Below are positions 1-64,000 of a stretch of DNA of 64,000 nucleotides, piece by piece. The notes beneath the pieces were generated by a model that made no database searches, was not told the origin of the DNA, and was given only the letters and a program-made list of their open reading frames with translations. Position numbers and translations under genes: made by a program. This stretch comes from Acidobacteriota bacterium. GTDB lineage: Bacteria; Acidobacteriota; Holophagae; Holophagales; Holophagaceae. The stretch covers positions 248,001-312,000 of the forward strand of contig JACPYP010000020.1 of assembly GCA_016195985.1 (NCBI GenBank), in the 5' to 3' direction. Numbering within the stretch: position 1 is the first letter of the stretch; the number at the start of each line of letters is the position of its first letter.

Positions 1-279
1 GCAGTCCTCCCAGAGGTACTCGGTCAGGGCGCGCAGCGCGCCGAACTCCGCGCGGTAGCGCAGGGTGGTGCCTTCCCGGGCCACGGAAACCAACCCCGCC
101 TCGGCCAGCGAAGCCAGGTGGTGGCTGAGGGTGGAGGCGGGAATCTCCAGGCGCGCCTGTAGTTCCCCAGCGGGCGTCCCCGCCACAGGACCCTGCACCA
201 CGCTGCGGAGGATGGTCAGGCGCACCGGGTGGCCCAGGGCTTTCAGCTGTTCCGCTGCCTGCTCCACCAACCGCCGCAT
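1..279 (-). CDS. ArsR-family transcriptional repressor, cut by window edge
   Basis: Winged-helix repressor; the 93 visible residues cover the N-terminal helix, the recognition helix (STLSHHLASLAEAGLV) and the start of the wing. The ATG at 279 is preceded by AGGAGG with normal spacing, which fixes the start. The C-terminus lies beyond base 1. The visible part lacks the ELCVCE metal motif of the other ArsR at 2222-2599, so its ligand site, if any, differs or is further on. It sits downstream of arsC with its own 70-base upstream region containing a perfect palindrome, so it is probably a separately promoted second regulator. Family call is secure; ligand is unknown. Confidence 0.85.
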   Translation of the reverse strand, partial: MRRLVEQAAEQLKALGHPVRLTILRSVVQGPVAGTPAGELQARLEIPASTLSHHLASLAEAGLVSVAREGTTLRYRAEFGALRALTEYLWEDC

Positions 280-294
280 GAACTCCTCCTGGCC

Positions 295-308
295 TAATTC
301 TAGAATTA
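295..308. promoter_or_regulatory. 14-bp perfect palindrome, candidate operator
   Basis: TAATTCTAGAATTA reads the same on both strands and lies 16 bases before the ATG of the edge arsR, between it and arsC. ArsR proteins bind short AT-rich dyads overlapping their own promoter, so this is a plausible autoregulatory operator. It stands out in an otherwise very GC-rich region. Assignment to this regulator is inference. Confidence 0.5.
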
Positions 309-350
309 TCGAAATAACATGCAAGACCTAATTTCGATTTTCATGGAAAT

Positions 351-770
351 TCAACCCGGCCAGCCCCGCTGCCCGCCCAAGGCCTCCAGATGGCGCCGGA
401 TCTCGTCGCGAGCCGCCCGGAACCGGACGCGCAGATCCTCGGGCGACAGGGCCGGATCGTCGCTGGCGGGATCGGGGACCGGCCAGTGCAGCCGCTCCGC
501 CTGGCCCAGAAAGGCGGGGCAGACTTCCTCGGCACAGAGGGTGATCACCAGATCCACGGTGGCGGAGTCGATGTCCGATACCGCTTTGGAACGGTGGGAC
601 GAGGCATCGATGCCCAGTTCATGAAGGGCTTCCACTGCATAGGGGTTCACCCGGCTGGGCCTGCTGCCCGCGCTCTGGATGAGAAATCCCGGGAAGAGCT
701 GGCGGGCCAAGCCTTCGCCCATCTGGGATCGGGCACTGTTGGCCACGCAGAGGAAAAGAAGGGATGGCAT
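351..770 (-). CDS. arsC: Arsenate reductase ArsC, low-molecular-weight phosphatase type
   Basis: Cytoplasmic enzyme that reduces arsenate to arsenite, probably with thioredoxin. The 139-residue protein begins [17 protein letters not shown]8-X5-R14 is the phosphatase P-loop, and C79 and C84 (TLCAEEVCP) are the relay cysteines of the disulfide cascade; the PVPDP segment carries the general-acid Asp. An in-frame upstream ATG exists, but the start at 770 has TAGGAG seven bases ahead and gives the usual family length. It lies 7 bases after acr3, so reduction and export are co-expressed. Confident call. Confidence 0.93.
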
Positions 771-777
771 GAAACTC

Positions 778-1851
778 CTACTTGCAGCATCCGGCATCGG
801 CAAGGCTGGCGGACTCATCCGGGAACCAGCGCTTCCGCAGGCGCAGCGACACGTTCACCAAGCCGATGAGCACGGGGACTTCCACCAGGGGGCCGATGAC
901 CGCCGCGAAGGCCGCTCCGTGGCCCAGTCCGAAGGTGGCCACGGCCACGGCGATGGCCAGTTCAAAGTTGTTGCTGGCGGCGGTGAAACTGAGCGTGGCG
1001 CTTTGGGGATAGTTCGCGCCCGCCTTCTTCGACAGCCAGAAGCTGGCCAGGAACATCACCAGGAAATAGATCAACAGGGGCAGCGCCACCCGCAACACAT
1101 CCGTGGGCTGGGCGAGGATCTGGCGCCCCTGCAGGCTGAACATGGCCACGATGGTGAAGAGCAGGGCCACCAGCGTGACCGGGCTGATCTTGGGAACGAA
1201 GACGCGGTGGTACCAATCGAGCCCCTTGACCGCCCCCAGCACTTTCCGCGTGAGGTAGCCCGCGATGAAGGGAATCCCCAGGTAGATGAAAACACTGGCG
1301 GCAATCTGCTGGATGGTGATGCCCACCCGCACGCCCTGCAGACCCAGCTTCGGCGGCAGCACAGTGATGAAGAGCCAGGCGTACCCGCTGAAGAAAAGCA
1401 CTTGGAAGATGGAATTGAAGGCCACGAGCCCGGCGCAGTATTCCGTGTCACCTGCCGCCAGGTCGTTCCACACGATGACCATGGCGATGCAGCGGGCCAG
1501 CCCGATGAGGATGAGGCCCACCATGAGCTCGGGCCGGTCGCGCAGAAAGAGGATCGCCAGCCCTGTCATCAGCAGGGGACCGATGATCCAGTTCTGCAGC
1601 AGGGAAAGTCCCAGCACCCGGCGGTTCCTGAAGACCAGATGCAGTTCCTCGTAGCGCACCTTGGCCAGGGGCGGGTACATCATCACGATGAGGCCCAGGG
1701 CCAGGGGCAGGCTGGTGCTGCCGGCGTTCCAGGCGTTCAGCGCGGCGTTGAAGCCCGGCGCGAAGCGGCCGAGCAGGATGCCCGCCGCCATGGCCAAAAA
1801 GATCCACAGCGTCAGGTAGCGATCAAGGAAGGACAACCGGCCCGAAGCCAT
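778..1851 (-). CDS. acr3: ACR3-family arsenite efflux permease
   Basis: Inner-membrane exporter for arsenite, 357 residues with about ten hydrophobic segments. The ACR3 signature [16 protein letters not shown] holds the conserved transport cysteine (C121), and the later [10 protein letters not shown] segment carries the conserved Glu. This is the ACR3 type, not the E. coli ArsB type. It follows the CMD-like gene by 8 bases and precedes arsC by 7, so the three form one transcript with arsR1. Length and motifs are normal. Confidence 0.93.
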
Positions 1852-1859
1852 GGTGGCGC

Positions 1860-2192
1860 CTAGCGGCAGTCGCAGCCGTCGCCGCAGGAGCCCTTCTCCT
1901 CGCCGGATTCTTCGCAGGAGCAGGATCCGCCGCAGCAGCCGCCGCCCTCGGTGAGGGTGGATTCCGCCAGGGCCATCATGATGGAATGCGGATCGCCCTT
2001 CACCCGCAGGGCCATGTTCACCGCCTCGATCATGTCCTCTTTGGACACGCCCAGCGCCTCCAGGCGGTTCTGATGGGCGCGGAAGGCACGCTCGGCATTG
2101 GAGCCGATGGCGGCGCCCAGCGCGATGAGGTTGAGGGTGATCTCGCTGAGGCCGGTTTGGTTTTCGGCCTGGGGTTCAGTCGAGGTGGTCAT
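1860..2192 (-). CDS. CMD/AhpD-like small protein with Cys-rich C-terminal tail
   Basis: 110 residues. The first 80 are helical and resemble the carboxymuconolactone decarboxylase/AhpD fold ([42 protein letters not shown]), though without the catalytic CxxC of AhpD. The last 28 residues carry seven cysteines in CC, CxC and CxxxCxC patterns mixed with Gly, Ser and Glu. Such a tail could bind As(III) or another soft metal. The ATG has AAGGAG five bases ahead. The gene sits between arsR1 and acr3, so a role as As(III) chaperone or buffer is reasonable but is inference; no enzyme activity can be assigned. Confidence 0.7.
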
Positions 2193-2221
2193 GAGGACTC
2201 CTTGATGGGAAGGGGGATGGA

Positions 2222-2599
2222 TCAGGCGGGATCGGAAACGGGGCAGGCAGAAGGATCGCAGGTGCCGCAGCGCAGCGTCCGGGCGCGGGCCCGGTCCCGG
2301 GCCAGGTCCAGCTCCGCAGCGGCCATGAGAGGCCAGAGGGCCTCCAGCACGGGGCGGGCCGCGGCGGCCTCCGACAGGGCCACGTGCACCCAGCGGCCCA
2401 CCTTCCGCTCCCGCACCAGGCCCGTGCGCCGCAGGCCCGTGAGGTGCTCGGACACGGTGGAAGCGGCCAATCCCAGCACCTCAGCCACCTCGCAGACGCA
2501 AAGCTCGCCCCCCTGTAGCAGGGCCAGGATGCGCAGACGCGCGGGATGGGCCAGGGCTTTTAGGGTGTCCACCAGGGGACGGAGCGTGTCTGTCGTCAT
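2222..2599 (-). CDS. arsR: Arsenite-responsive repressor ArsR
   Basis: 125-residue winged-helix repressor heading the ars operon. ELCVCE at residues 32-37 is the classical As(III)-binding site in the DNA-contact helix region (C34, C36); three further cysteines near the C-terminus (C111, C114, C119) could add a metal site. The recognition helix is ASTVSEHLTGLRRTGLV. Binding of arsenite is expected to release the operon promoter just upstream. It is divergent from the M28 peptidase gene with about 100 bases between them. Function is confident; the role of the C-terminal cysteines is open. Confidence 0.93.
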   Translation of the reverse strand: MTTDTLRPLVDTLKALAHPARLRILALLQGGELCVCEVAEVLGLAASTVSEHLTGLRRTGLVRERKVGRWVHVALSEAAAARPVLEALWPLMAAAELDLARDRARARTLRCGTCDPSACPVSDPA

Positions 2600-2623
2600 T
2601 TCGCACTTTTCCGAAGCATATTT

Positions 2624-2653
2624 AATCTACCCCCAAAGGGTTTTGCTTGTCAT
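2624..2653 (-). promoter_or_regulatory. Candidate ars operon promoter
   Basis: Read on the minus strand, ATGACA (2648-2653) and TAGATT (2624-2629) are separated by 18 bases, a fair sigma-70 match 25 bases ahead of the arsR start. The AT-rich patch contrasts with surrounding GC. Predicted by eye only. Confidence 0.4.
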
Positions 2654-2699
2654 GCATCAAAAGATGATGTTTCCTTGGAGCACCCCTCCAGGAGCCACC

Positions 2700-4205
2700 A
2701 TGATGCGGACCACCCCCGCCCTCCTTCTGTTCGCCCTGAGCAGCGCCATCCAGGCCCAAATGCCGGGCATGGCCCCAGCGGCGACTCCCCCTTCCCCCGT
2801 GCCCGTGGTCGCCAGCTACCCCGACACCCCTTCCGGCCAGCTGCTGAAGGAAGTGAAGGAGCACGCCCAGGTGGTCGCACGGGTTGAGCGGCTCTGCGAT
2901 CAGATCGGCCCCCGCCTCACGGGCTCGGACCAGCTCCGCCGGGCCCAGCACTGGGCCATGGAGGAGATGAAGCGCTTCGGCGCCGAGAACGTCCATGAGG
3001 AAGCCTACGATTTCGGCCTGGCCTGGACCCGCGGCGTGGATTCGGCGCGGCTGCTCTCCCACAACGGCCTGCGCTTCCGGGTGGATCAGCTGGCCTGGAC
3101 GCCTCCGACCAAGGGCCCGGTCCAGGGCGAGCTGATGCTGGTGGACGCCCGCAATCTCGAAGAACTGCAGGCTTTCAAGGGCAAGCTGAAGGGCAAGATC
3201 CTGCTCCGATCCAATCCCTACGACAAGCGCCCGCCCCTGCCCCGCCGGAACGGCATGGACTTCGCCGCCTTCGCGGCCGAACAGGCGGCCATGACCCAGT
3301 TCCTGCTGGATGAAGGCGTCCTGGCCTCCCTTTCCATATCAGGCCGGAAGAACGGCCTGAACTACACCAGCGGCGGCGCCGGGCGTGATCCCAAGAAGGC
3401 CGCCCTGCCCACGGCCTACGTACCCCAGGAACCCTACAAGATGCTGCTGCGCCAGGTGGCCGGAAAGGAACCGGTGCGCCTGGAATTGAATCTGGGCGGC
3501 ACCTTCTCCGCCAAGCCGGTGCAGGCCTATAACGTGGTGGGCGAGATCCGCGGCACCGAGAAGCCCGCGGAAGTCGTGATCGTGGGCGCCCATCTGGACA
3601 GCTGGGACCTGGGCGTCGGCGCCACGGACAACGGCACCGGCAGCAGCGTCGCCCTGGAGGTGCTGCGCGCCTTCCAGGCCACGGGGCTGAAGCCCAAGCG
3701 CACCCTGCGGGTGGTCCTCTTCAGCGGCGAGGAGCAGGGCCTGCTGGGCTCCCGCGCCTACGCGGAAGCGCACAAGGCGGAGCTGGACCATGTCCAGGCC
3801 GTGATCGTCGATGACATGGGCACCGGCATGATCAAGGGCTTCGACCTGCAGGGCCGCGAGAATTGCCGGGCCCTCATGGCCCAGGCCATCGCGCCCCTCA
3901 ATGACCTGGGCGTGCGGGAACTCTCCCTGCGCACCATGAACGGCACCGACCACGCCTCCTTCGACCGCCTGGGCGTGCCGGCCTTCGCGGCGATCCAAGA
4001 GCCCGCCGACTACTTCGAAGGCACCCACCACAGTCAGATGGACTTCCCGGATCACATCCAGGCCGACCAGCTGGTGCAGGGGGCCCAGGCCATGGCCGGC
4101 ACCGCCTGGGAACTGCTCAACATGGACGGCCGCCTGCCCCACGGACCCGTGGCCCGTCCCCGGCCCGCCGAAAGGACCGCTCCAGCCCCCGCCGCCAAAC
4201 CCTGA
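2700..4205 (+). CDS. Secreted M28-family zinc aminopeptidase/carboxypeptidase Q-like
   Basis: 501 residues with a signal peptide (MMRTTPALLLFALSSAIQAQ), so periplasmic or secreted. The catalytic part has the M28 zinc signature: HLDSWD (H298, D300), TDNGTG (D310), FSGEEQG (E344/E345), and the late DHASFDRLG. A PA-like insert precedes it (residues about 120-260). Start is set by AGGAG at 2690; the two tandem ATGs at 2700 and 2703 are equally possible. It probably trims peptides for nutrition. It is transcribed away from the ars operon and has no functional link with it that I can see. Confidence 0.88.
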   Translation: MMRTTPALLLFALSSAIQAQMPGMAPAATPPSPVPVVASYPDTPSGQLLKEVKEHAQVVARVERLCDQIGPRLTGSDQLRRAQHWAMEEMKRFGAENVHEEAYDFGLAWTRGVDSARLLSHNGLRFRVDQLAWTPPTKGPVQGELMLVDARNLEELQAFKGKLKGKILLRSNPYDKRPPLPRRNGMDFAAFAAEQAAMTQFLLDEGVLASLSISGRKNGLNYTSGGAGRDPKKAALPTAYVPQEPYKMLLRQVAGKEPVRLELNLGGTFSAKPVQAYNVVGEIRGTEKPAEVVIVGAHLDSWDLGVGATDNGTGSSVALEVLRAFQATGLKPKRTLRVVLFSGEEQGLLGSRAYAEAHKAELDHVQAVIVDDMGTGMIKGFDLQGRENCRALMAQAIAPLNDLGVRELSLRTMNGTDHASFDRLGVPAFAAIQEPADYFEGTHHSQMDFPDHIQADQLVQGAQAMAGTAWELLNMDGRLPHGPVARPRPAERTAPAPAAKP

Positions 4206-4234
4206 GCCTTCCATGCGCCTGTCCGGCGGGAGCG

Positions 4235-5293
4235 TCAACCGGCGTTCCCGCCATCTCCTGCGAGGCGGGTGAGAGCAGCCAGGGCCTCTGGCGAGCCCAT
4301 CACCAGCAGTTCGTCGCCCTCCTGGAAACGCTCGTCTCCAGGTGGATTGAAGCGCAGGCCTTCCCCCGAATGGACCAGACCCACCAGCAGGGTGCCGGTG
4401 GCGTGGCGCAGCTGGGCTTCCCGAAGGGTCTGGCCCACCAGGGCGCTGCCTTTGGAGATGGAGATGCGCTCCATGCCCACTTCGAACTGCTCCTGCTGCA
4501 GCACGATGTCGAAGAAATTCATCATCTCGGGCTTCAGAAGCAGGCCCACCATGCGGCGGCCCCCGATCTCGTAGGGGCTCACGATGTGATTGGCCCCGGC
4601 CGCCCTCAGCTGGCGCTCGGTGCCCAGCTTCGCGCTGCGGGCCACCACGGGCAGGTCGGGCCGGATCTGCTTCACCGTGAGCGTCACCAGCACGTTGTCC
4701 GCATCGGTGGTGAGCGCCGTGATGAGGCCCCGGGCCCGGCGGATGCCCGCCCGCTCAAGCATGAGGTCGTCCATGGCATTGCCGTAGAGGATCAGCTCGC
4801 CGGAGAACCGCGGGCTGCGGCCCTTGGTATCGTCCTGTTCGATGATGACGAAGGGGACATCCGCCTTCTTCAGCTCCCAGGCGGCCTGGAAGCCCATCTT
4901 TCCGAAACCGCAGACGATGACGTGATCCCTGAGGTCGTCCAGGCGCTTCTGCATGCGTCGCTCCATGAGGTAGCCCCGGAGGTCGCCCTCGAGGAGCAGG
5001 GCCGTGAGGTTCGAAATGGCGTAGGTGGCCACGCCCAGGCCCACGATGAGGTAGAAGATCGTGAAGATTTTGGTGTGGGCGTTCACCTCGCCCAGTTCCC
5101 GGAACCCCACCGTGAACAGGGTGGTGATGGCCATGTAGAAGCTGTCCAGGGCGCTCAGCCGCGACAGGAAGTGGTAGCCCAGGGCCCCGGCCAAAATCAC
5201 CGCCGCCAGCAGGGCGAGCGCATAGCGCAGGCGCGACAGCGGGCCGTCGGCGCCGCGGTCGCGCCCGTGGGGAAAGGGCACGGCGACGCGCAT
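4235..5293 (-). CDS. Two-TM potassium channel with RCK (TrkA-N/TrkA-C) domains
   Basis: 352 residues: TM1 about 22-43, pore helix and filter 52-66, TM2 about 75-98, then a Rossmann TrkA-N domain starting VIVCGFGKMG and a TrkA-C domain near 265-345. This is the Kch/MthK-like ligand-gated channel plan. The filter reads TVGFRE instead of TVGYGD: Tyr to Phe, and Arg in place of the last filter Gly, which is unusual. The cytoplasmic part probably binds a nucleotide or Ca2+. It follows the thioesterase stop with one base between them, so the two are co-transcribed. Confidence 0.88.
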   Translation of the reverse strand: MRVAVPFPHGRDRGADGPLSRLRYALALLAAVILAGALGYHFLSRLSALDSFYMAITTLFTVGFRELGEVNAHTKIFTIFYLIVGLGVATYAISNLTALLLEGDLRGYLMERRMQKRLDDLRDHVIVCGFGKMGFQAAWELKKADVPFVIIEQDDTKGRSPRFSGELILYGNAMDDLMLERAGIRRARGLITALTTDADNVLVTLTVKQIRPDLPVVARSAKLGTERQLRAAGANHIVSPYEIGGRRMVGLLLKPEMMNFFDIVLQQEQFEVGMERISISKGSALVGQTLREAQLRHATGTLLVGLVHSGEGLRFNPPGDERFQEGDELLVMGSPEALAALTRLAGDGGNAG

Positions 5294-5294
5294 C

Positions 5295-5735
5295 CTAGCC
5301 CAGCCCGTGCTTGATGGCGAAGTTCGCGGTGCAGAGCGCCACCAGGTGTTCTCCGCAGGTGAGCCGGCATTCGAGAATGGCCCCGCGGCCCGAAAAGCGG
5401 ATCACCTTGGCCTCGCCGACAACCTCGCCCTTGGCGGGTTCCAGGTAGCGGATGTGCAGGTCCGAGGTGGCGAAGGGCATGGATCCGTCGAAGGCCGTGC
5501 TGAGGGCCAGGGCCGACACCATGTCCGCCATGGTGGCCAGCACGCCGCCGTTCACGTTGCCCCGGGCCCCGTTGATCACGGCCTTCGAGGGCAGCAGGCG
5601 CATGGAGGCCTCGCCCGGCCGCACGGATTCGATGGTGAGGCCCCAGCCCTGGATGAGTTCCCAGGGATGGAAGCGCACACGGAGTCGCTCCAGAAGATCC
5701 GGAGCCAGGGTCTCTGGAATCTGCGGCTTGGCCAT
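5295..5735 (-). CDS. PaaI-family hotdog-fold thioesterase
   Basis: 146 residues with the PaaI/YdiI hotdog pattern: GNVNGGVLATMADMVSALAL holds the conserved helix and the HGG-like motif (here NGG), and FATSDLHIRYLEPAKGEVVGEAKVIRFSGR is the beta-sheet core. It probably hydrolyses an acyl- or aryl-CoA; the substrate cannot be read. The start at MAKPQIPETL is chosen by homology length; no strong ribosome site precedes it, and an in-frame GTG at 5774 is an alternative. It is upstream of the K+ channel gene and divergent from the pstS-like gene. Confidence 0.8.
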   Translation of the reverse strand: MAKPQIPETLAPDLLERLRVRFHPWELIQGWGLTIESVRPGEASMRLLPSKAVINGARGNVNGGVLATMADMVSALALSTAFDGSMPFATSDLHIRYLEPAKGEVVGEAKVIRFSGRGAILECRLTCGEHLVALCTANFAIKHGLG

Positions 5736-5841
5736 GGCCCAGCATAGCGGAGGTGCCCCCGGCCCGGTCGTCACAACGATGCAGCAGGCCCTTCATGGGC
5801 CCGTCACTGCGGCATGGGCGAATGAGAGCAGGAGAACTGCC

Positions 5842-6846
5842 ATGTCCCCGCGAACAAGCCTTGCCATTCCACTGGTCCTGCTAGCCCTCGCCTGCCGGGG
5901 GCCCCAGGAAACGCCTCCCCCCCCAGCCCGTCCTCCCACCATGACTCAGGTGAAGGAGCTGGGCCTGCCGGCCTACGCGCCCGAACATGTGGTCAGCGGC
6001 GAGTTGCAAAGCGTAGGTTCCGATTCCATGGAACCCTTGATGGTCCTCTGGGGCGAAGACTTCAAGAAATTCCATCCCCGGGTCAGCACCCACTTCGTCT
6101 GCAAGGGCTCGGCCACGGCGCCCAAGGCCCTGATCGAAGGCACGGCCCTCATGGGACAGATGAGCCGGGAGATGAGCGATCCGGAAATCGCCGCCTTCCA
6201 GGCCAAGTACGGCTATGCCCCCACCCGCATTCCCGTGGCCGTGGATGCCCTGGTGGTCTACGTCAACGCCAACAACCCCATCCGGCAGCTGCGCATGGAG
6301 CAGATCGACGCCATCTTCTCCACCACGCGCCGCGGCGGCGCCAAGGAGGACATCCTGCGCTGGGGCGATCTGGGCCTGAACGGGGACTGGAAGCAGCGGG
6401 ACATCCAGGCCTATGGACGGGACGAGAACTCAGGCACCCGCGCCTTCTTCAAGGAACACGTGCTGAAGAAGGGCGACTTCAAGCCCACGGTCAGGGCTTT
6501 CATGGATCAATTCGCCGTCGTGGAGGCCCCCGCGGTGGACGGCGGGGGCATCAGCTACGGTCCGCTCCAGTACGCCAACCGCCTGGTGAAGGGCGTGCCC
6601 GTGGCCTCCTTCGGCAGCGACCGCTTCATCGAACCCACCCTGGAGACCATCCAGAAGGCCACCTACCCCCTGACGCGCTTCCTCTACATCTACGTGAACA
6701 AGGCCCCCGGCCGGGCCCTCGATCCCGCCGTGAAGGAATTCCTCCGCTTCGTGCTCTCCAAAGAAGGGCAGGCCGGAGTGGCCGGCTTCGGCGCCGTGGC
6801 CATCCCCGGCGACTTCGCCGCCATGAGCGCTGGGAAACTGAACTGA
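5842..6846 (+). CDS. PstS-like phosphate-binding lipoprotein
   Basis: 334 residues with a lipobox (LALAC, C18), so a membrane-anchored periplasmic protein. The substrate-binding fold matches PstS: GSDSMEPLM near the N-terminus for phosphate contact, then RDENSGTRAFFKEHVL and the late FLRFVLSKEGQ. AGGAG at 5830 fixes the start. No pstCAB genes are adjacent, so it is either an orphan binding protein or works with a transporter elsewhere. Its neighbourhood contains polyphosphate kinase two genes on, which would fit phosphate handling. Family call is good; ligand is inference. Confidence 0.85.
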   Translation: MSPRTSLAIPLVLLALACRGPQETPPPPARPPTMTQVKELGLPAYAPEHVVSGELQSVGSDSMEPLMVLWGEDFKKFHPRVSTHFVCKGSATAPKALIEGTALMGQMSREMSDPEIAAFQAKYGYAPTRIPVAVDALVVYVNANNPIRQLRMEQIDAIFSTTRRGGAKEDILRWGDLGLNGDWKQRDIQAYGRDENSGTRAFFKEHVLKKGDFKPTVRAFMDQFAVVEAPAVDGGGISYGPLQYANRLVKGVPVASFGSDRFIEPTLETIQKATYPLTRFLYIYVNKAPGRALDPAVKEFLRFVLSKEGQAGVAGFGAVAIPGDFAAMSAGKLN

Positions 6847-6938
6847 TTCACCACGGAGGCACGGAGAGCACCGAGGAAAGCACGGAGTCTCTTCTCAGTG
6901 CTTTCCTCGCTGTTTTTCCCAGTGTCCTCCGTGGTGGA
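6847..6938. repeat. Intergenic long hairpin of CACGGAG-type near-repeats (bidirectional terminator?)
   Basis: The outer arms CACCACGGAGG (6849-6859) and CCTCCGTGGTG (6926-6936) and the inner arms GAGGAAAGCAC (6873-6883) and GTGCTTTCCTC (6898-6908) are perfect complements. Each arm is itself built of short near-repeats (CACGGAG). It fills the gap between the convergent pstS-like and mrp genes and is followed by GTTTTTCCC, so it may terminate both. Belongs to a group of similar elements in this window. Confidence 0.8.
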
Positions 6939-6942
6939 TCTT

Positions 6943-7977
6943 TCAGAGCTTCAGCACGCCCTTGAGGGTGTCGGCCATCTCGCGGAAGACCTTGGTCTGG
7001 ATGCTGTCCGGATGTTCAGAGACGAAGGGCTTGCCGCTGTCGCCGCCCTCGCGGATGGCCAGATCGATGGGCACTTCGCCCAGGAAGGGCAGCCCCATGC
7101 GCACCGCCGCGGCCTTGACGCCCCCGTGGCCGAAGATCTGGGTTTCCTGGCCGCAGCCGGGGCAGACGAAGCTGCTCATGTTCTCGATGATGCCCAGCAC
7201 GGGCACCTTCACGGTGCCGAACATGCCGATGGCCTTCTTCGCGTCGAGGAAGGCCACGTCCTGGGGCGTGCTGACGATGACGGCGCCGTCCACCTGGGCG
7301 TTCTGGATGAGCGTGAGTTGCACGTCGCCGGTGCCCGGCGGCAGGTCGATGAGCAGCAGGTCAAGATCGCCCCAGGCCACGTCCTTCAGGAACTGCTGCA
7401 AGGCTTTGTTGAGCATGGCGCCGCGCCAGATGACGGGGCGGTCCTCCTCGATGAGCAGGCCCATGGACATGACCTTGATGCCATGTGCTTCCAGGGGCAG
7501 GATCTGGCCCTCCGGCGTGCCCAGGGGCGAATCCTTCAGGGCCAGCATGGTGGGGATGGAAGGGCCGTAGATGTCGGAATCCAGCAGGCCCACCTTCAGT
7601 CCCTGCTGGGCCATGGCCACAGCCAGGTTCACGGTGACGGTGCTCTTGCCCACGCCCCCCTTGCCCGAGCCCACCACCACGCAGCGCTTGATGCCGGGGA
7701 TGAGGTTCTTGAATTCCACCTGGGCCGTCTTTTCCCAGCCGATCTCGATCTCGGCGGAAGCCACGCCGGGCTGTTGGAGGATCATGGCCTCCAGCGCCTG
7801 CTTGATGGCCTGGACGCGATCCTGGTAGGCCTCCATCAGCTGGAGCAGGACGGTCACCTTGCCTTCGGTGACATCGATGCCCTTGACCGCCTTGAGCGTG
7901 GTGAGGGTGGCATTGGTTCCGGGAACCACATAGGCATTCAGGGCTTCGAACAGGGCGGCGCGGCTGATCTTCGTCAT
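6943..7977 (-). CDS. mrp: Mrp/ApbC-family iron-sulfur carrier ATPase
   Basis: 344-residue cytoplasmic P-loop ATPase that assembles or transfers Fe-S clusters. An N-terminal MIP18-like domain (about 1-95) precedes the deviant Walker A GSGKGGVGKST, the Mrp signature DSDIYGPSIP, the switch LLIDLPPGTGD, and CPGC, the cluster-binding CxxC. The ATG at 7977 has GGAG seven bases ahead; an in-frame upstream ATG gives a non-homologous extension. It is convergent with the pstS-like gene and follows ppk1 on the same strand. Confidence 0.92.
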   Translation of the reverse strand: MTKISRAALFEALNAYVVPGTNATLTTLKAVKGIDVTEGKVTVLLQLMEAYQDRVQAIKQALEAMILQQPGVASAEIEIGWEKTAQVEFKNLIPGIKRCVVVGSGKGGVGKSTVTVNLAVAMAQQGLKVGLLDSDIYGPSIPTMLALKDSPLGTPEGQILPLEAHGIKVMSMGLLIEEDRPVIWRGAMLNKALQQFLKDVAWGDLDLLLIDLPPGTGDVQLTLIQNAQVDGAVIVSTPQDVAFLDAKKAIGMFGTVKVPVLGIIENMSSFVCPGCGQETQIFGHGGVKAAAVRMGLPFLGEVPIDLAIREGGDSGKPFVSEHPDSIQTKVFREMADTLKGVLKL

Positions 7978-8082
7978 GCGTGTCTCCAGCCCCCCAGTTT
8001 GACAGGGGCGGATCCGCGTCGAAACACGGAGATTCAAGGCAGACGAAGAAACCGCGACATTCGCGGTTCTGTTTTCCTTGCT

Positions 8083-10215
8083 TCAGATATCCGGATCCAG
8101 CGGCCCCAGCTTCTGCGTCAACGCGCCCACGCCGCTGGCCAGCAGGGCGTGCTCGTAGATGCGGAGCTGGCTGCGCAGGGGCGGATCCTGGGGGTCCAGC
8201 CCCCGGCGCAGCACGTCGCCCTCGGGACCCAGGACCCGCCCCTTGAGGGTGTCCCTGAGCTGCAGCTCCACCACCTCCATCACCTGGGCGGCCAGCAGCG
8301 GGTCCACCAGGGGGAAGGCCAGCTCCACGCGGCGATCGAGGTTGCGCGGCATCAGGTCGGCGCTGGCCAGCAGGGTTTCCGGCTGACCATGGTTGGCGAA
8401 GTGGTAGATCCGGGCGTGCTCCAGGAAGCGGTCGAGAATGGAGAGGGCGCGGATGTTCTCGGAAAGGCCAGGCACGCCGGGACGGAGGCAGCAGGTGCCC
8501 CGCACGATGAGGTCCACCCTCACCCCTTCGCGGCTGGCTTCGTAGAGCAGCTGGATGATTTGGGGATCCACCAGGGCGTTCATCTTCAGCACCATGCGGG
8601 CTTCGCGGCCCGCCCGGGCGTGGTCGATCTCCCGGAGGATGCGCTCCTTCAGGGCCTTCTTCAGGTGCTGGGGCGCCAGCAGAATCCGGTGAAACTTGGG
8701 CGGGCGCGTGTAGCCCGTGAGCATGTTGAAGAGGTTGGAGAGATCCTCGCCGAATTCGGGGCGCGCCGTCAGCAGGCCGATGTCCGAGTAGAGGCGGCTG
8801 GTGCGCTCGTTGTAGTTCCCGGTGCCTAGGTGGCAGTAGCGGCGGATGCCAGCGGATTCCTGCCGCACCACGAGGCAGGCCTTGCAGTGGATCTTGTGAT
8901 TCGGCAGGCCGTAGACCACGTGCACGCCCACCTTTTCCAGCCTCCGGGCCCAGGCGATGTTGGCCGCCTCGTCGAAGCGGGCGCGCAGCTCCACGATGGC
9001 CGCCACCTGCTTGCCCCGTTCCGCGGCCCGCTCCAGGGCCGCGGCCACGGGGCTGTTGGCCGTCACCCGGTAGAGGGTCATCTTGATGGCCAGGACCTTG
9101 GGGTCTTCCGCCGCCTCGCGCACGAAGCGCACCACGCTGTCGTCGAAGCTCTGATACGGGTGGTTCAGCAGGATGTCGTTGCGGGAGATGGCGTCGAAGA
9201 TGCTGCCGTTGTTTTCGAGCTGGGGCACGGGCAAGGGCGGCAGCGGCGCGTCCTTGAGGCGGGGCAGGTCCAGCTGCCCGTAGAGCTGCATGAGATCCGA
9301 AAAGGCCGTGAGTCCGGAACAAGGGTAAAGGTCCTCCGGGGCCAGCTCCATCTCCTCGCTCATGAGGTCCAGCACGGAGGCGGAAAGGCCGTGCTCGTAC
9401 TGAAGCCGCACCACCGCGCCGCGCCGCCGGTCGCGGAGGCCTTCCTCCACGGTCTTGAGCAGGTCTTCGGAAGGATCCTCCTCTACCGGGAGGTCGGAGT
9501 CCCGGGTCACCCGGATGGCGTGGCAGCTCTTCACGGTGTAGCCCAGGAAGAGACGCGACAGGTGGTGCCGGACCACGTCCTCCAGCATGACGAAGGCGTG
9601 GGCGCCCGGGAGCGAGGGCACCCGCAGGAATCGGGAGGCCAGTCCCGTGGGCACATGGATGAAGGACAACTCCGAAGCCGGCAGGTCGCCGTCCAGCAGA
9701 TCGTCGTCCGGCTCCAGCTCCACCACCAGCACCAAGGCCCGGTTGCCCAGGCGGGGAAAGGGGTGCCCCGTGTCCACCGCCAAGGGGGTGATGAGCGGCA
9801 GCAGGCTGCGCTCGAAGTAGTCGAGGGCGAAGGCCTGCTGGGCGGCGTCCAGATCGCCGGGCTCCAGGATGGCAATGCCTTCGGCCTCCAGCAGGGGCAC
9901 CAGCGTCTTGTGGAAAAGCTCGTGCTGGCGGGCCGAATAGGCGTGGATGCGGGAAGAGACCCGTTCCAGCAACTGGCGGGGCATCAATCCGTCGGGCCCG
10001 GGCTGGGTGATGCCGGCGTCGATCTGCCGCCAGATGCCCGCCACCCGCACCATGAAGAATTCGTCCCAGTTGCTGGACACGATGCTGAGGAACTTCACCC
10101 GCTCCAGCAGGGGAACGGCCGGATCCTCGGCTTCCTCCATGACCCGCGCATTGAAATCAAGCCAACTCAACTCGCGGTTGAGCAATTCCTCGGGACGGGG
10201 AATGGGATGGAACAC
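8083..10215 (-). CDS. ppk1: Polyphosphate kinase 1
   Basis: 710 residues, the usual PPK1 length. The N domain opens with LLNRELSWLDFNARV; later NHKIHCKACLVV carries the phospho-accepting His and HLGTGNYNERTSRLYSDIGL is the second signature. It makes inorganic polyphosphate from ATP at the inner membrane. I place the start at the GTG at 10215 (VFHPIPRPEELLNREL) with GAGG about ten bases ahead; longer upstream readings add GC-rich sequence with no family match. It is divergent from rplY. Confidence 0.92.
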   Translation of the reverse strand: MFHPIPRPEELLNRELSWLDFNARVMEEAEDPAVPLLERVKFLSIVSSNWDEFFMVRVAGIWRQIDAGITQPGPDGLMPRQLLERVSSRIHAYSARQHELFHKTLVPLLEAEGIAILEPGDLDAAQQAFALDYFERSLLPLITPLAVDTGHPFPRLGNRALVLVVELEPDDDLLDGDLPASELSFIHVPTGLASRFLRVPSLPGAHAFVMLEDVVRHHLSRLFLGYTVKSCHAIRVTRDSDLPVEEDPSEDLLKTVEEGLRDRRRGAVVRLQYEHGLSASVLDLMSEEMELAPEDLYPCSGLTAFSDLMQLYGQLDLPRLKDAPLPPLPVPQLENNGSIFDAISRNDILLNHPYQSFDDSVVRFVREAAEDPKVLAIKMTLYRVTANSPVAAALERAAERGKQVAAIVELRARFDEAANIAWARRLEKVGVHVVYGLPNHKIHCKACLVVRQESAGIRRYCHLGTGNYNERTSRLYSDIGLLTARPEFGEDLSNLFNMLTGYTRPPKFHRILLAPQHLKKALKERILREIDHARAGREARMVLKMNALVDPQIIQLLYEASREGVRVDLIVRGTCCLRPGVPGLSENIRALSILDRFLEHARIYHFANHGQPETLLASADLMPRNLDRRVELAFPLVDPLLAAQVMEVVELQLRDTLKGRVLGPEGDVLRRGLDPQDPPLRSQLRIYEHALLASGVGALTQKLGPLDPDI

Positions 10216-10337
10216 GGCAGGGCCTCGATGCTTGGAGCGTACAACCCCGATGTAACAACCTGATGGTACAGGCCCTGGGGGCCCTCTTCCAAAGAACTCC
10301 TTGGTTTTCATGGCATTTTCGGGCAGGATCGGTGGTT

Positions 10338-10416
10338 CGGCCCTCCATCGGGAGGAACCCGAACGGTCCGCCCGGACCCGCCCCAACGAGAGGGCAGCGA
10401 CTCATTCAACGCTGCC
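10338..10416 (+). promoter_or_regulatory. rplY leader with two hairpins
   Basis: Two stem-loops precede the rplY ribosome site. The first is a nested hairpin (GGTTCGG ... CCGAAC around CCCTCC-ATC-GGGAGG, near 10330-10365). The second is a perfect 7-bp stem GGCAGCG/CGCTGCC (10393-10399 with 10410-10416) ending four bases before AGGAGG (10421-10426). They could regulate L25 synthesis, but no known leader motif was recognised. Confidence 0.4.
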
Positions 10417-10431
10417 AGGTAGGAGGAATCC

Positions 10432-11070
10432 ATGTCCCAGGAAGTCCTGGTCGTTCCCAAGCGCGAATCCTTCGGCAAAGCCGCCACCCGCGACCTCAAG
10501 AAGAGCGGCATGATCCCGGCCGTGGTCTATGGCCTCAACGAGCCTCCTGTCGCCATCGCCATCAGCCCCAAGGCCGTGGCCCGCGTGCTGGCCAGCGACG
10601 CCGGCATGAACTCCGTGATGTTCCTCCAGCGCGAGGGCACCGACATCAAGCGCCACGTCATCATCAAGGACCTGCAGCGCGATCCCATCTCCGGCCGCCT
10701 GCGCCACGTGGACTTCATGCGCGTCGACATGACCGTCAAGGTCCGGGTGAAGGTGCCCGTGCGCCTGCTGGGCATCGCCATCGGCGTGAAGAGCCAGGGC
10801 GGCGTCCTCGACTTCGCCCACCGCGAGATCGAAGTGGAATGCCTGCCCAGCATCATCCCCAGCCACATTGACGTGGACATCACCAACCTCAACGTGGGTG
10901 ACAGCATCCGTTTCGAGCAGCTGGCCCTCGTGCCCAACGTCGTCCTCACAGGCGATGCCCACCAGGTGGTCTGCTCCCTCCACGGCAAGGCCGCCGAGGA
11001 AGAGGCCGCTGTCACCGCCGCCGCCGAGCCCGAGGTGGTCAAGAAGGGCAAAAAAGACGAGAAGAAGTAG
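10432..11070 (+). CDS. rplY: 50S ribosomal protein L25, Ctc long form
   Basis: 212 residues: the N-terminal 5S-rRNA-binding L25 domain (about 5-92, including VVYGLNEPPVAIAIS and VDFMRVDM) followed by the TL5/Ctc C-terminal beta domain (to about 185) and an acidic/lysine-rich tail ending KKGKKDEKK. AGGAGG at 10421 sets the start. The order rplY-pth-rpsF-rpsR is standard in many bacteria and supports the call. Confidence 0.95.
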   Translation: MSQEVLVVPKRESFGKAATRDLKKSGMIPAVVYGLNEPPVAIAISPKAVARVLASDAGMNSVMFLQREGTDIKRHVIIKDLQRDPISGRLRHVDFMRVDMTVKVRVKVPVRLLGIAIGVKSQGGVLDFAHREIEVECLPSIIPSHIDVDITNLNVGDSIRFEQLALVPNVVLTGDAHQVVCSLHGKAAEEEAAVTAAAEPEVVKKGKKDEKK

Positions 11071-11077
11071 TTTTCCA

Positions 11078-11152
11078 GACTTCAGTCCTCAGCGCGGGCG
11101 CCTTGCGGCGCCCGCTGCTTTTACTGAAGACTGAGCGCTGAGGGCTGAAGAC
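11078..11152. repeat. Nested inverted repeat enclosing rplY terminator
   Basis: The outer arms (11078-11095 and 11135-11152) match in 16 of 18 positions (GCGCTGAGG..CTGAAG..C). They enclose a strong terminator stem, GCGGGCGCC/GGCGCCCGC (11094-11102 with 11107-11115), followed by TGCTTTTA. The right arm also holds the direct near-repeat CTGAAGAC. It lies between rplY and pth, so it would end transcription from the rplY promoter or attenuate into pth. Confidence 0.75.
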
Positions 11153-11154
11153 AG

Positions 11155-11724
11155 ATGTGGACATTGGTGCCGTTGGGCAATCCAGGAACCGAGTACCAGG
11201 ACACCCGGCACAACCTGGGCCGCCTCCTGCTGCAACGCTGGATGGCGGATCGCGACCTGGCGCCCGCTCCCCTGAAGCGCTTCCCCTCGGGCGCGCTCTA
11301 CCCGCTGTCCAGCCGTCTGCAGGCCCTGGTGCCCGCCACCTACATGAACCTATCGGGTGAGGCCTGCGCCCAGGCTTCGGCCACAGGCCTCTACCCCCGG
11401 CGCCTGGTGCTGCTCTACGACGACAAGGACCTGCCCCTCGGCACGGGGCGCTTCCGGCTGGACGGCTCCGATGGCGGCCACAACGGCCTGCGCTCCGTAT
11501 TCGGGTGCCTGGACACCCAGGACATCGCCCGCCTCCGCCTGGGCATCGGCCCCTTCGAGCGGCCCCTGGCGGATTTTGTCCTGGGCCATTGGACCGATCT
11601 CGAGTGGGAGCGCATCGATGCCCTGGATGCCCCTTTCGCGCGGTTCCTGGACCTGCTCGCAGCCACGGAAGACTTGGGCACCTTGGCCAACCAAGTGAAC
11701 CCGGCCGGATTCTGGACTCCCTGA
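11155..11724 (+). CDS. pth: Peptidyl-tRNA hydrolase
   Basis: 189-residue cytoplasmic enzyme that releases tRNA from stalled peptidyl-tRNA. All family marks are present: GNPGTEYQDTRHNLG with the catalytic His, TYMNLSGE with the tRNA-contact Asn, and DDKDLPLG...GSDGGHNGLRS with the catalytic Asp and second Asn. The ATG follows the outer arm of the preceding inverted repeat almost directly; a weak GAAGACAG precedes it, so translation may depend on the hairpin state. Gene order supports the call. Confidence 0.95.
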   Translation: MWTLVPLGNPGTEYQDTRHNLGRLLLQRWMADRDLAPAPLKRFPSGALYPLSSRLQALVPATYMNLSGEACAQASATGLYPRRLVLLYDDKDLPLGTGRFRLDGSDGGHNGLRSVFGCLDTQDIARLRLGIGPFERPLADFVLGHWTDLEWERIDALDAPFARFLDLLAATEDLGTLANQVNPAGFWTP

Positions 11725-11776
11725 TCCCAGACTTTTCGTTGATCTTCCTGGCTTTTCGGTGGAAACTGCTTATTCG

Positions 11777-11794
11777 CGCCTTCATCTGAAGGCG
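11777..11794. terminator. Short hairpin between pth and rpsF
   Basis: CGCCTTCA-TC-TGAAGGCG is a perfect 8-bp stem with a two-base loop, followed by TCTTCCTT. It could end pth transcription or be part of the rpsF leader; the T-run is weak. Confidence 0.5.
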
Positions 11795-11847
11795 TCTTCC
11801 TTGCTCCCTGGAACACAAAGGGGGCTTCACATCCACAAGGAGGACAG

Positions 11848-12237
11848 ATGCGTCGCTACGAGACCATCTTCATCGCCTCCCCCACGCTGACTGACGAGCA
11901 GGCCGACGAGCTCGTCAAGCAGTACGAGGGGATCATCGCCGAGCAGGGTGGCGAACTGCTCAAGACCGACAAGTGGGGCCGCAAGAAGCTGGCCTACGAA
12001 GTCCAGAAGTTCAGCGAAGGCTACTACACGCTCTTCGAAATGAACGCCGGTCCCGAGCTCATCCACGAGCTCGAGCGCCGTTTCCGCAACAACGATGCCG
12101 TGATCAAGTATCTCAGCATCCGCATGGACGAGGCTGAGAAGGCCGCGGGCCGCACCAAGCAGCGCATCGAGCGCGAAGCCAAGCGCAAAGCCCAGGCGGG
12201 TATCAAGGAACGTTCCGCTGAAGAGGTGATGGGATGA
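11848..12237 (+). CDS. rpsF: 30S ribosomal protein S6
   Basis: 129 residues. [14 protein letters not shown] and [24 protein letters not shown] are typical bS6 strands; the tail is extended and basic (about 100-129). Start is fixed by AAGGAGG nine bases ahead. It overlaps rpsR by four bases (ATGA), so S6 and S18, which bind each other in the 30S platform, are translationally coupled. Confidence 0.96.
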
Positions 12238-12500
12238 AGCGCCGCGCCGATGCCAAGAAGGGCAAGCCCAAGAAGAAGAAGGCTTTTGGGGGACGACGCG
12301 CCAAGTTCTGCAAGTTCTGCGTCGAGAAGTCCCTCATGATCGACTACAAGGACGTGAAGACCCTCCAGGCCTTCACCCCTGAGCGCGGCAAAGTGCTGCC
12401 CCGCCGCACCAGCGGCGTGTGCGCCGTCCACCAGCGTGAGCTTGTGGAAGCCATCAAGCGCGCCCGCAACATCGCGCTGCTGCCCTTCGCCACGGACTAG
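12234..12500 (+). CDS. rpsR: 30S ribosomal protein S18, zinc-type
   Basis: 88 residues with a lysine-rich N-terminus and the CKFCVEK and [10 protein letters not shown] elements of a cysteine-containing (C+) S18. The core [19 protein letters not shown] is the 16S rRNA contact region. rplI (L9) usually follows but is absent here; instead a decayed copy of this gene's last codons and terminator lies about 170 bases downstream. Confidence 0.96.
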
Positions 12501-12525
12501 TTTTTCTTCTCGTCCCCGACGAACC

Positions 12526-12551
12526 GAAGGCCGCCTCCCGAGGCGGCCTTC
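12526..12551 (+). terminator. rpsR terminator
   Basis: Perfect 11-bp stem GAAGGCCGCCT/AGGCGGCCTTC with a four-base loop, 25 bases after the rpsR stop. The T-rich stretch lies before the stem rather than after it. Confidence 0.75.
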
Positions 12552-12603
12552 GCGCTGTTGCGGGCGCGCTCCGCGCGCACTCCGGACGGCGGGGCCCCGC
12601 TCC

Positions 12604-12624
12604 ACAGGCTCTACTGGAGCCTGT
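12604..12624. repeat. Inverted repeat between the two rpsR-tail copies
   Basis: ACAGGCTC-TACTG-GAGCCTGT, a perfect 8-bp stem with a five-base loop, in the segment that separates the rpsR 3' end from its decayed duplicate. Together with GCGCGCTCCGCGCGC just before it, the spacer (12561-12647) is highly structured and contains no gene. Confidence 0.6.
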
Positions 12625-12647
12625 TCCGCGACCCGCTTCGTCCCTCG

Positions 12648-12735
12648 CATCTCGCTGCTGCCCTTCGCCACGGACTGGTTTCTTTTCGTTTCCGACGAAC
12701 ATGAAGGCCGCCCCAGGGCGGCCTTCATGTTGTTG
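12648..12735 (+). pseudogene. Decayed duplicate of rpsR 3' end and terminator
   Basis: This stretch repeats 12471-12560: 24 identical bases covering the last codons of rpsR (the LLPFATD region), then the T-rich spacer, the GACGAAC block and an AAGGCCGCC terminator stem. The copy of the TAG stop reads TGG and no start precedes it, so it is not a gene. Its stem is longer than the original (14 perfect base pairs, 12699-12712 with 12717-12730) and now lies at the 3' end of the convergent gene, where it can terminate it. Confidence 0.8.
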
Positions 12736-12745
12736 ACGGGCCTTC

Positions 12746-13177
12746 CTACAGCCGCTTCCCAATCTTCAGGACGCTGTCCGCCAGGGTCACGCCGGAGGCG
12801 GCGATGTTGCCCATGTGGAGGTAGATCTGGGGTTTGCCACCCTCTTCAATGATGGCGATGGCGCCCCCTTTGGCCAGATCATCCAGCTTGGAGCAGATGA
12901 CGAACTTGCCGGCGGCCTTCATGGTCTTGACGTCGCCGGCCGTGGCCCAGGCCACCTTGGAGCCGGCGTCCTGAGCGACGCCGATTTTCTCAAGCTCGCC
13001 GAGGACATCCGCATCCTTGCAGACCACCTTGCCGGGCGAGCCGGCGGCGGCGCTGAGGATTTTCACGAACTTCGCCTGCACCGCCGGAGGAAGGTCGCCA
13101 GCACGAAGGCTCAGGCCCGCCAGCACCACCAGCAGAGCCGGTCCTGTTTTCACTCGAAGCCATGCACCTTTGAACAT
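12746..13177 (-). CDS. Small secreted protein, possibly YfiR-like
   Basis: 143 residues with a signal peptide ending near LRAGDLPPA. The mature part resembles a YfiR-type periplasmic fold at its C-terminus (GGKPQIYLHMGNIAASGVTLADSVLKIGKRL), where YfiR proteins have a similar Leu-Asn/Ala-x-Gly-LxF-S pattern. A single Cys pair (C55, C97 region) may form a disulfide. AGGAG five bases ahead supports the ATG at 13177. YfiR proteins restrain diguanylate cyclases, but none is adjacent; the family assignment is tentative. Confidence 0.55.
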   Translation of the reverse strand: MFKGAWLRVKTGPALLVVLAGLSLRAGDLPPAVQAKFVKILSAAAGSPGKVVCKDADVLGELEKIGVAQDAGSKVAWATAGDVKTMKAAGKFVICSKLDDLAKGGAIAIIEEGGKPQIYLHMGNIAASGVTLADSVLKIGKRL

Positions 13178-13535
13178 ATGCACTCCTATTCAGCGGACTC
13201 GCTTCAAATCAACGCTCGCCCTTCGACAAGGGATTGGTCTGTATAAGTGCCACCCAAATCGGAGCTTTTTCCGTGAAACTTTAGGCATTCAAATATTTAT
13301 TATTGCTAACAAATGCATCGCCGAACTTAATGATGCAAATTCAGCCACTGGGCAAATGCGCACTGGCATAAACGACGGTCAAATGGCCGGTTTTCGAAAT
13401 ACGGGTGGCAGATCCGATCGAGCCAGCCCCGTTCATCGGATCCCATTTGCCGTTCGGACCTCTGGCAAGACATTCAAGCCCCCTGAGTCCTGGAACCTCA
13501 AGCGATGGCCGGGGTTCTTGGGGTAACCTGAACCC
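13178..13535. other. 358-base AT-richer gap without a gene
   Basis: From about 13250 to 13380 the base composition drops well below the surroundings (AAATATTTATTATTGC). It holds a 6-bp dyad (TGCATC 13314-13319 with GATGCA 13332-13337) and a CACTGG direct repeat. It is the upstream region of both flanking divergent genes. I recognise no RNA gene or riboswitch in it. Confidence 0.5.
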
Positions 13536-14039
13536 ATGAGCGACGAGAAACCCGTCCTGAGACTCCCCATGCCCCTTCGCAAGCAGAAGGCGCTGAAGGC
13601 GGCCTGGAGGCCCCTGCTGCTGCAATGGCTGGTGCCCGGCGCGGGCTACTGGGTGACAGGCCAGAAGGGCCGGGCCAAGGTCCTCTTCGGCGTCTGGGCG
13701 CTGTTCTGCGTGCTGGGCGCGCTGCAGATGCAGTTCGGCGCCGTGGATGGCGTAAAGGGCGGCATTTTCGTTCCCGTGGCCGGATCCTGGCTGCCCACGC
13801 TGGGCGCCTTCGCCACCGCCGGCATCGGTCCTGTCTACGGCGCCTTCGCCTGGGCCTTCGGAGGCACCGGCACGGAGCCCGTCCGCACCCTCACCCAGGA
13901 ATACGGTGCCACCTACGTGATGGTGGCGGGCCTCCTGAACTGGCTCTGCTGCTTTGATCTCTGGGACCGCATCACGGGCCGCTGGCTGTTCCGCCTGCCC
14001 AAGGACGAACAAGTCGAGCTGGCCGCCAAAGGCGAATAA
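13536..14039 (+). CDS. DUF6677-like inner-membrane protein
   Basis: 167 residues with three or four membrane segments. The opening LLLQWLVPGAGYWVTGQKGRAKVLFG (a PGxGHxxxG-like turn with a following basic patch) and the late YVMVAGLLNWLCCFDLWDRITGRW match the small membrane family DUF6677 common in Acidobacteria, as far as I can judge by eye. Function is unknown. It precedes the spermidine synthase-like gene by 66 bases on the same strand. Confidence 0.6.
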   Translation: MSDEKPVLRLPMPLRKQKALKAAWRPLLLQWLVPGAGYWVTGQKGRAKVLFGVWALFCVLGALQMQFGAVDGVKGGIFVPVAGSWLPTLGAFATAGIGPVYGAFAWAFGGTGTEPVRTLTQEYGATYVMVAGLLNWLCCFDLWDRITGRWLFRLPKDEQVELAAKGE

Positions 14040-14105
14040 CCACTCGCAGGTCCAGTGCAACGCCCCCGGGCTCCTGCCACAGTGGGAGAAAAGCCTGGAG
14101 CCCAT

Positions 14106-16199
14106 ATGGATACGCCTCGCGAGGCATCGGCAGGGAATTCCCTTCTCCTGCCCGCGGCCACGATCTTCCTGAGCGCCTTCCTGCTGTTCCAGGTGCAGCC
14201 CATGGCGGGCAAGCTGGTCCTGCCGTGGTTCGGCGGCAGCGCGGGCGTGTGGACCACCTGCCTGCTCTTCTTCCAGGCCCTGCTGCTGCTGGGCTATCTC
14301 TACGCCCACCTGGCCGTGCGCCATCTGTCCCAGCGGCACCAGGTCTGGCTGCACGGCGCCCTCCTGGGAGCAGCCCTCCTGACCCTGCCGCTCCGGCTGC
14401 ACCCGTGGTTCCGGCCCTCGGGCGGCGCGGAACCGCTGGGGCGCTTGCTGGGCCTGCTCCTGGCCACCATCGGCCTGCCCTACCTGGCGCTTTCCACCAC
14501 CGGCCCCCTGGTGCAGGCCTGGGTGGCGCGGCGGGGCCAGGCGCCCTACCGCCTCTTCGCCCTTTCCAACCTGGCCTCCATGCTGGCCCTGTTTTCCTAT
14601 CCGGTGATCATCGAGCCCTTCCTTCCCATGAAAAGCCAGTCCTGGCTGTGGTCGGCGGGCTTCGCGCTTTTCGCGGCCCTGGTTTTCCTGGTGGCCCGGA
14701 ACCGCGCCGATGGTGAACCCGGCGGTCCGGTGGTTTCCGAAGAAGGAGAAGCCCCCGGTCCCGCCATGAAGCTGCTGTGGATCGCCTTCGCCGCAGTGCC
14801 GTCAGCGCTGCTCATGGCCGTCACCACTCACCTGAGCACCAATGTGGCGCCCATTCCCTTCCTGTGGGTGCTGCCCCTGGGCCTCTACCTGCTCAGCTTC
14901 ATCCTCTGCTTCGACGGCACCCGTTGGTACCGGCGAGGGTGCTTCCTGCCCCTGCTGCCGGTCCTGCTGGTGGCGATGTCCCTCTCCCTCCAGCCCCATT
15001 TCCGCCAGGCCGATTCTCCCTTCCCGGCCCTGAACGCGGCGGTCCGGTGGCTGGGTTCGGTCCGGGGCCAGGTGGTCCTCTTTGGCCTGGGCCTTTTCGT
15101 GGCCTGCATGGTGGCGCATGGGGAGTTGTCCCGGCGGCGGCCGCACCCCCGTTTCCTTACGGGCTTCTACCTGCGCCTGAGCCTGGGCGGCGCCCTGGGC
15201 GGCCTCTTCGTGGCCTGGGCCGCGCCCCGGATCTTCACCACCTACCTGGAACTGCCCCTGGGACTGGCTGCCAGCGGAGCCATGGCGGCCTTGGCCTTGG
15301 CCTGGGATCCGGGCGAGGCATCGCGGTGGCGGCCGGCCCTGGCCCCCGTTCTGGCCATGAGTGGCGTCGCGCTCGTTCTGGGCATCCACGCCTTCACCCT
15401 GGATCACGATGCCGAACGGACCGTCGTGGCCCGCGGCCGCAATTTCTACGGCACCCTCGCCGTCTACGACAACCCGGAACGCGCCTGGCGGGTGCTGGCC
15501 CACGGCACCATCACCCACGGCGGGCAATTCCTGGATGCCGCCAGGGCCGACCGGCCTTCGACCTACTACAGCGAGGATTCCGGGGTGGGATTGGCCCTCG
15601 CCAGCCTGCAGGAGGGCCCCCGGAAGCTGGGAGTGGTGGGCCTCGGCGCTGGCAGCTTGGCGGCCTATGGGCGCCCCGGCGACCATCTGCGGTTCTACGA
15701 AATCAATCCCCTGGTGGAGCCCTTCGCCCGGCGCCACTTTACCTATCTCGATCACGGCAAGGCGGCCACGGAGGTGGTGCTGGGGGATGCCCGCCTGAGC
15801 CTCGAGGCTGAAGCGCCCCAGGGCTACGACCTGCTGGCCATCGATGCCTTCTCCAGCGATTCCATTCCCGTGCACCTGCTCACCCAGGAAGCCTTCGCGC
15901 TCTATTTCCGGCACCTGAGCCCCCGCGGCGTCCTGGCCGTCCACGTCTCCAACCGCTACCTCGCCCTACAGCCCGTGGTGCGCGCGGCGGTGAACGCCTT
16001 CCATAAACAGGCGCGGGTGGTGGACACGGAATCGGACCAGGAGGAAGGCGCCTACGGCTCCACGTGGGTTCTAGTCACCCAGGATGATGCCTTCTTCTCC
16101 CGGGCCGCCTTCCAGGACAACGAGGACGTGAAGCGCCTGCCTGGCGCCTCCCTTCCCTGGCGGGACGATTTCAGCAACCTGTTCCGGGCCCTGAAGTAG
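14106..16199 (+). CDS. Polytopic membrane protein fused to spermidine synthase-like domain
   Basis: 697 residues. The first 430 form about twelve hydrophobic segments; the last 220 are a Rossmann domain of the spermidine synthase/SAM-methyltransferase type, with VVGLGAGSLAAYG (nucleotide loop), FYEINPLVEPFA (acidic ligand) and DLLAIDAFSSDSIPVHLLT (active-site Asp). Such fusions are widespread and uncharacterised; aminopropyl transfer is not proven. GGAG five bases ahead supports the start at 14106. It is convergent with the EamA gene, four bases apart. Confidence 0.8.
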   Translation: MDTPREASAGNSLLLPAATIFLSAFLLFQVQPMAGKLVLPWFGGSAGVWTTCLLFFQALLLLGYLYAHLAVRHLSQRHQVWLHGALLGAALLTLPLRLHPWFRPSGGAEPLGRLLGLLLATIGLPYLALSTTGPLVQAWVARRGQAPYRLFALSNLASMLALFSYPVIIEPFLPMKSQSWLWSAGFALFAALVFLVARNRADGEPGGPVVSEEGEAPGPAMKLLWIAFAAVPSALLMAVTTHLSTNVAPIPFLWVLPLGLYLLSFILCFDGTRWYRRGCFLPLLPVLLVAMSLSLQPHFRQADSPFPALNAAVRWLGSVRGQVVLFGLGLFVACMVAHGELSRRRPHPRFLTGFYLRLSLGGALGGLFVAWAAPRIFTTYLELPLGLAASGAMAALALAWDPGEASRWRPALAPVLAMSGVALVLGIHAFTLDHDAERTVVARGRNFYGTLAVYDNPERAWRVLAHGTITHGGQFLDAARADRPSTYYSEDSGVGLALASLQEGPRKLGVVGLGAGSLAAYGRPGDHLRFYEINPLVEPFARRHFTYLDHGKAATEVVLGDARLSLEAEAPQGYDLLAIDAFSSDSIPVHLLTQEAFALYFRHLSPRGVLAVHVSNRYLALQPVVRAAVNAFHKQARVVDTESDQEEGAYGSTWVLVTQDDAFFSRAAFQDNEDVKRLPGASLPWRDDFSNLFRALK

Positions 16200-16203
16200 G
16201 AGT

Positions 16204-17043
16204 TCAGCGCGGCCACCCCAGCAGGATGGCGCTGAAGCACACCAGAAGGATTCCCGCCACCTGGCGCGGACGGGGACGCTCCCCCAGGAGCCAGCCCACG
16301 AGGAACGTGAAAGCGATGGAGGTGTTCCGGATGGTCAGCACCGAGGCGCTGGGTGAGGTCTGAAGCGCCACCAGGTAGCAGAGGAAGGCCCCGGCGCACA
16401 CAAGCCCCGCGCCCAACCCAGCCGCGACGGATCCCTTCCAGGCTGAAACGCCCGCGCCGCGGCGCCAGCGCCGGTGCAGGGCCTGAATGGGCAGGCCCAC
16501 GGCCATGGAGGTGGCGAACAGGGCCGGCGGCGAGGCGTCGGCGCCGAGGGCCAGCTTGTAGCAGGCGTTGAAGCCCGCGATGCTCACCGCCGCGCCCAGC
16601 ACGTGAGGCAGGGCCCGGCCGCTGCCCCGTTCCCCCCCGCCGAGACCCAGCAGACCAAGCCCGGCCAGCATGCCGGCCACCGCCAGAAGGGCCCAGCCAT
16701 CTGCCTTCTCGCCCAGGAGGAGCCCCGCGGGCCAGGCCACCAGCAGGGCCCCGCCCCGCATCCAGGCGTAGGACCAGCCCAGCGAGGCGCGCTCCAGACT
16801 GCCCACCAGACCGATGAAGTAACCCCCTTCGCCGCAGCCCGCCGCCAAGGCCCAACCCAGGGCCGCCATGCGGGGAAACGCGGGGCTTGGCCACACCCAG
16901 GCCAGCAGGGCCATCAACAGCAGGGCCGTGCCGAACACCAGCACGGATGCGGCATCCAGATCCTTGGCGCGCTTCAACAGCGCATTCCAGGCGGCATGGA
17001 GAAGGGCGGAGGCCAGAGTCAGTCCCAGGGCCGCCGGAGTCAT
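16204..17043 (-). CDS. EamA/DMT-family transporter
   Basis: 279 residues with ten predicted membrane helices in two EamA repeats. Repeat marks are SALLHAAWNALLKRA at the start and SASVLTIRNTSIAFTFLVGWLLGERP near the end. It probably exports or imports a small metabolite across the inner membrane; the substrate cannot be predicted. It follows prfB by five bases on the same strand and converges with the spermidine synthase-like gene. Confidence 0.85.
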   Translation of the reverse strand: MTPAALGLTLASALLHAAWNALLKRAKDLDAASVLVFGTALLLMALLAWVWPSPAFPRMAALGWALAAGCGEGGYFIGLVGSLERASLGWSYAWMRGGALLVAWPAGLLLGEKADGWALLAVAGMLAGLGLLGLGGGERGSGRALPHVLGAAVSIAGFNACYKLALGADASPPALFATSMAVGLPIQALHRRWRRGAGVSAWKGSVAAGLGAGLVCAGAFLCYLVALQTSPSASVLTIRNTSIAFTFLVGWLLGERPRPRQVAGILLVCFSAILLGWPR

Positions 17044-17048
17044 GGAGC

Positions 17049-18155
17049 CTAGCCCTCGGTCTTCAGACTCTTGGCCAGCAGCTGGGTGCGGATGAAGGCG
17101 TCGATATCGCCGTCCAGCACCTTCTGGGTTTGGCTGGTTTCCTCGCCGGTGCGGTGGTCCTTCACCATCTGGTAGGGCTGCAGCACGTAGCTGCGGATCT
17201 GGCTGCCCCAGGCCACGTCAGCCTTGTCGCCGCTGGCAGCGGCCACTTTCTCCAGGAACTTCCTTTGCTCGAGTTCATAGAGCCGTCCCTGCAGCACCTT
17301 CAAGGCCGTCGCCCGGTTCTTGATCTGGCTCCGCTCGTTCTGGCAGCTCACCACGATGCCCGTGGGCAGGTGGGTGAAGCGCACGGCGGATTCCGTGCGG
17401 TTCACGTGCTGTCCGCCGGCGCCGCTGGCCCGGAACACGTCGATTTTCAGATCCTTCTCGGGGATATCCACGTTGATGGTGTCGTCCAGCTCCGGGCTCA
17501 CGTAGACGGCCGCAAAGCTGGTGTGGCGGCGCTTGGCGGAGTCGAAGGGGCTGATGCGCACCAGGCGGTGGACGCCGGCTTCGGCGCGCAGGTAACCGTA
17601 GGAGAACGGAGCGTCCACGATGAAGGTGGCCCCCTTGATGCCGGCCTCTTCACCATCCTGGTAGTCGATCATCTCCGTGGCCCAGCCCTTGGATTCGCAG
17701 AAGCGCAGGTACATGCGCAACAGCATGGCGGCCCAGTCCTGGCTTTCGGTGCCGCCCGCCCCCGGCGCGATGGCCACGATGGCATGGCTGCTGTCCAGCT
17801 CGCCGCTCAGCATCATGCGCAGTTCCGCGTCCTCGACGGCCTTGCGGAGCTCCGCTTCCACGGCCTCCGCCTCCGCCAGCATGCCGGAATCTTCCCTGGC
17901 CAGCTCCAGTCCCGTGTCCAGATCCTCGATGCCTCCGGTCAGGCGCTTGGCCAGGGCGATGTCGTTCGTGATGGACCCGCGCTTCTGGAGCAGCGGCTTG
18001 GCGGCATCGGGATCATCCCAGAATCCGGGAGCCGTGGTGCGCTCCTCGATCTGCTCCAGCTCGAGGGCCTTGCGCTCGGGGTCCAGGTGGGCGACCAACT
18101 GCTGAACGCGGGGTTCCAGCTCGTTCTTGGCCCGCACCAGGGTCTCGAAATCCAT
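17049..18155 (-). CDS. prfB: Peptide chain release factor 2
   Basis: 368 residues. SPFDSAKRRHTSF holds the SPF anticodon-like tripeptide that reads UGA/UAA, and GAGGQHVNRTESAVR holds the GGQ hydrolysis motif. The MDFETL start has AGGAG nine bases ahead. The gene is one continuous frame: at the usual recoding point the codons read CTG GAC (LVAHLDPERK), so the CUU-UGA programmed frameshift that autoregulates RF2 in many bacteria is absent. Otherwise standard. Confidence 0.95.
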   Translation of the reverse strand: MDFETLVRAKNELEPRVQQLVAHLDPERKALELEQIEERTTAPGFWDDPDAAKPLLQKRGSITNDIALAKRLTGGIEDLDTGLELAREDSGMLAEAEAVEAELRKAVEDAELRMMLSGELDSSHAIVAIAPGAGGTESQDWAAMLLRMYLRFCESKGWATEMIDYQDGEEAGIKGATFIVDAPFSYGYLRAEAGVHRLVRISPFDSAKRRHTSFAAVYVSPELDDTINVDIPEKDLKIDVFRASGAGGQHVNRTESAVRFTHLPTGIVVSCQNERSQIKNRATALKVLQGRLYELEQRKFLEKVAAASGDKADVAWGSQIRSYVLQPYQMVKDHRTGEETSQTQKVLDGDIDAFIRTQLLAKSLKTEG

Positions 18156-18283
18156 TGTCGGCATCTCCTGCCCTGGCATCGCCTCTGAGGCCGGGGGAAC
18201 CTTTGAGTTTAGTGCAATCCACCGGAATCCGGGTCTGAAGGGTTCTCCGACAGGCTTTAAGATCGCCGGGTTATTCTGGTCGG

Positions 18284-19264
18284 ATGCCTGGTTTCATCCC
18301 CGTGATCCCTGCCGATCTGGAGCCCACCATCCGTGGGGTCCTGACTGGCCATGGAGGGGTGCCTCTGGCCTGGGCCCGCTGGGAACACCCCCAGCCCAAG
18401 GGCCGGGTGGTGATCTCTCACGGCTATGGTGAACACGGCGAGCGCTACCGCCATACTGCCCACTGGCTGCACGACCTGGGCTGGTCGGTCTCCAGCATGG
18501 ACCACCGGGGCTTCGGCCGGTCCGGCGGCATCCGGGGCGACGCGGCGGGCATCCGGGCCTTCGTGGATGATTTCGCCCTCTTCCTCCGCCAGGAGCGCCG
18601 CTACGATGCCGATCGCACTGGGGCCAAGCCCAGGGTGGTGGACGGCGTGCCCATGCCCCCCCTGCCCGTCTGTCCCCAAGTCGTCCTGGGTCACAGCTTT
18701 GGCGGGCTGGTGGCCCTGCTCACGCTGCTCTGGCACGCCGACACGCTGGATGGCCTGATTCTGTCCGCCCCGGCCGTGGCCGTGCTGTCCAATTCCCGCC
18801 TCCTGGTGATCCTTTCCCGGTTCCTGCGCTGGTTCATGCCCCACCGCCCCATCCGTCTCCACGGCGACAAGAGCCAGGTCTGCTCGGACCCCGTCATCGT
18901 GCAGCGGTACGAGGCGGATCCCCTCTGCCATCGCTGGGCCACTGCGGCCTATGGCGCGGCGCTGGAGGAAGGGCGGGCCGAAGTCCTGCCCCTGGGACAT
19001 GAGCTGGACCGTCCCATCCTGCTTCTGGAATCGGGCCACGACACCGTGGTCGATCCGGACGGAGCTGAGGCTCTCTGGTCCGCGGTGCGGCCGGACATCC
19101 TGGAACGGCACCGCCTCCCCTCCTTCTACCACGAGATCTTCCACGACCGCCTCCGGGACCAGGCCCAGGCCATCGCAGAACCCTGGCTTGAGAGACTCGC
19201 CCGGGCCTGGAACCCTTCCCACCGTCCCGCCACGTCTATAGTGCTGTCTCCGGAGCCCGCATGA
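18284..19264 (+). CDS. Alpha/beta hydrolase, monoacylglycerol lipase/lysophospholipase type
   Basis: 326 residues without a signal peptide. GHSFGG is the nucleophile elbow; the acid is likely in SGHDTVVDPDGA and the His in YHEIFHD, giving a full S33-like triad. HGYGEHGERYRHTAHWL is the PldB/MGL signature. It likely hydrolyses monoacylglycerol or lysophospholipid. The stop overlaps the bamD start (ATGA), so the two are translationally coupled, which may hint at an envelope role. Confidence 0.85.
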   Translation: MPGFIPVIPADLEPTIRGVLTGHGGVPLAWARWEHPQPKGRVVISHGYGEHGERYRHTAHWLHDLGWSVSSMDHRGFGRSGGIRGDAAGIRAFVDDFALFLRQERRYDADRTGAKPRVVDGVPMPPLPVCPQVVLGHSFGGLVALLTLLWHADTLDGLILSAPAVAVLSNSRLLVILSRFLRWFMPHRPIRLHGDKSQVCSDPVIVQRYEADPLCHRWATAAYGAALEEGRAEVLPLGHELDRPILLLESGHDTVVDPDGAEALWSAVRPDILERHRLPSFYHEIFHDRLRDQAQAIAEPWLERLARAWNPSHRPATSIVLSPEPA

Positions 19265-20190
19265 AGCGCACCCTCACCGCCCTCGCCCTCACCGCCGTTT
19301 TGGCGGGCCTGGGTCTGGGCTGCCGCAAACCGAAGACGGTGGATACCAGCGTCACGGCCAAAGAACTGATGGCCACGGCCGACAAGCAGATGAAGCAAGG
19401 CAAGTTCAACGACGCCCGGATCACCCTCCGGCATCTAGAACAGTACCTGCCCGGCTCCGCGGAGTTCCCCAAGGCCAAGCTGATGCTCGGGGACAGCTTC
19501 TTCTTCCAGGGCAGCCCGAGCTTTCCGGAAGCGGAAGTCGAATACTCCAGCTTCCTGAATTATTTCCCCCGCCACGAGTCGCGGGACTACGCCATGTACC
19601 ATCGCGCGCTCTGCCACTTCTCCTCCATCGAAAGCGCCGAGCGCGACCAGGCGGAGACCCGCAAGGCCCTGGACGGCTTCCGGCAGCTCCTGGCGGAATC
19701 CCCCGGCAGTCCCTACGCCGCCGAAGCCAGGGCCAAGATCCTGCAGTGCTGGCGCCGGCTCGCCGAGCACGAGCTGATCGTGAGCATCTTCTACGTGAAT
19801 GTGTACTACTACCCCGGCGCCGAGCGCCGCCTGAAGAACCTGCTGGAGACCTATCCCGACTACGTGGACCGCGAACGGGCCTACTACTACCTGGGTGAGG
19901 CCATGCGGCAGCGCCTGCTGTCGGGAGAGGAGATCGTCCAGTTCGGAAAGGATTTCCTCGTCAAGATCAAGAAGGCCGAATTCAAGGACCTCACCAAGGA
20001 AGAGATCGCGCAGTACAACAAGGACCTCGAGGCCTTCGGCGCCGACCACGTCAAGGATTTCCGGGCCGAAGCCAAGAACTACTATCAGAAGCTGGTGGAG
20101 AGCTACCCCGGTTCCGAGTGGGCCCGCAAGGCGGCGGATCGTCTCATCACCATGGGCACCAGCGGCGTCAAGGAAGAACTCGACAGTTAG
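19261..20190 (+). CDS. bamD: BamD-like outer-membrane assembly lipoprotein
   Basis: 309 residues with a lipobox (LGLGC, C21). TPR-type helices fill the rest: ELMATADKQMKQGKFNDARITLRHLEQYLPGS is the classic BamD opening, and YYYLGEAMRQ and FRAEAKNYYQKLVESYPGSEWARKAADRL the last repeats. It would deliver barrel proteins to BamA at the inner face of the outer membrane. The protein is somewhat longer than E. coli BamD because of a Lys-rich insert near 235-275. No other bam gene is adjacent. Confidence 0.85.
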   Translation: MKRTLTALALTAVLAGLGLGCRKPKTVDTSVTAKELMATADKQMKQGKFNDARITLRHLEQYLPGSAEFPKAKLMLGDSFFFQGSPSFPEAEVEYSSFLNYFPRHESRDYAMYHRALCHFSSIESAERDQAETRKALDGFRQLLAESPGSPYAAEARAKILQCWRRLAEHELIVSIFYVNVYYYPGAERRLKNLLETYPDYVDRERAYYYLGEAMRQRLLSGEEIVQFGKDFLVKIKKAEFKDLTKEEIAQYNKDLEAFGADHVKDFRAEAKNYYQKLVESYPGSEWARKAADRLITMGTSGVKEELDS

Positions 20191-20195
20191 GTTCT

Positions 20196-20230
20196 GTCCG
20201 GGGGTTCCCCGCTGCGCGGACACCCCCGGG
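20196..20230. repeat. GTCCGGGGGT hairpin element, copy 1
   Basis: Outer stem CCGGGGGT/ACCCCCGG (20198-20205 with 20222-20229) enclosing an inner stem CCGC-TGC-GCGG. It lies just after the bamD stop. The same two-tier plan recurs at 23943, 35587 and 36005 in this window. Confidence 0.8.
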
Positions 20231-20291
20231 CCCCCGCCGCCGAAGCAGGATGAACCTGCCCCGACGGCCGCCGACTTCACCGGGAGGCGCC

Positions 20292-21281
20292 ATGGAGCTC
20301 AGCAGCTTAGGTCTCGGCACCTATCTGGGAGCGGCTTCGGAGGCCATCGACGCCGCCTACGTGGAGGCGGCGCTGGCTTTCGCCGCGGCCGGCGGCAACG
20401 TTTTCGACACTGCGGCCAACTACCGGGGTGGCCGCTCCGAGCGCGCCCTGGGTTCGGCCTTCAAGGCGCTTCCCCGCGATTCCTTTTTCGTGTCCACCAA
20501 GGCCGGCTACCTGCCCGTGCCCGAGGCCGATTCCGGGGAAAGCCCCCGCGCCTGGTTCCAGCGGGTGCTGGAGGGTCCCGGCATCCTGTCCGCGGAGGAC
20601 GTGGTGGACGGTTGCCACGCCATGACCCCCCGCTACCTGGCCCACCAGCTGGACATCAGCCGGAGGGCCCTGGGGATCCAGACCCTCGACCTGTTCCACC
20701 TCCACAATCCGGAACACCAGCTCCCGCACCTCGGCGCCGATGCCTTCTACGCCACGATCGCCCGCGCCTTCGAGGCCTGCGAAGGCTTCGTGGCCGAGGG
20801 AAAGATCCGCGCCTACGGCGTGGCCACCTGGAACGGCTTCCGCCTGCCGCCCGGCCAGGAGGGGCACCTGAGCCTGGCGCGCCTGCTGGAAGCCGCCGTG
20901 TCCGCGGGAGGCGGCAAGCATCACTTCCGATGGATTCAATTGCCCCTGAACCTGGCCATGCCCGAAGCGTTCCTGGCGCCCACCCAGCCCATGGGCGGCG
21001 CCGCCATGACCGCGCTGGGTGCGGCCCGGACCAGCGGCCTTTCGGTGCAGACCTCCGCCTCCATCATGCAGGCCCGCATCCTGCGGCAGCTGCCCGGGGG
21101 CTTTGCGGAAGCCATGGGCCTTCAAACGCCCGCGCAGGCCGCCCTGCAATTCACCCGCTCCTGCCCGGGCGTGGCCACGGCCCTCTGTGGCATGGGCCGG
21201 GCGGCGCACGTGGCTGAAAACACCGCCGTCATGGGGCTTCCGAAACTCGAGCCCGCGGCCCTGGAAGCCCTCTTCGGATGA
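20292..21281 (+). CDS. Aldo/keto reductase
   Basis: 329 residues. The AKR tetrad is visible: Asp and Tyr in NVFDTAANYRGGRSE, Lys in FVSTKAGY, His in DLFHLHNPE. It is an NADPH-dependent oxidoreductase of unknown substrate. The ATG at 20292 has GGGAGG six bases ahead; an upstream ATG at 20250 would add 14 residues without family match. The stop overlaps the next start by four bases. Confidence 0.87.
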   Translation: MELSSLGLGTYLGAASEAIDAAYVEAALAFAAAGGNVFDTAANYRGGRSERALGSAFKALPRDSFFVSTKAGYLPVPEADSGESPRAWFQRVLEGPGILSAEDVVDGCHAMTPRYLAHQLDISRRALGIQTLDLFHLHNPEHQLPHLGADAFYATIARAFEACEGFVAEGKIRAYGVATWNGFRLPPGQEGHLSLARLLEAAVSAGGGKHHFRWIQLPLNLAMPEAFLAPTQPMGGAAMTALGAARTSGLSVQTSASIMQARILRQLPGGFAEAMGLQTPAQAALQFTRSCPGVATALCGMGRAAHVAENTAVMGLPKLEPAALEALFG

Positions 21282-21829
21282 TCCTCCTGGCCATCACCCC
21301 GGGGCTGGGATTCCAGCCCCAGGCCTGGCGGGAAGTGCTCCGCAGCGGCATCGACGCCTTCCTCATCCGCGAGAAAGCGATGCCCGCGCGGGCTCTGCTG
21401 GAAGCGGTCCGCTGGTGCCAGGATGCGGCGCCGGAGTTGGCCCTGTGGGTGGCCGGCCGTCTCGACGTGGCCCTGGCCGCGGGCTGCGGCCTGCACGCCC
21501 CGGAGGCCTATCCCGATCTAGGGCCCGGCCTGGCGCCGCTCTCCCGGCCCCTGCACGCGGAAAGCCAATGGCTCGCGAGGGCCTCGTCGGACCAGCTGCT
21601 GATCTCTCCCATCTTCGCCAGCCCGGGCAAGGGCGAACCCTGGGGCCCCGAGCGCCTGCACCGCTTCCTGGATGGACTTCCCGCGGCCGCGCCGCGGCTC
21701 CTGGCCCTGGGCGGCGTAGATCCGGAGAACGCTGCGGTCCTGCGGCATGCCCGCCTGGCAGGGATCGCCGCCATCCGCCCCTTTTGGGATGGCGATCCCG
21801 CAGAGGCCGTGGCGCGCTTCCGCGGATGA
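21278..21829 (+). CDS. ThiE/TenI-like thiamine phosphate synthase family protein
   Basis: 183 residues, a short TIM-barrel of the ThiE/TenI group. LISPIFASPGKGEPWGPERL and LLALGGVDPENAAVLRHARLAGIAAI match the pyrophosphate and C-terminal phosphate regions; LIREKAMPARALLEAV is the early REK-type loop. The middle pyrimidine-binding part (GLHAPEAYPDLGPG) is abbreviated compared with true ThiE, so it may be a TenI-like or divergent enzyme. No other thi genes are adjacent. Confidence 0.7.
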   Translation: MILLAITPGLGFQPQAWREVLRSGIDAFLIREKAMPARALLEAVRWCQDAAPELALWVAGRLDVALAAGCGLHAPEAYPDLGPGLAPLSRPLHAESQWLARASSDQLLISPIFASPGKGEPWGPERLHRFLDGLPAAAPRLLALGGVDPENAAVLRHARLAGIAAIRPFWDGDPAEAVARFRG

Positions 21830-21848
21830 AGCAGGTATCCTTCTCCGC

Positions 21849-23273
21849 ATGTTCCATGACTTGAGGGAGAAGGTGAGCGCCCCGCGCCGCCTGGCGGCCT
21901 GGGTGTTGCTGGGCGCGCTGTTGCTGCTGGCGGCCTTCGTGCTGCCCAGGCTCACCTCCCATCCGGCCGCGCAGCAGGCCGCGAACGCCATCCTCTGGTC
22001 CTTGGCGGCCTACGCCGCCATCCGCGGCATCTCCTTCCTGCTGCTGGATCCCCTCCTGAGCCAGCGGAAGACCGCCACACCAGGTTTCACCCGGGATCTC
22101 CTGGTGGTGGCGCTCTACCTGGCGGCCGGGGGAGGCATCCTCCGGCACGCCCTCCACGTGAGCCTGGGCCAACTGCTGGGCACCGGAGCCATCGCGGCGG
22201 CCGTGGTGGGCCTCAGCCTTCAGGAGGTGCTGGGCAACCTTTTCGCGGGCGTTTCCCTGCACCTCGATCCGGCCTTCCGGGAAGGGGACTGGCTGGAGAT
22301 CACCGGCAATCTGCGGGGCGGCCCCGGCCGCGAGACTCTCATCGGACAGGTGGAGGCCATGACCTGGCGCACGGTACAGCTGCGCACCGAGAACGGCGAC
22401 ATGGACATCCTCCCGAACCGCGTCATCGCCCAGGCCGTGGTGACCAACCTCTATGCGCCGTCCGGCCTGCACCGGCGCACGGCCAAGGTCATCGTCGAGC
22501 CCCGGCCCGATCTGCATGTGGCCATCGAAAAGCTCGGCCGCGCCCTGGCGGGGCTCCCCCATCATCCCCACCACCGTCCCGAGGTGGTGGTGCACAGCAG
22601 CGACATGGGCGGCGCCGTGCTGGAAATGCGCTTCTGGGCCCTGGGTTTCCGTCACGGCCGACAAGCCGCCTTCCAGGCCACCCGCCTGGCCGCCACCATC
22701 CTTCCCCGCGAAGGCTTCCGCTTCATGGGGCCCCACGGCCCCACTCCGCTGCCGGCTGCCTCTGATCCCGCTCCTGCCTCGGCGCTCATGGAAGAACTCG
22801 TCGAGCAGCTGGGCCTGCCCGCCCACTGGGCTGAAGACCTGCGCCCCCATCTGCGCTTCCGCTCCGTGGCCCCCGGCGAGGCGGTGATTCGGGAGGGGGA
22901 TCCTGGCAATTCCCTCTTCGCGGTCCATCGAGGCGTTTTGCAGGTGGTCCACCCGGAAGAACGGCTGGAACCCTACACGGGCATTCATTGGAAGGCCGTG
23001 GCGGACCTGGGCCCCGGCCAATGGTTCGGGGAGGCCAGCCTCCTGACAGGGGCCCCGCGCAATGCCACGGTGGTCGCCCTCACGGAAGCCGTCATCCTCG
23101 AGCTGCCCAAGGAGGCCTTTGACCTTTCGCTGCGGCGGGAGCCAGAACTGTTGGAACAGCTGGTAGATCTCATGGACCGGCGCGAACGGGAAACCGCGGC
23201 GGCGGTCCTTCCCAAGGAAGGTCGGCGGAGCCAGTGGATCCGCCAGGTCCGGACTTGGTTTGGCCTGAATTGA
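21849..23273 (+). CDS. MscS-type mechanosensitive channel with cyclic-nucleotide-binding domain
   Basis: 474 residues: about four N-terminal membrane segments, the MscS pore helix region (GTGAIAAAVVGLSLQEVLGNLFAGVSL near 110-135), the beta domain, and a C-terminal CNB domain (about 340-455) with GEAVIREGDPGNSLFAVHRG and GQWFGEASLLTGAPRNATVVA, the last being the phosphate-binding cassette. It would be an osmotic channel gated or tuned by cAMP/cGMP, in the bacterial CNG (bCNG) class. The nucleotide is not proven. Confidence 0.85.
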   Translation: MFHDLREKVSAPRRLAAWVLLGALLLLAAFVLPRLTSHPAAQQAANAILWSLAAYAAIRGISFLLLDPLLSQRKTATPGFTRDLLVVALYLAAGGGILRHALHVSLGQLLGTGAIAAAVVGLSLQEVLGNLFAGVSLHLDPAFREGDWLEITGNLRGGPGRETLIGQVEAMTWRTVQLRTENGDMDILPNRVIAQAVVTNLYAPSGLHRRTAKVIVEPRPDLHVAIEKLGRALAGLPHHPHHRPEVVVHSSDMGGAVLEMRFWALGFRHGRQAAFQATRLAATILPREGFRFMGPHGPTPLPAASDPAPASALMEELVEQLGLPAHWAEDLRPHLRFRSVAPGEAVIREGDPGNSLFAVHRGVLQVVHPEERLEPYTGIHWKAVADLGPGQWFGEASLLTGAPRNATVVALTEAVILELPKEAFDLSLRREPELLEQLVDLMDRRERETAAAVLPKEGRRSQWIRQVRTWFGLN

Positions 23274-23343
23274 ACTTGCTGCCCTCTTGGCTGATCCGTG
23301 CGGGAAAGCCCAGGGTATTCTGGGGAAGGGAGGGGGAGACGTC

Positions 23344-23601
23344 ATGGACTTGCCAGAGCACTTGCACCACCTGGTGAGCGAACTGGGCGATTCTCTGTTG
23401 AAGGCCCTGGCTGATGACGACCATTGCCGCGATCTGGCCTTCCAGATCCAGGCCAAGGGATACGGCCTGATGCTGATTCTCGAAGCCTCGCCCGCCAACC
23501 CCGCCCGGGATCCCTTCGATTCGGATGACAGCGATCCGCAGCCGCCCTTCTCCGAGGACGACATGCGGTTGATGAAATCCTTCAAGATCAAGATGGACTG
23601 A
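23344..23601 (+). CDS. Small acidic protein of unknown function
   Basis: 85 residues, unrecognised. It is acidic, without membrane segment or signal, with a helical first half (LHHLVSELGDSLLKALADD) and an Asp/Pro-rich middle followed by a short basic end. GGGGGAG precedes the ATG, and it ends two bases before rlmN, so it is very probably translated with it. A role in rlmN regulation cannot be claimed. Confidence 0.65.
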   Translation: MDLPEHLHHLVSELGDSLLKALADDDHCRDLAFQIQAKGYGLMLILEASPANPARDPFDSDDSDPQPPFSEDDMRLMKSFKIKMD

Positions 23602-23603
23602 GG

Positions 23604-24755
23604 ATGACCCAGGCGTGGGATGCCCCGGCCCCCGAAGCCGGCAAGCCAGTGCGCCACAACGCCGCAGGCATGGGCCGCGTCGAACTGAGCGCTCTGCTCG
23701 CCTCGCTGGGGGAGCCTTCCTGGCGGGCCGCCCAAATCCTCTCCGGCCTGCTGCGCCAGCGGTGGACCCGATGGGAGCAGTTCTCGAACCTGTCGAAGGC
23801 GCTCCGGGCCCGCCTGGAGGCCGAAGTGGATCTCGCCTGGCCCGCCATCGTGCAAAGCCATGCCTCGTCCGACGGATCGACCAAGCATGTCTTCCAGCTC
23901 GCGGACGGCCATCAGATCGAAGGCGTCCACATGCCTTATGCCGTCCGGGGGTCCGGTCTGCGACCTACACCCCCGGACATTATTGAAGAAGAGCTCGACC
24001 GCGTGACGTTGTGCCTGTCCAGCCAGGTGGGCTGCGCCATGGGCTGCACCTTCTGCGCCACGGGACAGATGGGCATCATCCGCAATCTGAGCGCCGCCGA
24101 GATCGTGGGCCAAGTGATGGCCATGCTGCTTCATCACGGCCACCCGCCGGACCGGCCCATCAACCTGGTGTTCATGGGCATGGGCGAGCCTCTGCACAAC
24201 TTCGACCACCTGATGGCGGCTTTCGCCACGCTGACGGACGCCGAGGGCCTGGCCATCCCGCCCCGCCGCATCACGGTCTCCACGTCCGGCCTGGCGAGCG
24301 GCATCGAGCGCCTGGGGGCCTTCGCCAAGCGGCCCCGCCTGGCTCTCAGCCTCAACGGCACCACGGACGAGCACCGCTCGCGCATCATGCCCGTAAACCG
24401 GGTCTGGAACCTGGAGGCCCTGGCCGCGGTCCTGGGCCGTTTCCCGCTCCAATCCGGCGAGCGCATCACCCTCGAATACGTACTGCTCAAGGGGCATACC
24501 GACAGCCAGGAGGATGGCCGCCGCCTGGCCGCCTTCGCCCGGCGCTTCCCCGCCAAGATCAACCTGATCCCCTTCAATCCCCACGAGGGCTCGGGCTTCG
24601 AGACGCCCGACGAAGCCCGCATCAGCGCCTTCTGCCAGCTGCTTTCGGATGCGGATCTGCCCGTCAGCGTCCGGCGCAGCCGGGGACAGGACGTAGCCGG
24701 CGCCTGCGGCCAGCTGGTGCGCGAGGGCCAGTCCCGGCATCCGAAAACGCGCTGA
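23604..24755 (+). CDS. rlmN: 23S rRNA A2503 / tRNA A37 C2-methyltransferase RlmN
   Basis: 383-residue radical-SAM enzyme. CAMGCTFC is the CxxxCxxC cluster motif, NLVFMGMGEPLHNFDHL the SAM region, and SRGQDVAGACGQL carries the C-terminal catalytic Cys. Residues 114-125 (VRGSGLRPTPPD) form part of an extra segment between GVHMP and DRVTLCLSSQVGC, where relatives have a short PEED-type link. Those 12 codons (23943-23978) are exactly a GTCCGGGGGT hairpin repeat. The frame stays open and all active-site residues are intact, so the enzyme is probably functional. Confidence 0.95.
   Translation: MTQAWDAPAPEAGKPVRHNAAGMGRVELSALLASLGEPSWRAAQILSGLLRQRWTRWEQFSNLSKALRARLEAEVDLAWPAIVQSHASSDGSTKHVFQLADGHQIEGVHMPYAVRGSGLRPTPPDIIEEELDRVTLCLSSQVGCAMGCTFCATGQMGIIRNLSAAEIVGQVMAMLLHHGHPPDRPINLVFMGMGEPLHNFDHLMAAFATLTDAEGLAIPPRRITVSTSGLASGIERLGAFAKRPRLALSLNGTTDEHRSRIMPVNRVWNLEALAAVLGRFPLQSGERITLEYVLLKGHTDSQEDGRRLAAFARRFPAKINLIPFNPHEGSGFETPDEARISAFCQLLSDADLPVSVRRSRGQDVAGACGQLVREGQSRHPKTR
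23943..23978. repeat. GTCCGGGGGT hairpin element inside rlmN, copy 2
   Basis: GTCCGGGGGT (23943-23952) and ACCCCCGGAC (23969-23978) are perfect 10-bp arms; inside them GGTC-TGC-GACC forms a second stem. The plan (outer stem, inner stem, TGC loop) is the same as copy 1. The element spans 36 bases, 12 codons, in frame. Confidence 0.85.
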
Positions 24756-24773
24756 ATCGGTCATGCTGGAGGG

Positions 24774-25376
24774 GTGTCCTCCACGCCGAGACCCTTTTTT
24801 GAAACCCTCCATACCCTGCTCGACGCGGAGGGGGGGATCACGCTGGGCGAGCTGCTGGACGCGGCGGGCGAGCAGACCTACGGCCTGCTGGTGCTGCTGC
24901 TGTCCTTGCCGAACCTCATCCCCGGCCTGAACGTGGGCCTCGCCCCCGTGGGCGGCGTGGCGCTCATCGCCCTGGGCGCCCAGCTGGCCTGGGGGCGATC
25001 CCATCCCTGGGTGCCTCAGCGGATCCAGGCCCAGCCCATCCACAAGGGCCGCATCAAGGAGGCCCTGGCCAAGCTGGAGTACCAGTTGAACCGCTTCCGG
25101 TGGCGCGGGGCCCGACAACGCCCCCTGAATCCCCGCTGGATGGGTGCCCTCATCGCCTGGACAGGATTCCTGCTGGCCATTCCGGTGCCCCTGCCCTTCG
25201 GCAACCAGCTCCCGGCCGCCATCCTCTGCCTGCTCGGAGCAGCCCTGCTGGAAGAACGCCCTGCCTGGGCCTGGATCGGCGCCGCGGCGGCCTTCGCCAA
25301 CACCCTGTACTTCGCCTCCAGCTTCGGCCTCATCGCCCGCGCCTTCCTGAAGGCCTTCCACGCCTTGGTGAAGTGA
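24774..25376 (+). CDS. ExoD-family membrane protein
   Basis: 200 residues with four to five hydrophobic segments. LGELLDAAGEQTYGLLVLLLSLPNLIPG and the two-proline turns IPVPLPFGNQLPAAILCLLG match the ExoD exopolysaccharide synthesis family; biochemical function is unknown. The GTG start is close to GGAGG (two bases), so the exact start is uncertain. Its TGA overlaps the trmD ATG by one base. Confidence 0.8.
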   Translation: MSSTPRPFFETLHTLLDAEGGITLGELLDAAGEQTYGLLVLLLSLPNLIPGLNVGLAPVGGVALIALGAQLAWGRSHPWVPQRIQAQPIHKGRIKEALAKLEYQLNRFRWRGARQRPLNPRWMGALIAWTGFLLAIPVPLPFGNQLPAAILCLLGAALLEERPAWAWIGAAAAFANTLYFASSFGLIARAFLKAFHALVK

Positions 25377-26167
25377 TGCGCATCGATGCCCTCACGCTGT
25401 TTCCGGAATTCTTCGAGGCCGCGCGGCTGGGCATCACGGGCCGGGCCTTCCGGGAACTGGGCCAGGCCCTGCATACCCACAGCTACAGGCCCTTTTCCGG
25501 GAACACCTTCGGCCATGTGGATGATTCGCCCTTCGGCGGCGGCCCGGGCATGGTGCTGCGTCCCGACGTGCTGCGCGACACCCTGGCCTCCGTGCCCCGG
25601 ACGGGCGCAGGCCGGGTCATCCACTTCACCCCGGCGGCGCCCCCGCTGACCCACGCCAAGGTGCTGGAGCTGGCGAGGCTGGATCAGCTCATCCTGGTTT
25701 GCACTCGGTACGAGGGACTGGATCAGCGGGCGGTGGATCAGCTGGTGGACGAGGAGTTCAGCATCGGCGAGGCCGTGCTCAGCGGCGGCGAATTGCCCGC
25801 GCTCTTCCTCATCGATGCGGTCTGCCGGTGGCTCCCCGGCGTGCTGGGCAATGAGGCCTCCGCCGAACAGGACAGTTTCGCCACGGGCCTGCTGGACCAC
25901 CCCCACTACACCCGTCCCGCTTCCTTCGAGGGCCAGGCGGTGCCCGCGGTCCTCCAGGGGGGCGATCACGGAGCCATCCGCCTCTGGCGCCTGCGGGAGG
26001 CCATGGCCCGCACCCGGCGCCTGAGGCCCGACCTCTGGGACGCCTACCTGCGTGACCGGCTGGGGGCCCTGGACCGCCCGGCCCAATGGTGTGCCTGGCA
26101 AGTGGAGCACCCCCAGGATTGGGAGCGGCCCAAGCCCAAGGGCTGGAAGGGGTGGAAACGCCAATGA
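25376..26167 (+). CDS. trmD: tRNA (guanine-N1)-methyltransferase TrmD
   Basis: 263 residues; methylates G37 to prevent +1 frameshifts. Knot and SAM motifs are clear: DDSPFGGGPGMVLRPDV, ILVCTRYEGLDQR, SIGEAVLSGGELPALFLIDAV, and the late LLDHPHYTRPASFEGQAVPAVLQGGDH. The usual rpsP-rimM upstream pair is missing; an exoD-like gene takes that place, while rplS follows as normal. Confidence 0.96.
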   Translation: MRIDALTLFPEFFEAARLGITGRAFRELGQALHTHSYRPFSGNTFGHVDDSPFGGGPGMVLRPDVLRDTLASVPRTGAGRVIHFTPAAPPLTHAKVLELARLDQLILVCTRYEGLDQRAVDQLVDEEFSIGEAVLSGGELPALFLIDAVCRWLPGVLGNEASAEQDSFATGLLDHPHYTRPASFEGQAVPAVLQGGDHGAIRLWRLREAMARTRRLRPDLWDAYLRDRLGALDRPAQWCAWQVEHPQDWERPKPKGWKGWKRQ

Positions 26168-26206
26168 ACGCTTCCCTTTCCCCGGCGTTCCGGTAGACTG
26201 TTGGAC

Positions 26207-26224
26207 TCCCCGTCTGGGGATTTT
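26207..26224 (+). promoter_or_regulatory. Candidate attenuator before rplS
   Basis: TCCCC-GTCT-GGGGA followed directly by TTTT, a small intrinsic-terminator-like hairpin in the 107-base trmD-rplS gap. A wider dyad, GAACGC/GCGTTC (26166-26171 with 26185-26190), precedes it. It may tune readthrough into rplS. Confidence 0.4.
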
Positions 26225-26274
26225 CGTGCCATGTCCGCCGATCTCGGTGTGGGACCGCTGGCCCAGGAGCCCAC

Positions 26275-26634
26275 ATGAGCCATATCATCGATCAACTCGA
26301 AGCCGGCCTGCTTCGCCACGACCTGCCCCGCATCCAGCCCGGCGACACCGTCAAGGTGCACGTGAAGGTGAAGGAAGGCGAAAAGGAGCGCATCCAGCTC
26401 TTCCAGGGCATCATCATCGGCATCAAGGGCGGCGGCATGCGCACCTCCTTCACCGTCCGCAAAGTGGCGAGCGGCGTGGGCGTAGAGCGCATCTTCCCCC
26501 TGAACAGCCCCACCATCGACAAGCTCGAAGTCATCCGCCACGGCAAGGTCCGCCGCGCCAAGCTCTACTTCCTCCGCGAGAAGCTGGGCAAGGCCGGTCG
26601 CCTCAAGGAGCGCCGCACCGAGCGGCCCGAGTAG
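26275..26634 (+). CDS. rplS: 50S ribosomal protein L19
   Basis: 119 residues; IQPGDTVKVHVKVKEGEKERIQLFQGIIIGIKGGGMRTSFTVRKVASGVGVERIFPLNSP is diagnostic bL19 sequence (SH3-like barrel at the subunit interface). AGGAG five to six bases before the ATG sets the start. It is the last gene of the long run and is followed by a strong terminator. Confidence 0.97.
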   Translation: MSHIIDQLEAGLLRHDLPRIQPGDTVKVHVKVKEGEKERIQLFQGIIIGIKGGGMRTSFTVRKVASGVGVERIFPLNSPTIDKLEVIRHGKVRRAKLYFLREKLGKAGRLKERRTERPE

Positions 26635-26650
26635 GTTTTTTCATTCTCTG

Positions 26651-26674
26651 GAAGGCGCCCGCAAGGGCGCCTTC
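26651..26674 (+). terminator. rplS terminator
   Basis: Perfect 10-bp stem GAAGGCGCCC/GGGCGCCTTC with loop GCAA, followed by TTC-rich sequence. Confidence 0.85.
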
Positions 26675-26757
26675 TTCATGTCGGACCGGACCTCGTTCCT
26701 ATTTACTAAACCCAATTAGATCTTTATTTCTACAAAATATATCCTCCGAAGCCTACG

Positions 26758-26836
26758 GCCATTCTTGCCCTTCTGTGGAAGAATGGCTTTGGGCCATCCG
26801 GCAGCTCCCTCCGGGGCCCGCTCCCCGGGAGGAAGC
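26758..26836 (+). promoter_or_regulatory. Structured leader of barrel gene, possible SD-masking hairpin
   Basis: An AT-rich patch (26697-26750) that could hold the promoter is followed by a perfect 9-bp stem GCCATTCTT/AAGAATGGC (26758-26766 with 26779-26787) and TTT. A second stem pairs CCTCCGGGG with CCCCGGGAGG, whose last bases are the ribosome site of the next gene. Translation control is inference. Confidence 0.45.
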
Positions 26837-27367
26837 ATGAAGACTTCATTTCTTGCCGCACTGGCGCTGCTGGCCCCCGCCCTGGCCCTCAAGGCCGAGG
26901 CGCCCAGGTACGGCCTGCAGGGCCTGGCCAACATCCCCCTGGGCGATCTCAAGACCTATGTGGACAGCAAGCCCGGGCCCGGCTTCGGCATCCATGGCAC
27001 CTTCGACTTGAATGACGGCCACATGCTGCGGCCCCGGATGGACTACAGCGTGTTCCCCGAGGCCTCCTTCACCACGGTCAAGCAGAACGCCTCGACCCTC
27101 AGCCTCGGTGGCGACTACCTCTACTTCATCGCCGGAAAACCCGAAGGCCTCTACCTCACCGTGGGCGTCTCCGCCGTGCGCTGGTCCTTCGAGCACAAGG
27201 ACGCCTCCATGGACATCACCACCCGCACCACGAAGGCGGGCTTGGCCGCAGGCGTGGGCTACCAGTGGAGCGCCACCCTGGGCACCGAGGCCCGCTGGCT
27301 GCACTCCAGCGTATCCAACACCTTCAAGGCCGACACGCTGCAGGGCGGAGTCACGGTCCGTTTCTGA
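26837..27367 (+). CDS. Small outer-membrane beta-barrel protein, paralog A
   Basis: 176 residues with a signal peptide (MKTSFLAALALLAPALALKAEA). The rest is alternating hydrophobic strands ending in Phe (GGVTVRF), an outer-membrane barrel terminus of the OmpA/OmpW-like size class. The C-terminal half aligns with the gene at 28285 (GLYLTVGVSAVRWSFEH against GMYLVGGLGGVRWSLDQ). Function is unknown. GGGAGG precedes the start. Confidence 0.75.
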   Translation: MKTSFLAALALLAPALALKAEAPRYGLQGLANIPLGDLKTYVDSKPGPGFGIHGTFDLNDGHMLRPRMDYSVFPEASFTTVKQNASTLSLGGDYLYFIAGKPEGLYLTVGVSAVRWSFEHKDASMDITTRTTKAGLAAGVGYQWSATLGTEARWLHSSVSNTFKADTLQGGVTVRF

Positions 27368-27377
27368 CCGGGCCGGA

Positions 27378-28073
27378 TCAGGGCTTCGCGGCCTCGGACC
27401 ATTCGGCGGCGCGCACCGCGTCCACCTCGGTCCGGTTGCGGGGATCCGCCAGCCAGGCGGCGGCGAGGCGCATGGCCAGCCGCTGGCCCGCTTCGATGTC
27501 CGAGGGATAGTGGACGCCGCCGATCACCCGGTCCACGCCCGCCTGCCGCCCCGCCGCCAGCAGGGCCTCTCGCCGCTCCGGCGCCAGTTCCGCGAGGACG
27601 ATGCCGAAGATCAGGCCGCGGGTGGCATGGCCGCTGGGATACGAGGGGCTGGTCTCCCGATCGATGGCCGGCTGCACCCGGGCATCCGTGAGGTAGGGCC
27701 GCGGCCTCAGGAAATGCTTCTTCAGGCTGTCCGTGACGGCCTTGGTATCCTTGCCCGCCTTGTCGATCAAAGCTGCGGTCTTCGGGAACTGGGCGGCGCT
27801 CAGGGGCCGGCCCGAGGCGGCGGCATAAGCCTCCAGCCCCAGCTTCACCTCCGAAGCGGCGCGCGCGATGTCCGCGGGCGTGCGGGTGCGCTGATGCCAG
27901 AGCAAGATGGCGATATCCGCCTTGCCCTCGTCGGAACCCACCGCCGGAAAGGGCCCCAGGAAGGCCACCCATTCAGGGGAGGCCGCTGGCTGCTGAGTGG
28001 AGACGGGCGCCGTCTGGGCGAAACCAGCCAGCCCGGCCAGGAGGAGCAGACAGCCGATGAGCTTGCGTCGCAT
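27378..28073 (-). CDS. Class A acid phosphatase, PAP2 superfamily
   Basis: 231 residues, secreted (signal MRRKLIGCLLLLAGLAGFAQ). The three-part phosphatase motif is complete: KKHFLRPRP (K-X6-RP), SYPSGHAT (PSGH with catalytic His) and DRVIGGVHYPSD (R-X5-H-X3-D; the usual Ser before Arg is Asp). It should release phosphate from organic esters in the periplasm. GGAGG precedes the ATG. It lies between two paralogous barrel genes and runs opposite to both. Confidence 0.9.
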   Translation of the reverse strand: MRRKLIGCLLLLAGLAGFAQTAPVSTQQPAASPEWVAFLGPFPAVGSDEGKADIAILLWHQRTRTPADIARAASEVKLGLEAYAAASGRPLSAAQFPKTAALIDKAGKDTKAVTDSLKKHFLRPRPYLTDARVQPAIDRETSPSYPSGHATRGLIFGIVLAELAPERREALLAAGRQAGVDRVIGGVHYPSDIEAGQRLAMRLAAAWLADPRNRTEVDAVRAAEWSEAAKP

Positions 28074-28134
28074 GGGGCCTCCGAAGGATTCCGCCCAGTG
28101 TGCCCGAGCCCCGCGTCCGAAACCATGGAGCGCC

Positions 28135-28217
28135 GGTGAACACCTTGCAGCATGCGTGGCAGTTCACCACAGCCTTCGCAGCCTGAACCCACGGAATCCC
28201 ACGCCCCAACGGGATTC
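28135..28217. repeat. Two small dyads upstream of barrel paralog B
   Basis: GGTGAAC/GTTCACC (28135-28141 with 28162-28168) and GAATCCC/GGGATTC (28194-28200 with 28211-28217), both perfect 7-bp arms in the gap between the phosphatase and the second barrel gene. They may be operators or leader hairpins. Confidence 0.45.
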
Positions 28218-28284
28218 GCGCTTCGGCACAACCCGTGCGTAGCGAGGCCAACGCTCGACTCCCCGAGCCCCCTCAGGAGCTGCC

Positions 28285-28860
28285 ATGCCCCTCACCCGCG
28301 GTCTGTACCTGCTTCCACTGGCCCTGGCCGGTCTCACCCTCGCCGCCGGCGAGGATTCCGGAAAGGCGCCGAAGCACAAACGCTGCGATGCCTTCGGCTT
28401 CAGCATCCAGGCGGACCAGCCTCTGCGGGACCTGCGGGACAGCCTCGACAATCGCATGGGCTATGGCCTGGGCCTGCAGTGGACCCACGACCACGGCGAG
28501 TTCCACGCGAGCCGCACGCGCTTTGAATGGAACACCTTCCCGGAAGGCCATCCCGTGGGACCCGGCAACACCACCACCTACGCCAAGAACCTCACGCTCA
28601 GCTTCGACCATCTGTTCCGCCTGAACGAAGGCCCCACGGGAATGTACCTGGTGGGCGGCCTGGGCGGCGTGCGCTGGAGCCTCGACCAGCACACGCCCGC
28701 CTATGATTCCAACCTCACCACCACCAAACTGGCCGTGACCACGGGCGTGGGCCTGCAGGTCAACCGACAGTTCACGGTGGAGGGACGCTACGTGTTCAGC
28801 GGCATCCAGAAGACCTTCGATTCGAACACCGCGCAGATCAGCGCGGCCTGGCGCTTCTAG
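28285..28860 (+). CDS. Small outer-membrane beta-barrel protein, paralog B
   Basis: 191 residues with a signal peptide (cleavage near LTLAAG). Strand-like sequence to the final AAWRF, again an aromatic C-terminus for the barrel machinery. It shares the GxxGxVRWSL block, the TTTKLAVTTGVG segment and the NTFxxDT/KTFDSNT end with the gene at 26837, so the pair arose by duplication. Function is unknown. It converges with ubiD with a four-base overlap. Confidence 0.75.
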   Translation: MPLTRGLYLLPLALAGLTLAAGEDSGKAPKHKRCDAFGFSIQADQPLRDLRDSLDNRMGYGLGLQWTHDHGEFHASRTRFEWNTFPEGHPVGPGNTTTYAKNLTLSFDHLFRLNEGPTGMYLVGGLGGVRWSLDQHTPAYDSNLTTTKLAVTTGVGLQVNRQFTVEGRYVFSGIQKTFDSNTAQISAAWRF

Positions 28861-30326
28861 ACCCCGTACTCCTTCCAACGCCGCGCGACTTTCGCCCGGA
28901 TCTCCTCCGGGAACACAAGGTCGCGCGGCCACTCGCGCGCGTAGCCGTCCCAGGGGCGGTTCTTGCGGGTGGCGTCGATGCCCACCTTGCTGCCGAAGGC
29001 GAAGCGGTCGGCGGCGTGGTCCAGCACGTCCAGGGGCCCTTCGGTGAAGAGCATGTCGCGCTTGGGGTCCACGTTGCTGGTGAGACGGAAGAGCACTTCG
29101 TTGAGATCGTGGGGATCGATGTCCTCGTCCACCACCACGATGCCCTTGGTGAACATGATCTGGCCCGTGCCCCAGATGGCGTTCATGACCTTCTGCGCGT
29201 GGCCCGGATACTCCTTCTTCATCGACAGGATCACCAGATTGTGGAACGCGCCGGCCGCGGGCAGGTGCATGTCGCGGATCTCGGGCAGCACCATGCGCAG
29301 CAGAGGCAGGAAGATGCGCTCCGTGGCCAGGCCCAGGTAGGCGTCCTCCTGCGGGGGCCGCCCCACGATGGTGGCGGGAAACACGGGGTTCTTCCGCATG
29401 GTGATGGCTTCCACGTGCAGCACGGGATAGTCGTCGGCCAGGGAGTAGTAGCCCGTGTGGTCGCCGAAGGGGCCTTCGCGCCGCAGCTCGTCGGGATTCA
29501 CGTAGCCCTCGATGACGATCTCGCTGTCGGCGGGGACTTCCAGATCGTTGGTCACGCACTGGACCATCTCGATGCCCTCGCCCCGCAGGAAGCCCGCGAA
29601 CATCACCTCGCTGAGGAAGGGCGGCAGGGGCGCGGTGGCCGCGTAGGTCAGGGCCGGATCGCCGCCGAAACTCACGGCCACGGGCATGCGCTCGTCGCGG
29701 CCGTAGCCGTGGCGGTTGCGGGCGCCGTCGTGGTGCAGCTGGGTGTGGAAGCCCAGAGTGCGGTCGTCGTAGACCTGCAGGCGGTAGAGGCCCACGTTGC
29801 GGTGGCCCGTCTGCTTGTTGCGGGTGTGGCTCATGCCCAGGGTGATGAAGGGGCCGCCGTCCTCGGGCCAGGTGGTGAGCACGGGGAGTTCCGAAAGCCG
29901 CACCTGGTCGCCCTTCAGCACGATCTCCTGGCAGATGCCCTTGCGCACGGTCTTGGGCATCCAGTTGGAGACTTCGGCCAGCACAGGCAGCTTGGCCAGC
30001 TTCTCGAAAAACCCCGTGCCGGGCTTGGGCATGGCCTCCTGCACCAGCTTCTCGATGCGGTCGGCGATGGCGTCCAGGCCCCGGGGTTCCTGGTCCACCC
30101 CCAGCGCCATTTCCATGCGCCTGAGGCTGCCGAAGGCGTTCATGACCACGGGCATGCCGTGGCCCTTGGGGCGCTCGAAGCGAAGGGCCCTGCCGCCCCC
30201 GGGCTGCTTGGAGACCTGGTCTGCGATGGCGCCCATTTCCAGGTGCGGATCCACCTCCGGGGTCACCCGGGCCAGTTCGCCCGCGGCTTCAAGTTGCTTC
30301 AGGAAGGTTTGGAAATCGCGGCTCAT
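28857..30326 (-). CDS. ubiD: UbiD-family prenyl-FMN-dependent decarboxylase
   Basis: 489 residues. The family signature REGPFGDHTGYYSLADDYP is present, as is the prFMN/metal region (GHRNVGLYRLQVYDDRTLGFH) and the late RLTSNVDPKRDM. It decarboxylates an aromatic or polyprenyl-hydroxybenzoate acid; whether quinone synthesis or aromatic degradation is meant cannot be decided, and no ubiX is adjacent. The start MSRDFQTFL is placed by family length; the ribosome site is weak. Confidence 0.88.
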   Translation of the reverse strand: MSRDFQTFLKQLEAAGELARVTPEVDPHLEMGAIADQVSKQPGGGRALRFERPKGHGMPVVMNAFGSLRRMEMALGVDQEPRGLDAIADRIEKLVQEAMPKPGTGFFEKLAKLPVLAEVSNWMPKTVRKGICQEIVLKGDQVRLSELPVLTTWPEDGGPFITLGMSHTRNKQTGHRNVGLYRLQVYDDRTLGFHTQLHHDGARNRHGYGRDERMPVAVSFGGDPALTYAATAPLPPFLSEVMFAGFLRGEGIEMVQCVTNDLEVPADSEIVIEGYVNPDELRREGPFGDHTGYYSLADDYPVLHVEAITMRKNPVFPATIVGRPPQEDAYLGLATERIFLPLLRMVLPEIRDMHLPAAGAFHNLVILSMKKEYPGHAQKVMNAIWGTGQIMFTKGIVVVDEDIDPHDLNEVLFRLTSNVDPKRDMLFTEGPLDVLDHAADRFAFGSKVGIDATRKNRPWDGYAREWPRDLVFPEEIRAKVARRWKEYGV

Positions 30327-30343
30327 GCGCCATGATCCCACCC

Positions 30344-30372
30344 CCGTTGGTGCGGCGGAAGCCGCCGTTGGT
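30344..30372 (+). promoter_or_regulatory. Direct-repeat CCGTTGGT sites, candidate LytTR operator
   Basis: CCGTTGGT occurs at 30344-30351 and again at 30365-30372, 21 bases apart, two DNA turns. AlgR/LytTR-domain regulators bind CCGTTNGT-like direct repeats with about this spacing. The sites lie 46-74 bases before the LytS-like kinase gene, which is followed by a LytTR regulator, so autoregulation is a strong inference. Confidence 0.55.
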
Positions 30373-30417
30373 TCAAAACCCTGGACCCCCGCGTCCCTCC
30401 GGGAAGATCCTGAGGAC

Positions 30418-31404
30418 ATGCGCCACTGCGCCACTTGGCCCTCGTTCCTTTCCTGGATCTTCCGCTCGGTCATCCTCGGAGCCCTGGTGGGCCTGGGTCT
30501 GCATGCGGCGGTGGGCGGCCCGCATGGGAACCCTTTCCAGACCATCGCCATCGGCGTCATTTTCAGCGTGGTGATGTGGGGCGGCTTCCACCTGCTGCCC
30601 ACGCCCCATGAACGCCTGCCGAGCCACTGGCCCGCGGCCCGGGTGGGGCTCTTCGCCACGGGCTGGATCCTGCTGCTCTACCTCCTTCTGCTGGGCCTTT
30701 CCATCGGCCTGGTGCGGGTCTTCACGGGCGTCAACATCGTCCGGTCGCGCCTCGTCCTGATGCTCACCGGCGCCGCCGGGCTGGCGGCCACGGGGGTCAT
30801 TGCCACCAAGGAGACCGTCGAACACCAGGTCCAGATCCAGCGCGACCTGGCGAAGGCGGAGGCGCGCGCCAGCTTCCTCGGCCTGCAAGCCCAGTTGCAG
30901 CCCCATACCCTGTTCAACGCCCTCAACACCATCGCCGCCCTGATCCCTGACGATCCCCGCAGGGCCGAGGAAGCCACGGAGCGGCTCTCTTCCTTGCTTC
31001 GCCGCATCCTCGGCGCGCTGGAGCGCCCCACCTGGACCTTGGCGGAAGAGTTCCAGCTGCTGGACCACCTGCTGGGCCTGGAGCGGCTGCGCTTCGGCGA
31101 TCGCCTGGCCTTCGACCTCGAGCTGGCCCCCGATCTGGCCCAGGAGCCCGTGCCGCCCCTGCTGCTGCTGCCCCTGGTGGAGAATGCCCTCAAACATGGT
31201 TTCCGCCCCAGGGTGGGTCCCTGCCGGCTGCGGGTGGTGGCGGCCCAGCGGATCATCCGGGTGGAGGACAACGGCGTGGGCCGGGCTCCCGGCGTCCCCG
31301 AAGGCCTGGGGTTGCGCACAGTGCGGGAGCGGCTGGAGGCTGCTGGAGGCAGGCTGGCCTGGCCGGCCGTGGCCGAGGGTTGCACGGCGGAGGTGCGGCT
31401 GTGA
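30418..31404 (+). CDS. LytS/YehU-type sensor histidine kinase
   Basis: 328 residues: four membrane segments in the first 130 (about 10-30, 42-60, 76-100, 112-130), a short coiled linker, then the His_kinase domain (GLQAQLQPHTLFNALNTI, H163) and an ATPase domain with LPLVENALKHG (N box) and VEDNGVG (G1). The residue after the phospho-His is Thr where most relatives have Phe. GAGG precedes the ATG closely. The stop overlaps the regulator start, so it pairs with the LytTR protein. Confidence 0.87.
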   Translation: MRHCATWPSFLSWIFRSVILGALVGLGLHAAVGGPHGNPFQTIAIGVIFSVVMWGGFHLLPTPHERLPSHWPAARVGLFATGWILLLYLLLLGLSIGLVRVFTGVNIVRSRLVLMLTGAAGLAATGVIATKETVEHQVQIQRDLAKAEARASFLGLQAQLQPHTLFNALNTIAALIPDDPRRAEEATERLSSLLRRILGALERPTWTLAEEFQLLDHLLGLERLRFGDRLAFDLELAPDLAQEPVPPLLLLPLVENALKHGFRPRVGPCRLRVVAAQRIIRVEDNGVGRAPGVPEGLGLRTVRERLEAAGGRLAWPAVAEGCTAEVRL

Positions 31405-32186
31405 CCGTTTTCCGATACGCCCTCGTCGAGGATGAGCCCCCCGCCCGGGGCCGTCTCAAACGCCTGGTGGCGGAGCTGGCTCCCGGATCCCAATGCGTGG
31501 GGGAGGCGGCCGATGGCGAGGCGGGGCTGGCCCTGCTCGCGCGGCTTCAAAAAGAAGCGCCAGACCTCCTCTTTCTCGACATCGAATTCCCGCCAGAAGG
31601 CGCCTTCGGCCTCCTGCGCCGCGCGAAGGAGCTGGGTCTGGCCCTGCCCGCCCTGGCCTTCGTGACCGCCTACGACCAGCATGCCGTGGAGGCCTTTCGC
31701 TGGGCCGCCTGCGACTACCTGCTGAAGCCCGTGGAACGGGCGAGGCTGGGAGAAACCTTGGCGCGGGTGAACAGGGGCAGGCTCACCCCTGCCCTCGCAC
31801 CAGTCCCGGATCTGGGACTGCTCCTACAGGCCCTGGAGGCCACCCGCAGGCAGGCCATGCCAGAGCGATTCACCGTGCTGGTGAAGGGCCGGATCCTCGT
31901 GCTGGCCTGGGCCCAGGTGAGCCACCTGCGCACGGAGAACCGCCTGCTCTTCGTGCACACGCCCGAAGGGCGCTACGTCCTGGACCGCAGCCTGGACGAG
32001 CTGGAAGGCCTGCTGGCGCCGCGCTTCATCCGCACCCACCGTTCGGCCATGGTGGCCCTGGACGCCATCCGCGAGCTGGCGCCCGATCCCGGTGGCACCG
32101 GGGAGCTTCGGCTGCAGGACGGCTCCCGCCTCCCCGTGAGCCGCGACCGCATGGCCGAGCTCCGGGCGCGGCTGGGGCAGGGCTGA
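31401..32186 (+). CDS. LytTR-family response regulator
   Basis: 261 residues: receiver domain (VEDEPPARGRL, phospho-acceptor D60 in LLFLDIEFP, Lys in YLLKPVE) and a LytTR DNA-binding domain (about 158-258) with HLRTENRLLFVHTPEGRYVLDRSLDEL and FIRTHRSAMVAL. The GTG start has GGAGG seven bases ahead and overlaps the kinase stop. Likely targets are the CCGTTGGT sites upstream of its own operon (30344) and of the next gene (32211). Confidence 0.9.
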   Translation: MTVFRYALVEDEPPARGRLKRLVAELAPGSQCVGEAADGEAGLALLARLQKEAPDLLFLDIEFPPEGAFGLLRRAKELGLALPALAFVTAYDQHAVEAFRWAACDYLLKPVERARLGETLARVNRGRLTPALAPVPDLGLLLQALEATRRQAMPERFTVLVKGRILVLAWAQVSHLRTENRLLFVHTPEGRYVLDRSLDELEGLLAPRFIRTHRSAMVALDAIRELAPDPGGTGELRLQDGSRLPVSRDRMAELRARLGQG

Positions 32187-32210
32187 CCGCCCTTCGGGAG
32201 ATCCCCTCCG

Positions 32211-32219
32211 CCGTTGGTG
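32211..32219 (+). promoter_or_regulatory. Single CCGTTGGTG site upstream of TPR gene
   Basis: The same nine bases as the first copy at 30344, placed 70 bases before the TPR/TonB pair. A partner 21 bases away is degenerate at best. Suggests that the LytTR regulator also acts here. Confidence 0.4.
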
Positions 32220-32288
32220 CGTTCGCCGGCGCGGCCCGGAGGCCCCGGGCCCAGTCTGGCGCAGGCCTTCCGCCGCCCGGAGTCTTCG

Positions 32289-33017
32289 ATGCGATCGTTG
32301 CCATCCCTCCCTTGCGCCGCCCTGTTCCTTCCGGCCTTCATCGCCCCGGCCCAGGAACCCAGCCTCCCCGCCCTGCTGGCCCGGCTCCAGGCCCTGTCCA
32401 CGGACCAACTCCGGGGTCTTCAGGCCCGGCTGGCCCTGGATCCCGCCCCCGCGGACAAGAAGGCCTACCACGAGCTGCACCTCGCCTACGCGCTCGCCAG
32501 CCGCCTCCAGAAGGAGGATCCGAAGACCGCCGAGCAGCTCACGGACCGTGCCCTGAAATCCCATGAGGCCTCCCGGGATCCGGAGATCCAGATCCTGATG
32601 GGCGCCTTCCTGGGCCTGAAGATCGGCTTCTCGCCCATGTCGGCCATGGTGCTCAGCCCCAAGGCCATGGGCCGCTTCGAACGGGCCCTGGCCCAGCAGC
32701 CAGGCAACCCCCGGGCCCTCCTCTTCAAGGCCATCCACACCCTCCACATGCCGGCCTTCGTGGGCGGCGGAGCCGAGGCCGCCCTGCCCCTGGCCGAAGA
32801 AGCCGCGCGCCGAGCGGCGGCGGAACCCGCCCCCGCCGATCCCTGGGCCCCTGCCTGGGGGCGGGTGGAAAGCCTGGGCTGGCTGGCCTACATCCAGGCC
32901 AAGGCGGGCAAGCCGGCCGAGGCCCGCGCTACGGCCAGCCGGGCCCTGGCCCTGGATCCCGGCAATCCCTTCGTCACCCGCCAGGTGCTGCCCCTCCTGA
33001 AGGACCTGGCTTCATGA
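32289..33017 (+). CDS. Periplasmic TPR-type protein
   Basis: 242 residues with a signal peptide (ending near FIAPAQEP). The rest is helical with TPR-like pairs (KKAYHELHLAYALASRLQKEDPKTAEQLTDRAL; ALLFKAIHTLHMP; LGWLAYIQAKAGKPAEARATASRALALDPGNP). It probably acts as a scaffold for the next gene's product: its stop overlaps the TonB receptor start by four bases. Unique function is unknown. Confidence 0.7.
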   Translation: MRSLPSLPCAALFLPAFIAPAQEPSLPALLARLQALSTDQLRGLQARLALDPAPADKKAYHELHLAYALASRLQKEDPKTAEQLTDRALKSHEASRDPEIQILMGAFLGLKIGFSPMSAMVLSPKAMGRFERALAQQPGNPRALLFKAIHTLHMPAFVGGGAEAALPLAEEAARRAAAEPAPADPWAPAWGRVESLGWLAYIQAKAGKPAEARATASRALALDPGNPFVTRQVLPLLKDLAS

Positions 33018-35143
33018 GCCTCGTGGCCCTGATCCAGGCCGCCGTGGAATTGACGGGGGTGGTGCTGGGGCCGGGCGGCCTGCCCCTGCCCAGGGCCTTG
33101 GTGACCGTGGGGGACCGCCAGGTTCAAACCGACGCCCAGGGCCGTTTCCGGCTGGCCCTGCCCGGGCCCGGACTGGTGGCGGTGCGCATCACGGCGCCCG
33201 GCATGGAGGCCCAGACCCGCGAAGGCCGGCCCGGCGAACCGCTTCAGGTGCTGCTGAGCCCCGCCCCCCAGGGCGCGGTGGTGGAGGTGGTGGAGGGCAG
33301 CGGCTACAGCAGCCAGGAGGGCACCACGTCCACGCTGTCGCGCATGGACATCTACACCACGCCCGGGGCCGCCGCCGACGTGCTCCAGGCCGCCAAGGGC
33401 CTGCCCGGCGTGAGCAATGCCAGCGAGGGGGCCGAACTCTTCGTGCGGGGCGGCAAGCCCGAAGAGGTGGGGCTGTGGCTCAACGGCGGCCGCCTCACCC
33501 GCCCCTTCCATCACCCCAGCACCCAGGGCGGCATCTTTTCGGCCGTGGACACGGCGCTGGTGACCCGCGTGGATTTCGTTCCCGGCGCCTTCTCGGCCCG
33601 CTACGGCGATGCGCTGTCAGCGGTGCTGGACATTTCCACGGACCAGCCCTCGCCCAAATCCACCCAGGCCCTCATGCTCACCCTGCCCACCCAGGGGTTC
33701 TCCCTGGAGCGCCCCGTGGGCGAATCGGTGTTCCGGGCCTCGGCGCGGCGCTCGGATCCCGTCCTCCTCGACAGGTGGTACGGCCTCGCCTCCACCTTCG
33801 AGGAATCGCCCCTTTCCCACGATGTCCAGCTGAACTGGCAGCAGCCCCTGGGAAACGGCCGCCTGGCGGCGACGGGGCTTTTTTCCAAGGACCACCTGGC
33901 CACCGACGTGACCATCGCCAACCTCAAGGACAGCTACCGCAACCAGAGCGAGACACGCTTCGGCGCCCTCCAGTGGAACGGCGCCCTTGGCGAGCGGGTG
34001 GGCCTCACCCTCGCGGCCTCCGGGAGCGCCTCCCGCCTGGCCTGGACCTTCAACCAGTGGGGCATCAGCCAAGACGAGCGGAACCGCTCCGCCCGTGCCG
34101 AGCTCACCCTGCCCTTCGGGGAGGATTTCACCCTCGAAGGCGGGGCCGATCTGGACCGGGGCCGGGTGGATCCCACGGGCCAGGTTCCGGCGGACCTCAG
34201 CAACTGGAACCCCGCCTCGGGCGCCAGGATCTTCGCCTACGGCTTCAATCCCAGCCGGGACGGCGCCTATCTGACGGCCCGGCTGCGCCTCAGCCCCAGC
34301 TGGGGCCTATCCCTGGGCGGCCGCACGGACCACTACGGGCTGATGCATGAAACCACCCGGGACCTGCGGGGCACCCTCTCCTGGCTCCTCCGGGAAGGGC
34401 TCACCTTTCGTCTGGCCGGCGGCAGCTTCCACCAGGCCCCGCCCGCGGACCGCATCGACCCCCACGCCGGCAACCCCAACCTGCGGGTGATGCGGGCCAC
34501 CCACGCCCTGGTCTCGCTGGATGCGGCTTGGAAGGGGGAGGCCGCCTGGAACCTGCGGGTGGAGGCCTACCGCAAGGACTACGACCGGCTGGTGGCCAAC
34601 GACCCGGTGCGGCGGTACAGCTCCGCGGGCCGGGGCTACGCCCAGGGGCTGGACCTGCTCCTGAAGGCCACCCTCCCGCGGTGGCGGGGCTGGATCGGCT
34701 ACGGCTACCTCGACACGCGGCGCAAAGAGGAGAAGCAGCTGGTCCTCGGTCCGGTGCCCACCAGCGTGCCCCACAACCTCACGGTGGTCTCGGCCCACAC
34801 CCTGGCCCCGGGCTGGGAACTGGCGGCCACCTTCCGCTACGCCAGCGGCCCCACGGTCACGCCTGTCCTCGGAGCCACCCCCAATCCCGGCGGAGGCTGG
34901 GATCCGGTGGAGGGCCCGGTCTACGGGGACCGGCTTCCGGTCTACCACCGGCTGGACCTCCGGCTGACCCGCCTGTACCGGGCCGGCCCCTTCACGGGCG
35001 CTGCCTTCGCCGAGGTCATGAACCTGCTCAACCGCCACAATGTCACCGCCTACACCTACTCCGCCGACTTCAGCCAGCGCTCGGTGAACGAAAGCTATTT
35101 CAGCCGCCGCATCCTCGTGGCGGGCCTGACCCTCTCCTGGTAG
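33014..35143 (+). CDS. TonB-dependent outer-membrane receptor
   Basis: 709 residues. An N-terminal carboxypeptidase-regulatory-like domain (about 12-80, TDAQGRFRLALPGPG) leads to the plug (about 95-235; ADVLQAAKGLPGVSNASEGAELFVRGGKPEEVGLWLNGGRL) and a 22-strand-type barrel ending in GLTLSW. The signal peptide is unusually weak (MSLVALIQAAVE). No siderophore or vitamin genes are adjacent, so the ligand is open. Co-translated with the TPR gene and probably regulated by the LytTR system upstream. Confidence 0.88.
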   Translation: MSLVALIQAAVELTGVVLGPGGLPLPRALVTVGDRQVQTDAQGRFRLALPGPGLVAVRITAPGMEAQTREGRPGEPLQVLLSPAPQGAVVEVVEGSGYSSQEGTTSTLSRMDIYTTPGAAADVLQAAKGLPGVSNASEGAELFVRGGKPEEVGLWLNGGRLTRPFHHPSTQGGIFSAVDTALVTRVDFVPGAFSARYGDALSAVLDISTDQPSPKSTQALMLTLPTQGFSLERPVGESVFRASARRSDPVLLDRWYGLASTFEESPLSHDVQLNWQQPLGNGRLAATGLFSKDHLATDVTIANLKDSYRNQSETRFGALQWNGALGERVGLTLAASGSASRLAWTFNQWGISQDERNRSARAELTLPFGEDFTLEGGADLDRGRVDPTGQVPADLSNWNPASGARIFAYGFNPSRDGAYLTARLRLSPSWGLSLGGRTDHYGLMHETTRDLRGTLSWLLREGLTFRLAGGSFHQAPPADRIDPHAGNPNLRVMRATHALVSLDAAWKGEAAWNLRVEAYRKDYDRLVANDPVRRYSSAGRGYAQGLDLLLKATLPRWRGWIGYGYLDTRRKEEKQLVLGPVPTSVPHNLTVVSAHTLAPGWELAATFRYASGPTVTPVLGATPNPGGGWDPVEGPVYGDRLPVYHRLDLRLTRLYRAGPFTGAAFAEVMNLLNRHNVTAYTYSADFSQRSVNESYFSRRILVAGLTLSW

Positions 35144-35161
35144 CCCCGGCAGGAATTTTCA

Positions 35162-35190
35162 TTGAGCCGGAAGGGTTTTCCCCGCATACT
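35162..35190 (+). promoter_or_regulatory. Promoter of rplU-rpmA-obg run
   Basis: TTGAGC (35162-35167), 17 bases, CATACT (35185-35190): a good sigma-70 match about 80 bases before rplU, with nothing similar closer. Confidence 0.5.
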
Positions 35191-35270
35191 GGGAGGCCTT
35201 GCCCTGGCCATGGGCTTTCAAGCGCGTCCGACGGACTGCCGCCCATGCGCCCCAAAACAAAGAGGTTTTC

Positions 35271-35582
35271 ATGTACGCAATCATCAAGACCGGCGGAAAG
35301 CAGTACCGCGTCTCTGAAGGCGATGTCATCCGCGTGGAGACGCTGGAGCAGGAGGCCAAGCAGGCCGTCACCTTCGATCAGGTGCTCCTTATCGACAACA
35401 ACGGCGATCTGAAGGTGGGCAAGCCTGTCGTGGCCGGCGCCAAGGTCGAAGCCGAAGTCATCACCCATGACCGCGCCAAGAAGGTGATCATCTTCAAGAA
35501 GAAGCGCACCACCACCTACCAGCGCACCCAGGGCCACCGCCAGAACTACACCGAGGTCCGCATCAAGGCCATCAAGGCCTAG
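35271..35582 (+). CDS. rplU: 50S ribosomal protein L21
   Basis: 103 residues; [18 protein letters not shown] and the basic late [29 protein letters not shown] are diagnostic bL21. AGAGG precedes the ATG. It starts the L21-L27-Obg block, conserved in order across bacteria. Confidence 0.97.
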
Positions 35583-35586
35583 TGCT

Positions 35587-35652
35587 GTCCGGGGGTTCCC
35601 CTCGCAACGCATGCGTTGTGAGGGCCTAAGGGCGCACAGCGCGCACACCCCC
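35587..35652. repeat. GTCCGGGGGT hairpin element, copy 3 (enlarged)
   Basis: Outer arms GGGGGT/ACCCCC (35591-35596 with 35647-35652) enclose a near-perfect palindrome of CCCTC...GAGGG arms around CAACGCATGCGTTG, plus a GCGCACAGCGCGC segment. The element fills most of the rplU-rpmA gap; longer than the other copies, as if another palindrome had been inserted. Confidence 0.7.
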
Positions 35653-35739
35653 AACTCCGATGCTCACGCGGGTGAAACCCGCGCCCGCATCACTCCCTCT
35701 TCCCGATCCACGACATCCAGATTTTGCAGAGGTAATTCC

Positions 35740-36000
35740 ATGGCTCACAAAAAAGGCGTAGGTTCCAGCCGCAACGGTCGCGATTCCCATTCCCAGCGCC
35801 TTGGCGTGAAGGAGTTCGGTGGCGAGCAGGTCACCGGCGGCTCCATCCTCGTCCGCCAGCGCGGCACCAAGTTCAAGGCCGGCATCAATGTCGGCATGGG
35901 CAAGGACCACACCCTGTTCGCCCTCATCGACGGCAAGGTGCGCTTCCAGGACAAGGGCCAGAGCGGCCGCTTCATCCACATCGATCCCATCGAGGGTTGA
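35740..36000 (+). CDS. rpmA: 50S ribosomal protein L27
   Basis: 86 residues beginning [29 protein letters not shown], the bL27 signature; the N-terminal tail reaches the peptidyl-transferase centre. It starts directly as AHKKG with no cleavable Firmicutes-type extension. A GCAGAGG ribosome site precedes the ATG. Confidence 0.97.
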
Positions 36001-36004
36001 TGCC

Positions 36005-36040
36005 GTCCGGGGGTTCCGCGCTGCGCGCACACCTCCGGAG
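36005..36040. repeat. GTCCGGGGGT hairpin element, copy 4
   Basis: TCCGGGGGT (36006-36014) pairs with ACCTCCGGA (36031-36039) with one mismatch; the centre CGCG-CTG-CGCG forms the inner stem. It starts five bases after the rpmA stop. Confidence 0.75.
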
Positions 36041-36047
36041 CCCCCTC

Positions 36048-36076
36048 GCACAGGCCGGGCAAAGCCCGGCCTGTGC
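36048..36076 (+). terminator. Strong hairpin between rpmA and obg
   Basis: GCACAGGCCGGGC-AAA-GCCCGGCCTGTGC, a perfect 13-bp stem. Only a short TCATT follows, so it may act as a processing or pausing signal rather than a full terminator. Confidence 0.6.
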
Positions 36077-36110
36077 TCATTCCACACCCACCAGGAAGTG
36101 AAGACCCACC

Positions 36111-37160
36111 ATGTTCCTTGACCAAGTCCAGCTCCGCGTCACTGCCGGTCACGGCGGCGCCGGCGCCATGAGCTTCCGCCGCGAGAAGTTCGCCCCCGAG
36201 GGCGGACCCGATGGCGGTGACGGCGGCAAGGGCGGCTCCATCACCCTCCGGGCCAACCGGGCCCTGAACACCCTCAATCCCTTCCGCCAGAAGCGTGATT
36301 TCACCGCCGAGCGCGGCCGCCAGGGCGAGGGCTGCATGCGCCACGGCTGCGATGGCGCCGACATCCTCCTCGAAGTGCCCCTGGGCACCGTGGTGAAGGA
36401 TGGCGAAACCGGCGAGGTGCTGGCCGAGCTGCTGGCCGATGGCGAAGATGTCTGCGTGGCCCGCGGCGGCCGCGGCGGCCTGGGCAACACCAACTTCAAG
36501 AGTTCCACCAACCGCACGCCCCGCCACCACCAGCCCGGCGAAGAAGGCGAGGCGCGGATCCTCGATCTGGAGCTGAAGCTCATCGCGGACGTGGGTCTGG
36601 TGGGCTTTCCCAACGCGGGCAAGAGCACCCTGGTGAGCCGCCTCAGCGCCGCCCGGCCCAAGATCGCCAACTACCCCTTCACCACCCTGGAGCCCCAACT
36701 CGGCGTGGTCAGCCTCGACCGCTTCGGCGGCGACCTGCTGGACAGCTGGGTGATCGCGGACATCCCCGGCCTCATCGAAGGCGCCGCCTCCGGCGCGGGC
36801 CTGGGCATCCAGTTCCTGCGCCACGTGGAGCGCACGCGCATGCTGCTGCAGCTCGTCGACCTCTCCGATCCCGTCGAAGAGCCCGCCGACGCCATCCGCA
36901 TCATCGAAGGCGAGGTGCAGGCCTTCAGCCCCGTGCTCGCCGCGAAGCCCCGCTGGCTGATCGGCACCAAGCTGGACGCGCTGCAGGACGACACCCGCCG
37001 CCTGGCCTTCGAGGCCCTCTGCGCGGAGCGCGGCCAGACGCCCATCTTCATTTCCGGCGTCACCGGCGAGGGGCTCCGGGAATTGGCCTTCGCCGTGAAC
37101 GAGGCCCTCAAGGTGGATGCCGGCCTCAAGACGGCCGCTCCCAAGGGCGAGGCCTGGTAG
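36111..37160 (+). CDS. obgE: Ribosome-associated GTPase Obg
   Basis: 349 residues: the glycine-rich Obg fold (1-158, [13 protein letters not shown]), then a GTPase domain with GFPNAGKST (G1), [12 protein letters not shown] (G2), DIPGLIEGA (G3) and GTKLD in place of NKxD (G4). There is no C-terminal OCT domain. Needed for 50S maturation and stress control. Its TAG overlaps the nadD GTG by one base. Confidence 0.96.
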
Positions 37161-37774
37161 TGCGCGTCGGCCTTCTCGGTGGCGCCTTCAACCCCCCGCA
37201 CGAGGGTCATCTCAAGCTTGCCCGTCTGGCCCTGGAATGCCTGGCCCTGGATGAGCTTCGCTTCGTGCCCACGGCCCTGAGCCCCCACAAGCCCGACCCC
37301 GGCGGCCCCGGGGCCGGGGCGCGGCTGCGCCTGCTGGCGGACGCGCTGGCGGACCTGGATCCGCGCTGCCGCGTGGAGCCGTTGGAGATCCAGCGGGGCG
37401 GGACCAGCTATACCGTGGACACGCTGGAGGCATTGGCGGAGCGGGAGCCGGGCCAGTCCTGGATTCTCGTCATGGGCAGCGACCAGTTGCCCGGCCTGCC
37501 CGCCTGGCGGCGCCCGGAGCGGGTCTTCCAGCTGGCCTCCGCCGCGGTGGCCCTGCGCCCCGGAGCGCCCTTCGAGGCGCCCAAAGTTCCTGGGCTGAAG
37601 GCCTGCCCGGCCTGGAGCGGCGGCCCAGGCGAGCTGGTGGCCCTGCCCGCCACAGAGCTGGACCTGGCGTCCACCGACCTGCGGTCCCGCCTGCAGGCCG
37701 CGCCGGAGGAAGACCCGGCAGGATTACCCCCCCAAGTTCTCCGTACCATCCGCACCGAAAACCTGTATCGTTAG
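37160..37774 (+). CDS. nadD: Nicotinate-nucleotide adenylyltransferase
   Basis: 204 residues; [15 protein letters not shown] is the HxGH nucleotidyl-transfer motif, SPHKPDPGG the substrate loop, [12 protein letters not shown] the GxD region, and [11 protein letters not shown] the ISSTxxR-like motif. Makes deamido-NAD from NaMN in NAD synthesis. GTG start overlapping obg; followed by rsfS, the usual partner. Confidence 0.94.
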
Positions 37775-37791
37775 CCTGCTCTGGAGCCCGC

Positions 37792-38166
37792 ATGACCCTT
37801 GATTCCCGGCTCGCGACCGTCGTCGACGCCGCCCGGTCCAAGAAAGCCTTCCGCATCCGACTCGTGGACGTGACCGGCATTGCCAGCTTCACCGACACCC
37901 TGGCCTTCATGAGCGGCGGCAGCGACCGCCAGAACCGCGCCATCGCTGAGGCGGTGGAAGAGGGCCTGAAGCTGTCCGGCGAACGCCCCATCTCGCGGGA
38001 GGGCGGGACCAACGGCAACTGGATCCTGTTGGACTACGGCAACCTCGTCGTGCACGTCATGGACGAGGAGACGCGCCGCCACTACAACCTCGAAGGCCTT
38101 TGGAACGCAGGCATCGAGCTGGAACTGCCCGAAGAAATCAACCCCGCCCTCGGCGCCCGCCCGTAG
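37792..38166 (+). CDS. rsfS: Ribosomal silencing factor RsfS
   Basis: 124 residues of the Iojap/RsfS family: DVTGIASFTDTLAFMSGGSDRQNRAIAEAVEE and the conserved GNWILLDYGNLVVHVMDEETRRHYNLEGLW. Binds L14 and blocks subunit joining in starvation. GGAG eight bases before the ATG. Position after nadD is typical. Confidence 0.95.
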   Translation: MTLDSRLATVVDAARSKKAFRIRLVDVTGIASFTDTLAFMSGGSDRQNRAIAEAVEEGLKLSGERPISREGGTNGNWILLDYGNLVVHVMDEETRRHYNLEGLWNAGIELELPEEINPALGARP

Positions 38167-38178
38167 GAGAAGACCTCC

Positions 38179-39432
38179 ATGTCCGCCACCTTGATCAATC
38201 CCTATGAAGCGATGCAGGCCCGCCTCCGAGTGGCGGCCCAGCTTTATGGCTTGGACGACGCGCTGTTCAAGGTCTTCATGGCCACCAACCGCTCCATGAT
38301 CGTGAGCCTGCCGGTGCTCATGGACAACGGGCACTGGGAAGTCTTCACCGGATACCGCGTGCAGCACAGCACGGCGCGCGGCCCCGCCAAGGGGGGCATC
38401 CGCTACGACCTGAACGTCAGCCTCGATGAGATCAAGGCCCTGGCGGCCTGGATGACCTGGAAGACTGCCGTGGTGGACGTGCCTTTCGGCGGCGGCAAGG
38501 GCGGCATCGTCTGCGACCCCAACCGACTGAGCCTGGGCGAGAAGGAACGCCTCACCCGCCGCTACGTCGCTGAAATCATGGACATCATCGGGCCCGACCG
38601 CGACGTGCCCGCCCCCGACATGGGCACGGACGCCCAGACCATGGCCTGGGTGCTGGACACCTATTCCATGCACGTGCGCCGCACGGAAAACGCCGTCGTC
38701 ACGGGCAAGCCCCTGGGCCTGGGCGGCAGCCTGGGCCGCAACGAGGCCACGGGCCGGGGCGTGCTCATCACCGCCCGCGAAGCCATGCAGCGCCTGGGCA
38801 AGCCCCTGGCGGGCGCCACCGTGGCCATCCAGGGCTTCGGCAACGTTGGCAGCCAGGCGGCCCGCCTGCTTCACGAAGCCGGAGCCCGCGTGGTGGCCGT
38901 CAGCGATCTCAAGGGCGCCATCAGGAACGACCGCGGCCTCGACATCCACGCACTGATGAAGCATGCCGCGGAGGCCAAGACGGTCACCGGCTTCAAGGGT
39001 TCCGAGCCCATGGAGCCAGCCTCGCTGCTCACCCACGCGGTGGACATCCTGGTGCCCGCCGCCACCGAGAGCCAAATCACGGAGCACAACGCCGCCCAGG
39101 TGCGGGCCAAGATCATCGTGGAGGGCGCCAACGGCCCCACCACGCCCGAAGCCGATCCCATCCTCCTGGAACATGGCGTCCTCGTGGTTCCCGACATCCT
39201 GGCCAATGCGGGCGGCGTCACCGTCAGCTACTTCGAGTGGGTGCAGAACCGCCAGGGCTTCTACTGGCGCGAGCGCGAAATCAACGAGCGCCTGGTGGAC
39301 TACATGACCCACGCCTTCCAGGCCACCTTCGCCACCACCGACAAGTACAAGACCAATCCCCGCATCGGCGCCTATATCCTGGCCCTGGACCGGGTGGCTC
39401 AGGCCATGCGGTACCGTGGCTTCTACGCCTGA
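38179..39432 (+). CDS. gdhA: Glu/Leu/Phe/Val-type dehydrogenase (glutamate dehydrogenase)
   Basis: 417 residues. KGGIRYDLNVSLDEIKALAAWMTWKTAVVDVPFGGGKGGI holds both conserved lysines, and IQGFGNVGSQAARLLHEAGARVVAVSD is the NAD(P) Rossmann loop. Length and the PFGGGKGG motif point to the small hexameric GDH class. It is 12 bases after rsfS with GGAG ahead. Cofactor choice cannot be read with certainty. Confidence 0.92.
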   Translation: MSATLINPYEAMQARLRVAAQLYGLDDALFKVFMATNRSMIVSLPVLMDNGHWEVFTGYRVQHSTARGPAKGGIRYDLNVSLDEIKALAAWMTWKTAVVDVPFGGGKGGIVCDPNRLSLGEKERLTRRYVAEIMDIIGPDRDVPAPDMGTDAQTMAWVLDTYSMHVRRTENAVVTGKPLGLGGSLGRNEATGRGVLITAREAMQRLGKPLAGATVAIQGFGNVGSQAARLLHEAGARVVAVSDLKGAIRNDRGLDIHALMKHAAEAKTVTGFKGSEPMEPASLLTHAVDILVPAATESQITEHNAAQVRAKIIVEGANGPTTPEADPILLEHGVLVVPDILANAGGVTVSYFEWVQNRQGFYWREREINERLVDYMTHAFQATFATTDKYKTNPRIGAYILALDRVAQAMRYRGFYA

Positions 39433-39469
39433 GGCCAACCCCACCTCCAACAAACGCGGCGGCCCATCC

Positions 39470-40870
39470 ATGGCGTCCATCCCTCGCCGGATCCTCCCGG
39501 CCCTCATCTTCGCGGGCGCCCTGTCGGCCCAGACCCCCATCGGGATGCTCATCTCCGAGCAGTCCCGCAGCGCCTTCAGCACCGCGGGCGCCGGGGCCAG
39601 GGCCATGGGCCTGGGGGGCGCCTTCATCGCCGTGGCCGACGACGCCACGGCGGTCTCCTTCAATCCGGCGGGCCTGGCCCAGCTGCTGGCGCCGGAGGTG
39701 AGCCTGGTGGGCCGGGGCCTGCAGCGGAAGGTGGGCTACGAGGATTTCGAAACCGTGGGCCGGCGCCGGGTGCTGGCCGTGAGCGACGCCCTCGCCAGCA
39801 GCACCCGCTTCGATCCCCTCTTCGCCTCGGCCACGGCCCCCGTGCGTCTGGGCGGCCGCAATCTGGTGCTCCAGCTTTCCATCCAGCGGGTCTACGCCCT
39901 CGGCGAGCACGACAGCCGCGTCCTCCACGAAGACCCGGTGGCTCCCGGCAGCGGGGTGCCCAGCCTGCTGGAACAGAACATCAGCCAGTCCGGCCAGATC
40001 GACCGCTATTCCCTGGCCGCAGCCTACGAAGTGTCCCAGCGCCTCCTCATCGGCCTGGGCTACAACCGCTGGCGGGGCCGCTGGGAGATCAGCTCCTCCA
40101 GCCACCGCACCTCCGCCGCCCGCAGCACCTCAGTGGGCTTCCACCAGGCCAACGCCATGGAGGGCGACAATTTCAACTTGGGGCTCATCTGGCGCTGGCC
40201 CACCTGGAGCCTGGGGCTGGTGCGCCACACGGGTTTCCACGCCGACTACAGCTTTGCCACCGAAGTCACATCCGACATCACCGCCCTGAATCTCAGGACC
40301 CCCTGGGTGCAGACCGGCCTGCATTGGCCCGCGGGCACCGGCATTGGCTGGGCCTACCGTCCCAAAGAGCAGTGGCTCATCACGGCGGACGCGGTGCAGA
40401 CGCTGTGGTCCACCGCCCGCTACATGTCCCCGTCCCCCATCCTGAACGGGCGCAGCTTCTTCGATTTCGAGCGGGGCGGCCGCACCCCCAACGCCACCAC
40501 GGCGCACCTGGGCGTGGAGTACCTGTGGCTCACCCGGAACGATTCCGTCATCCCCTTGCGCGCGGGGCTCAGCCGCGAACCCCAGCCCCTCGTGGACGGC
40601 CTCACCGGCGAACAGCGCGTGTTCTACCGGGCGGCCCTGGGCAGCGGCTTCAAGCGGGGCAACACGGGGGTGGACATCGCCTACTGCTACGGCTGGTCCC
40701 GGCGCCGGGCCTCGCAGTTCCTGGAAGTGGACCAGCTCCTGTCCAAGACGCCGCCCACGTCCGTGGGTGTTGAACGCATCCAGGAGCATCGGGTGGATGT
40801 GTCCTTCATCTACAAATTCGACCGCCAGCCCGTAGACCGCGCCCTGCGCTACCTCTTCGTCGGGGACTGA
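39470..40870 (+). CDS. FadL/OMPP1-like outer-membrane barrel protein
   Basis: 466 residues with a signal peptide (MASIPRRILPALIFAGALSAQ). The mature N-terminus ARAMGLGGAFIAVADDATAVSFNPAGLAQL is the OMPP1/FadL and PorV-type hallmark, and the rest is barrel strands. It may transport hydrophobic compounds or serve as a surface anchor. The stop is two bases before the GTG of a transmembrane Ser/Thr kinase, so the two are almost surely translated together, an unusual pairing. Confidence 0.82.
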   Translation: MASIPRRILPALIFAGALSAQTPIGMLISEQSRSAFSTAGAGARAMGLGGAFIAVADDATAVSFNPAGLAQLLAPEVSLVGRGLQRKVGYEDFETVGRRRVLAVSDALASSTRFDPLFASATAPVRLGGRNLVLQLSIQRVYALGEHDSRVLHEDPVAPGSGVPSLLEQNISQSGQIDRYSLAAAYEVSQRLLIGLGYNRWRGRWEISSSSHRTSAARSTSVGFHQANAMEGDNFNLGLIWRWPTWSLGLVRHTGFHADYSFATEVTSDITALNLRTPWVQTGLHWPAGTGIGWAYRPKEQWLITADAVQTLWSTARYMSPSPILNGRSFFDFERGGRTPNATTAHLGVEYLWLTRNDSVIPLRAGLSREPQPLVDGLTGEQRVFYRAALGSGFKRGNTGVDIAYCYGWSRRRASQFLEVDQLLSKTPPTSVGVERIQEHRVDVSFIYKFDRQPVDRALRYLFVGD

Positions 40871-40872
40871 CC

Positions 40873-42474
40873 GTGCGGTGGACGCTCCTTCTTCTGGCCG
40901 CGCCCCTGGTCACCCAGCAGCAGCCCACCTTCCACGCGGCCTGGCAGGATGGCCTCGACGCCGAACGCGCCGGGCGCTGGGCCGAGGCTCTGGCCGCCTA
41001 CCGGCGCGCCCGGGAGCTACGGCCAGCGGCGGCGGCCCGGATCGTCATCTACGGCAACAACCTGCTGCTGGGATACTACCCCCGCACCCGGATTGCCCGC
41101 TGCCTGCTGGAGCTCGGCGATTCAGCGGGCGCCGAGGCGGAACTGCGCCAGGCTCAGGCCGAACCCTTGGCGGAACGCGAGACCGTGGCCCGGCGCATCC
41201 GCGAACAGCGCCTGCGCGCGCTCCCCGCCCAGCCCCCGCCGCAGGCCCCTGTCCCCGAGCGCGAAAACCCGTCACCACCGCCTGGAACGGCAGCGCCGCC
41301 CAGGGCTGTCCTCAAGGAGCCTCCCCCCGAACCCCTGCGGGAGCCCGCGCGGCAGCCCCTCCAGGAGGTTCCACCGCAGCATTCCGAGGCGCCCTCCGAA
41401 ACGCTGCGGCCTGTTCCGCCTCCAGCGGCCACCCAGCCTCCGGGCGCGGCGGCCCCGCCCCGGGCTCCCTATCTGCCGCCCCCTCCGGAGGCTCCCCGCC
41501 CCTTGCCCTGGCTTCCAGCCGGCCTGGGGGCCGCGGCCATGCTGGCCCTCGCCTGGGGTTGGACCCGGCGCTCCTCCCGGAAGGTGCGGCTGCGGCCCTC
41601 CGGCCGGATGGCTCCGGCCTATACGCCCGGCGCCCTGCCAGAGACCGTGGGCCCCTACCGCATCAATCGCCTGTTGGGCCGGGGCGGGTTCGCCGACACC
41701 TTCTTGGCCCATCATGAGCTCAGCGGACAGGAGGTCGCCCTGAAGGTGCCGCACCTGCACCGCTCCGACGACCCCGAGTTCAGGGCGCGCTTCCACCAGG
41801 AGGCCCGGCTGGGCGCCCTTCTGGTCCATCCCCACCTGGTGCCCATCCTCGATCCGGGCCAGGAGGGCGGCCGCCCCTACCTGGCCATGGAATACCTCCG
41901 CGGCCAGGGCCTCGACGAGCGGCTGGGGCAGGAGGGCGCGCTGCCGCTGGCGGAGGCCCTCGGCATCGCCCGGGCCGTGGCCGAAGCCATGACCCACGCC
42001 CACACCCATGGCGTGGTGCATCGCGACCTCAAACCCGGCAACATCATGCTGACGGACCAGGGGCCCAAGATCATGGATCTGGGCATCGCCCGGGTGATGG
42101 ACTCGGCCACGGTCACCTCCACCTACGCCTTCCTCGGGACGCCCCTCTACGCGGCGCCCGAGGCCCAGCTGAAAACCCATGTGGGCCCGGCGGCGGACCG
42201 GTACAGCCTGGGCGTCATCCTCTACCACATGCTCACGGGCGAGCCGCCCTTCACGGGAGAGACGCCCTTCGAGATCCTGCACCGCCACCGCACGGAGGCG
42301 CCTGCGCCTCCGTCCCGGCTCCGGCCCGGGGTGCCTCCGGCAGTCGAACGTCTGGTGCTGCGGCTGCTGGACAAGGAACCCGACCAGCGCCCCGAGGACA
42401 GCGAGATCCTCCGGGTTCTCGCCGAAGCGGCTGACAGCATCAGCGTGACATCAACCGAAACGCCGCCGGGTTGA
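40873..42474 (+). CDS. Transmembrane Ser/Thr protein kinase with N-terminal periplasmic TPR
   Basis: 533 residues in reverse of the usual order: a signal-like N-terminus, a TPR-like region (about 20-95), a Pro-rich linker (about 117-210), one membrane segment (213-230), then a C-terminal cytoplasmic PknB-type kinase. Kinase marks are the Gly loop (LLGRGGFADTFL, from 267), K291 in VALKV, HRDLKPGN (D385), DLG instead of DFG, and APE. The PASTA-type sensor is replaced by TPR. It could sense the barrel encoded just upstream. Its 3' end overlaps the convergent GT39 gene by 35 bases. Confidence 0.85.
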   Translation: MRWTLLLLAAPLVTQQQPTFHAAWQDGLDAERAGRWAEALAAYRRARELRPAAAARIVIYGNNLLLGYYPRTRIARCLLELGDSAGAEAELRQAQAEPLAERETVARRIREQRLRALPAQPPPQAPVPERENPSPPPGTAAPPRAVLKEPPPEPLREPARQPLQEVPPQHSEAPSETLRPVPPPAATQPPGAAAPPRAPYLPPPPEAPRPLPWLPAGLGAAAMLALAWGWTRRSSRKVRLRPSGRMAPAYTPGALPETVGPYRINRLLGRGGFADTFLAHHELSGQEVALKVPHLHRSDDPEFRARFHQEARLGALLVHPHLVPILDPGQEGGRPYLAMEYLRGQGLDERLGQEGALPLAEALGIARAVAEAMTHAHTHGVVHRDLKPGNIMLTDQGPKIMDLGIARVMDSATVTSTYAFLGTPLYAAPEAQLKTHVGPAADRYSLGVILYHMLTGEPPFTGETPFEILHRHRTEAPAPPSRLRPGVPPAVERLVLRLLDKEPDQRPEDSEILRVLAEAADSISVTSTETPPG

Positions 42475-44179
42475 CCACCATCAGGGGGGCCCGCTGCCTC
42501 ATGGAGGGGCGCAGGGCCGAGGCCGCCGAAGGCAGGACTGTGCCCGCAGGATGCAGGCTGGGATTGGCTTCCCACCAGCCGGGCTCCACCAGCGCCAGAA
42601 CGGGCTGCTCCGCGGCCAGCGCCCCGGCCAGGGACAGGGCGTCATCCATGGGCGGCAGATGGTGGCGCAGGCGCAGGCTGGCAAAGCCCATCTGCGTTTC
42701 CGAGAGGCTTCCCGCCACCACCCGGACCCCTTCCCGCTCCCAGCGCTGGGCCACCGCGTAGGGGTCCGCCAAGGGGCGCCAGACTTCCTTATCCCACTGG
42801 GGCACGGCGAAGATCAGGAAGATGACGAGGAAGCCCGCCCATTGGGTCATGCCCAGATCCAGGGCCCCCGGGAAATCGCGGCGCCAGAGCAGGCGCAGCG
42901 AGATCACGCTGAGCGCCAGGGAGAGCAGCGACATGGCCAGGGCCGCCGACCAGTGCAGGTTCGCCCGGTCCATCACCACCCAGGGGAAGCCCACGCCCAG
43001 GATGCCTACCAGGAAGAACGTGAGCCCCAGCACCGTCATGAGGGTGCGGTCCACCCGCCGCCGGGCCCGGGGCACGCGTGAATCCAGCCACAGCGCCGCA
43101 TGCAGGTAGGTGATTGGGAAGATGGGCAGGATGTAGACCATGCGCTTTTCTGCGGAAAAGGAGAGCAGCAGCAGGATCAGCCCGAAGGAAAGGGGCAGGA
43201 AGTAGGTGCGGGGGGAGAGGTGGTGGCGCCGGTGGCGGGGGAAGGCCGACCAGAGCGCCGCGCCCCAGATGGCCAGCCAGGGCAGGAGGTTGCCGGGCAC
43301 CCGCTGCGCGTAGAACAGGAAGGGCTCCACATGCTCGCCCAGCCGCCCGGTGCGGGGCACCAGGCCGGGATCCGCCAGAAAGCGCCCCAGGGTGTTGCGC
43401 AGGAAGACTTCCACCAGGAATTCCCTTCCGCCCCGCAGCGCCAGCGGAACCACCCATCCCGCGGCCAGGCCCGCCGCCGCGGCCATGCCCCAGTTCGGCC
43501 TCAGAAAGGTCCGCAGCAGGGCGGGGTTCCGTTCCAGCAGCAGGGTGATGGCCAAGGGGAGTGCCACCAGCACCGGGCCCACCGGGCCTTTGACGAGGAA
43601 GGCGAAACCAAGGCTGGTCCAGAACCAGGGCACCCAGCGCGCGCGGTAGGCCGGTTCCACCAGGGAGAGGAAGGCCAGGCCCAGGCTGAAACTCACGGCG
43701 GCCGTGAGGGCCATGTCCACAATGGCCATGTGGCCCACCTGGAAGAACAGCACGCCCGTGGCCACCATGAAGCCCGCCCAGCCGCCGGCGCGGGCGGAGC
43801 TGAGCCGCCAGCCCAGGAAGCTGATCCAGGCCACCGTCGCCAGGCTCAACAGGGCCGAGGGCAGGCGGAGGGCCCAGGGCTCGAAGCTGCCGGTGGCCCG
43901 GCACACCAGCGCGCCCAGGGCATAGAAGAGCGGCGGCTTTTCCAGGTAGGGCTGGCCGTTCAGGGTGGGCACGATCCAGTCCCCGCTGCTGGCCATCTCG
44001 CGGATGATGCCCGCCACATAGGGCTCGTGGTAGTCCCACAGCTCGTGGTTGTGGAGCCCCAGCCCGAAAAGGAGCATGGCCGCCAGGAGCGTCCAGAGCA
44101 GCGTCCGCCAGCCCAGGATGCGCCGTCCGCTCACCTTGAGGGTCACCGTCATGTGGGCCTGAAAAGGGGTTTTCAGCAT
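42440..44179 (-). CDS. GT39/ArnT-like membrane glycosyltransferase
   Basis: 579 residues with about twelve membrane segments. LWDYHEPYVAGIIREMASSGDWIVPTLNGQPYLEKPPLFY is the ArnT/PMT first-loop signature with the conserved acidic pair. It likely transfers a sugar from a polyprenyl-phosphate donor to lipid A, protein or another acceptor on the periplasmic side. Start is uncertain (ATG at 44179 or 44152); neither has a strong ribosome site. Tail-to-tail overlap with the kinase gene. Confidence 0.85.
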   Translation of the reverse strand: MLKTPFQAHMTVTLKVSGRRILGWRTLLWTLLAAMLLFGLGLHNHELWDYHEPYVAGIIREMASSGDWIVPTLNGQPYLEKPPLFYALGALVCRATGSFEPWALRLPSALLSLATVAWISFLGWRLSSARAGGWAGFMVATGVLFFQVGHMAIVDMALTAAVSFSLGLAFLSLVEPAYRARWVPWFWTSLGFAFLVKGPVGPVLVALPLAITLLLERNPALLRTFLRPNWGMAAAAGLAAGWVVPLALRGGREFLVEVFLRNTLGRFLADPGLVPRTGRLGEHVEPFLFYAQRVPGNLLPWLAIWGAALWSAFPRHRRHHLSPRTYFLPLSFGLILLLLSFSAEKRMVYILPIFPITYLHAALWLDSRVPRARRRVDRTLMTVLGLTFFLVGILGVGFPWVVMDRANLHWSAALAMSLLSLALSVISLRLLWRRDFPGALDLGMTQWAGFLVIFLIFAVPQWDKEVWRPLADPYAVAQRWEREGVRVVAGSLSETQMGFASLRLRHHLPPMDDALSLAGALAAEQPVLALVEPGWWEANPSLHPAGTVLPSAASALRPSMRQRAPLMVVNPAAFRLMSR

Positions 44180-44223
44180 GGAGATCCAGTCTATCCCGGA
44201 CCAGACGGCCGCTGAGGGCTACC

Positions 44224-46143
44224 ATGGAGCATCCCCCGGAACATCCCCCCGCCCCAGGAGTGGCCGTGGCCCGCACGCGTTTCCAGGATCCCTCCTCTGC
44301 CGTTCCCCTCCGCGCCCTGCCTGCGGCGGCCCTGAGGGCCGTGTGGGCGGAGGGCTACACCGGGCGTCAGTTCAAGCGGGATCTGTCCGCCGGTTTTCTG
44401 GTGGGCATCGTGGCCCTGCCCCTGGCCATGGCCTTGGCCATCGCTGTGGGCGTGCCGCCCCAGCAGGGGCTCTACACGGCCATCATCGCGGGTTTCCTCG
44501 CGGCCCTGCTGGGCGGCTCCCGCGTGCAGGTGGCCGGGCCCACGGCGGCCTTCATCGTGGTACTGGCCCCGCTCTATGCGACCTTCGGCATGTCGGGCCT
44601 GCTCCTGTCCGGCCTGCTGGCCGGACTGATGCTCATCGGCATGGGCCTGCTGCGCATGGGCAGGCTCATCGAGTACATCCCCTTCCCCGTGACCACGGGC
44701 TTCACCTCGGGCATCGCCACCGTCATCGCCCTGTTGCAGATCAAGGACCTGCTTGGGCTGAAGCTGGAAGGCCATCCCGACCATTTCATGGAGCGGCTGG
44801 CGGCCATGCTTCGGGCCGCCCACACCGCCTCTCCTTGGGAACTGCTCATCGGCCTGGCGACCTTGGCCATCCTGCTGGGGCCCCGGCTGCCGAAGCGCCG
44901 TCTGGCCCGGCTGCCCAAGTGGCTTCGCAAGATCCCTCCGCCGCTTCTGGCGCTGCCCCTGATGGCTCTGGTGGCCTGGGCCCTGGGGCGCTGGGTTCCA
45001 GGATTCGCCGTGGACACCATCGGCACGCGTTTCCATACCCTCGTGGGCGGGCAGATGGTGGCGGGCATTCCCCAGGTGCTGCCCTCCTTCCATTGGCCCT
45101 GGCGCCTGCCCGGTCTGGACGGCCAGCCCTCGGGCCTGAGCCTGGGCACTGTGCGCATGCTGCTGCCCAGCGCCTTCACGGTGGCCATGCTGGGCGCCAT
45201 CGAATCGCTGCTCTCGGCCGTGGTGGCCGATGGCATGGCCCGCACCCGGCACGATCCGGACGCCGAACTGCTGGCCCTGGGCGTGGGCAATGTCGTCGTG
45301 CCCTTCTTCGGCGGCATCGCCGCCACGGGGGCCATCGCCCGGACCGCCACCAATTTCCGCTTCGGCGGCCGCACGCCCATCGCGGCCATGACGCACGCCC
45401 TGACCATCCTGCTGGCCATCCTGATCCTGGCGCCCCTCATCCGCTTCCTGCCCATGGCCAGCCTGGCAGCCCTGCTGCTGCTGGTGGCCTGGAACATGTC
45501 CGAGGCCGAGCATTTCTTCCACACGGTGCGGGTGGCTCCGAAAAGCGATGTGGCGGTGCTGCTCACCTGCTACTTCCTGACCGTGGTCTTCGACATGGTC
45601 ATCGCCGTCATCGTGGGCATCGTGCTCGCCTCGCTTCTCTTCATGCGGCGCATGGCCCACGTCTCCGAGGGCCACGTGACCCGCCCGGACCACCGGGCTC
45701 TGCCGGGGCCCCTGCCCGAGGGCGTGGTTATCTATGATCTCTCCGGGCCCCTTTTCTTCGGCGCCGCCGAACGCGCGCTGAACGCCATGCGGGCCATCGG
45801 CGCCGAGGTGCGCGTCATCATTTTCCGCATGGAGCAGGTCCCCAGCGCCGATGTGAGCGGCCTGGTCGCCATGGAAGGCGTCCTCCGCGAAATGGAGCGG
45901 CAGCGCATCAAGGCCATCTTCGTGGGCCTGCACGGCCAGACCCGGGAGGTCTTCGAGCGCGGCGGGCTCCAGGACAAGGAGGGCGAAGTGGCCTTCTGCG
46001 CCACCATGGTCGACGCGTTCAAAGTGATGAACGCGCGGCTGCACACCTACCGGCGGCGGGACCTTGGCCCCATCCGCTTCCAGGTGCTGCACCGCGAGAA
46101 GACCCGGGCGGCGGCTTTGCGCCCGGCAGATCCGAAGATTTGA
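44224..46143 (+). CDS. SulP-family anion transporter with STAS domain
   Basis: 639 residues: about twelve membrane helices (FLVGIVALPLAMALAIAVGVPPQQGLYTAIIAGFLAALLGGSRVQVAGPTAAF is the SulP signature) and a cytoplasmic STAS domain (about 500-620; GVVIYDLSGPLFFGAAERALNAM). Substrate may be sulfate, bicarbonate or C4-dicarboxylate; the sequence alone does not decide. It is divergent from the GT39 gene with 44 bases between starts. Confidence 0.88.
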   Translation: MEHPPEHPPAPGVAVARTRFQDPSSAVPLRALPAAALRAVWAEGYTGRQFKRDLSAGFLVGIVALPLAMALAIAVGVPPQQGLYTAIIAGFLAALLGGSRVQVAGPTAAFIVVLAPLYATFGMSGLLLSGLLAGLMLIGMGLLRMGRLIEYIPFPVTTGFTSGIATVIALLQIKDLLGLKLEGHPDHFMERLAAMLRAAHTASPWELLIGLATLAILLGPRLPKRRLARLPKWLRKIPPPLLALPLMALVAWALGRWVPGFAVDTIGTRFHTLVGGQMVAGIPQVLPSFHWPWRLPGLDGQPSGLSLGTVRMLLPSAFTVAMLGAIESLLSAVVADGMARTRHDPDAELLALGVGNVVVPFFGGIAATGAIARTATNFRFGGRTPIAAMTHALTILLAILILAPLIRFLPMASLAALLLLVAWNMSEAEHFFHTVRVAPKSDVAVLLTCYFLTVVFDMVIAVIVGIVLASLLFMRRMAHVSEGHVTRPDHRALPGPLPEGVVIYDLSGPLFFGAAERALNAMRAIGAEVRVIIFRMEQVPSADVSGLVAMEGVLREMERQRIKAIFVGLHGQTREVFERGGLQDKEGEVAFCATMVDAFKVMNARLHTYRRRDLGPIRFQVLHREKTRAAALRPADPKI

Positions 46144-46265
46144 TGCCTGGAACGTGCTGACGGTCACAAGGGTGTTGAATATTCTGCGACCAGAAGTTCA
46201 AATTGTTCAGCTCTTACCAACACGGAAATGCCAGGCCGTCCACTCCCCTTGAATGCCCCGGCGAA

Positions 46266-46303
46266 GAGGGATCGTGCTCCAGTCACCTGGGAAGCGATCC
46301 CTC
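46266..46303 (+). promoter_or_regulatory. Leader hairpin upstream of M6 protease
   Basis: GAGGGATCG (46266-46274) and CGATCCCTC (46295-46303) form a perfect 9-bp stem; CCAG-TCAC-CTGG forms an inner stem. An AT-rich stretch before it (46170-46210) may hold the promoter. No known riboswitch matches. Confidence 0.5.
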
Positions 46304-46378
46304 CTCTTCTCCCATCCCCCCGCAGCACCCCCCCGCGTTTCCGGCGGTTCCTTACGCCTGCCCCAGGAGACTCTGCCC

Positions 46379-49300
46379 ATGACGTCCCACAGCAGACCAT
46401 TCTTTCTCGCCAGCGCGCCGGCGTTCCTGAGGCGCGGCTTGGCCGCGCTTCTGCTGCTCGGCATGGGCGCCCAGCGGGCGGCGGCCATGCCTCCGCCCAC
46501 CGCGGCCATGCTCAAGCGCTACCGGGAGGACGGCACCCTCCAGCAGCGCATCGCCTTCGCCAAGGAGATCGGCAACCACAGGGCGGATCCGCAGCTGCTC
46601 CAGGATGCCCAGCGCCGGATGCAGGAGCTGGCCAGCGCCCATGGGGTGAACCTCCCCGCTTCCACCCTTGCGCCCACGCCGCCCTCCGCCTGGCGGGGAC
46701 TCCCCACCAAGGGCTCGCCCAAGATGTTCATCCTGATGATCGATTTCTCGGACTATCCGGCGGATCCGGTGAACACGCTGTCCGCGGTGGCCTCGCGGGC
46801 CTTCGGGGATGGAGACGGCGTGCAGCCCGCCCCCTACGAAAGCCTGAAGAGCTACTACTACCGCTCCTCCTACGGGCAGCTGACCATCTCCGGCAACGTC
46901 CTGGGCTACTACCGCCCCGCCTACACCCGGGCCAGCATGGGAGCCTCGCCCACCGTCGCCCAGCGCCAGAACCTCATCAAGGAGGCCCTGCAGGCGCAGG
47001 CGGCCGCGGGCCATGATTTCAGCCAGTACGACAACAACGCCTCCGGCAAGATCGACTACTTCGCCGTGCTGTGGACCGGACCCGACACCGGCTGGTCCAA
47101 TTTCTGGTGGGCCTATCAGACCAGCTGGAACAACAGCACCACGCCCCTCACGCTGAACGGCAAGACGCTGGGCAAGTACGTGTGGCAGTGGGTCTCCAAC
47201 AAGGACTATCCCACCCGCAACGCCCCGGCCTTCGATCCCAAGGTGCTCATCCACGAGACCGGCCACGCCCTGGGCCTTCCCGACTACTACGACTACGATG
47301 CCGCCGTCGGCCCCAAGGGCGGCCTGGGACGGCTCGACATGATGGACGGCAACTGGGGCGACCACAACTGCTTCAGCAAGTTCCTGCTGGACTGGATCAC
47401 CCCCGCCGTCATCACCAGCTCCGCCACGGGGCAGAGCCTCCTCTCCTCCGGGGACCACAAGGACAACAGCTCCTTCATCCTCATGGACACCAATCCCGGG
47501 GGCGCCTTCGGCGAGTACTTCATGGTCCAGAACCGCCAGCGGGTGGGCAACGACACCCCCTACCCCGCGGATGGCCTCCTGATCTGGCACGTGGATTCCC
47601 GGTTGGATCCGGCCAAGAACAACACCAACTACCTCTACGACAACTCCTACACGGACCACAAGCTGCTGCGGCTCATGGAGGCGGACGGCCTGGAAGAGAT
47701 CGAGACCTTCAGCACCCAGGCCAATGCAGGCGACTACTGGACCGCGGGAAAGACCTTCGGGCCATCCACCCTCCCGGGCAGCAACCGCTATGACGGCTCC
47801 TTCACCAAGCTGGGCGTCCGGAACATCTCCGCGGCCAGTTCCTCCATGACCCTGGATGTCTTCCTGGTCACGGACAGCACCCCTCCGACCGGAAGCCCTT
47901 CCACGCCCACCGCCACCACCGCCCAGGACACCCTCACCTACACCTGGACTGTCGGCACCGCCGCAGATGCTGATTCGGGCATCGCCGGCTATCGCCTGCA
48001 GGTGGGCACCACGCCCGGAGGGAACGACGTCTTCGACTCCCTGGTCGGCAACGTCCACGCCTGGACCGTGAAGGACCTGGGCCTGAGGGACGGCACCCTC
48101 CTCTACGGCCGCGTGGCCGCCCTCAACGGCGCGGGTCTCCCCTCGGCCTACTCGGGAGACTGCGCGGGCCCGGCCATCTCCCTGCCAGGCTTTGACGGCA
48201 GCGTGCTGGACAACGCCGGCCTCGCGTTCAAGACCATCGGGCCCTGGACCGTGGATCCGGCCGCCTACACCGCGGGCCTCAGCTCGGCCCGCAGCGCGGT
48301 CATCACCGATTCGAGCCGGACCTACCTGCAGACGAAGCTGGTGGGGCCGGGCACCCTGGTCTTCGACTGGAAAGTGCTGTCGGAGGCGGGCTACGACTTC
48401 CTCACCTTCAGCCTCGACGGCGTCGATCAGCCCGGGAAGATCAGCGGGACCACGGCCTTCGCCACCGTGAACGCCACCATTCCCGACGGCCCGCACGTGG
48501 TCCGCTGGACCTACGCCAGGGATGAGTCCGTGGCTCCGGCAGGAGACGGCGCCTGGGTGGACAACGTTCAGTGGGGCGGCTCCACCACGGCCGCGGCGGT
48601 GGTGAGCCCCGCCAGCTACGTCACCATCACCGGTGGAACAGCGCCCTTCTCTGCGACGGTCTCCAACATCAGCTCCAGCAACCAGGTGAACTGGAGCGTC
48701 AACGGCGGAGGGGGCACCTTCAATCCCACCACCACCGCTTCGGGATCGGCCACCACCTTCACGGGCGGCGCCACGGCCGGCAGCTACGTCATCACGGCTA
48801 CGCCGGCGCAGACGCCCCACTTCCCCGGTTCCGCCAGCCTGCAGCTGGTCAGCCCCTCCAGCGTGGTGGTGAGCCTCGTTCCCAGCGCCACCGCCGTTCC
48901 CCTGGGGGCCCCCGTGATCTGCACGCCCAGTGTCTCCCTCCTCACGGACAAGACCGTCACCTGGCGCAACGACGGCGGCACCTGGACGGGCACGCCGGGC
49001 GGCACCGCCACCTGGTCCTCCAGCGTTCCCGGCACCTTCCACATCACGGCCACCAGCGCCGTATCCACCGCCAGCGCCGCCACCATCGCGGTGAAAGTCA
49101 GCGCGTTGGCCCTCGACCGTCCGGCGGCCACCCTGCTGCCCGGAGGTTCCGCGACCTTCACCTGCACGGGCGACCTCGGCGACGGCGTCACCTGGACGCT
49201 CACGGGGGCCGCCACCAAGGCCGACAACGGCCTCAGCACCACGGTCACCATGCCCGCCGCCGCCCCGCTCAGCAACACCACCTACACCCTCACCGCCACG

Positions 49301-49504
49301 GACAAGCGGGATGCTTCCCTGAAAGTCACCGCCACCCTCACCGTGAAGGGCATGGACGTGATCGCCGATGGGCTTCTGAATCCGCTGGACCTGCTGGGAT
49401 TCGCCGCGGAATGGGGCAAGGGCGCGGGCAGTCCCGCCAACTTCAAGGGCAGCGGCACGGTGGATGACACCGATCTGGCCGCCCTGCTGAACCAGATCAA
49501 ATAG
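46379..49504 (+). CDS. Secreted M6-family metalloprotease with Ig-like and dockerin-like C-terminus
   Basis: 1041 residues with a signal peptide (MTSHSRPFFLASAPAFLRRGLAALLLLGMGAQRAAA). Zinc motif HETGHALGLPD is at 292-302, immune inhibitor A/M6 type. After the protease come a fibronectin-like stretch (about 510-590), a jelly-roll-like domain (about 600-740) and Ser/Thr-rich Ig-like repeats. The last 50 residues (ADGLLNPLDLLGFAAEWG and GSGTVDDTDLAALLNQIK) are a degenerate dockerin-type pair. The start has AGGAGA eight bases ahead. It likely degrades proteins outside the cell. Confidence 0.87.
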   Translation: MTSHSRPFFLASAPAFLRRGLAALLLLGMGAQRAAAMPPPTAAMLKRYREDGTLQQRIAFAKEIGNHRADPQLLQDAQRRMQELASAHGVNLPASTLAPTPPSAWRGLPTKGSPKMFILMIDFSDYPADPVNTLSAVASRAFGDGDGVQPAPYESLKSYYYRSSYGQLTISGNVLGYYRPAYTRASMGASPTVAQRQNLIKEALQAQAAAGHDFSQYDNNASGKIDYFAVLWTGPDTGWSNFWWAYQTSWNNSTTPLTLNGKTLGKYVWQWVSNKDYPTRNAPAFDPKVLIHETGHALGLPDYYDYDAAVGPKGGLGRLDMMDGNWGDHNCFSKFLLDWITPAVITSSATGQSLLSSGDHKDNSSFILMDTNPGGAFGEYFMVQNRQRVGNDTPYPADGLLIWHVDSRLDPAKNNTNYLYDNSYTDHKLLRLMEADGLEEIETFSTQANAGDYWTAGKTFGPSTLPGSNRYDGSFTKLGVRNISAASSSMTLDVFLVTDSTPPTGSPSTPTATTAQDTLTYTWTVGTAADADSGIAGYRLQVGTTPGGNDVFDSLVGNVHAWTVKDLGLRDGTLLYGRVAALNGAGLPSAYSGDCAGPAISLPGFDGSVLDNAGLAFKTIGPWTVDPAAYTAGLSSARSAVITDSSRTYLQTKLVGPGTLVFDWKVLSEAGYDFLTFSLDGVDQPGKISGTTAFATVNATIPDGPHVVRWTYARDESVAPAGDGAWVDNVQWGGSTTAAAVVSPASYVTITGGTAPFSATVSNISSSNQVNWSVNGGGGTFNPTTTASGSATTFTGGATAGSYVITATPAQTPHFPGSASLQLVSPSSVVVSLVPSATAVPLGAPVICTPSVSLLTDKTVTWRNDGGTWTGTPGGTATWSSSVPGTFHITATSAVSTASAATIAVKVSALALDRPAATLLPGGSATFTCTGDLGDGVTWTLTGAATKADNGLSTTVTMPAAAPLSNTTYTLTATDKRDASLKVTATLTVKGMDVIADGLLNPLDLLGFAAEWGKGAGSPANFKGSGTVDDTDLAALLNQIK

Positions 49505-49516
49505 GCCGAGGCTTCC

Positions 49517-50089
49517 ATGAATCCACGCATCCTCATTCCTGCCCTTCTGCTGGGAAGCCTGCTCGCCTGCGGCGGCGGCGGCTCCACACCCGCGGGCCCC
49601 ACCACCGCCACCCGCCTCACCTACACCGACCCCACCACGGGGACCTACCAGCTCCGGCAGAACGCCACCCTCAGCTCTCCCACCCATCTGGTGCTGGAGC
49701 TGTGGGGCCCAGCCACCGACACCGGCTGCGGCGTCTCCGCGGCCTTCACCCTCGGCAGTTCCGCTGGGGCCTGGCGCAACATCAGGGGCACTGATGCGGC
49801 CAGCACCTACATCGCCAATGGCACGGCCTTCGATCCGGGCGCGGGGACCCCCATCCTCAAAGCCACCCTCAACGGAGCCACCCTAAGCGCCGCCGTCGCC
49901 GAAAAGGGGTTGGCCGCGCCCAAGGCCCTGAACAAGCCCCTGCTCCTGGTGGCGGTGGATCTGCAGTCAGGCGCCGCCCCGGGCACCAGCATCACCATCA
50001 CCCCCGATGCGGCGAAGTGCCGGCTGCTCCTGGGAACCGGCGAGAGGACCCCCATTTCCATCACCACTTCCGCCATCACGGCCCAATAA
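49517..50089 (+). CDS. Lipoprotein of unknown function
   Basis: 190 residues with a lipobox (SLLAC followed by GGGGS). The mature part is Ala/Thr/Gly-rich beta sequence with two cysteines (GCGVS, AKCRLLL) that may pair. It starts 12 bases after the M6 protease stop and is probably co-transcribed, perhaps as a surface partner or inhibitor. No family recognised. Confidence 0.7.
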   Translation: MNPRILIPALLLGSLLACGGGGSTPAGPTTATRLTYTDPTTGTYQLRQNATLSSPTHLVLELWGPATDTGCGVSAAFTLGSSAGAWRNIRGTDAASTYIANGTAFDPGAGTPILKATLNGATLSAAVAEKGLAAPKALNKPLLLVAVDLQSGAAPGTSITITPDAAKCRLLLGTGERTPISITTSAITAQ

Positions 50090-50099
50090 AAGCACTCGC

Positions 50100-50228
50100 T
50101 TATCGGCCTGGCTTCGCTTGAAAAGACCCCCACGAGAGCACGAAGACGCCTTTCGTGTCCTTGCCTTTCTTTTTCGTGTCCCTCGTGGGGTCCTGAAATC
50201 TCTGCAACAGGCTGAGGCTCGCCGATAA
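50100..50228. repeat. Nested inverted repeat with CACGAA-type arms
   Basis: Outer perfect 8-bp arms TTATCGGC/GCCGATAA (50100-50107 with 50221-50228). Inner arms GACCCCCACGAG (50125-50136) and CTCGTGGGGTC (50182-50192) match with one extra C, and CACGAAGAC pairs with TTCGTG copies between them. It lies in the gap between two convergent genes and belongs to the same style of element as at 6847 and 58093. Confidence 0.75.
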
Positions 50229-50254
50229 CCGGGTAAGAGCCATAAGCCCGGGCC

Positions 50255-52762
50255 CTAGAACACCCGCAACAACGCGACGTAGCCGTTCACGGTTTTCACG
50301 CCGGCGATGTCGCTTTGCAGTCCCGCGCCCAGGTTCACCCGCACCGCCGTGAACCACCAGAAGCCCGGCAGGTCGCCGGACACGCCCAGGCCGCTCACCC
50401 CGTAGGTTTTCCCGTCATCCAGGCTGCGGGCGCGGGCGTGTTCCAGGCTGAGGGTCAGGCGCAGGCTGGGGCCCGTGGGAATGGCCATGCCCGCCTTGGC
50501 ATAGGCCACCTGGTCCGCGGCGATGGCGTTGGAGCGGATGCCCGCGATGCGCACCAGGGAGCCGGCGCCGCCCACGTCCAGGGAATTGAAGCGATCGAAG
50601 GCGCGGCCTCCCACCCAGCCCGCCTCGCCATGAAACCAGAAGCCGGGCCGGGTTTCGCGGTCGAGGCCCAGGCTGCCGCCGTAGCGCTTGAAGGCGCCGC
50701 CTTCGGGCACCACCAGCGGCCGGGCGGCGGTGCCGTAGGTGCCTTCGGGGCGCTGGCCCCAGCTGTGGAAGCCCCGCACCTGGAAGCCCCGGAACAGCCA
50801 GGATCCCTGCAGGCTGGCCGCGCGGGTCAGGCCCGAGGGGGGCAGGACATATCCCGGCGTCCGGTACTTGGTCTCGCCTTCGCTGAAGGCGTCGTACCGG
50901 AAATCGCCCCGGCCTTCCAGGCGGAAGCCCAGGCCCAGGTCATGGCCCAGCTCCACGCCCATCATGCCGAAGCGACGGCCCACGCCATCGTGGTCCGCCA
51001 GCCTTCCGTCCACCACGGGCCGCTCGGTGCCCTTCAGCAGCAGGGCTGTGGCGTTGGCGCTCAGGTCGAAGCTGCCCAGGCCCCGGGGAATGGCCAGGCT
51101 GGCCGTGTTGAACACCCCGGCGGTGAGGGCGTTCAGCTGCACCCCCTTCCCGAAGGCGTTGAAGTCGAAGTAGGCCAGGCCCGCCAGCGGCAGCACCGGC
51201 GGCTCCAGGCCGGGATCCACCAGCACCACCGCCGCGATGGCCCGCCCATTGCTCTTGGCGTGCTCCTCGATCCGGCGCGTGCCGTCGCTCTGGCGCGTGA
51301 AGTACCGCGCCCCTTCAGGCGTCACTTTCAGCATGGTGGAGGCGGAGCCGCGGGCGGCCTCCCGCTCCGCGGCGAAGCGCCCGCCGTTCAGCTCGAAATC
51401 CCGGTAGGTGAACCGCCGCTGCACCTGCACCACGCCCCCGGCGCTCACCCACCGCTCGAAGGTCCGCACCGCCACGGGCCGCCAAACCTCCGGGGCCACC
51501 GCCCCGTAGGTGAGCACCTCCCGCTCGCTCTTCACCGTGCCCGGCAGGTTGGACCGTTCGCGGCGCTCCTCGATGATCCGTCCGCTGGCCTCCTCCACCT
51601 CCAGCTCGCCGCTGTAAGCCAGGGGGTCGGGGCTCACGGGCTCGAAGCGGAGCAGCCTGCGTCCAGGCCCCGCCGGACCGCCGTCCCGGTAGCGGTACCG
51701 CTCGGCCAGGCTGAGGGACAGCGGCAGCGACACGGAGCGGCGGCTTTCGATGAGGGGCAGCTGCACTTCCCCCTTCAGGTTCGCCGTGACGCCGTTGAAG
51801 CGCACTTCCTTCTGGAGGAGTTCGGGCCAGTCGCCCGCCTGCTCGAAGTATCCGAAGGTGAACCCCAGGTCGCCTCCCTGCCCGCTCTGGCCCTGGATGT
51901 GCAGGTCCAGGTCCGCCTTGGCCTGGAGGGTGCGGACCTGGGCCCGCGAGCGCAGCTGCGTGGCGCGCACCAGCGCCAGCAGGGCGCCCACGTCGTAGGC
52001 CTCGGCCCCGGTGACGGCTACCTCGGTGCGGTCCCTCGGCAGCGGCGCCTCCGCCCATTGGCCGTTCGCAAACACCCAGCGCCGCGACGCCCCGGCGCGG
52101 TTGCGCAAGGTGAGGTCGCCCTGGCCGCCTTCCACCTCCTGGAACCCCGGCGGAATGAGACCCGCGAGCTGGGCGGAGGCACCCCCGGAGGGCACCACCA
52201 GGCGGCCGCCATCGCCCAGGAGGGTGGAGGCCAGGATGCCGGGTTCCTTGGGCAGCCAGAGGGTCCACGGCCGGCCCGGAAAGGTTTCCTGGGCCTGAGC
52301 CAGCTGACCGCGCCAAGCCCCCGGTTCCAGGGACAGGTCCGAGGGCACCAGGGCCCCGCCGTCCACGGCGCCCCAGGCGGCTTCGTCCAACAGGGCCGGG
52401 GCCTTGGCGTCGAAGGCCACGTACAGGCGCTGGGCCGGAGCCTGCGCCTTCAGAGCCTGCGCCGCCGCCAGCAGGAGGGGCAGGCGGGCCCCATCCAGGG
52501 GCAGGCGCAGCCGGACCGCCGCCGCCTCGCGCAAGGGCGCCACGAGGGCCTGCCATCGCTGGCGGGTGGCCTCCACCTGGGCTGCGTCGCGGTTGTCCTT
52601 CGGCAGCAGGTCCTGGGGCTGAACGGCCCGCAGATCCAGATCCGCCGGAAGAGGCTCGCCGGTGCTCAGCGGGCGCAGCAGGCTCAGCGGCGCGGTCTGA
52701 GGCGGTTGGGCCATCAGCGCCGGGAGGAGGGAGGGCAGGATCAAAAGGGCGTTGCGCGGCAC
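50255..52762 (-). CDS. Large secreted or outer-membrane protein of unknown family
   Basis: 835 residues with a signal peptide (MPRNALLILPSLLPALMAQ). Residues about 40-260 are Ala/Leu-rich alpha/beta, about 260-540 beta-rich, and the last 290 (AYFDFNAFGKGVQLNAL onward) look like outer-membrane strands ending in YVALLRVF with a terminal Phe, reminiscent of an Omp85-like barrel. I recognise no family. The leader region at 52763-52842 is short and shared with the divergent pilC/gspF gene. Confidence 0.6.
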   Translation of the reverse strand: MPRNALLILPSLLPALMAQPPQTAPLSLLRPLSTGEPLPADLDLRAVQPQDLLPKDNRDAAQVEATRQRWQALVAPLREAAAVRLRLPLDGARLPLLLAAAQALKAQAPAQRLYVAFDAKAPALLDEAAWGAVDGGALVPSDLSLEPGAWRGQLAQAQETFPGRPWTLWLPKEPGILASTLLGDGGRLVVPSGGASAQLAGLIPPGFQEVEGGQGDLTLRNRAGASRRWVFANGQWAEAPLPRDRTEVAVTGAEAYDVGALLALVRATQLRSRAQVRTLQAKADLDLHIQGQSGQGGDLGFTFGYFEQAGDWPELLQKEVRFNGVTANLKGEVQLPLIESRRSVSLPLSLSLAERYRYRDGGPAGPGRRLLRFEPVSPDPLAYSGELEVEEASGRIIEERRERSNLPGTVKSEREVLTYGAVAPEVWRPVAVRTFERWVSAGGVVQVQRRFTYRDFELNGGRFAAEREAARGSASTMLKVTPEGARYFTRQSDGTRRIEEHAKSNGRAIAAVVLVDPGLEPPVLPLAGLAYFDFNAFGKGVQLNALTAGVFNTASLAIPRGLGSFDLSANATALLLKGTERPVVDGRLADHDGVGRRFGMMGVELGHDLGLGFRLEGRGDFRYDAFSEGETKYRTPGYVLPPSGLTRAASLQGSWLFRGFQVRGFHSWGQRPEGTYGTAARPLVVPEGGAFKRYGGSLGLDRETRPGFWFHGEAGWVGGRAFDRFNSLDVGGAGSLVRIAGIRSNAIAADQVAYAKAGMAIPTGPSLRLTLSLEHARARSLDDGKTYGVSGLGVSGDLPGFWWFTAVRVNLGAGLQSDIAGVKTVNGYVALLRVF

Positions 52763-52842
52763 GAGGCCTCCAGGCGGATAGGGGCTGCTGCTGCGACGGT
52801 ACCTCGGTTTATCCGTTATTCTCTAGATCTCCTTAGGTGCCC

Positions 52843-54030
52843 ATGCGATTCACGGTCCGACTCACCCATGCCAACGGCGAAGTCCTGGTGCGCGAATTCG
52901 AGTCCGAATCCGAGACCGCCCTCCGGACCCGGGTGCTGGCCGAGGGCGGCTTCCCCCTGGAGATCACCCGCACGGACACAGCCTTCCGGAGCCGACCCCA
53001 GCTCAAGACCGAATCCCTGGTGCTCTTCAATCAGGAACTGCTGGCCCTGTTGAAGGCGGGCATCCCCCTGCTGCAGTCCCTCGAACTGCTGGTGGGCCAC
53101 GGCAAGGACGCCCAACTGCGGCGCAGCCTGGCCCAGGTGGTGGAGCTGGTGCGCGAAGGCATGTCCTTTTCCGACGCGCTGGAACAGGCGGGCTCCTTCC
53201 CCCCCGTCTACCGGAGCAACGTGGTGGCGGGCGAGCGCAGCGGCACCATGACAGAAGTGCTGGCCCGCTGGCTGGCCTTCCAGAAATTCGCCCAGACCAG
53301 CCGCCGCCGCATTCTGGAGGCCCTGTTCTACCCCTCCTTCCTGGTGCTGGTGATGGTCCTGGCCCTGGGGGTGATCTTCAATGTGGTGCTTCCCCGCTTC
53401 TCGGAGTTCTACTCGGGCGGCGACATCGAAATGCCCCTCATCACCAAGGTCCTGCTGGCGGCGGGCAAATTCATCAGCTCCACCCTCTGGCTCCAGGGCC
53501 TCCTCGTCCTGGGCCTGGCGGTCTTCATCCGCTGGATGATCGCCTCCGAGGCGGGCCGCAGGATGGCGGAACGCCTTCTGCTCAGGCTGCCCAGGCTCGG
53601 CACCCTCTATCGCATGTACCACTCCAGCGTGTTCTGCCGGACCCTAGGCGTGCTGCTCTCCGGCGGACTGCCCGTGGTGCAGGCGCTGGAAGTGGTGCAG
53701 CGCACCAGCCCCAGCGAGCGGATGAAAGCGGGCCTGCTGGCCATCACCGACAAGGTGCGGGCCGGAAGCAGCCTCCACCTGGCGCTGGAACAGGGCAAGG
53801 TGTTGGATCCCCTGGCCGTGGAAATGATCCGGGTGGGCGAGCAGAGCAGCGCCCTGCCCGAGATGCTCGACCACGTGGCCAACTTCTTCGATCAGGAAGT
53901 GGAAAAGGCCACCACCGCCGTCACCAGCCTCATCGGCCCCGTGCTCATCCTCTTCATGGGCGTGGTGGTGCTGGGCCTGCTGCTGGCCATCTACGTGCCG
54001 CTGTTCAATGCGAGCAACGTGATTCATTAG
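52843..54030 (+). CDS. Type IV pilus/type II secretion inner-membrane protein PilC/GspF
   Basis: 395 residues with the duplicated T2SF domain: LVLFNQELLALLKAGIPLLQSLELL and SSVFCRTLGVLLSGGLPVVQALEVV begin the two cytoplasmic repeats, each followed by membrane segments (about 170-195, 215-235, 365-390). It is the platform protein for pilus or secretion assembly. No other pil/gsp gene is near, so it serves machinery encoded elsewhere. A GTG two codons upstream is an alternative start. Confidence 0.88.
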   Translation: MRFTVRLTHANGEVLVREFESESETALRTRVLAEGGFPLEITRTDTAFRSRPQLKTESLVLFNQELLALLKAGIPLLQSLELLVGHGKDAQLRRSLAQVVELVREGMSFSDALEQAGSFPPVYRSNVVAGERSGTMTEVLARWLAFQKFAQTSRRRILEALFYPSFLVLVMVLALGVIFNVVLPRFSEFYSGGDIEMPLITKVLLAAGKFISSTLWLQGLLVLGLAVFIRWMIASEAGRRMAERLLLRLPRLGTLYRMYHSSVFCRTLGVLLSGGLPVVQALEVVQRTSPSERMKAGLLAITDKVRAGSSLHLALEQGKVLDPLAVEMIRVGEQSSALPEMLDHVANFFDQEVEKATTAVTSLIGPVLILFMGVVVLGLLLAIYVPLFNASNVIH

Positions 54031-54052
54031 GGCCCAAGCCAACGGGAAAAAT

Positions 54053-55687
54053 ATGGTTTCAGTCCAGGCAGTGTTCCTTCTATGCGCGCTGACGGCCATC
54101 CGCCCCGTGGATACGGCGCCCCTTCGGACGGCCTCTCCCCAAGCGGCGAAACAGACGATGGAGCAGCTGGAGGCTGCTGCGAACCGCGGCGACGCAGATT
54201 CCCAACGGGAGTTGGGAGACCGCCTATTCCAAGGCCGGGATGGGGCCTCCAGGGATGAGGTCAAGGGGGTCCACTGGTATCGCAAGGCGGCGAACCAAGG
54301 CCACGTCATGGCCATCGCCGACCTCGGGTATTGCACGCTCCATGGTTTTGGCGGGCTCGCCAAGGATGAGCCCCTGGCCCTCATCCTGTTCCAGGAGGCC
54401 GCAGAGAAGAAGAATGCTTATGCTGCACGCATGTTGGGCTGGATGTGCGAATGGGGCCGCGGCACGCCAAGGGACGACGCGAAGGCCGCCGACTGGTACC
54501 AGCGCGCCGCCGACCTTGGCGACATCGACGCCCTCATGAGCCTTGCGTGGCTGACGGAGTCTGGCCGAGGCGTTCCAAAGAACGATTGGGAGGCGGCAAG
54601 AATGTACGCCATCGGCGTGTCCAAGGGGAACGCCATCGGAATGAACAACCTGGGCTGGTTCTACGTGAGCGGAAGGGCCGGCCTCCCGAAGAACTATGAA
54701 GCGGCTCGCCAGCTGTTCGAGATTGCGGCCGTTCAGGGGAATTCTCGCGCGGACGGCAATCTGGGCTACCTGTACGAAAACGGGCTGGGAATGCCGCGTG
54801 ATCTCATCGCCTCCATGTCCCATTACAAGGATGCCGCCAAAGAGGGTGATCTCCTGTCGCAGTTGCACCTCGGCTACATCTACGAATTCGGCCGCCCGAT
54901 CCCGAAGGATCCGGGCCAAGCCTTCCATTTCTACCTCCTGGCCGCAGATCAGAGTGATGCGGAAGCCTTCCATGGACTCGCCCGGCTTCTGCTTGTGCGA
55001 GCCGCTCCTGCACCGGAGGAGGCGGCTACCCTTATTCCGCTTTGTCGAGAGCACCTGAAGCGCGGCCGGACCGAAGCCAGGGTTGCGCTGGCTCTCGCCC
55101 TTCTATCTGGGGTTGGCGCGTCCGCCCAGCTTGACGAAGGGAAACGGTTGCTTCTTGAGGCGACCCGCGATCAGCCGCCCTCTCCCTTTCTGCCCCTTAT
55201 CTCCCATCAGTTCATGACGGGGAACACCTTTCCAAAGGATGCCGCTTTTGGAATGTCGCTCCTCGATGCTGCGGTCCAGCAAGGGGCCCCGGGAGCGAAG
55301 ATTGAATGGGCCAAGGCTCAGCTCGATGGCCCATCGGAGCTTCAGAGGAGAGGGCTGTCCACCCTCAAGGCGTTAAGTCAGGCCGGCGATGGAAAGGCCG
55401 CCTTCGAACTCGGGCTTCTCTACCAAAATGGCCGAGGCGTTCCGGCCTCTCCGACCAAGGCCATGTCCCTGTTCGCCAAAGCCGCTGCGGCGGGACTGGC
55501 TGAAGCCATGTTCCACCTGGGGCTGATCCATCAGGCAGGAATCGGAGTTCCCATCAACCCTAGGAAAGCCAAGGAGTGGTATCTCAAGGCCGAATCGGCG
55601 GGCTGGCCGTCCGCCAAAGGCCGGGTTCTCCCAGATGGGAAGCTCGCGCCCCTCTCCACCCTCACCGGAGGCATCCCTTTCAATTAG
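54053..55687 (+). CDS. Sel1-repeat protein, secreted
   Basis: 544 residues with a signal-like N-terminus (MVSVQAVFLLCALTAIRPVDT) and about ten Sel1 (SLR) repeats of 36 residues, e.g. AKDEPLALILFQEAAEKKNAYAARMLGWMCEWGRG and PTKAMSLFAKAAAAGLAEAMFHLGLIHQAG. SLR proteins act as scaffolds. The third codon position carries visibly more A and T than its neighbours, so it may be a more recent arrival. GGGAAAAAT precedes the ATG, 22 bases after the PilC/GspF stop. Confidence 0.82.
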   Translation: MVSVQAVFLLCALTAIRPVDTAPLRTASPQAAKQTMEQLEAAANRGDADSQRELGDRLFQGRDGASRDEVKGVHWYRKAANQGHVMAIADLGYCTLHGFGGLAKDEPLALILFQEAAEKKNAYAARMLGWMCEWGRGTPRDDAKAADWYQRAADLGDIDALMSLAWLTESGRGVPKNDWEAARMYAIGVSKGNAIGMNNLGWFYVSGRAGLPKNYEAARQLFEIAAVQGNSRADGNLGYLYENGLGMPRDLIASMSHYKDAAKEGDLLSQLHLGYIYEFGRPIPKDPGQAFHFYLLAADQSDAEAFHGLARLLLVRAAPAPEEAATLIPLCREHLKRGRTEARVALALALLSGVGASAQLDEGKRLLLEATRDQPPSPFLPLISHQFMTGNTFPKDAAFGMSLLDAAVQQGAPGAKIEWAKAQLDGPSELQRRGLSTLKALSQAGDGKAAFELGLLYQNGRGVPASPTKAMSLFAKAAAAGLAEAMFHLGLIHQAGIGVPINPRKAKEWYLKAESAGWPSAKGRVLPDGKLAPLSTLTGGIPFN

Positions 55688-55690
55688 GCG

Positions 55691-56878
55691 CTACCGGTAT
55701 TTCCGCTTCAGCCACTTCTGCGGATCCTGGGGCTGGGCCTGGTGGCGGATCTCGAAGCCCAGCCTGGGGCCGTCCACGGTGTCGCCCACGGCGCCCACGG
55801 ATTCGCCCGCGCGCAGCACCTGGCCTTTGCTCACACTCAGCCCCAGCAGGTGCGTGTAGAGGGTGAACCAGCCGCCACCATGGTCGAGGATCACCATGGG
55901 GCCGTAGCTCTGGTAGTAGTCCGCGAAGGCCACCTTCCCGTCGGCCACCGCGCCGACCGGAGCCCCGCCGTTGGCGGCGATGAGCAGGCCACTCTGCATG
56001 GTCTTGGTGTGGAAGCGCGGATGCAGGTGCTCTCCGAAACTCTGCGAAAGCGTGCCCTCCACGGGCTGGGGCAGCTCGCCCCGCAGGTTCGAGAAGGCCA
56101 CTGCGGCCTCGAAGGCCTCGCCCTTCGGCTTGCCCAGCAGGCCCGAAAGCAGGCGCTCCAGCTGCAGGGCCTCTTCGGCCAATTCGGCCTGGGCCTGCTT
56201 CTGCGAAGCCTCGTCCTTCTGCAACCCATCGAGGAAGCTGTTGAGCTTCTCCTCCTGGAGGCGGAGGGCGGCCTGCAACTGGGCCGCCTCCTTCTCGTCG
56301 GCAGCCACCCGCGCGAGCACTTCCTTCAGGGCCTTTTCCTTGGTGGCGAGATCGCCCTGCAAACGATGGACCTGCCCCAGCTGTTTGCGTTCCTGCAGGC
56401 GCGCCCAGGCTAGCATGCGGCCCCGCACCAGCCAGGCCTCCAGATCCTTGAAGGTGGCGTAGAGCCCCAGATCGCCCCAGGGCCCCAGGGCCTGCATCCA
56501 CCGCACCTGTCTGCGCAGATCGCTCTGAAGCCGCTGGACCTCGCCCTGGATGCGGGCCTGCTCGCGGCCGATGACCTGCACTTCGCTTTGGGCCTGATCC
56601 CGGCGGAGCCGCGCGCCCTCCACCTGGGCCTTGGCCCGGTCCCGCTGCAGGGAGATGCCCTGGATTTCCACCAGCACGCCTTTGCGGCGTTTCTTCAGCG
56701 AGGCGAGCTGCTGATCCACCTGGTTCAACCGGCCCTGGATGTCCGCCAGTTTCTGGCGCAGCTCCGCTGGATCCTGAGCGCTGTGCGCCAGCAACCCATG
56801 GGCGCCGGACGCCAGCAACCCATGGGCGCTTGACGCCAGCAGGACCGCCGGCAGGAACAGGCTCAGGTGGCGCCGCAC
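55691..56878 (-). CDS. EnvC/NlpD-like M23 protein, probable amidase activator
   Basis: 395 residues: signal peptide, long coiled coil (about 36-255), then a LytM domain (about 275-395; HTKTMQSGLLIAANGGAPVGAVADGKV, YGPMVILDHGGGWFTLYTHL). Zinc residues are broken: the HxnD site lacks the Asp (SGL) and HLHFE reads RLGFE, so it should not cut peptidoglycan itself but activate amidases as EnvC does. The signal region carries three 8-residue repeats (13-36), encoded by 24-bp tandem repeats. GTG start, three bases after the upstream gene. Confidence 0.85.
   Translation of the reverse strand: MRRHLSLFLPAVLLASSAHGLLASGAHGLLAHSAQDPAELRQKLADIQGRLNQVDQQLASLKKRRKGVLVEIQGISLQRDRAKAQVEGARLRRDQAQSEVQVIGREQARIQGEVQRLQSDLRRQVRWMQALGPWGDLGLYATFKDLEAWLVRGRMLAWARLQERKQLGQVHRLQGDLATKEKALKEVLARVAADEKEAAQLQAALRLQEEKLNSFLDGLQKDEASQKQAQAELAEEALQLERLLSGLLGKPKGEAFEAAVAFSNLRGELPQPVEGTLSQSFGEHLHPRFHTKTMQSGLLIAANGGAPVGAVADGKVAFADYYQSYGPMVILDHGGGWFTLYTHLLGLSVSKGQVLRAGESVGAVGDTVDGPRLGFEIRHQAQPQDPQKWLKRKYR
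56786..56841. repeat. 24-bp tandem repeat in signal-peptide region of M23 gene
   Basis: CGCCAGCAACCCATGGGCGC recurs at 56786 and 56810, and the truncated CGCCAGCA at 56834: 2.3 copies with period 24. It encodes LLASSAHG, LLASGAHG and LLAHSAQD. A multiple of three keeps frame, so copy number could vary without loss of the gene. Confidence 0.8.
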
Positions 56879-56881
56879 CAG

Positions 56882-57622
56882 CTACTTCCTGCTGCCCGCG
56901 GGAAGGAGCATGGCCAGGGCGCCCAGCACCAGCGGCCCGCCGATGGACAGGGGCAGCGCCAAAGGCGAGAAGGGGTCCGAGGGCAGCTGGGCCATGGGTA
57001 GCAGGCGGACGAGGATCTCGAGCGCCTTCACCTGGCCCGCCGTCCAACCCAAATCCTGACCGAAATCGAGGAAGAAGCTCAGCCGCGGCCCCAGCTCGCG
57101 GAGCAGCAGGGTCAGCAGCAAGGCCAAGCCGGCGCTGGATTTCAGCAGGCGCGACAACAGCACCGCCCACAGCAGCATCTGCAGGCCCAGCAGCAACCCG
57201 TGCAGATCCGCCCGCAGCAGCTCGGGCGGGAAAGCTTCGCCGACGAGGCGCCAGCTCAGGGCCCACACCGGAATCAGCGCCACCTGCGACAGGAACAGTC
57301 CATGGGCGAAACCCAGCCCCGTGCCCGCGAAGAACCCTTTCAGCCGCTCCCCCCGCGCGGCGGCGGCGGTCCACTGGCTCACGGGCCCGAAGGCTCCCAG
57401 CAGCACCACCAGGGAGACGGCCCAGTACATCGCTCCCACCAGGTTGCCCAGGGCGTAGGAGCGCAGCGAATCAGCCCCGAGCGGAATGGCCGTGCCGAAC
57501 AGCAGAATCTGCGAACCGCCATCCCCCTGCTGGCCCCGCACCGCCATGACCACCAGGCCGGTGACAAACAGGCAGATCAGCGCCCAGGTGATGCGCAGCT
57601 TCGAACTACCAAACCGATCCAT
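56882..57622 (-). CDS. Membrane protein of unknown function, six TM
   Basis: 246 residues with hydrophobic segments near 10-30, 55-80, 98-122, 138-160, 163-182 and 224-244. The layout slightly resembles ABC-2-type permeases, but no ATPase is adjacent and I see no signature. It sits directly upstream of the EnvC-like gene, where many bacteria have ftsX, yet it lacks the large periplasmic loop of FtsX. CTGGAG precedes the start. Confidence 0.65.
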   Translation of the reverse strand: MDRFGSSKLRITWALICLFVTGLVVMAVRGQQGDGGSQILLFGTAIPLGADSLRSYALGNLVGAMYWAVSLVVLLGAFGPVSQWTAAAARGERLKGFFAGTGLGFAHGLFLSQVALIPVWALSWRLVGEAFPPELLRADLHGLLLGLQMLLWAVLLSRLLKSSAGLALLLTLLLRELGPRLSFFLDFGQDLGWTAGQVKALEILVRLLPMAQLPSDPFSPLALPLSIGGPLVLGALAMLLPAGSRK

Positions 57623-57673
57623 GAGGGCTCCAGACGGGATGTTCTGATCATACCCGGCCGCATGAAAGCGGCC

Positions 57674-58048
57674 TCAGTACAGGAGCCGTTTGACCTCCAG
57701 GCTGCGGGTTCCGAAGTTCAGCAGGAGCGCTGTTTTCAGGGCAGCAGCTTTGAGGTAGTTCAGGGTTTGCGCCAGGTGGATATCTTCGATGGCCTTGACG
57801 GCCTTGAGTTCGACAATGACCCTCCCCTCCACCAGGAGATCAGCGAAGAAGGTTCCCACCAGAGACCCGTCATAATGCACCTGGATGGGCCGCTGCTGCT
57901 CAGCCTTAAGGCCGGTTTTCCGAAGCTCATGCAGAAGCGCATTCTCGTAGACCTTCTCCAGAAAGCCGCAGCCCAAAACAGCATGCACGCGGAAGGCGCA
58001 CCCCAAGATCTGTTCCGTCAGCTCCGCATCAGGCCCCAACACCACCAT
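57674..58048 (-). CDS. GxxExxY-family protein
   Basis: 124 residues with the naming motif GFLEKVYENAL and the PD-(D/E)xK-like core LVEGRVIVELKAVKAIEDIHLAQTLNYLK. The family is widespread and its role unproven (a nuclease-like fold). GGAG six bases before the ATG at 58048 sets the start; an upstream in-frame ATG at 58096 runs into the tandem repeats. These genes often lie next to repeats, as here. Confidence 0.85.
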   Translation of the reverse strand: MVVLGPDAELTEQILGCAFRVHAVLGCGFLEKVYENALLHELRKTGLKAEQQRPIQVHYDGSLVGTFFADLLVEGRVIVELKAVKAIEDIHLAQTLNYLKAAALKTALLLNFGTRSLEVKRLLY

Positions 58049-58092
58049 ATGATCTCCGCTGAGTGTTTCAAACGGTTGAAGACCTAAATTAG

Positions 58093-58428
58093 CCACGGAT
58101 TGAACGGATTGACACGGATTCAGGAGCGCACCACCACCCTTCTTTCAAATCCGTGCAAATCCGTGTCCTCCGTGGTCCAAATTTCCGCCCAGATGCCCCT
58201 CTTCGCAGAGCCCACTGAAACCACGGATTGAACGGATTGACACGGATTCAGGAGTGCACCACCACCCTTCTTTCAAATCCGTGCAAATCCGTGTCCTCCG
58301 TGGCCCAAATTTCTGCTCGGATGCCCCTTTTCGCAGAGCCCACTGAAACCACGGATTGAACGGATTGACACGGATTCAGGAGCGCACCACCACCCTTTTA
58401 AAATCCGTACCAATCCGTATCCGTGGTT
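58093..58428. repeat. 128-bp tandem repeats, 2.6 copies, each a hairpin
   Basis: Copies start at 58093, 58221 and 58349 (the last cut short and diverged). The first two differ at only a few positions. Each unit begins CCACGGATTGAACGGATTG and later carries AATCCGTGCAAATCCGTG, its near complement, so each folds into a long stem. There are no spacers, so this is not CRISPR. It occupies most of the 404-base gap between the GxxExxY gene and argR. Confidence 0.92.
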
Positions 58429-58452
58429 CGAGCCATCCGATGGAAGAGGGCC

Positions 58453-58857
58453 TCAGCGCGTCGCCGACACCCGCGCCAGGTGCGCCTTCACTTCGGCCAT
58501 GCGCTCGGGCAGCACGGCCACGAACACCGTGTCGTCGCCGGCCAGGGTGCCCATCTGCCCGGGCACCGGATCCGCGTCGAGGCTCAGGCCCAGGGCCTGA
58601 GCGAAACCCGGGGCCGTGCGGAGCACCAACAAGTTCGGCGGCACCTCGGTGACGGTGACCTCGGGCAGCACCTGGGCGGAGGCCTCCACCCTGCGGTAAT
58701 GCCCTTGGACCTTCTGCACGCCCAGCCGCTTGAGCCGCCGGGAAAGGGTGGACTGGGTCAGTTCGTGCCCCTGGGCCGCCAGACGGGCCAACAGATCACC
58801 CTGGTCGGTGATGGAAGCGGTCTCCAGCAGGTGGAGGATGAGGCTGTCCAGATCCAT
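58453..58857 (-). CDS. argR: Arginine repressor ArgR
   Basis: 134 residues: N-terminal winged HTH with the conserved SR (QSTLSRRLKRLGVQKVQG) and C-terminal arginine-binding trimer domain with GDDTVFVAVL (GTIAGDDT-type motif). The ATG overlaps TGCATGAAT repeats, which probably form its own operator. It is divergent from argD and faces the arg genes, so it surely controls them in response to L-arginine. Confidence 0.92.
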   Translation of the reverse strand: MDLDSLILHLLETASITDQGDLLARLAAQGHELTQSTLSRRLKRLGVQKVQGHYRRVEASAQVLPEVTVTEVPPNLLVLRTAPGFAQALGLSLDADPVPGQMGTLAGDDTVFVAVLPERMAEVKAHLARVSATR

Positions 58858-58882
58858 GCATGAATGATGCATGAATTTGCAT
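58856..58882. promoter_or_regulatory. ARG-box-like dyads at argR start
   Basis: TGCATGAAT occurs at 58857-58865 and 58868-58876, and ATGCAT-n5-ATGCAT plus ATGCAT...TTGCAT form overlapping dyads. Similar to the TGAAT/TGCA half sites of known ARG boxes. Likely autoregulation. Confidence 0.5.
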
Positions 58883-58932
58883 ACCTCAACAAGGCTGCAT
58901 ATCCGAAACATGGAATTCACGAGATTTTTTGC

Positions 58933-59004
58933 TTGATCAAGAACAAACATAATGCATAATATGCAATCTGCCGCTTGGTTATGCAAACTCCATGCGCGCA
59001 TATG
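58933..59004 (+). promoter_or_regulatory. argD promoter with overlapping ARG-box-like operator
   Basis: TTGATC (58933-58938), 18 bases, TAATAT (58957-58962) is a fair promoter. The dyad AATGCATAATATGCAAT (58951-58967) covers the -10, and further ATGCA half sites follow at 58981 and near 59001. Repressor binding would block RNA polymerase. Confidence 0.5.
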
Positions 59005-59018
59005 CACAGGATGCCCGC

Positions 59019-60167
59019 ATGATCGCCACTCCGCCCGTTCCCGCCCTGCTCCCCACCTACGCCCCCTACCCCTTTCCTCTGGCGCGGGGCGAAGGGGATC
59101 GCGTGTTCGATGTCCAGGGCCAGGCCTGGTGGGATTTCTACGGGGGCCACTGCGTGTGCGCCACGGGACACAGCCATCCCAAGGTGGTGCGGGCCATCGC
59201 GGATCAGGCCGCCTCGCTGCTGTTCTACTCCGCCGCGGCGGCCCTGCCAGTGCGGGACCAGGCCGCCGCCTCCATCACCGCCTTCTCGAACATGGATTCC
59301 GTCTTCTTCTGCAACAGCGGGGCCGAGGCCAACGAGAACGCCCTGAAGCTGACCTTGCTGCTCACGGGCCGGAAACGGCTGGCCGCCTTCGAAGGCGGCT
59401 GGCACGGCCGCACCCTGCTGGCCCTTTCCGTCACGGACGATCCGAAGATCACCGAGCCCTTCGCCGATCAACTGACGCCCTGCCTGCGGCTGCCCTTCGG
59501 CGATCTCGACGCCCTCGCCGCCGCTGACTTCTCCGACGTGGCCGGCGTGATCCTCGAACCCATCCAGAGCATGGCGGGCATCAAGACGGCGAGCCGGGAT
59601 TGGTTCCGGGCTCTGCGGGCCAAGTGCGATGCCACAGGCGCCCTGCTCATCTTCGACGAGATCCAGACCGGCATGGGGCGCCTCGGCACCCCCTTCGCGG
59701 CCCAGTTCTACGGCGTGCGGCCCGATATCACCACCTCCGCCAAGGGCCTCGCCTCCGGCGTGCCCATGGGGGCATTGCTGATGACCGCCGCCGTCGCCTC
59801 CCGCCTCAAGGGCGGTGATCTGGGTAGCACCTTCGGCGGCGGCCCCCTGGCCTGCGCGGCCCTGTTGGCCACGGTGGACGTCATCAGCCACGAGGGGCTC
59901 ATGCCCAACGCCATGGCCGCCGCCGTGCGCCTCCGCCTGGAGCTGAAGGGCTCCGTGGTGACCGAGGTAATGGGAGAGGGCCTGCTGCTGGGCCTGCGCA
60001 GCGCCCACTCCGCGGCGCTGAAGAAGCACCTGCTGGCGAAACACATCCTCCTGGGCGGCTCCGGCGATCCCACCGTGCTGCGCCTCATGCCCCCCCTCAA
60101 CGTCAGCGCCGAAGCCCTGACCGCTCTCATCTCCGCCGTTCACGCCTTTCAACCGGAGTCGAAATGA
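59019..60167 (+). CDS. argD: Acylornithine aminotransferase ArgD
   Basis: 382 residues, class III PLP enzyme: FFCNSGAEANENALKLT, GVILEPIQSMAGI, LIFDEIQTGMGRLG and SAKGLASGVPMGA (Schiff-base Lys). Converts N-acylglutamate semialdehyde to N-acylornithine. I use the ATG at 59019, with AGGA seven bases ahead, since the earlier ATG at 58992 lies in the operator region. The stop overlaps the next start. Confidence 0.93.
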   Translation: MIATPPVPALLPTYAPYPFPLARGEGDRVFDVQGQAWWDFYGGHCVCATGHSHPKVVRAIADQAASLLFYSAAAALPVRDQAAASITAFSNMDSVFFCNSGAEANENALKLTLLLTGRKRLAAFEGGWHGRTLLALSVTDDPKITEPFADQLTPCLRLPFGDLDALAAADFSDVAGVILEPIQSMAGIKTASRDWFRALRAKCDATGALLIFDEIQTGMGRLGTPFAAQFYGVRPDITTSAKGLASGVPMGALLMTAAVASRLKGGDLGSTFGGGPLACAALLATVDVISHEGLMPNAMAAAVRLRLELKGSVVTEVMGEGLLLGLRSAHSAALKKHLLAKHILLGGSGDPTVLRLMPPLNVSAEALTALISAVHAFQPESK

Positions 60168-61150
60168 AGCACTTCACCCGCATCGCTGACCTGGGGCCCG
60201 AGGGCGTGCGGGCCCTCCTCGCCAAGGCGGCCGCCTGGAAGGCCCAGCGCCCCGGCGCCATCTTCGCGGACCGCATCCTGGGCATGGTCTTCTTCAACCC
60301 CAGCCTGCGCACCCGGGCCAGCTTCGAGGCGGCCATGCTGCGCCACGGCGGCCACGCCATCGTGCTGGAAGTGGGCGCGGGCACCTGGAAGCTGGAGGAC
60401 CGTGACGGCGCCGTCATGAACGAGGACCGCGCCGAGCACGTACGCGAAGGCGTGCCCGTGCTGGGCCGCTACGCGGACCTTCTGGCCGTGCGGACCTTCA
60501 GCCACGGCAATGGCGACGCGGAGGACGAAGCCGATCCCGTCATCAATGCCTTCCGCCGTTTCTCCACGGTGCCCGTGCTGAGCATGGAAAGCGCCCGGGA
60601 GCATCCCCACCAGGGCCTCGCCGACCTGCTCACCATCCAGGAGGCCCACGGCAGCACCAAGGTGCCCGTGACCCTCACCTGGGCGCCCCACATCAAGCCC
60701 CTGCCCAAGGCCGTGCCCAACTCCTTTCTGCTGACGGCCGCCGCCTGCGGCGCGGAGATCCGCGTGGCCCACCCCAAGGGCTACGAGCTGAGCGCCGAAG
60801 TCCGCGCCGAGGCCGAAGCCTACGCCGCGGCCACGGACGGGAAGATCATCTACACCAACGATCAGGATGCCGCCCTCGAGGGCAGCGCCGCCGTCTACGC
60901 CAAGGCCTGGGGCCCCTCCACGCAGTCGGGCCTCGCCGCCGCGCCCATGGCCGATCTCGGCGCCTGGATGCCCACCGCCGCCCACATGCAGAAGGCCGCC
61001 AAGGAAGCCATCTTCACCCACTGCCTGCCCGTGCGCCGCAACCTCGAAGTGCACGACAGCGTCCTGGACGGCCCCTGGAGCCGCGTGGTGGATGAGGCTG
61101 AGAACCGCTTCCACGTGCAGCGGGCCACCCTCGCGGGCCTGATCGGATAG
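60164..61150 (+). CDS. argF': N-acylornithine carbamoyltransferase, succinyl type predicted
   Basis: 328 residues. FFNPSLRTRASF is the carbamoyl-phosphate site (SxRTR), LTWAPHIKPLPKAVPNSF and HCLPVRRN the acylornithine enzyme signatures (ornithine enzymes have DxxxSMG instead). At the acyl-specificity position the protein reads EDRAEH: Ala where acetyl-type enzymes have Glu and the Bacteroides succinyl-type has Pro. Reported swaps at this position point to N-succinylornithine use. The Lys that is carboxylated in the Xanthomonas enzyme is Glu here (RRNLEVHD). Coupled to argD by ATGA. Confidence 0.88.
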   Translation: MKHFTRIADLGPEGVRALLAKAAAWKAQRPGAIFADRILGMVFFNPSLRTRASFEAAMLRHGGHAIVLEVGAGTWKLEDRDGAVMNEDRAEHVREGVPVLGRYADLLAVRTFSHGNGDAEDEADPVINAFRRFSTVPVLSMESAREHPHQGLADLLTIQEAHGSTKVPVTLTWAPHIKPLPKAVPNSFLLTAAACGAEIRVAHPKGYELSAEVRAEAEAYAAATDGKIIYTNDQDAALEGSAAVYAKAWGPSTQSGLAAAPMADLGAWMPTAAHMQKAAKEAIFTHCLPVRRNLEVHDSVLDGPWSRVVDEAENRFHVQRATLAGLIG

Positions 61151-61280
61151 TCCTGAGGCTGGAGTCTGCAGTCTGGAGGTTGGACTCGGATTCATTCACG
61201 GCCGCTCCCTTCACCAGCACCCAAACCAAACACCGGCGCGGCCCTCCAGCCTCCCGACTCCAGACTCCAGACTTTCCCGA
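61151..61280. repeat. Inverted repeat of CTCCAGACT-type phrases between argF' and argB
   Basis: Left arm near 61157-61190 (GGCTGGAGTCTGCAGTCTGG and GGACTCGG), right arm near 61240-61275 (CCTCCAGCCTCCCGACTCC and CAGACTCCAGACTTT). Arms are built from repeats of CTCCAGACT and its complement. It interrupts an otherwise tightly coupled operon and may attenuate or stabilise the transcript. Confidence 0.75.
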
Positions 61281-61287
61281 GGTCCCC

Positions 61288-62232
61288 ATGCCGCTCTCCC
61301 CCAATCCCTACGCCGCCCTCAAAGAAGCCAGCCAGTACGTCCGCCTGTTCCGCGGCAAGACCTTCGTGGTGAAAGTGGGCGGCGAGGTGCTGTCCGAAGC
61401 CAAGATCCGCAGGGCCCTCTGCGAGCAGATCGCCCTGCTCTGGTCCTTTTCCATCCGGGTGGTGCTGGTGCACGGCGGCGGCTCGGAGCTGGATGCGGTC
61501 TGCGAAGCCATGAGCATTCCCATCGAGAAGGTGGCCGGACGGCGGGTGACCAGCCCCGAGGTGCTGGATGCCGCCAAGATGGTCTTCGCAGGCCAGGTGC
61601 ACATGGATCTCCTGGCCGACCTCCAGGCCTCGGGCGTGCCCGCCGTAGGGCTCACCGGGCTGGACGCGGGCCTGGTGAAGGCCCACAAGCGGCCTCCCGT
61701 CACCGTGGTTCCCGATGGCGCCACCGAAGCCCGTCTGGTGGACTTCGGCCTGGTGGGCGATATCGACGCCATCGATCCCCATGTTCTCAGCCACCTGCTC
61801 GAAGGAGGGTTCGTGCCGGTGGTGGCGCCGCTCTCAGGGGGTGAGGACGGCGCCATTTACAACACCAATGCCGATACCATCGCCGCCAGCCTCGCCAGCG
61901 CCCTGGGCGCCGAGAAGCTCTTCTTCCTGCTGGCCGTGCCTGGGCTCCTCAAGGACGTCAGCAAGGCGTCTTCCCTCATCCCCCACGCCACCCTTGAAGA
62001 GTTGGCGGACTACGAAGCCAAGGGCATCATCAGCGGCGGCATGCGGCCCAAGCTCACGGCGGTCAAGGCCGCCCTCGCGGCCGGCGTGCCCAGCGCTCAC
62101 CTGGTGAGCGGCCTGGCGCCCGACGCCCTGCTGGCCGAGATCTTCACCAATGAGGGCAGCGGCACCATGCTCGTCCCCGGGGCGCTCGTGCCCGGGACCG
62201 TTTCGGGACTCGCGTCCGGGGTCGCCGGATGA
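61288..62232 (+). CDS. argB: N-acylglutamate kinase ArgB
   Basis: 314 residues of the amino-acid kinase family: FVVKVGGEVL, VLVHGGGSELDAV (Gly-rich phosphate loop), YNTNADTIAASLA (nucleotide site) and IISGGMRPKL. The substrate-side segment reads GQVHMDLLADL where acetylglutamate kinases have GxVNxxLV, which fits a changed acyl group. Phosphorylates N-acylglutamate, second step to arginine. GAGG precedes the ATG; overlaps argE by four bases. Confidence 0.9.
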   Translation: MPLSPNPYAALKEASQYVRLFRGKTFVVKVGGEVLSEAKIRRALCEQIALLWSFSIRVVLVHGGGSELDAVCEAMSIPIEKVAGRRVTSPEVLDAAKMVFAGQVHMDLLADLQASGVPAVGLTGLDAGLVKAHKRPPVTVVPDGATEARLVDFGLVGDIDAIDPHVLSHLLEGGFVPVVAPLSGGEDGAIYNTNADTIAASLASALGAEKLFFLLAVPGLLKDVSKASSLIPHATLEELADYEAKGIISGGMRPKLTAVKAALAAGVPSAHLVSGLAPDALLAEIFTNEGSGTMLVPGALVPGTVSGLASGVAG

Positions 62233-63308
62233 GCCCCGCGGAACTCCTCACCCTGCTGGTGGGCACCCCCAGCGTCTCCGGCGAGGAAGGCCCCATCGCC
62301 GACCTGCTGCAGGGTCTCCTCGCCGGCAGAGGCTTCGACGTGAAACGGCAGGGGCACAACCTCTGGTTCTCCTTCGGCGCCCCGGGCGGTTCCCGCCTGC
62401 TGCTCAACTCCCACCTGGACACGGTGCCCCCCTGCGCGGGCTGGGAGGGGGATCCCTTCACGCCCGTCTGGAACGGCTCCCGCCTTCAGGGCCTGGGCTC
62501 CAACGACGCCAAGGGCTGTGTGAGCGCCATGCTGCTCGCGGCCTTCGAGCTGTCCAAGCTGAAGCTGGACGGCGAGGTGGTGGTGGCCCTCAGTGCCGAA
62601 GAGGAAACCGGGGGCAAGGGCATCGCCACCATCCTCGACCAGCTCGGCCCCTTCGATGGCGCCGTGGTAGGCGAACCCACCGGCTTGCGCATCTGCGCGG
62701 CCCAGCGCGGCATGCTCCTGCTGAAGTGCACCGCCCGCGGCACCAGCGGGCATGTGGCCAACGCCCAGATGCTGGGGGCCGAGAACGCCATCCACAAGGC
62801 CGCCCGGGACATTTCCAAAATCGCGGCGCTGGAGTTCCCCGCGCACCCCCTCCTGGGTTCCCAGAAGGCCCAGGTGACCCAGATCCAGGGCGGCCTGCGG
62901 CGGAACCAGGTGCCCGATGCCTGCGAGTTCTTCATCGACCTGCGCACCAGCCCCGACCAGGACCACGACGACCTCGCCGCCTCCTTCCAGCGGCAGCTGG
63001 AAAGCGAAGTGGCCATCCACTCCAAGCGCTACCTGCCCAAGGGGACCGATCCCAGCCATCCCATCGTCCGCGCCGCGCTCCAAGCCGCGGGCAAGGCCGG
63101 CCCCGTGGGCTCCGGCACCACCTCCGACTGGGCCTTCCTGGGCGGCATCCCGGCGGTCAAGGCCGGGCCCGGCGACACCTTCCGCAGCCACAGCCCCAAC
63201 GAGTACCTGACCCTGCCCGAGCTCGAAGCCGGCGCCGCCTTCTACGCGAACCTGGCCACCACCTTCTTCAAGCTGCAGGTGCCCAAGCAAGAGGCAGGTG
63301 CCCGATGA
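62229..63308 (+). CDS. argE: M20-family deacylase, probable N-acylcitrulline deacylase
   Basis: 359 residues. Zinc and catalytic residues are complete: SHLDTVP, GSNDAKG, EEETGG (catalytic Glu and ligand), GEPTG and the late FRSHSPNEYL. With an acylornithine carbamoyltransferase in the same operon, the substrate is predicted to be N-acyl-L-citrulline, as in Xanthomonas and Bacteroides. Start and stop both overlap neighbours (ATGA). Confidence 0.87.
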   Translation: MSPAELLTLLVGTPSVSGEEGPIADLLQGLLAGRGFDVKRQGHNLWFSFGAPGGSRLLLNSHLDTVPPCAGWEGDPFTPVWNGSRLQGLGSNDAKGCVSAMLLAAFELSKLKLDGEVVVALSAEEETGGKGIATILDQLGPFDGAVVGEPTGLRICAAQRGMLLLKCTARGTSGHVANAQMLGAENAIHKAARDISKIAALEFPAHPLLGSQKAQVTQIQGGLRRNQVPDACEFFIDLRTSPDQDHDDLAASFQRQLESEVAIHSKRYLPKGTDPSHPIVRAALQAAGKAGPVGSGTTSDWAFLGGIPAVKAGPGDTFRSHSPNEYLTLPELEAGAAFYANLATTFFKLQVPKQEAGAR

Positions 63309-64000
63309 AGCCAGACGGAACGACCCTCTGGGCCAAAGACCTGCCGCTGGATGTGGCCATCCACCGTTTCACGGTGGGCGATGATCCGGACACGGACCTG
63401 GCCCTGCTTCCCTGGGATGCCCTGGGCAGCGCCGCCCACGCAAAGATGTTGGCCGCCACGGGGCTGCTGGAAGCCTCAGACGCCGCAGCCCTGGTGCGGG
63501 GCCTCAAGCGCATCGCCAACCTTGCCCGGCAGAACGCCTTCCCCATTCCGCCCCACCTGGAGGACGGCCACACCGCCATCGAGGCGGATCTCACCCGCAG
63601 CCTCGGCCCCGTGGGTCAGCGCATCCACCTGGCCCGCTCGCGCAACGACCAGGTGATCCTCGCCTTCCGCCTCTACCTGCGGGATGCTTTGCTGCGGCTC
63701 GGCCTGCGGGTATCCGACCTGGCGGCGGCCTTCCTCGCCTTCGCCAAGGCGCACCAGCACGTGGCCCTTCCCGGCTACACCCACCTGCGGCGGGCCATGC
63801 CCAGCACCTTCGGCATGTGGGCGGCGGCCTTCGCCGAAGGCCTGCTGGAGGAACTGGAAGCCCTGCAGTCCGTGTACCAGCGCCTGGACCGCTGCCCGCT
63901 GGGCTCTGCCGCCGGTTTCGGCGTGCCCCTGCCCATCGACCGGGAACTCACGGCGAGGCTGCTGGGCTTCTCCAGGGTGCAGCGCAGCCCCATCGACGTT
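63305..64000 (+). CDS. argH: Argininosuccinate lyase, cut by window edge
   Basis: 232 residues visible of an expected 450-plus. HLEDGHTAIEADL and HLARSRNDQVILAFRLYLRD are the ASL/fumarase-superfamily first motifs, and LPGYTHLRRAMPSTFGMWA the second. Splits argininosuccinate into arginine and fumarate. The third signature (GSSxMPxKxNP) lies beyond the edge. Starts by ATGA overlap with argE. Confidence 0.93.
   Translation, partial: MKPDGTTLWAKDLPLDVAIHRFTVGDDPDTDLALLPWDALGSAAHAKMLAATGLLEASDAAALVRGLKRIANLARQNAFPIPPHLEDGHTAIEADLTRSLGPVGQRIHLARSRNDQVILAFRLYLRDALLRLGLRVSDLAAAFLAFAKAHQHVALPGYTHLRRAMPSTFGMWAAAFAEGLLEELEALQSVYQRLDRCPLGSAAGFGVPLPIDRELTARLLGFSRVQRSPIDV

Follow-up and report, generated by a model that had tools for sequence, protein, structure and literature searches.

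We report that the insert in the rlmN gene of this genome (G000) is very probably an in-frame copy of a Geothrix 3'-end repeat, here called element A, which is tolerated as a loop and whose copy number has drifted. The gene lies at 23604-24755 on the forward strand of the window, by which we mean the whole stretch of 64,000 nucleotides that was analysed, and it encodes RlmN, a dual-specificity methyltransferase of rRNA and tRNA, of 383 aa. The open reading frame scored 324.8 bits against TIGR00048 (RlmN, cut-off 290) and matches RlmN structures in the PDB. The radical-SAM CxxxCxxC motif and the C-terminal catalytic Cys region are both present and invariant, and the catalytic motifs of the host are thus intact.

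Residues 114-125 (VRGSGLRPTPPD) are encoded by a two-tier hairpin, HP1, at 23943-23978 (+), with the sequence GTCCGGGGGTCCGGTCTGCGACCTACACCCCCGGAC. Its outer arms of 10 bp, inner GGTC/GACC stem of 4 bp and TGC loop are exactly as an earlier note on this DNA had described them. The stretch folds at -24.9 kcal/mol (z = -3.75), and with up to 3 mismatches allowed the pattern occurs once in the window and in none of 100 shuffles. The inserted stretch as a whole spans 23940-23996 (+) between MPY and DRVTLC and is made up of GCC, HP1 and a ATTATTGAAGAAGAGCTC tail, that is 19 codons as compared with one codon in empty relatives. Relative to M. tuberculosis RlmN (6fz6) the protein is longer by 18 residues, precisely at the hairpin site, and the sister species and most Geothrix have a short linker, in accordance with the unusually long linker that the earlier note recognised. 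In the AlphaFold model (mean pLDDT 88.6) the insert joins strands 104-113 and 131-138 with a pLDDT of about 56-62, and it is predicted to be a flexible, disordered surface loop. The insert is presumably neutral to the enzyme. The earlier note also proposed that a mobile-like hairpin had become coding with the enzyme unbroken. The coding insert, the intact motifs and the disordered loop agree with this; the mobility is presumed. Neither a transposase nor a transposition event was found, and the analysis turned up no mechanism of transposition for element A, no duplicated target and no recent insertion.

A full unit of element A consists of TGYT, HP1, a C-rich linker of the GCCCCCGCG type and a second hairpin, HP2, and measures about 78-84 bp. 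HP1 has an outer stem of 9-10 bp, an inner stem of 4 bp and a 3 nt loop, while HP2 has a stem of 13 bp and a 3 nt loop and is variable in sequence. A search of the genome with the rlmN stretch itself brought up related copies, among them a tandem array with a period of 79 bp. The copy counts come from searches with a covariance model of HP1 and the linker. At E<=1e-4 this model matched 31 times in G000 and 3-41 times per Geothrix genome. Among 60 relatives, all 37 Geothrix genomes gave matches (G. rubra and G. fermentans DSM 14018 are among them), and the 23 genomes from other genera gave none. Over a wider set of 247 Acidobacteriota genomes, the matches outside Geothrix (18 genomes) were limited to two further genera in its family. 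Within the sets searched, element A is a Holophagaceae/Geothrix-specific two-hairpin repeat. The hairpin is abundant both in this genome and in every Geothrix genome, which answers the concern, raised with the earlier note, that it might be absent elsewhere. A search of window positions 23000-37000 against Rfam at the gathering threshold gave no match.

Three more copies in the window, always in non-coding gaps, had been claimed earlier. With filters off, the HP1 model matched the rlmN copy at E 1.9e-7 (HP2 is missing from rlmN in this species) and found two significant additional copies; a third was rejected, the remaining matches being noise with E about 0.2 or worse. The location held up, since both copies are non-coding and lie directly 3' of a stop codon. 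The first, HP1 with linker at 20196-20237 (+; E 4.1e-10), begins 5 nt past the stop (TAG GTTCT GTCC...). The second, at 36005-36047 (+; E 1.7e-10), comes right after the TGA stop of a bL27-like gene and ahead of an obgE-like gene, and a hairpin search and folding showed that it continues into HP2 at 36048-36076 (+), a perfect 13-bp stem with a 3-nt loop (GCACAGGCCGGGC AAA GCCCGGCCTGTGC). Elsewhere in G000 (C17:24863-25216, L009) five element A copies follow one another at a period of about 79 bp with long frames open throughout, in the gap between a gene for a likely acyl-CoA dehydrogenase and one for a ubiE-like methyltransferase. The window also holds other palindromes. At 12525-12552 and 12698-12731, less than 200 bp apart, are two perfect hairpins that have related cores (GGCCGCC) and are possibly gene-end terminators. 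At 58111-58167 and 58239-58295, spaced 128 bp apart, are two repeats of nearly identical sequence (GACACGGATTCAGGAG...CCGTGTC), each bounded by inverted terminal arms of 10 bp.

The position of element A relative to genes is strikingly regular. We distinguished 77 copies, 42 of which stand behind the stop of a same-strand gene and 15 of which are downstream members of tandem arrays. Ten lie inside a long open frame (nine in rlmN or in the tail of an ABC ATPase, one in a tandem array), and the last ten include more rlmN and ABC ATPase copies together with unresolved contexts. Some long ORFs running across element A were considered as coding copies and rejected, as the downstream frames are kept open by the repeat. 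Of the 42 post-stop copies, 26 have the start of HP1 at a distance of exactly 4 nt from the stop; this is extreme against a uniform null of 0-59 nt, though it should be noted that orthologous copies are non-independent. Depending on the species, the orthologous 3' UTR between the bL27-like and obgE-like genes holds either element A or different palindromic repeats, and because of this we suggest, from the sequences compared, that the palindromic repeats may be interchangeable 3'-end modules. At this locus (window 35990-36110; L305-L328) long palindromes of the CCACGAAGGACACGAAGG and ACCACGGAGGCACCGAGG types stand in for element A in part of the species, as though entire terminator-like modules had been swapped. 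These palindromic repeats presumably terminate transcription.

The rlmN site, in turn, is filled in some Geothrix genomes and empty in others. In empty alleles the sequence is MPY-x-(D/G/K/R)-RVTLC. In filled ones it is MPY-[VRGSGLRPTPPEPPRPGQAEPxPG..]n-..LDRVTLC, with 26 aa per copy and n = 1 to 4, and the allele of G000 has HP1 alone and a short tail. This site (site 1, MPY|..|DRVTLC) is filled in 11 of 37 Geothrix genomes and empty in 26. The close relatives lack the insert residues, contrary to the concern that all of them might share these residues with unrelated codons; the sister species G020 (support 100/96) and most of the genus keep MPY-x-DRVTLC. Likewise, the filled G019 pairs with G028, which is empty at the MPY|DRVTLC site. 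The distribution requires 8 changes on the tree, at least 5 of them forced by strong branches. Local recombination was rejected as the source of this patchiness, as trees of the 180-bp flanks on each side still need 8 changes; these trees revealed no exchange of 180-bp flanks between species, and over 30-bp flanks the filled-filled distances are only slightly below the filled-empty ones. In a Holophagaceae MAG outside the main clade (L114) the RlmN linker is nine residues longer at the same site and different (MPYPPRGVHAPAPGRVTLC), which is perhaps an unrelated insertion or a scar.

All filled alleles have Leu before DRV, and all but one share a TAT-G-Y-Y left end. This would suit one old insertion followed by losses. 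The strict form of this history, a single insertion in the Geothrix ancestor with repeated losses and no later gains, is one to which we give somewhat less than an even chance. The junction and the Leu before DRV common to all filled alleles speak for it, and the copy 3' of the bL27-like gene likewise gives the impression of an old one that several species have inherited vertically. However, the losses would have to be numerous and each would have to bring back the ancestral spacing exactly, while no scars were found at the insert site of the empty alleles, and the DNA trees of the local flanks are equally patchy. Given the patchy tree and the scarless empty alleles, neither simple insert history fits cleanly. 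The history may have been one old insertion whose many losses left no scar, several insertions at one and the same site, or an exchange of short tracts between species.

An independent second coding host of element A is the ABC ATPase tail; in five species the RlmN peptide array recurs at this C-terminus, and the reading frame is the same one. Stop-codon loss or read-through is unsupported as the origin of this tail, because in the empty relatives the protein stops within a few residues, with no element A behind it in the 3' UTR. In G004 (L273) the same coding tail holds an independent palindrome, a perfect HP2-like one (GCTCAGAATCCGGC GCA GCCGGATTCTGAGC), instead of element A. RlmN is also host to a second Geothrix repeat family, element B, of about 75 bp (RTGAGSCCGNAGCAGGAGCGGAG...), which is found in frame at two other loops: site 2 (HPxDR|..|PVNLVF) in four genomes (L078-L081) and site 3 (NPHE|..|GSGF) in three genomes (L038, L039, L042). 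At least one palindromic-repeat insert is present in the RlmN of 16 of 37 genomes. Among the cultured isolates, G. fermentans DSM 14018 (L018/L087) carries an insert at site 1 and G. rubra Red803 (L080/L107) one at site 2. In most filled alleles the element B inserts are flanked by direct repeats that contain RTGA. Copies elsewhere in Geothrix (L285-L299) occur as tandem arrays with RTGA at both ends in most cases, and several intergenic copies supply, with their first TGA, the stop of the gene upstream.

These target contexts, with element A directly behind TRA/TAG and element B at RTGA, where RTGA or CATGAGGG is repeated on either side of the RlmN inserts, may be read in a more dynamic way. 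Elements A and B would then be live mobile repeats with stop-codon-like targets, entering and leaving precisely by a trans-acting or transposase-independent mechanism, and RlmN would be hit repeatedly because stop-codon-like sites happen to lie in its loops. We regard this as rather unlikely; if true, it would mean scar-free gain and loss across species.

The explanation that we favour, a tolerated in-frame copy of a 3'-end repeat, would run as follows. The usual home of element A is the gene 3' end right after the stop, where it probably acts as an RNA hairpin or terminator-like module. A copy or an array most likely entered rlmN at the turn of the beta-hairpin that links the N-terminal domain to the radical-SAM core; we infer that it came into the gene from elsewhere and did not arise in place. 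The insert would have been tolerated as an open-framed, Pro/Gly-rich loop with a length that is a multiple of three. Tandem duplication and deletion would subsequently have altered the copy number, giving 1-4 units and, in G000, HP1 alone.

Further, we considered the frame and the conservation of the repeat. All 12 coding tandem intervals are exactly 78 bp, whereas non-coding intervals vary between 78 and 84 bp, with 5 of 14 being multiples of 3 and 9 not (Fisher p = 7e-4 for frame-keeping in coding versus non-coding intervals). In the units that were checked no forward frame is closed by a stop, and 78 bp divides by three, so that the insert is most likely translated, as part of RlmN, into a Pro/Gly-rich disordered loop. 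In filled rlmN alleles, divergence at third codon positions is 0.12 in HP1 against 0.37 and 0.24 in the 90-bp flanks. At codon positions 1 and 2 of HP1 it is 0.10, about equal to the third positions, and it is therefore the nucleotide sequence that is held and not the peptide. HP1 shows covariation across subfamilies (24 both-side-changed cells against 9.6 in shuffles), and for the coding copies of HP2 the double-sided changes number 18, where shuffles give 7.5 and slid registers no more than 3. The rlmN hairpins are thus kept by compensatory changes. This conservation is compatible with a nucleic-acid role, with homogenisation between copies or with templated palindrome correction.

The first of these would make the hairpin more than a tolerated passenger, retained in rlmN for a function at the mRNA or DNA level, for example in transcriptional or translational attenuation or pausing. 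The low third-position divergence in HP1 relative to the flanking enzyme and the compensated pairing of HP2 are in line with such a function, as are the fixed register of standard element A copies to stop codons and the reported influence of stop-adjacent REPs on translation, which is affected by REPs at <=15 nt from stop codons (PMC12306157). Still, 26 of the 37 Geothrix genomes manage without the insert at rlmN site 1, G000 lacks HP2, the units vary from 1 to 4, and homogenisation between copies or templated quasi-palindrome repair would equally preserve the pairing. We find retention for such a function unlikely.

It is very doubtful that element A belongs to the REPs and owes its movement to a Y1 transposase of the RAYT/IS200 type. 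A small palindrome at gene 3' ends and in tandem arrays resembles REPs, some HP1 variants have GTAG beside the inner stem on the reverse strand, and intragenic REPs are already known (PMC3733652). Against this, a PF01797 (Y1/RAYT) profile search, in which the positive controls matched, found none in G000 and none in 22 of 24 Geothrix genomes searched, yet the elements are in all of them. As no Y1 transposase was found in G000, RAYT is excluded there as a resident system. Moreover, GTAG is never at the element end: GCGC-type HP1 lacks it, and where it is present (reverse strand) it lies within the outer stem. Nor is there a conserved terminal CGTC tag, the sequence before HP1 being mostly YTGTCC/YTCTCC and CGTC occurring only in some copies (rlmN of G000). 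Finally, an ordinary lineage-specific loop insertion that is palindromic by chance would agree with the tolerance of RlmN loops to length change, but is refuted by the homologous copies, since dozens of non-coding ones share the nucleotide plan and relatives have tandem repeats of the unit.

Among the known systems closest to element A are the Rickettsia palindromic elements (RPEs), palindromic repeats in frame inside conserved genes (PMC2229807, PMC3733652). The analogy, drawn in the earlier note, is valid for behaviour and not for sequence. Both are palindromic repeats found in intergenic regions and in frame in conserved genes (for element A, rlmN and the ABC ATPase versus its intergenic copies), the enzyme is apparently functional, and no dedicated transposase is known. 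By the published description RPEs are set apart by their length of 105-146 bp (PMC2229807), as against 78-84 bp for the two-hairpin unit. Element A also differs in its phylum, its confinement to Holophagaceae in the sets searched, its fixed post-stop register, its intragenic tandem arrays and its two host genes, the only ones found. Intragenic GTAG/CGTC REPs are likewise short palindromes clustered at gene 3' ends and sometimes in ORFs. They include in-frame groups that encode tens of residues, overlap with or supply of stop codons, and same-site insertion in Xanthomonas recB, and the survey in question has no Acidobacteria among the hosts of GTAG or CGTC repeats (PMC3733652). Element A is distinguished from them by its two-hairpin unit, by having no conserved terminal GTAG or CGTC tag and by there being no RAYT in G000. 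ERIC, Correia/NEMIS and other coding MITEs are small non-autonomous repeats with open frames and gene fusions (PMC2229807); element A is also small, open-framed and fused to genes, but neither terminal inverted repeats nor a TA target duplication were recognised for it. We found nothing relevant on palindromic inserts in Geothrix or RlmN among open-licence papers.

Taken as an in-frame copy of a 3'-end repeat, the rlmN insert adds Acidobacteriota to the groups with protein-coding palindromic repeats, and its host is a conserved enzyme. The strict 4-nt post-stop distance also suggests that Geothrix has a 3'-end module which has apparently not been described before. A single genus, cultured isolates included, offers natural empty, one-copy, multi-copy and two-family alleles, and with this series the neutrality of the insert, the persistence of hairpin versus peptide and the spread of a repeat without a visible transposase become testable.

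Follow-up and report, generated by a model that had tools for sequence, protein, structure and literature searches.

A tandem hairpin array beside argR in an Acidobacteriota genome, probably made of gene-less copies of a GxxExxY-linked mobile element

The tandem hairpin array found next to argR in the window (the whole stretch of DNA analysed, 64,000 nucleotides of an Acidobacteriota contig) is probably built from gene-less copies of a mobile or selfish element that is linked to GxxExxY genes and whose nuclease would read its own word and spread the hairpins. The likely partner of the array is thus the GxxExxY gene and not argR.

Using TRF, the array was delimited at 58093–58422 with a period of 128, 2.6 copies and a score of 576, the top of five rows for the window. 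Identity is 95% between the two full-length units (58093–58220 and 58221–58348), and the third copy matches unit 1 exactly over its 49-nt left part, so the two near-identical 128-bp units plus a partial third given in the preliminary description are real. The same description placed one stem, CACGGATT/AATCCGTG, in each unit; the hairpin holds, while the single stem does not, each arm being composed of about three iterations of a CACGGAT-like word (CACGGATT) with 9–10 bp spacing. As also described, the right arm of the third copy is diverged from that of unit 1, yet it pairs and folds equally strongly (−43.3 kcal/mol for unit 3 on the − strand, −42.6 and −42.7 kcal/mol for units 1 and 2). The six unit/strand RNA folds gave z-scores from −4.9 to −7.3, with 0 or 1 of 200 shuffles equally good. 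In a word-independent scan, the array was the sole place in the 64-kb window with an iterated-arm hairpin. Rfam 15 gave three matches between 57600 and 59100, all far under the gathering scores, and a terminator scan that detects loops of 3–8 only had no entry at the array stems. The recent tandem expansion proposed earlier is plausible, given the 95% identity and a second three-copy hairpin array, with a 108-bp period, among the further sites of the word in the window's genome (G000:C25:77133).

Table 1. Features at the array and its surroundings (positions in the window).
Feature	Position	Strand	Remark
Next gene, far side of the element	56882..57622	−	No NCBIfam or Pfam match
Putative inserted element, approximate extent	57660..58428	.	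argR-side edge at about 58428 clear; other edge approximate
GxxExxY gene	57674..58096	−	GTG start at 58096 inside the first hairpin word; alternative ATG at 58048
Hairpin unit 1	58093..58175	+	Arm CCACGGATTGAACGGATTGACACGGATT, loop, complementary arm
Linker after unit 1	58176..58220	+	
Hairpin unit 2	58221..58303	+	95% identical to unit 1, linkers included
Linker after unit 2	58304..58348	+	
Hairpin unit 3	58349..58426	+	Left arm as in unit 1; right arm different, still pairing
argR-like gene, host context	58453..58857	−	Adjoins the insertion

Iterated arms cluster at GxxExxY genes well beyond the window. Two sets of loci were used. The first had 60 loci in stretches mostly of 12 kb: the best listed match from 50 of the 76 matching phylum genomes, picked for the space on the contig and irrespective of what the flanks contain, five paralogs from the window's own genome and five extras. 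The second had 80 named loci spanning many phyla, taken as the best of 562 confirmed. Taking a three-fold 6-mer with a spacing of 9–11 as an iterated arm, the 60 loci had 0.835 arms per kb up to 300 bp from the gene vs 0.009–0.048 per kb at 0.3–6 kb. In the best 80 of 562, it was 0.989 per kb within 300 bp vs 0.021–0.052 per kb farther out, and 27 of these 80 named loci carried at least one arm within 300 bp. By exact period, the flanks of GxxExxY genes peaked at 9 (41 near, 5 far) and 10 (18 near, 5 far), with a weaker 8 (13 near, 7 far); the far region is about three times the size of the near one. The family itself has at least one match in 76 of 197 phylum genomes and in 40 of 47 genus genomes.

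The gene often lies between the arms. An iterated word upstream together with its iterated reverse complement downstream was present in 53 of 140 GxxExxY loci from many phyla, vs a mean of 4.17 and a maximum of 10 when flank pairings were shuffled between loci (1000 shuffles). Pseudo-gene controls offset by 0.6, 1, 2 and 3 kb showed no paired arms (0/122, 0/116, 0/104 and 0/97). In a larger, deduplicated set, paired inverted arms were found in 60 of 163 loci; they were lacking at the chosen thresholds in 87 of the 140 and 103 of the 163. The window's own gene, with hairpins on its 5′ side only, is not among the 60. A word common to both flanks in direct orientation was seen in 22 of the 140 loci. 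Strict two-armed gene-less hairpins within 300 bp of the gene were uncommon (5 of 60 loci), and it was the search for single arms on each side that revealed the layout. In the same genome, the partial paralog L036 is flanked by a CACGGAT arm on one side and by the reverse complement of that arm on the other, and relatives carry hairpins of other words at their GxxExxY genes (CACCGAT at L040, L041 and L045; CACAGAT at L047). Among 91 arms from 66 loci with three identical CRCNRAN words, a type defined after seeing the data and with word identity as the selection condition, the outer base was C in 84 and was preceded by A in 74; neighbouring spacers of equal length, whose drift was not so selected, were identical in 21 of 63.

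The preliminary description suggested searching for single units elsewhere in the genome, and this search was positive. A BLAST search of the 4.26-Mb genome with the array unit gave 58 matches up to E 10, many of them weak, while the triple-word CACGGAT pattern gave 45 matches at 25 sites (matches merged within 1 kb), with 0 for the reversed control and 0–6 matches in each of the 46 other genus genomes. A GxxExxY gene adjoins 2 of the 25 sites (C28 and C30), and one site (C13:103051) has irregular spacing and may be due to chance. Many CACGGAT hairpins (e.g., L012, L014, L017, L019 and L022) are nested with CACCAAG hairpins and CATCCCCTTCATCC/GGGATGAAGGGGATG stretches, forming composite intergenic mosaics in G000; a further GxxExxY paralog of the same genome (C13:129327) has CACCAAG as its word. 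In addition, CACCGATGAA is tandemly iterated far beyond the usual three at G036:C43:3094-3190, G037:C26:6098-6174 and G037:C61:18471-18527.

Words differ among GxxExxY loci and track the protein tree. With labels from a preset list, which covered 56 of 163 genes, the last letter of the word required 6 changes on the tree vs a shuffled mean of 20.5 and minimum of 15 (500 shuffles), the word core 18 vs 31.3 (minimum 27) and the full word 30 vs 42.3 (minimum 36). The CA/CG prefix follows the tree weakly, with 15 changes vs a mean of 18.9 and 6 of 500 shuffles equally low. A careful tree gave 6 changes for the last letter and 31 for the full word. For 29 named loci from 12 phyla, the last letter took 5 changes vs 10.8 and the full word 16 vs 21.5, none of 1000 shuffles being equally low, while the host phylum fitted the same tree weakly (16 vs 18.4; 18 of 1000 equally low). 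Since the word tracks the protein while the host phylum fits weakly, gene and arms travel together across phyla. This shows co-inheritance of the GxxExxY gene and its arms, which can produce such agreement with the tree without recognition.

The word of the gene is also linked to the number of such arms in the genome, clearly so for CACCAAG and CACCGAT. Arms of three words were counted in 47 genus genomes, and of 163 GxxExxY matches in 40 genomes, 118 distinct genes from 35 genomes had their flanks labelled, 59 of them with a word; the p values that follow take genomes as unrelated. The seven genomes with a CACCAAG gene hold 27–61 such arms, vs a mean of 7.9 and a maximum of 48 in the 40 others (p = 3.5e-5). 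Seven genomes with a CACCGAT gene have a mean of 15.7 arms vs 2.4 elsewhere (p = 1e-4), and the two genomes with a CACGGAT gene, two being all there are, have 45 and 5 arms vs 1.0 elsewhere (p = 0.007). After subtracting 6 arms per count for the gene's own arms, p was 6.6e-5, 0.033 and 0.24, respectively. One genome with a single GxxExxY match and 33 CACCGAT arms (G045) was fetched after the count, and its gene was flanked by CACCGAT. There were two exceptions: G023, a genome 58% complete, has 48 CACCAAG arms and no GxxExxY gene found, and in G026, with 20 CACCGAT arms, none of the genes was labelled with that word.

The window's protein matches TIGR04256 with 147.4 bits (cut-off 35) and PF13366 (PDDEXK_3) with 141.4 bits (cut-off 22). 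An alignment of 17 members has E31, D70, E80, K82, Q94 and Y98 among its invariant positions; of these residues, we take the usual PD-(D/E)XK ones to be catalytic. The structure model has a mean pLDDT of 94.7, and its best solved match is SSO0001, presumably a Cas4 protein (Foldseek E 3e-4; VIA Z 10.2). The next matches (LHK-Exo, AddAB, MGME1, Holliday-junction resolvases, named Cas4 proteins and restriction enzymes) have Z of 8 or below, at which possibly only the arrangement is shared. On this model, GxxExxY would be a small Cas4/RecB-like PD-(D/E)XK fold and a predicted nuclease. It resembles SSO0001, AddAB, LHK-Exo and MGME1 in the core fold, in the D...ExK residues and in the spacing of Q94 and Y98, which we take to be the QxxxY motif. 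It differs from them in being a minimal domain of about 124 residues with 10–20% sequence identity.

The closest known arrangement is REPIN-RAYT, in which REP doublets go together with REP-associated tyrosine transposases (PMC3116915, PMC3686654) and repeat abundance is described as following the RAYT gene with the same kind of exceptions (PMC3686654). Both systems have dispersed intergenic palindromes with gene-less copies and tandem clusters, and in each the repeat also flanks a gene of nuclease type. In both, the repeat class varies between genomes and its abundance tends to track the cognate gene, with exceptions. In G000, dispersed palindromic copies are many (the 45 matches at 25 sites), but a RAYT gene is lacking: the search for Y1 transposases with PF01797 gave 0 matches in this genome, the control matching in 5 of 14 genomes. 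Abundance follows the gene once GxxExxY replaces RAYT, although for CACGGAT in two genomes only, and with G023 and G026 as exceptions. The flanked gene here is the PD-(D/E)XK GxxExxY, and the arms are three iterations of a 7-nt word, often with the gene between them. By analogy, the GxxExxY arrangement seems to work like REPIN-RAYT, but it fails on the gene that defines that class. MITEs are short, gene-less sequences with inverted-repeat ends, present in many copies and inserted between genes. The array element is likewise short, gene-less, inverted at its ends, multicopy and intergenic; it differs in that no parent transposase of a known family and no resolved target duplication were found.

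The layout also recalls the intervening sequences (IVS) of 23S rRNA. In Coxiella, a gene sits in the loop of a terminal stem according to PMC4990558, and the IVS, with its small ORF in the loop, is regarded as a selfish element. An RNA-level element of this kind would have arms forming a transcript stem that host RNase III cuts, so that the insertion is tolerated, with GxxExxY as a passenger or acting on RNA and the spread taking another route. Besides the shared layout, the strong folding of the hairpins as RNA and the iterated inverted arms of IVP genes speak for it. Nevertheless, we consider it unlikely: the words are kept while spacers drift (the 21 of 63 identical), which pairing alone does not need, the arm number in a genome follows the word of its gene, and the fold is like that of DNA nucleases, though tRNA-splicing endonucleases share it at weaker scores. 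The array element is in any case not a 23S intervening sequence, as it lies between argR and a protein-coding gene and not in 23S, encodes a GxxExxY protein and not an S23/IVP four-helix protein, and its family has a period of 8–10 vs 7 at IVP genes.

That period of 7 comes from 30 IVP loci (PF05635, L268–L297), where it is the peak of the flanks (21 near, 3 far). Inverted iterated arms were present in 13 of these 30 loci vs a shuffled maximum of 4, and offset controls gave 0/29 and 0/27. IVP genes were considered as the partner of the window hairpins and rejected, with a period 9–11 arm in 1 of the 30 loci and period 7 in their own arms. The only IVP gene of G000 (C26:125376-125673; L037, L038) matches as two overlapping pieces in different frames and therefore looks broken by a frameshift.

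Alternatively, the arms could be operators or self-protection sites of GxxExxY, serving autoregulation or an addiction or defence module, with the dispersed hairpins as by-products. Iterations at about one helical turn do resemble protein-binding arrays, and the word follows the protein. We regard this as less probable still, since it leaves unexplained the gene-less dispersed hairpins (25 CACGGAT sites) and the insertions between conserved neighbours.

These insertions are seen at the argR junction. An argR match was found in 41 of 47 genus genomes, and 30 loci were examined, one of them the window's own. Here 834 bp separate argR from the next gene, vs 38–69 bp, measured from where the tblastn match ends, in 19 of the other 29 loci; in L299, which has the most similar argR (91%), it is 45 bp. 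Four other loci have gaps of 93, 166, 435 and 995 bp, and in the remaining six the next gene was not found beside argR or the contig ended. With 834 bp against 38–69 bp, the array together with the GxxExxY gene appears to have been inserted between two host genes. Its argR-side boundary reads CTCGAA, then CCACGG, and no target-site duplication was resolved at the element ends, where the flanks are too diverged. The longer gaps were scanned for a paired iterated word: the 166-bp gap of L314 holds a gene-less iterated hairpin with a different word, CGGAGAT, and none was found in L300, L317 or L325. Given the empty junctions of relatives and the L314 hairpin, argR is a bystander of the array, and hairpins of this kind have entered its junction on at least two occasions within the genus. 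The 995-bp gap of L300 contains two short open frames that look, presumably, like a DUF433/DUF5615-type toxin-antitoxin pair. The argR-like protein scored 77.6 bits, under the NCBIfam equivalog cut-off of 130, and is therefore taken as a diverged ArgR. In the longest GxxExxY frame, the GTG start is the CAC of the first hairpin word read on the opposite strand, and the arm may overlap the start region (58048–58096).

The preliminary description had transcription converging on the array from both sides and suggested that copy number may affect argR mRNA ends. With both genes on the − strand, argR is transcribed into the array and GxxExxY leads away from it, so there is no convergence. Nor is a special tie to argR supported, since the array and the GxxExxY gene are missing at the junction in 19 of 29 other genus loci and the terminator scan, which covers loops of 3–8, has no entry for the stems. 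A local argR hairpin or terminator expanded by slippage, with GxxExxY adjacent by chance, is very improbable; near-identical tandem units beside argR would fit it, but the array is missing at argR in those relatives, the same word occurs at 24 other sites and arms cluster at GxxExxY genes across phyla. Misassembly of a single unit, which the near-identity of the units might suggest, is hardly credible, as about 5% of sites differ between units 1 and 2, and further hairpin arrays of several copies are present both in this genome and in relatives.

Returning to the GxxExxY-linked mobile element, its complete form, as seen in other loci, comprises an outer AAC, an arm in which one 7-nt word (mostly CRCNRAN) stands about three times at 8–11 bp spacing, the GxxExxY gene and the reverse-complement arm. 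The computations show the association of arms with the gene, the gene placed inside the stem, words specific to each locus, insertion between two host genes and the tie between a gene's word and the arm number of its genome. Beyond this, we propose that GxxExxY recognises its own word and acts as a nuclease on the folded arms. Hairpins, alone or together with the gene, would be spread by this action, much as has been suggested for RAYTs and REPINs. At the window's argR site, a CACGGAT element would have entered the junction with the next gene, and its hairpin would then have been amplified in tandem.

In a broader reading, to which we give even odds, GxxExxY and its palindromes would form a separate, phylum-spanning class of selfish two-component systems, in which a Cas4-like nuclease reads an iterated word, the word can switch in concert in every iteration of both arms, and dozens of gene-less hairpins are seeded. 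It would be a convergent counterpart of REPIN-RAYT made from unrelated parts, and IVP genes with their period-7 arms may be a third system. No description of a GxxExxY-palindrome system was found in the openly available literature, so novelty in print is not proven. Searches with the repeat strings returned no match or papers with titles on other subjects. The arrangement, a dispersed palindrome with a cognate nuclease gene, is of a known kind, built here from unrelated parts.

In the literature searched, PDDEXK_3 gave no match and GxxExxY has passing mentions, the two papers that name it giving no role; the locus-specific iterated palindromes supply a candidate substrate. The link to GxxExxY accounts for a class of intergenic hairpins, and the pairs of nuclease and word form a natural series in which specificity can be studied. 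Should the nuclease indeed spread the hairpins, nuclease-linked dispersed palindromes would have arisen from at least two unrelated nuclease folds.
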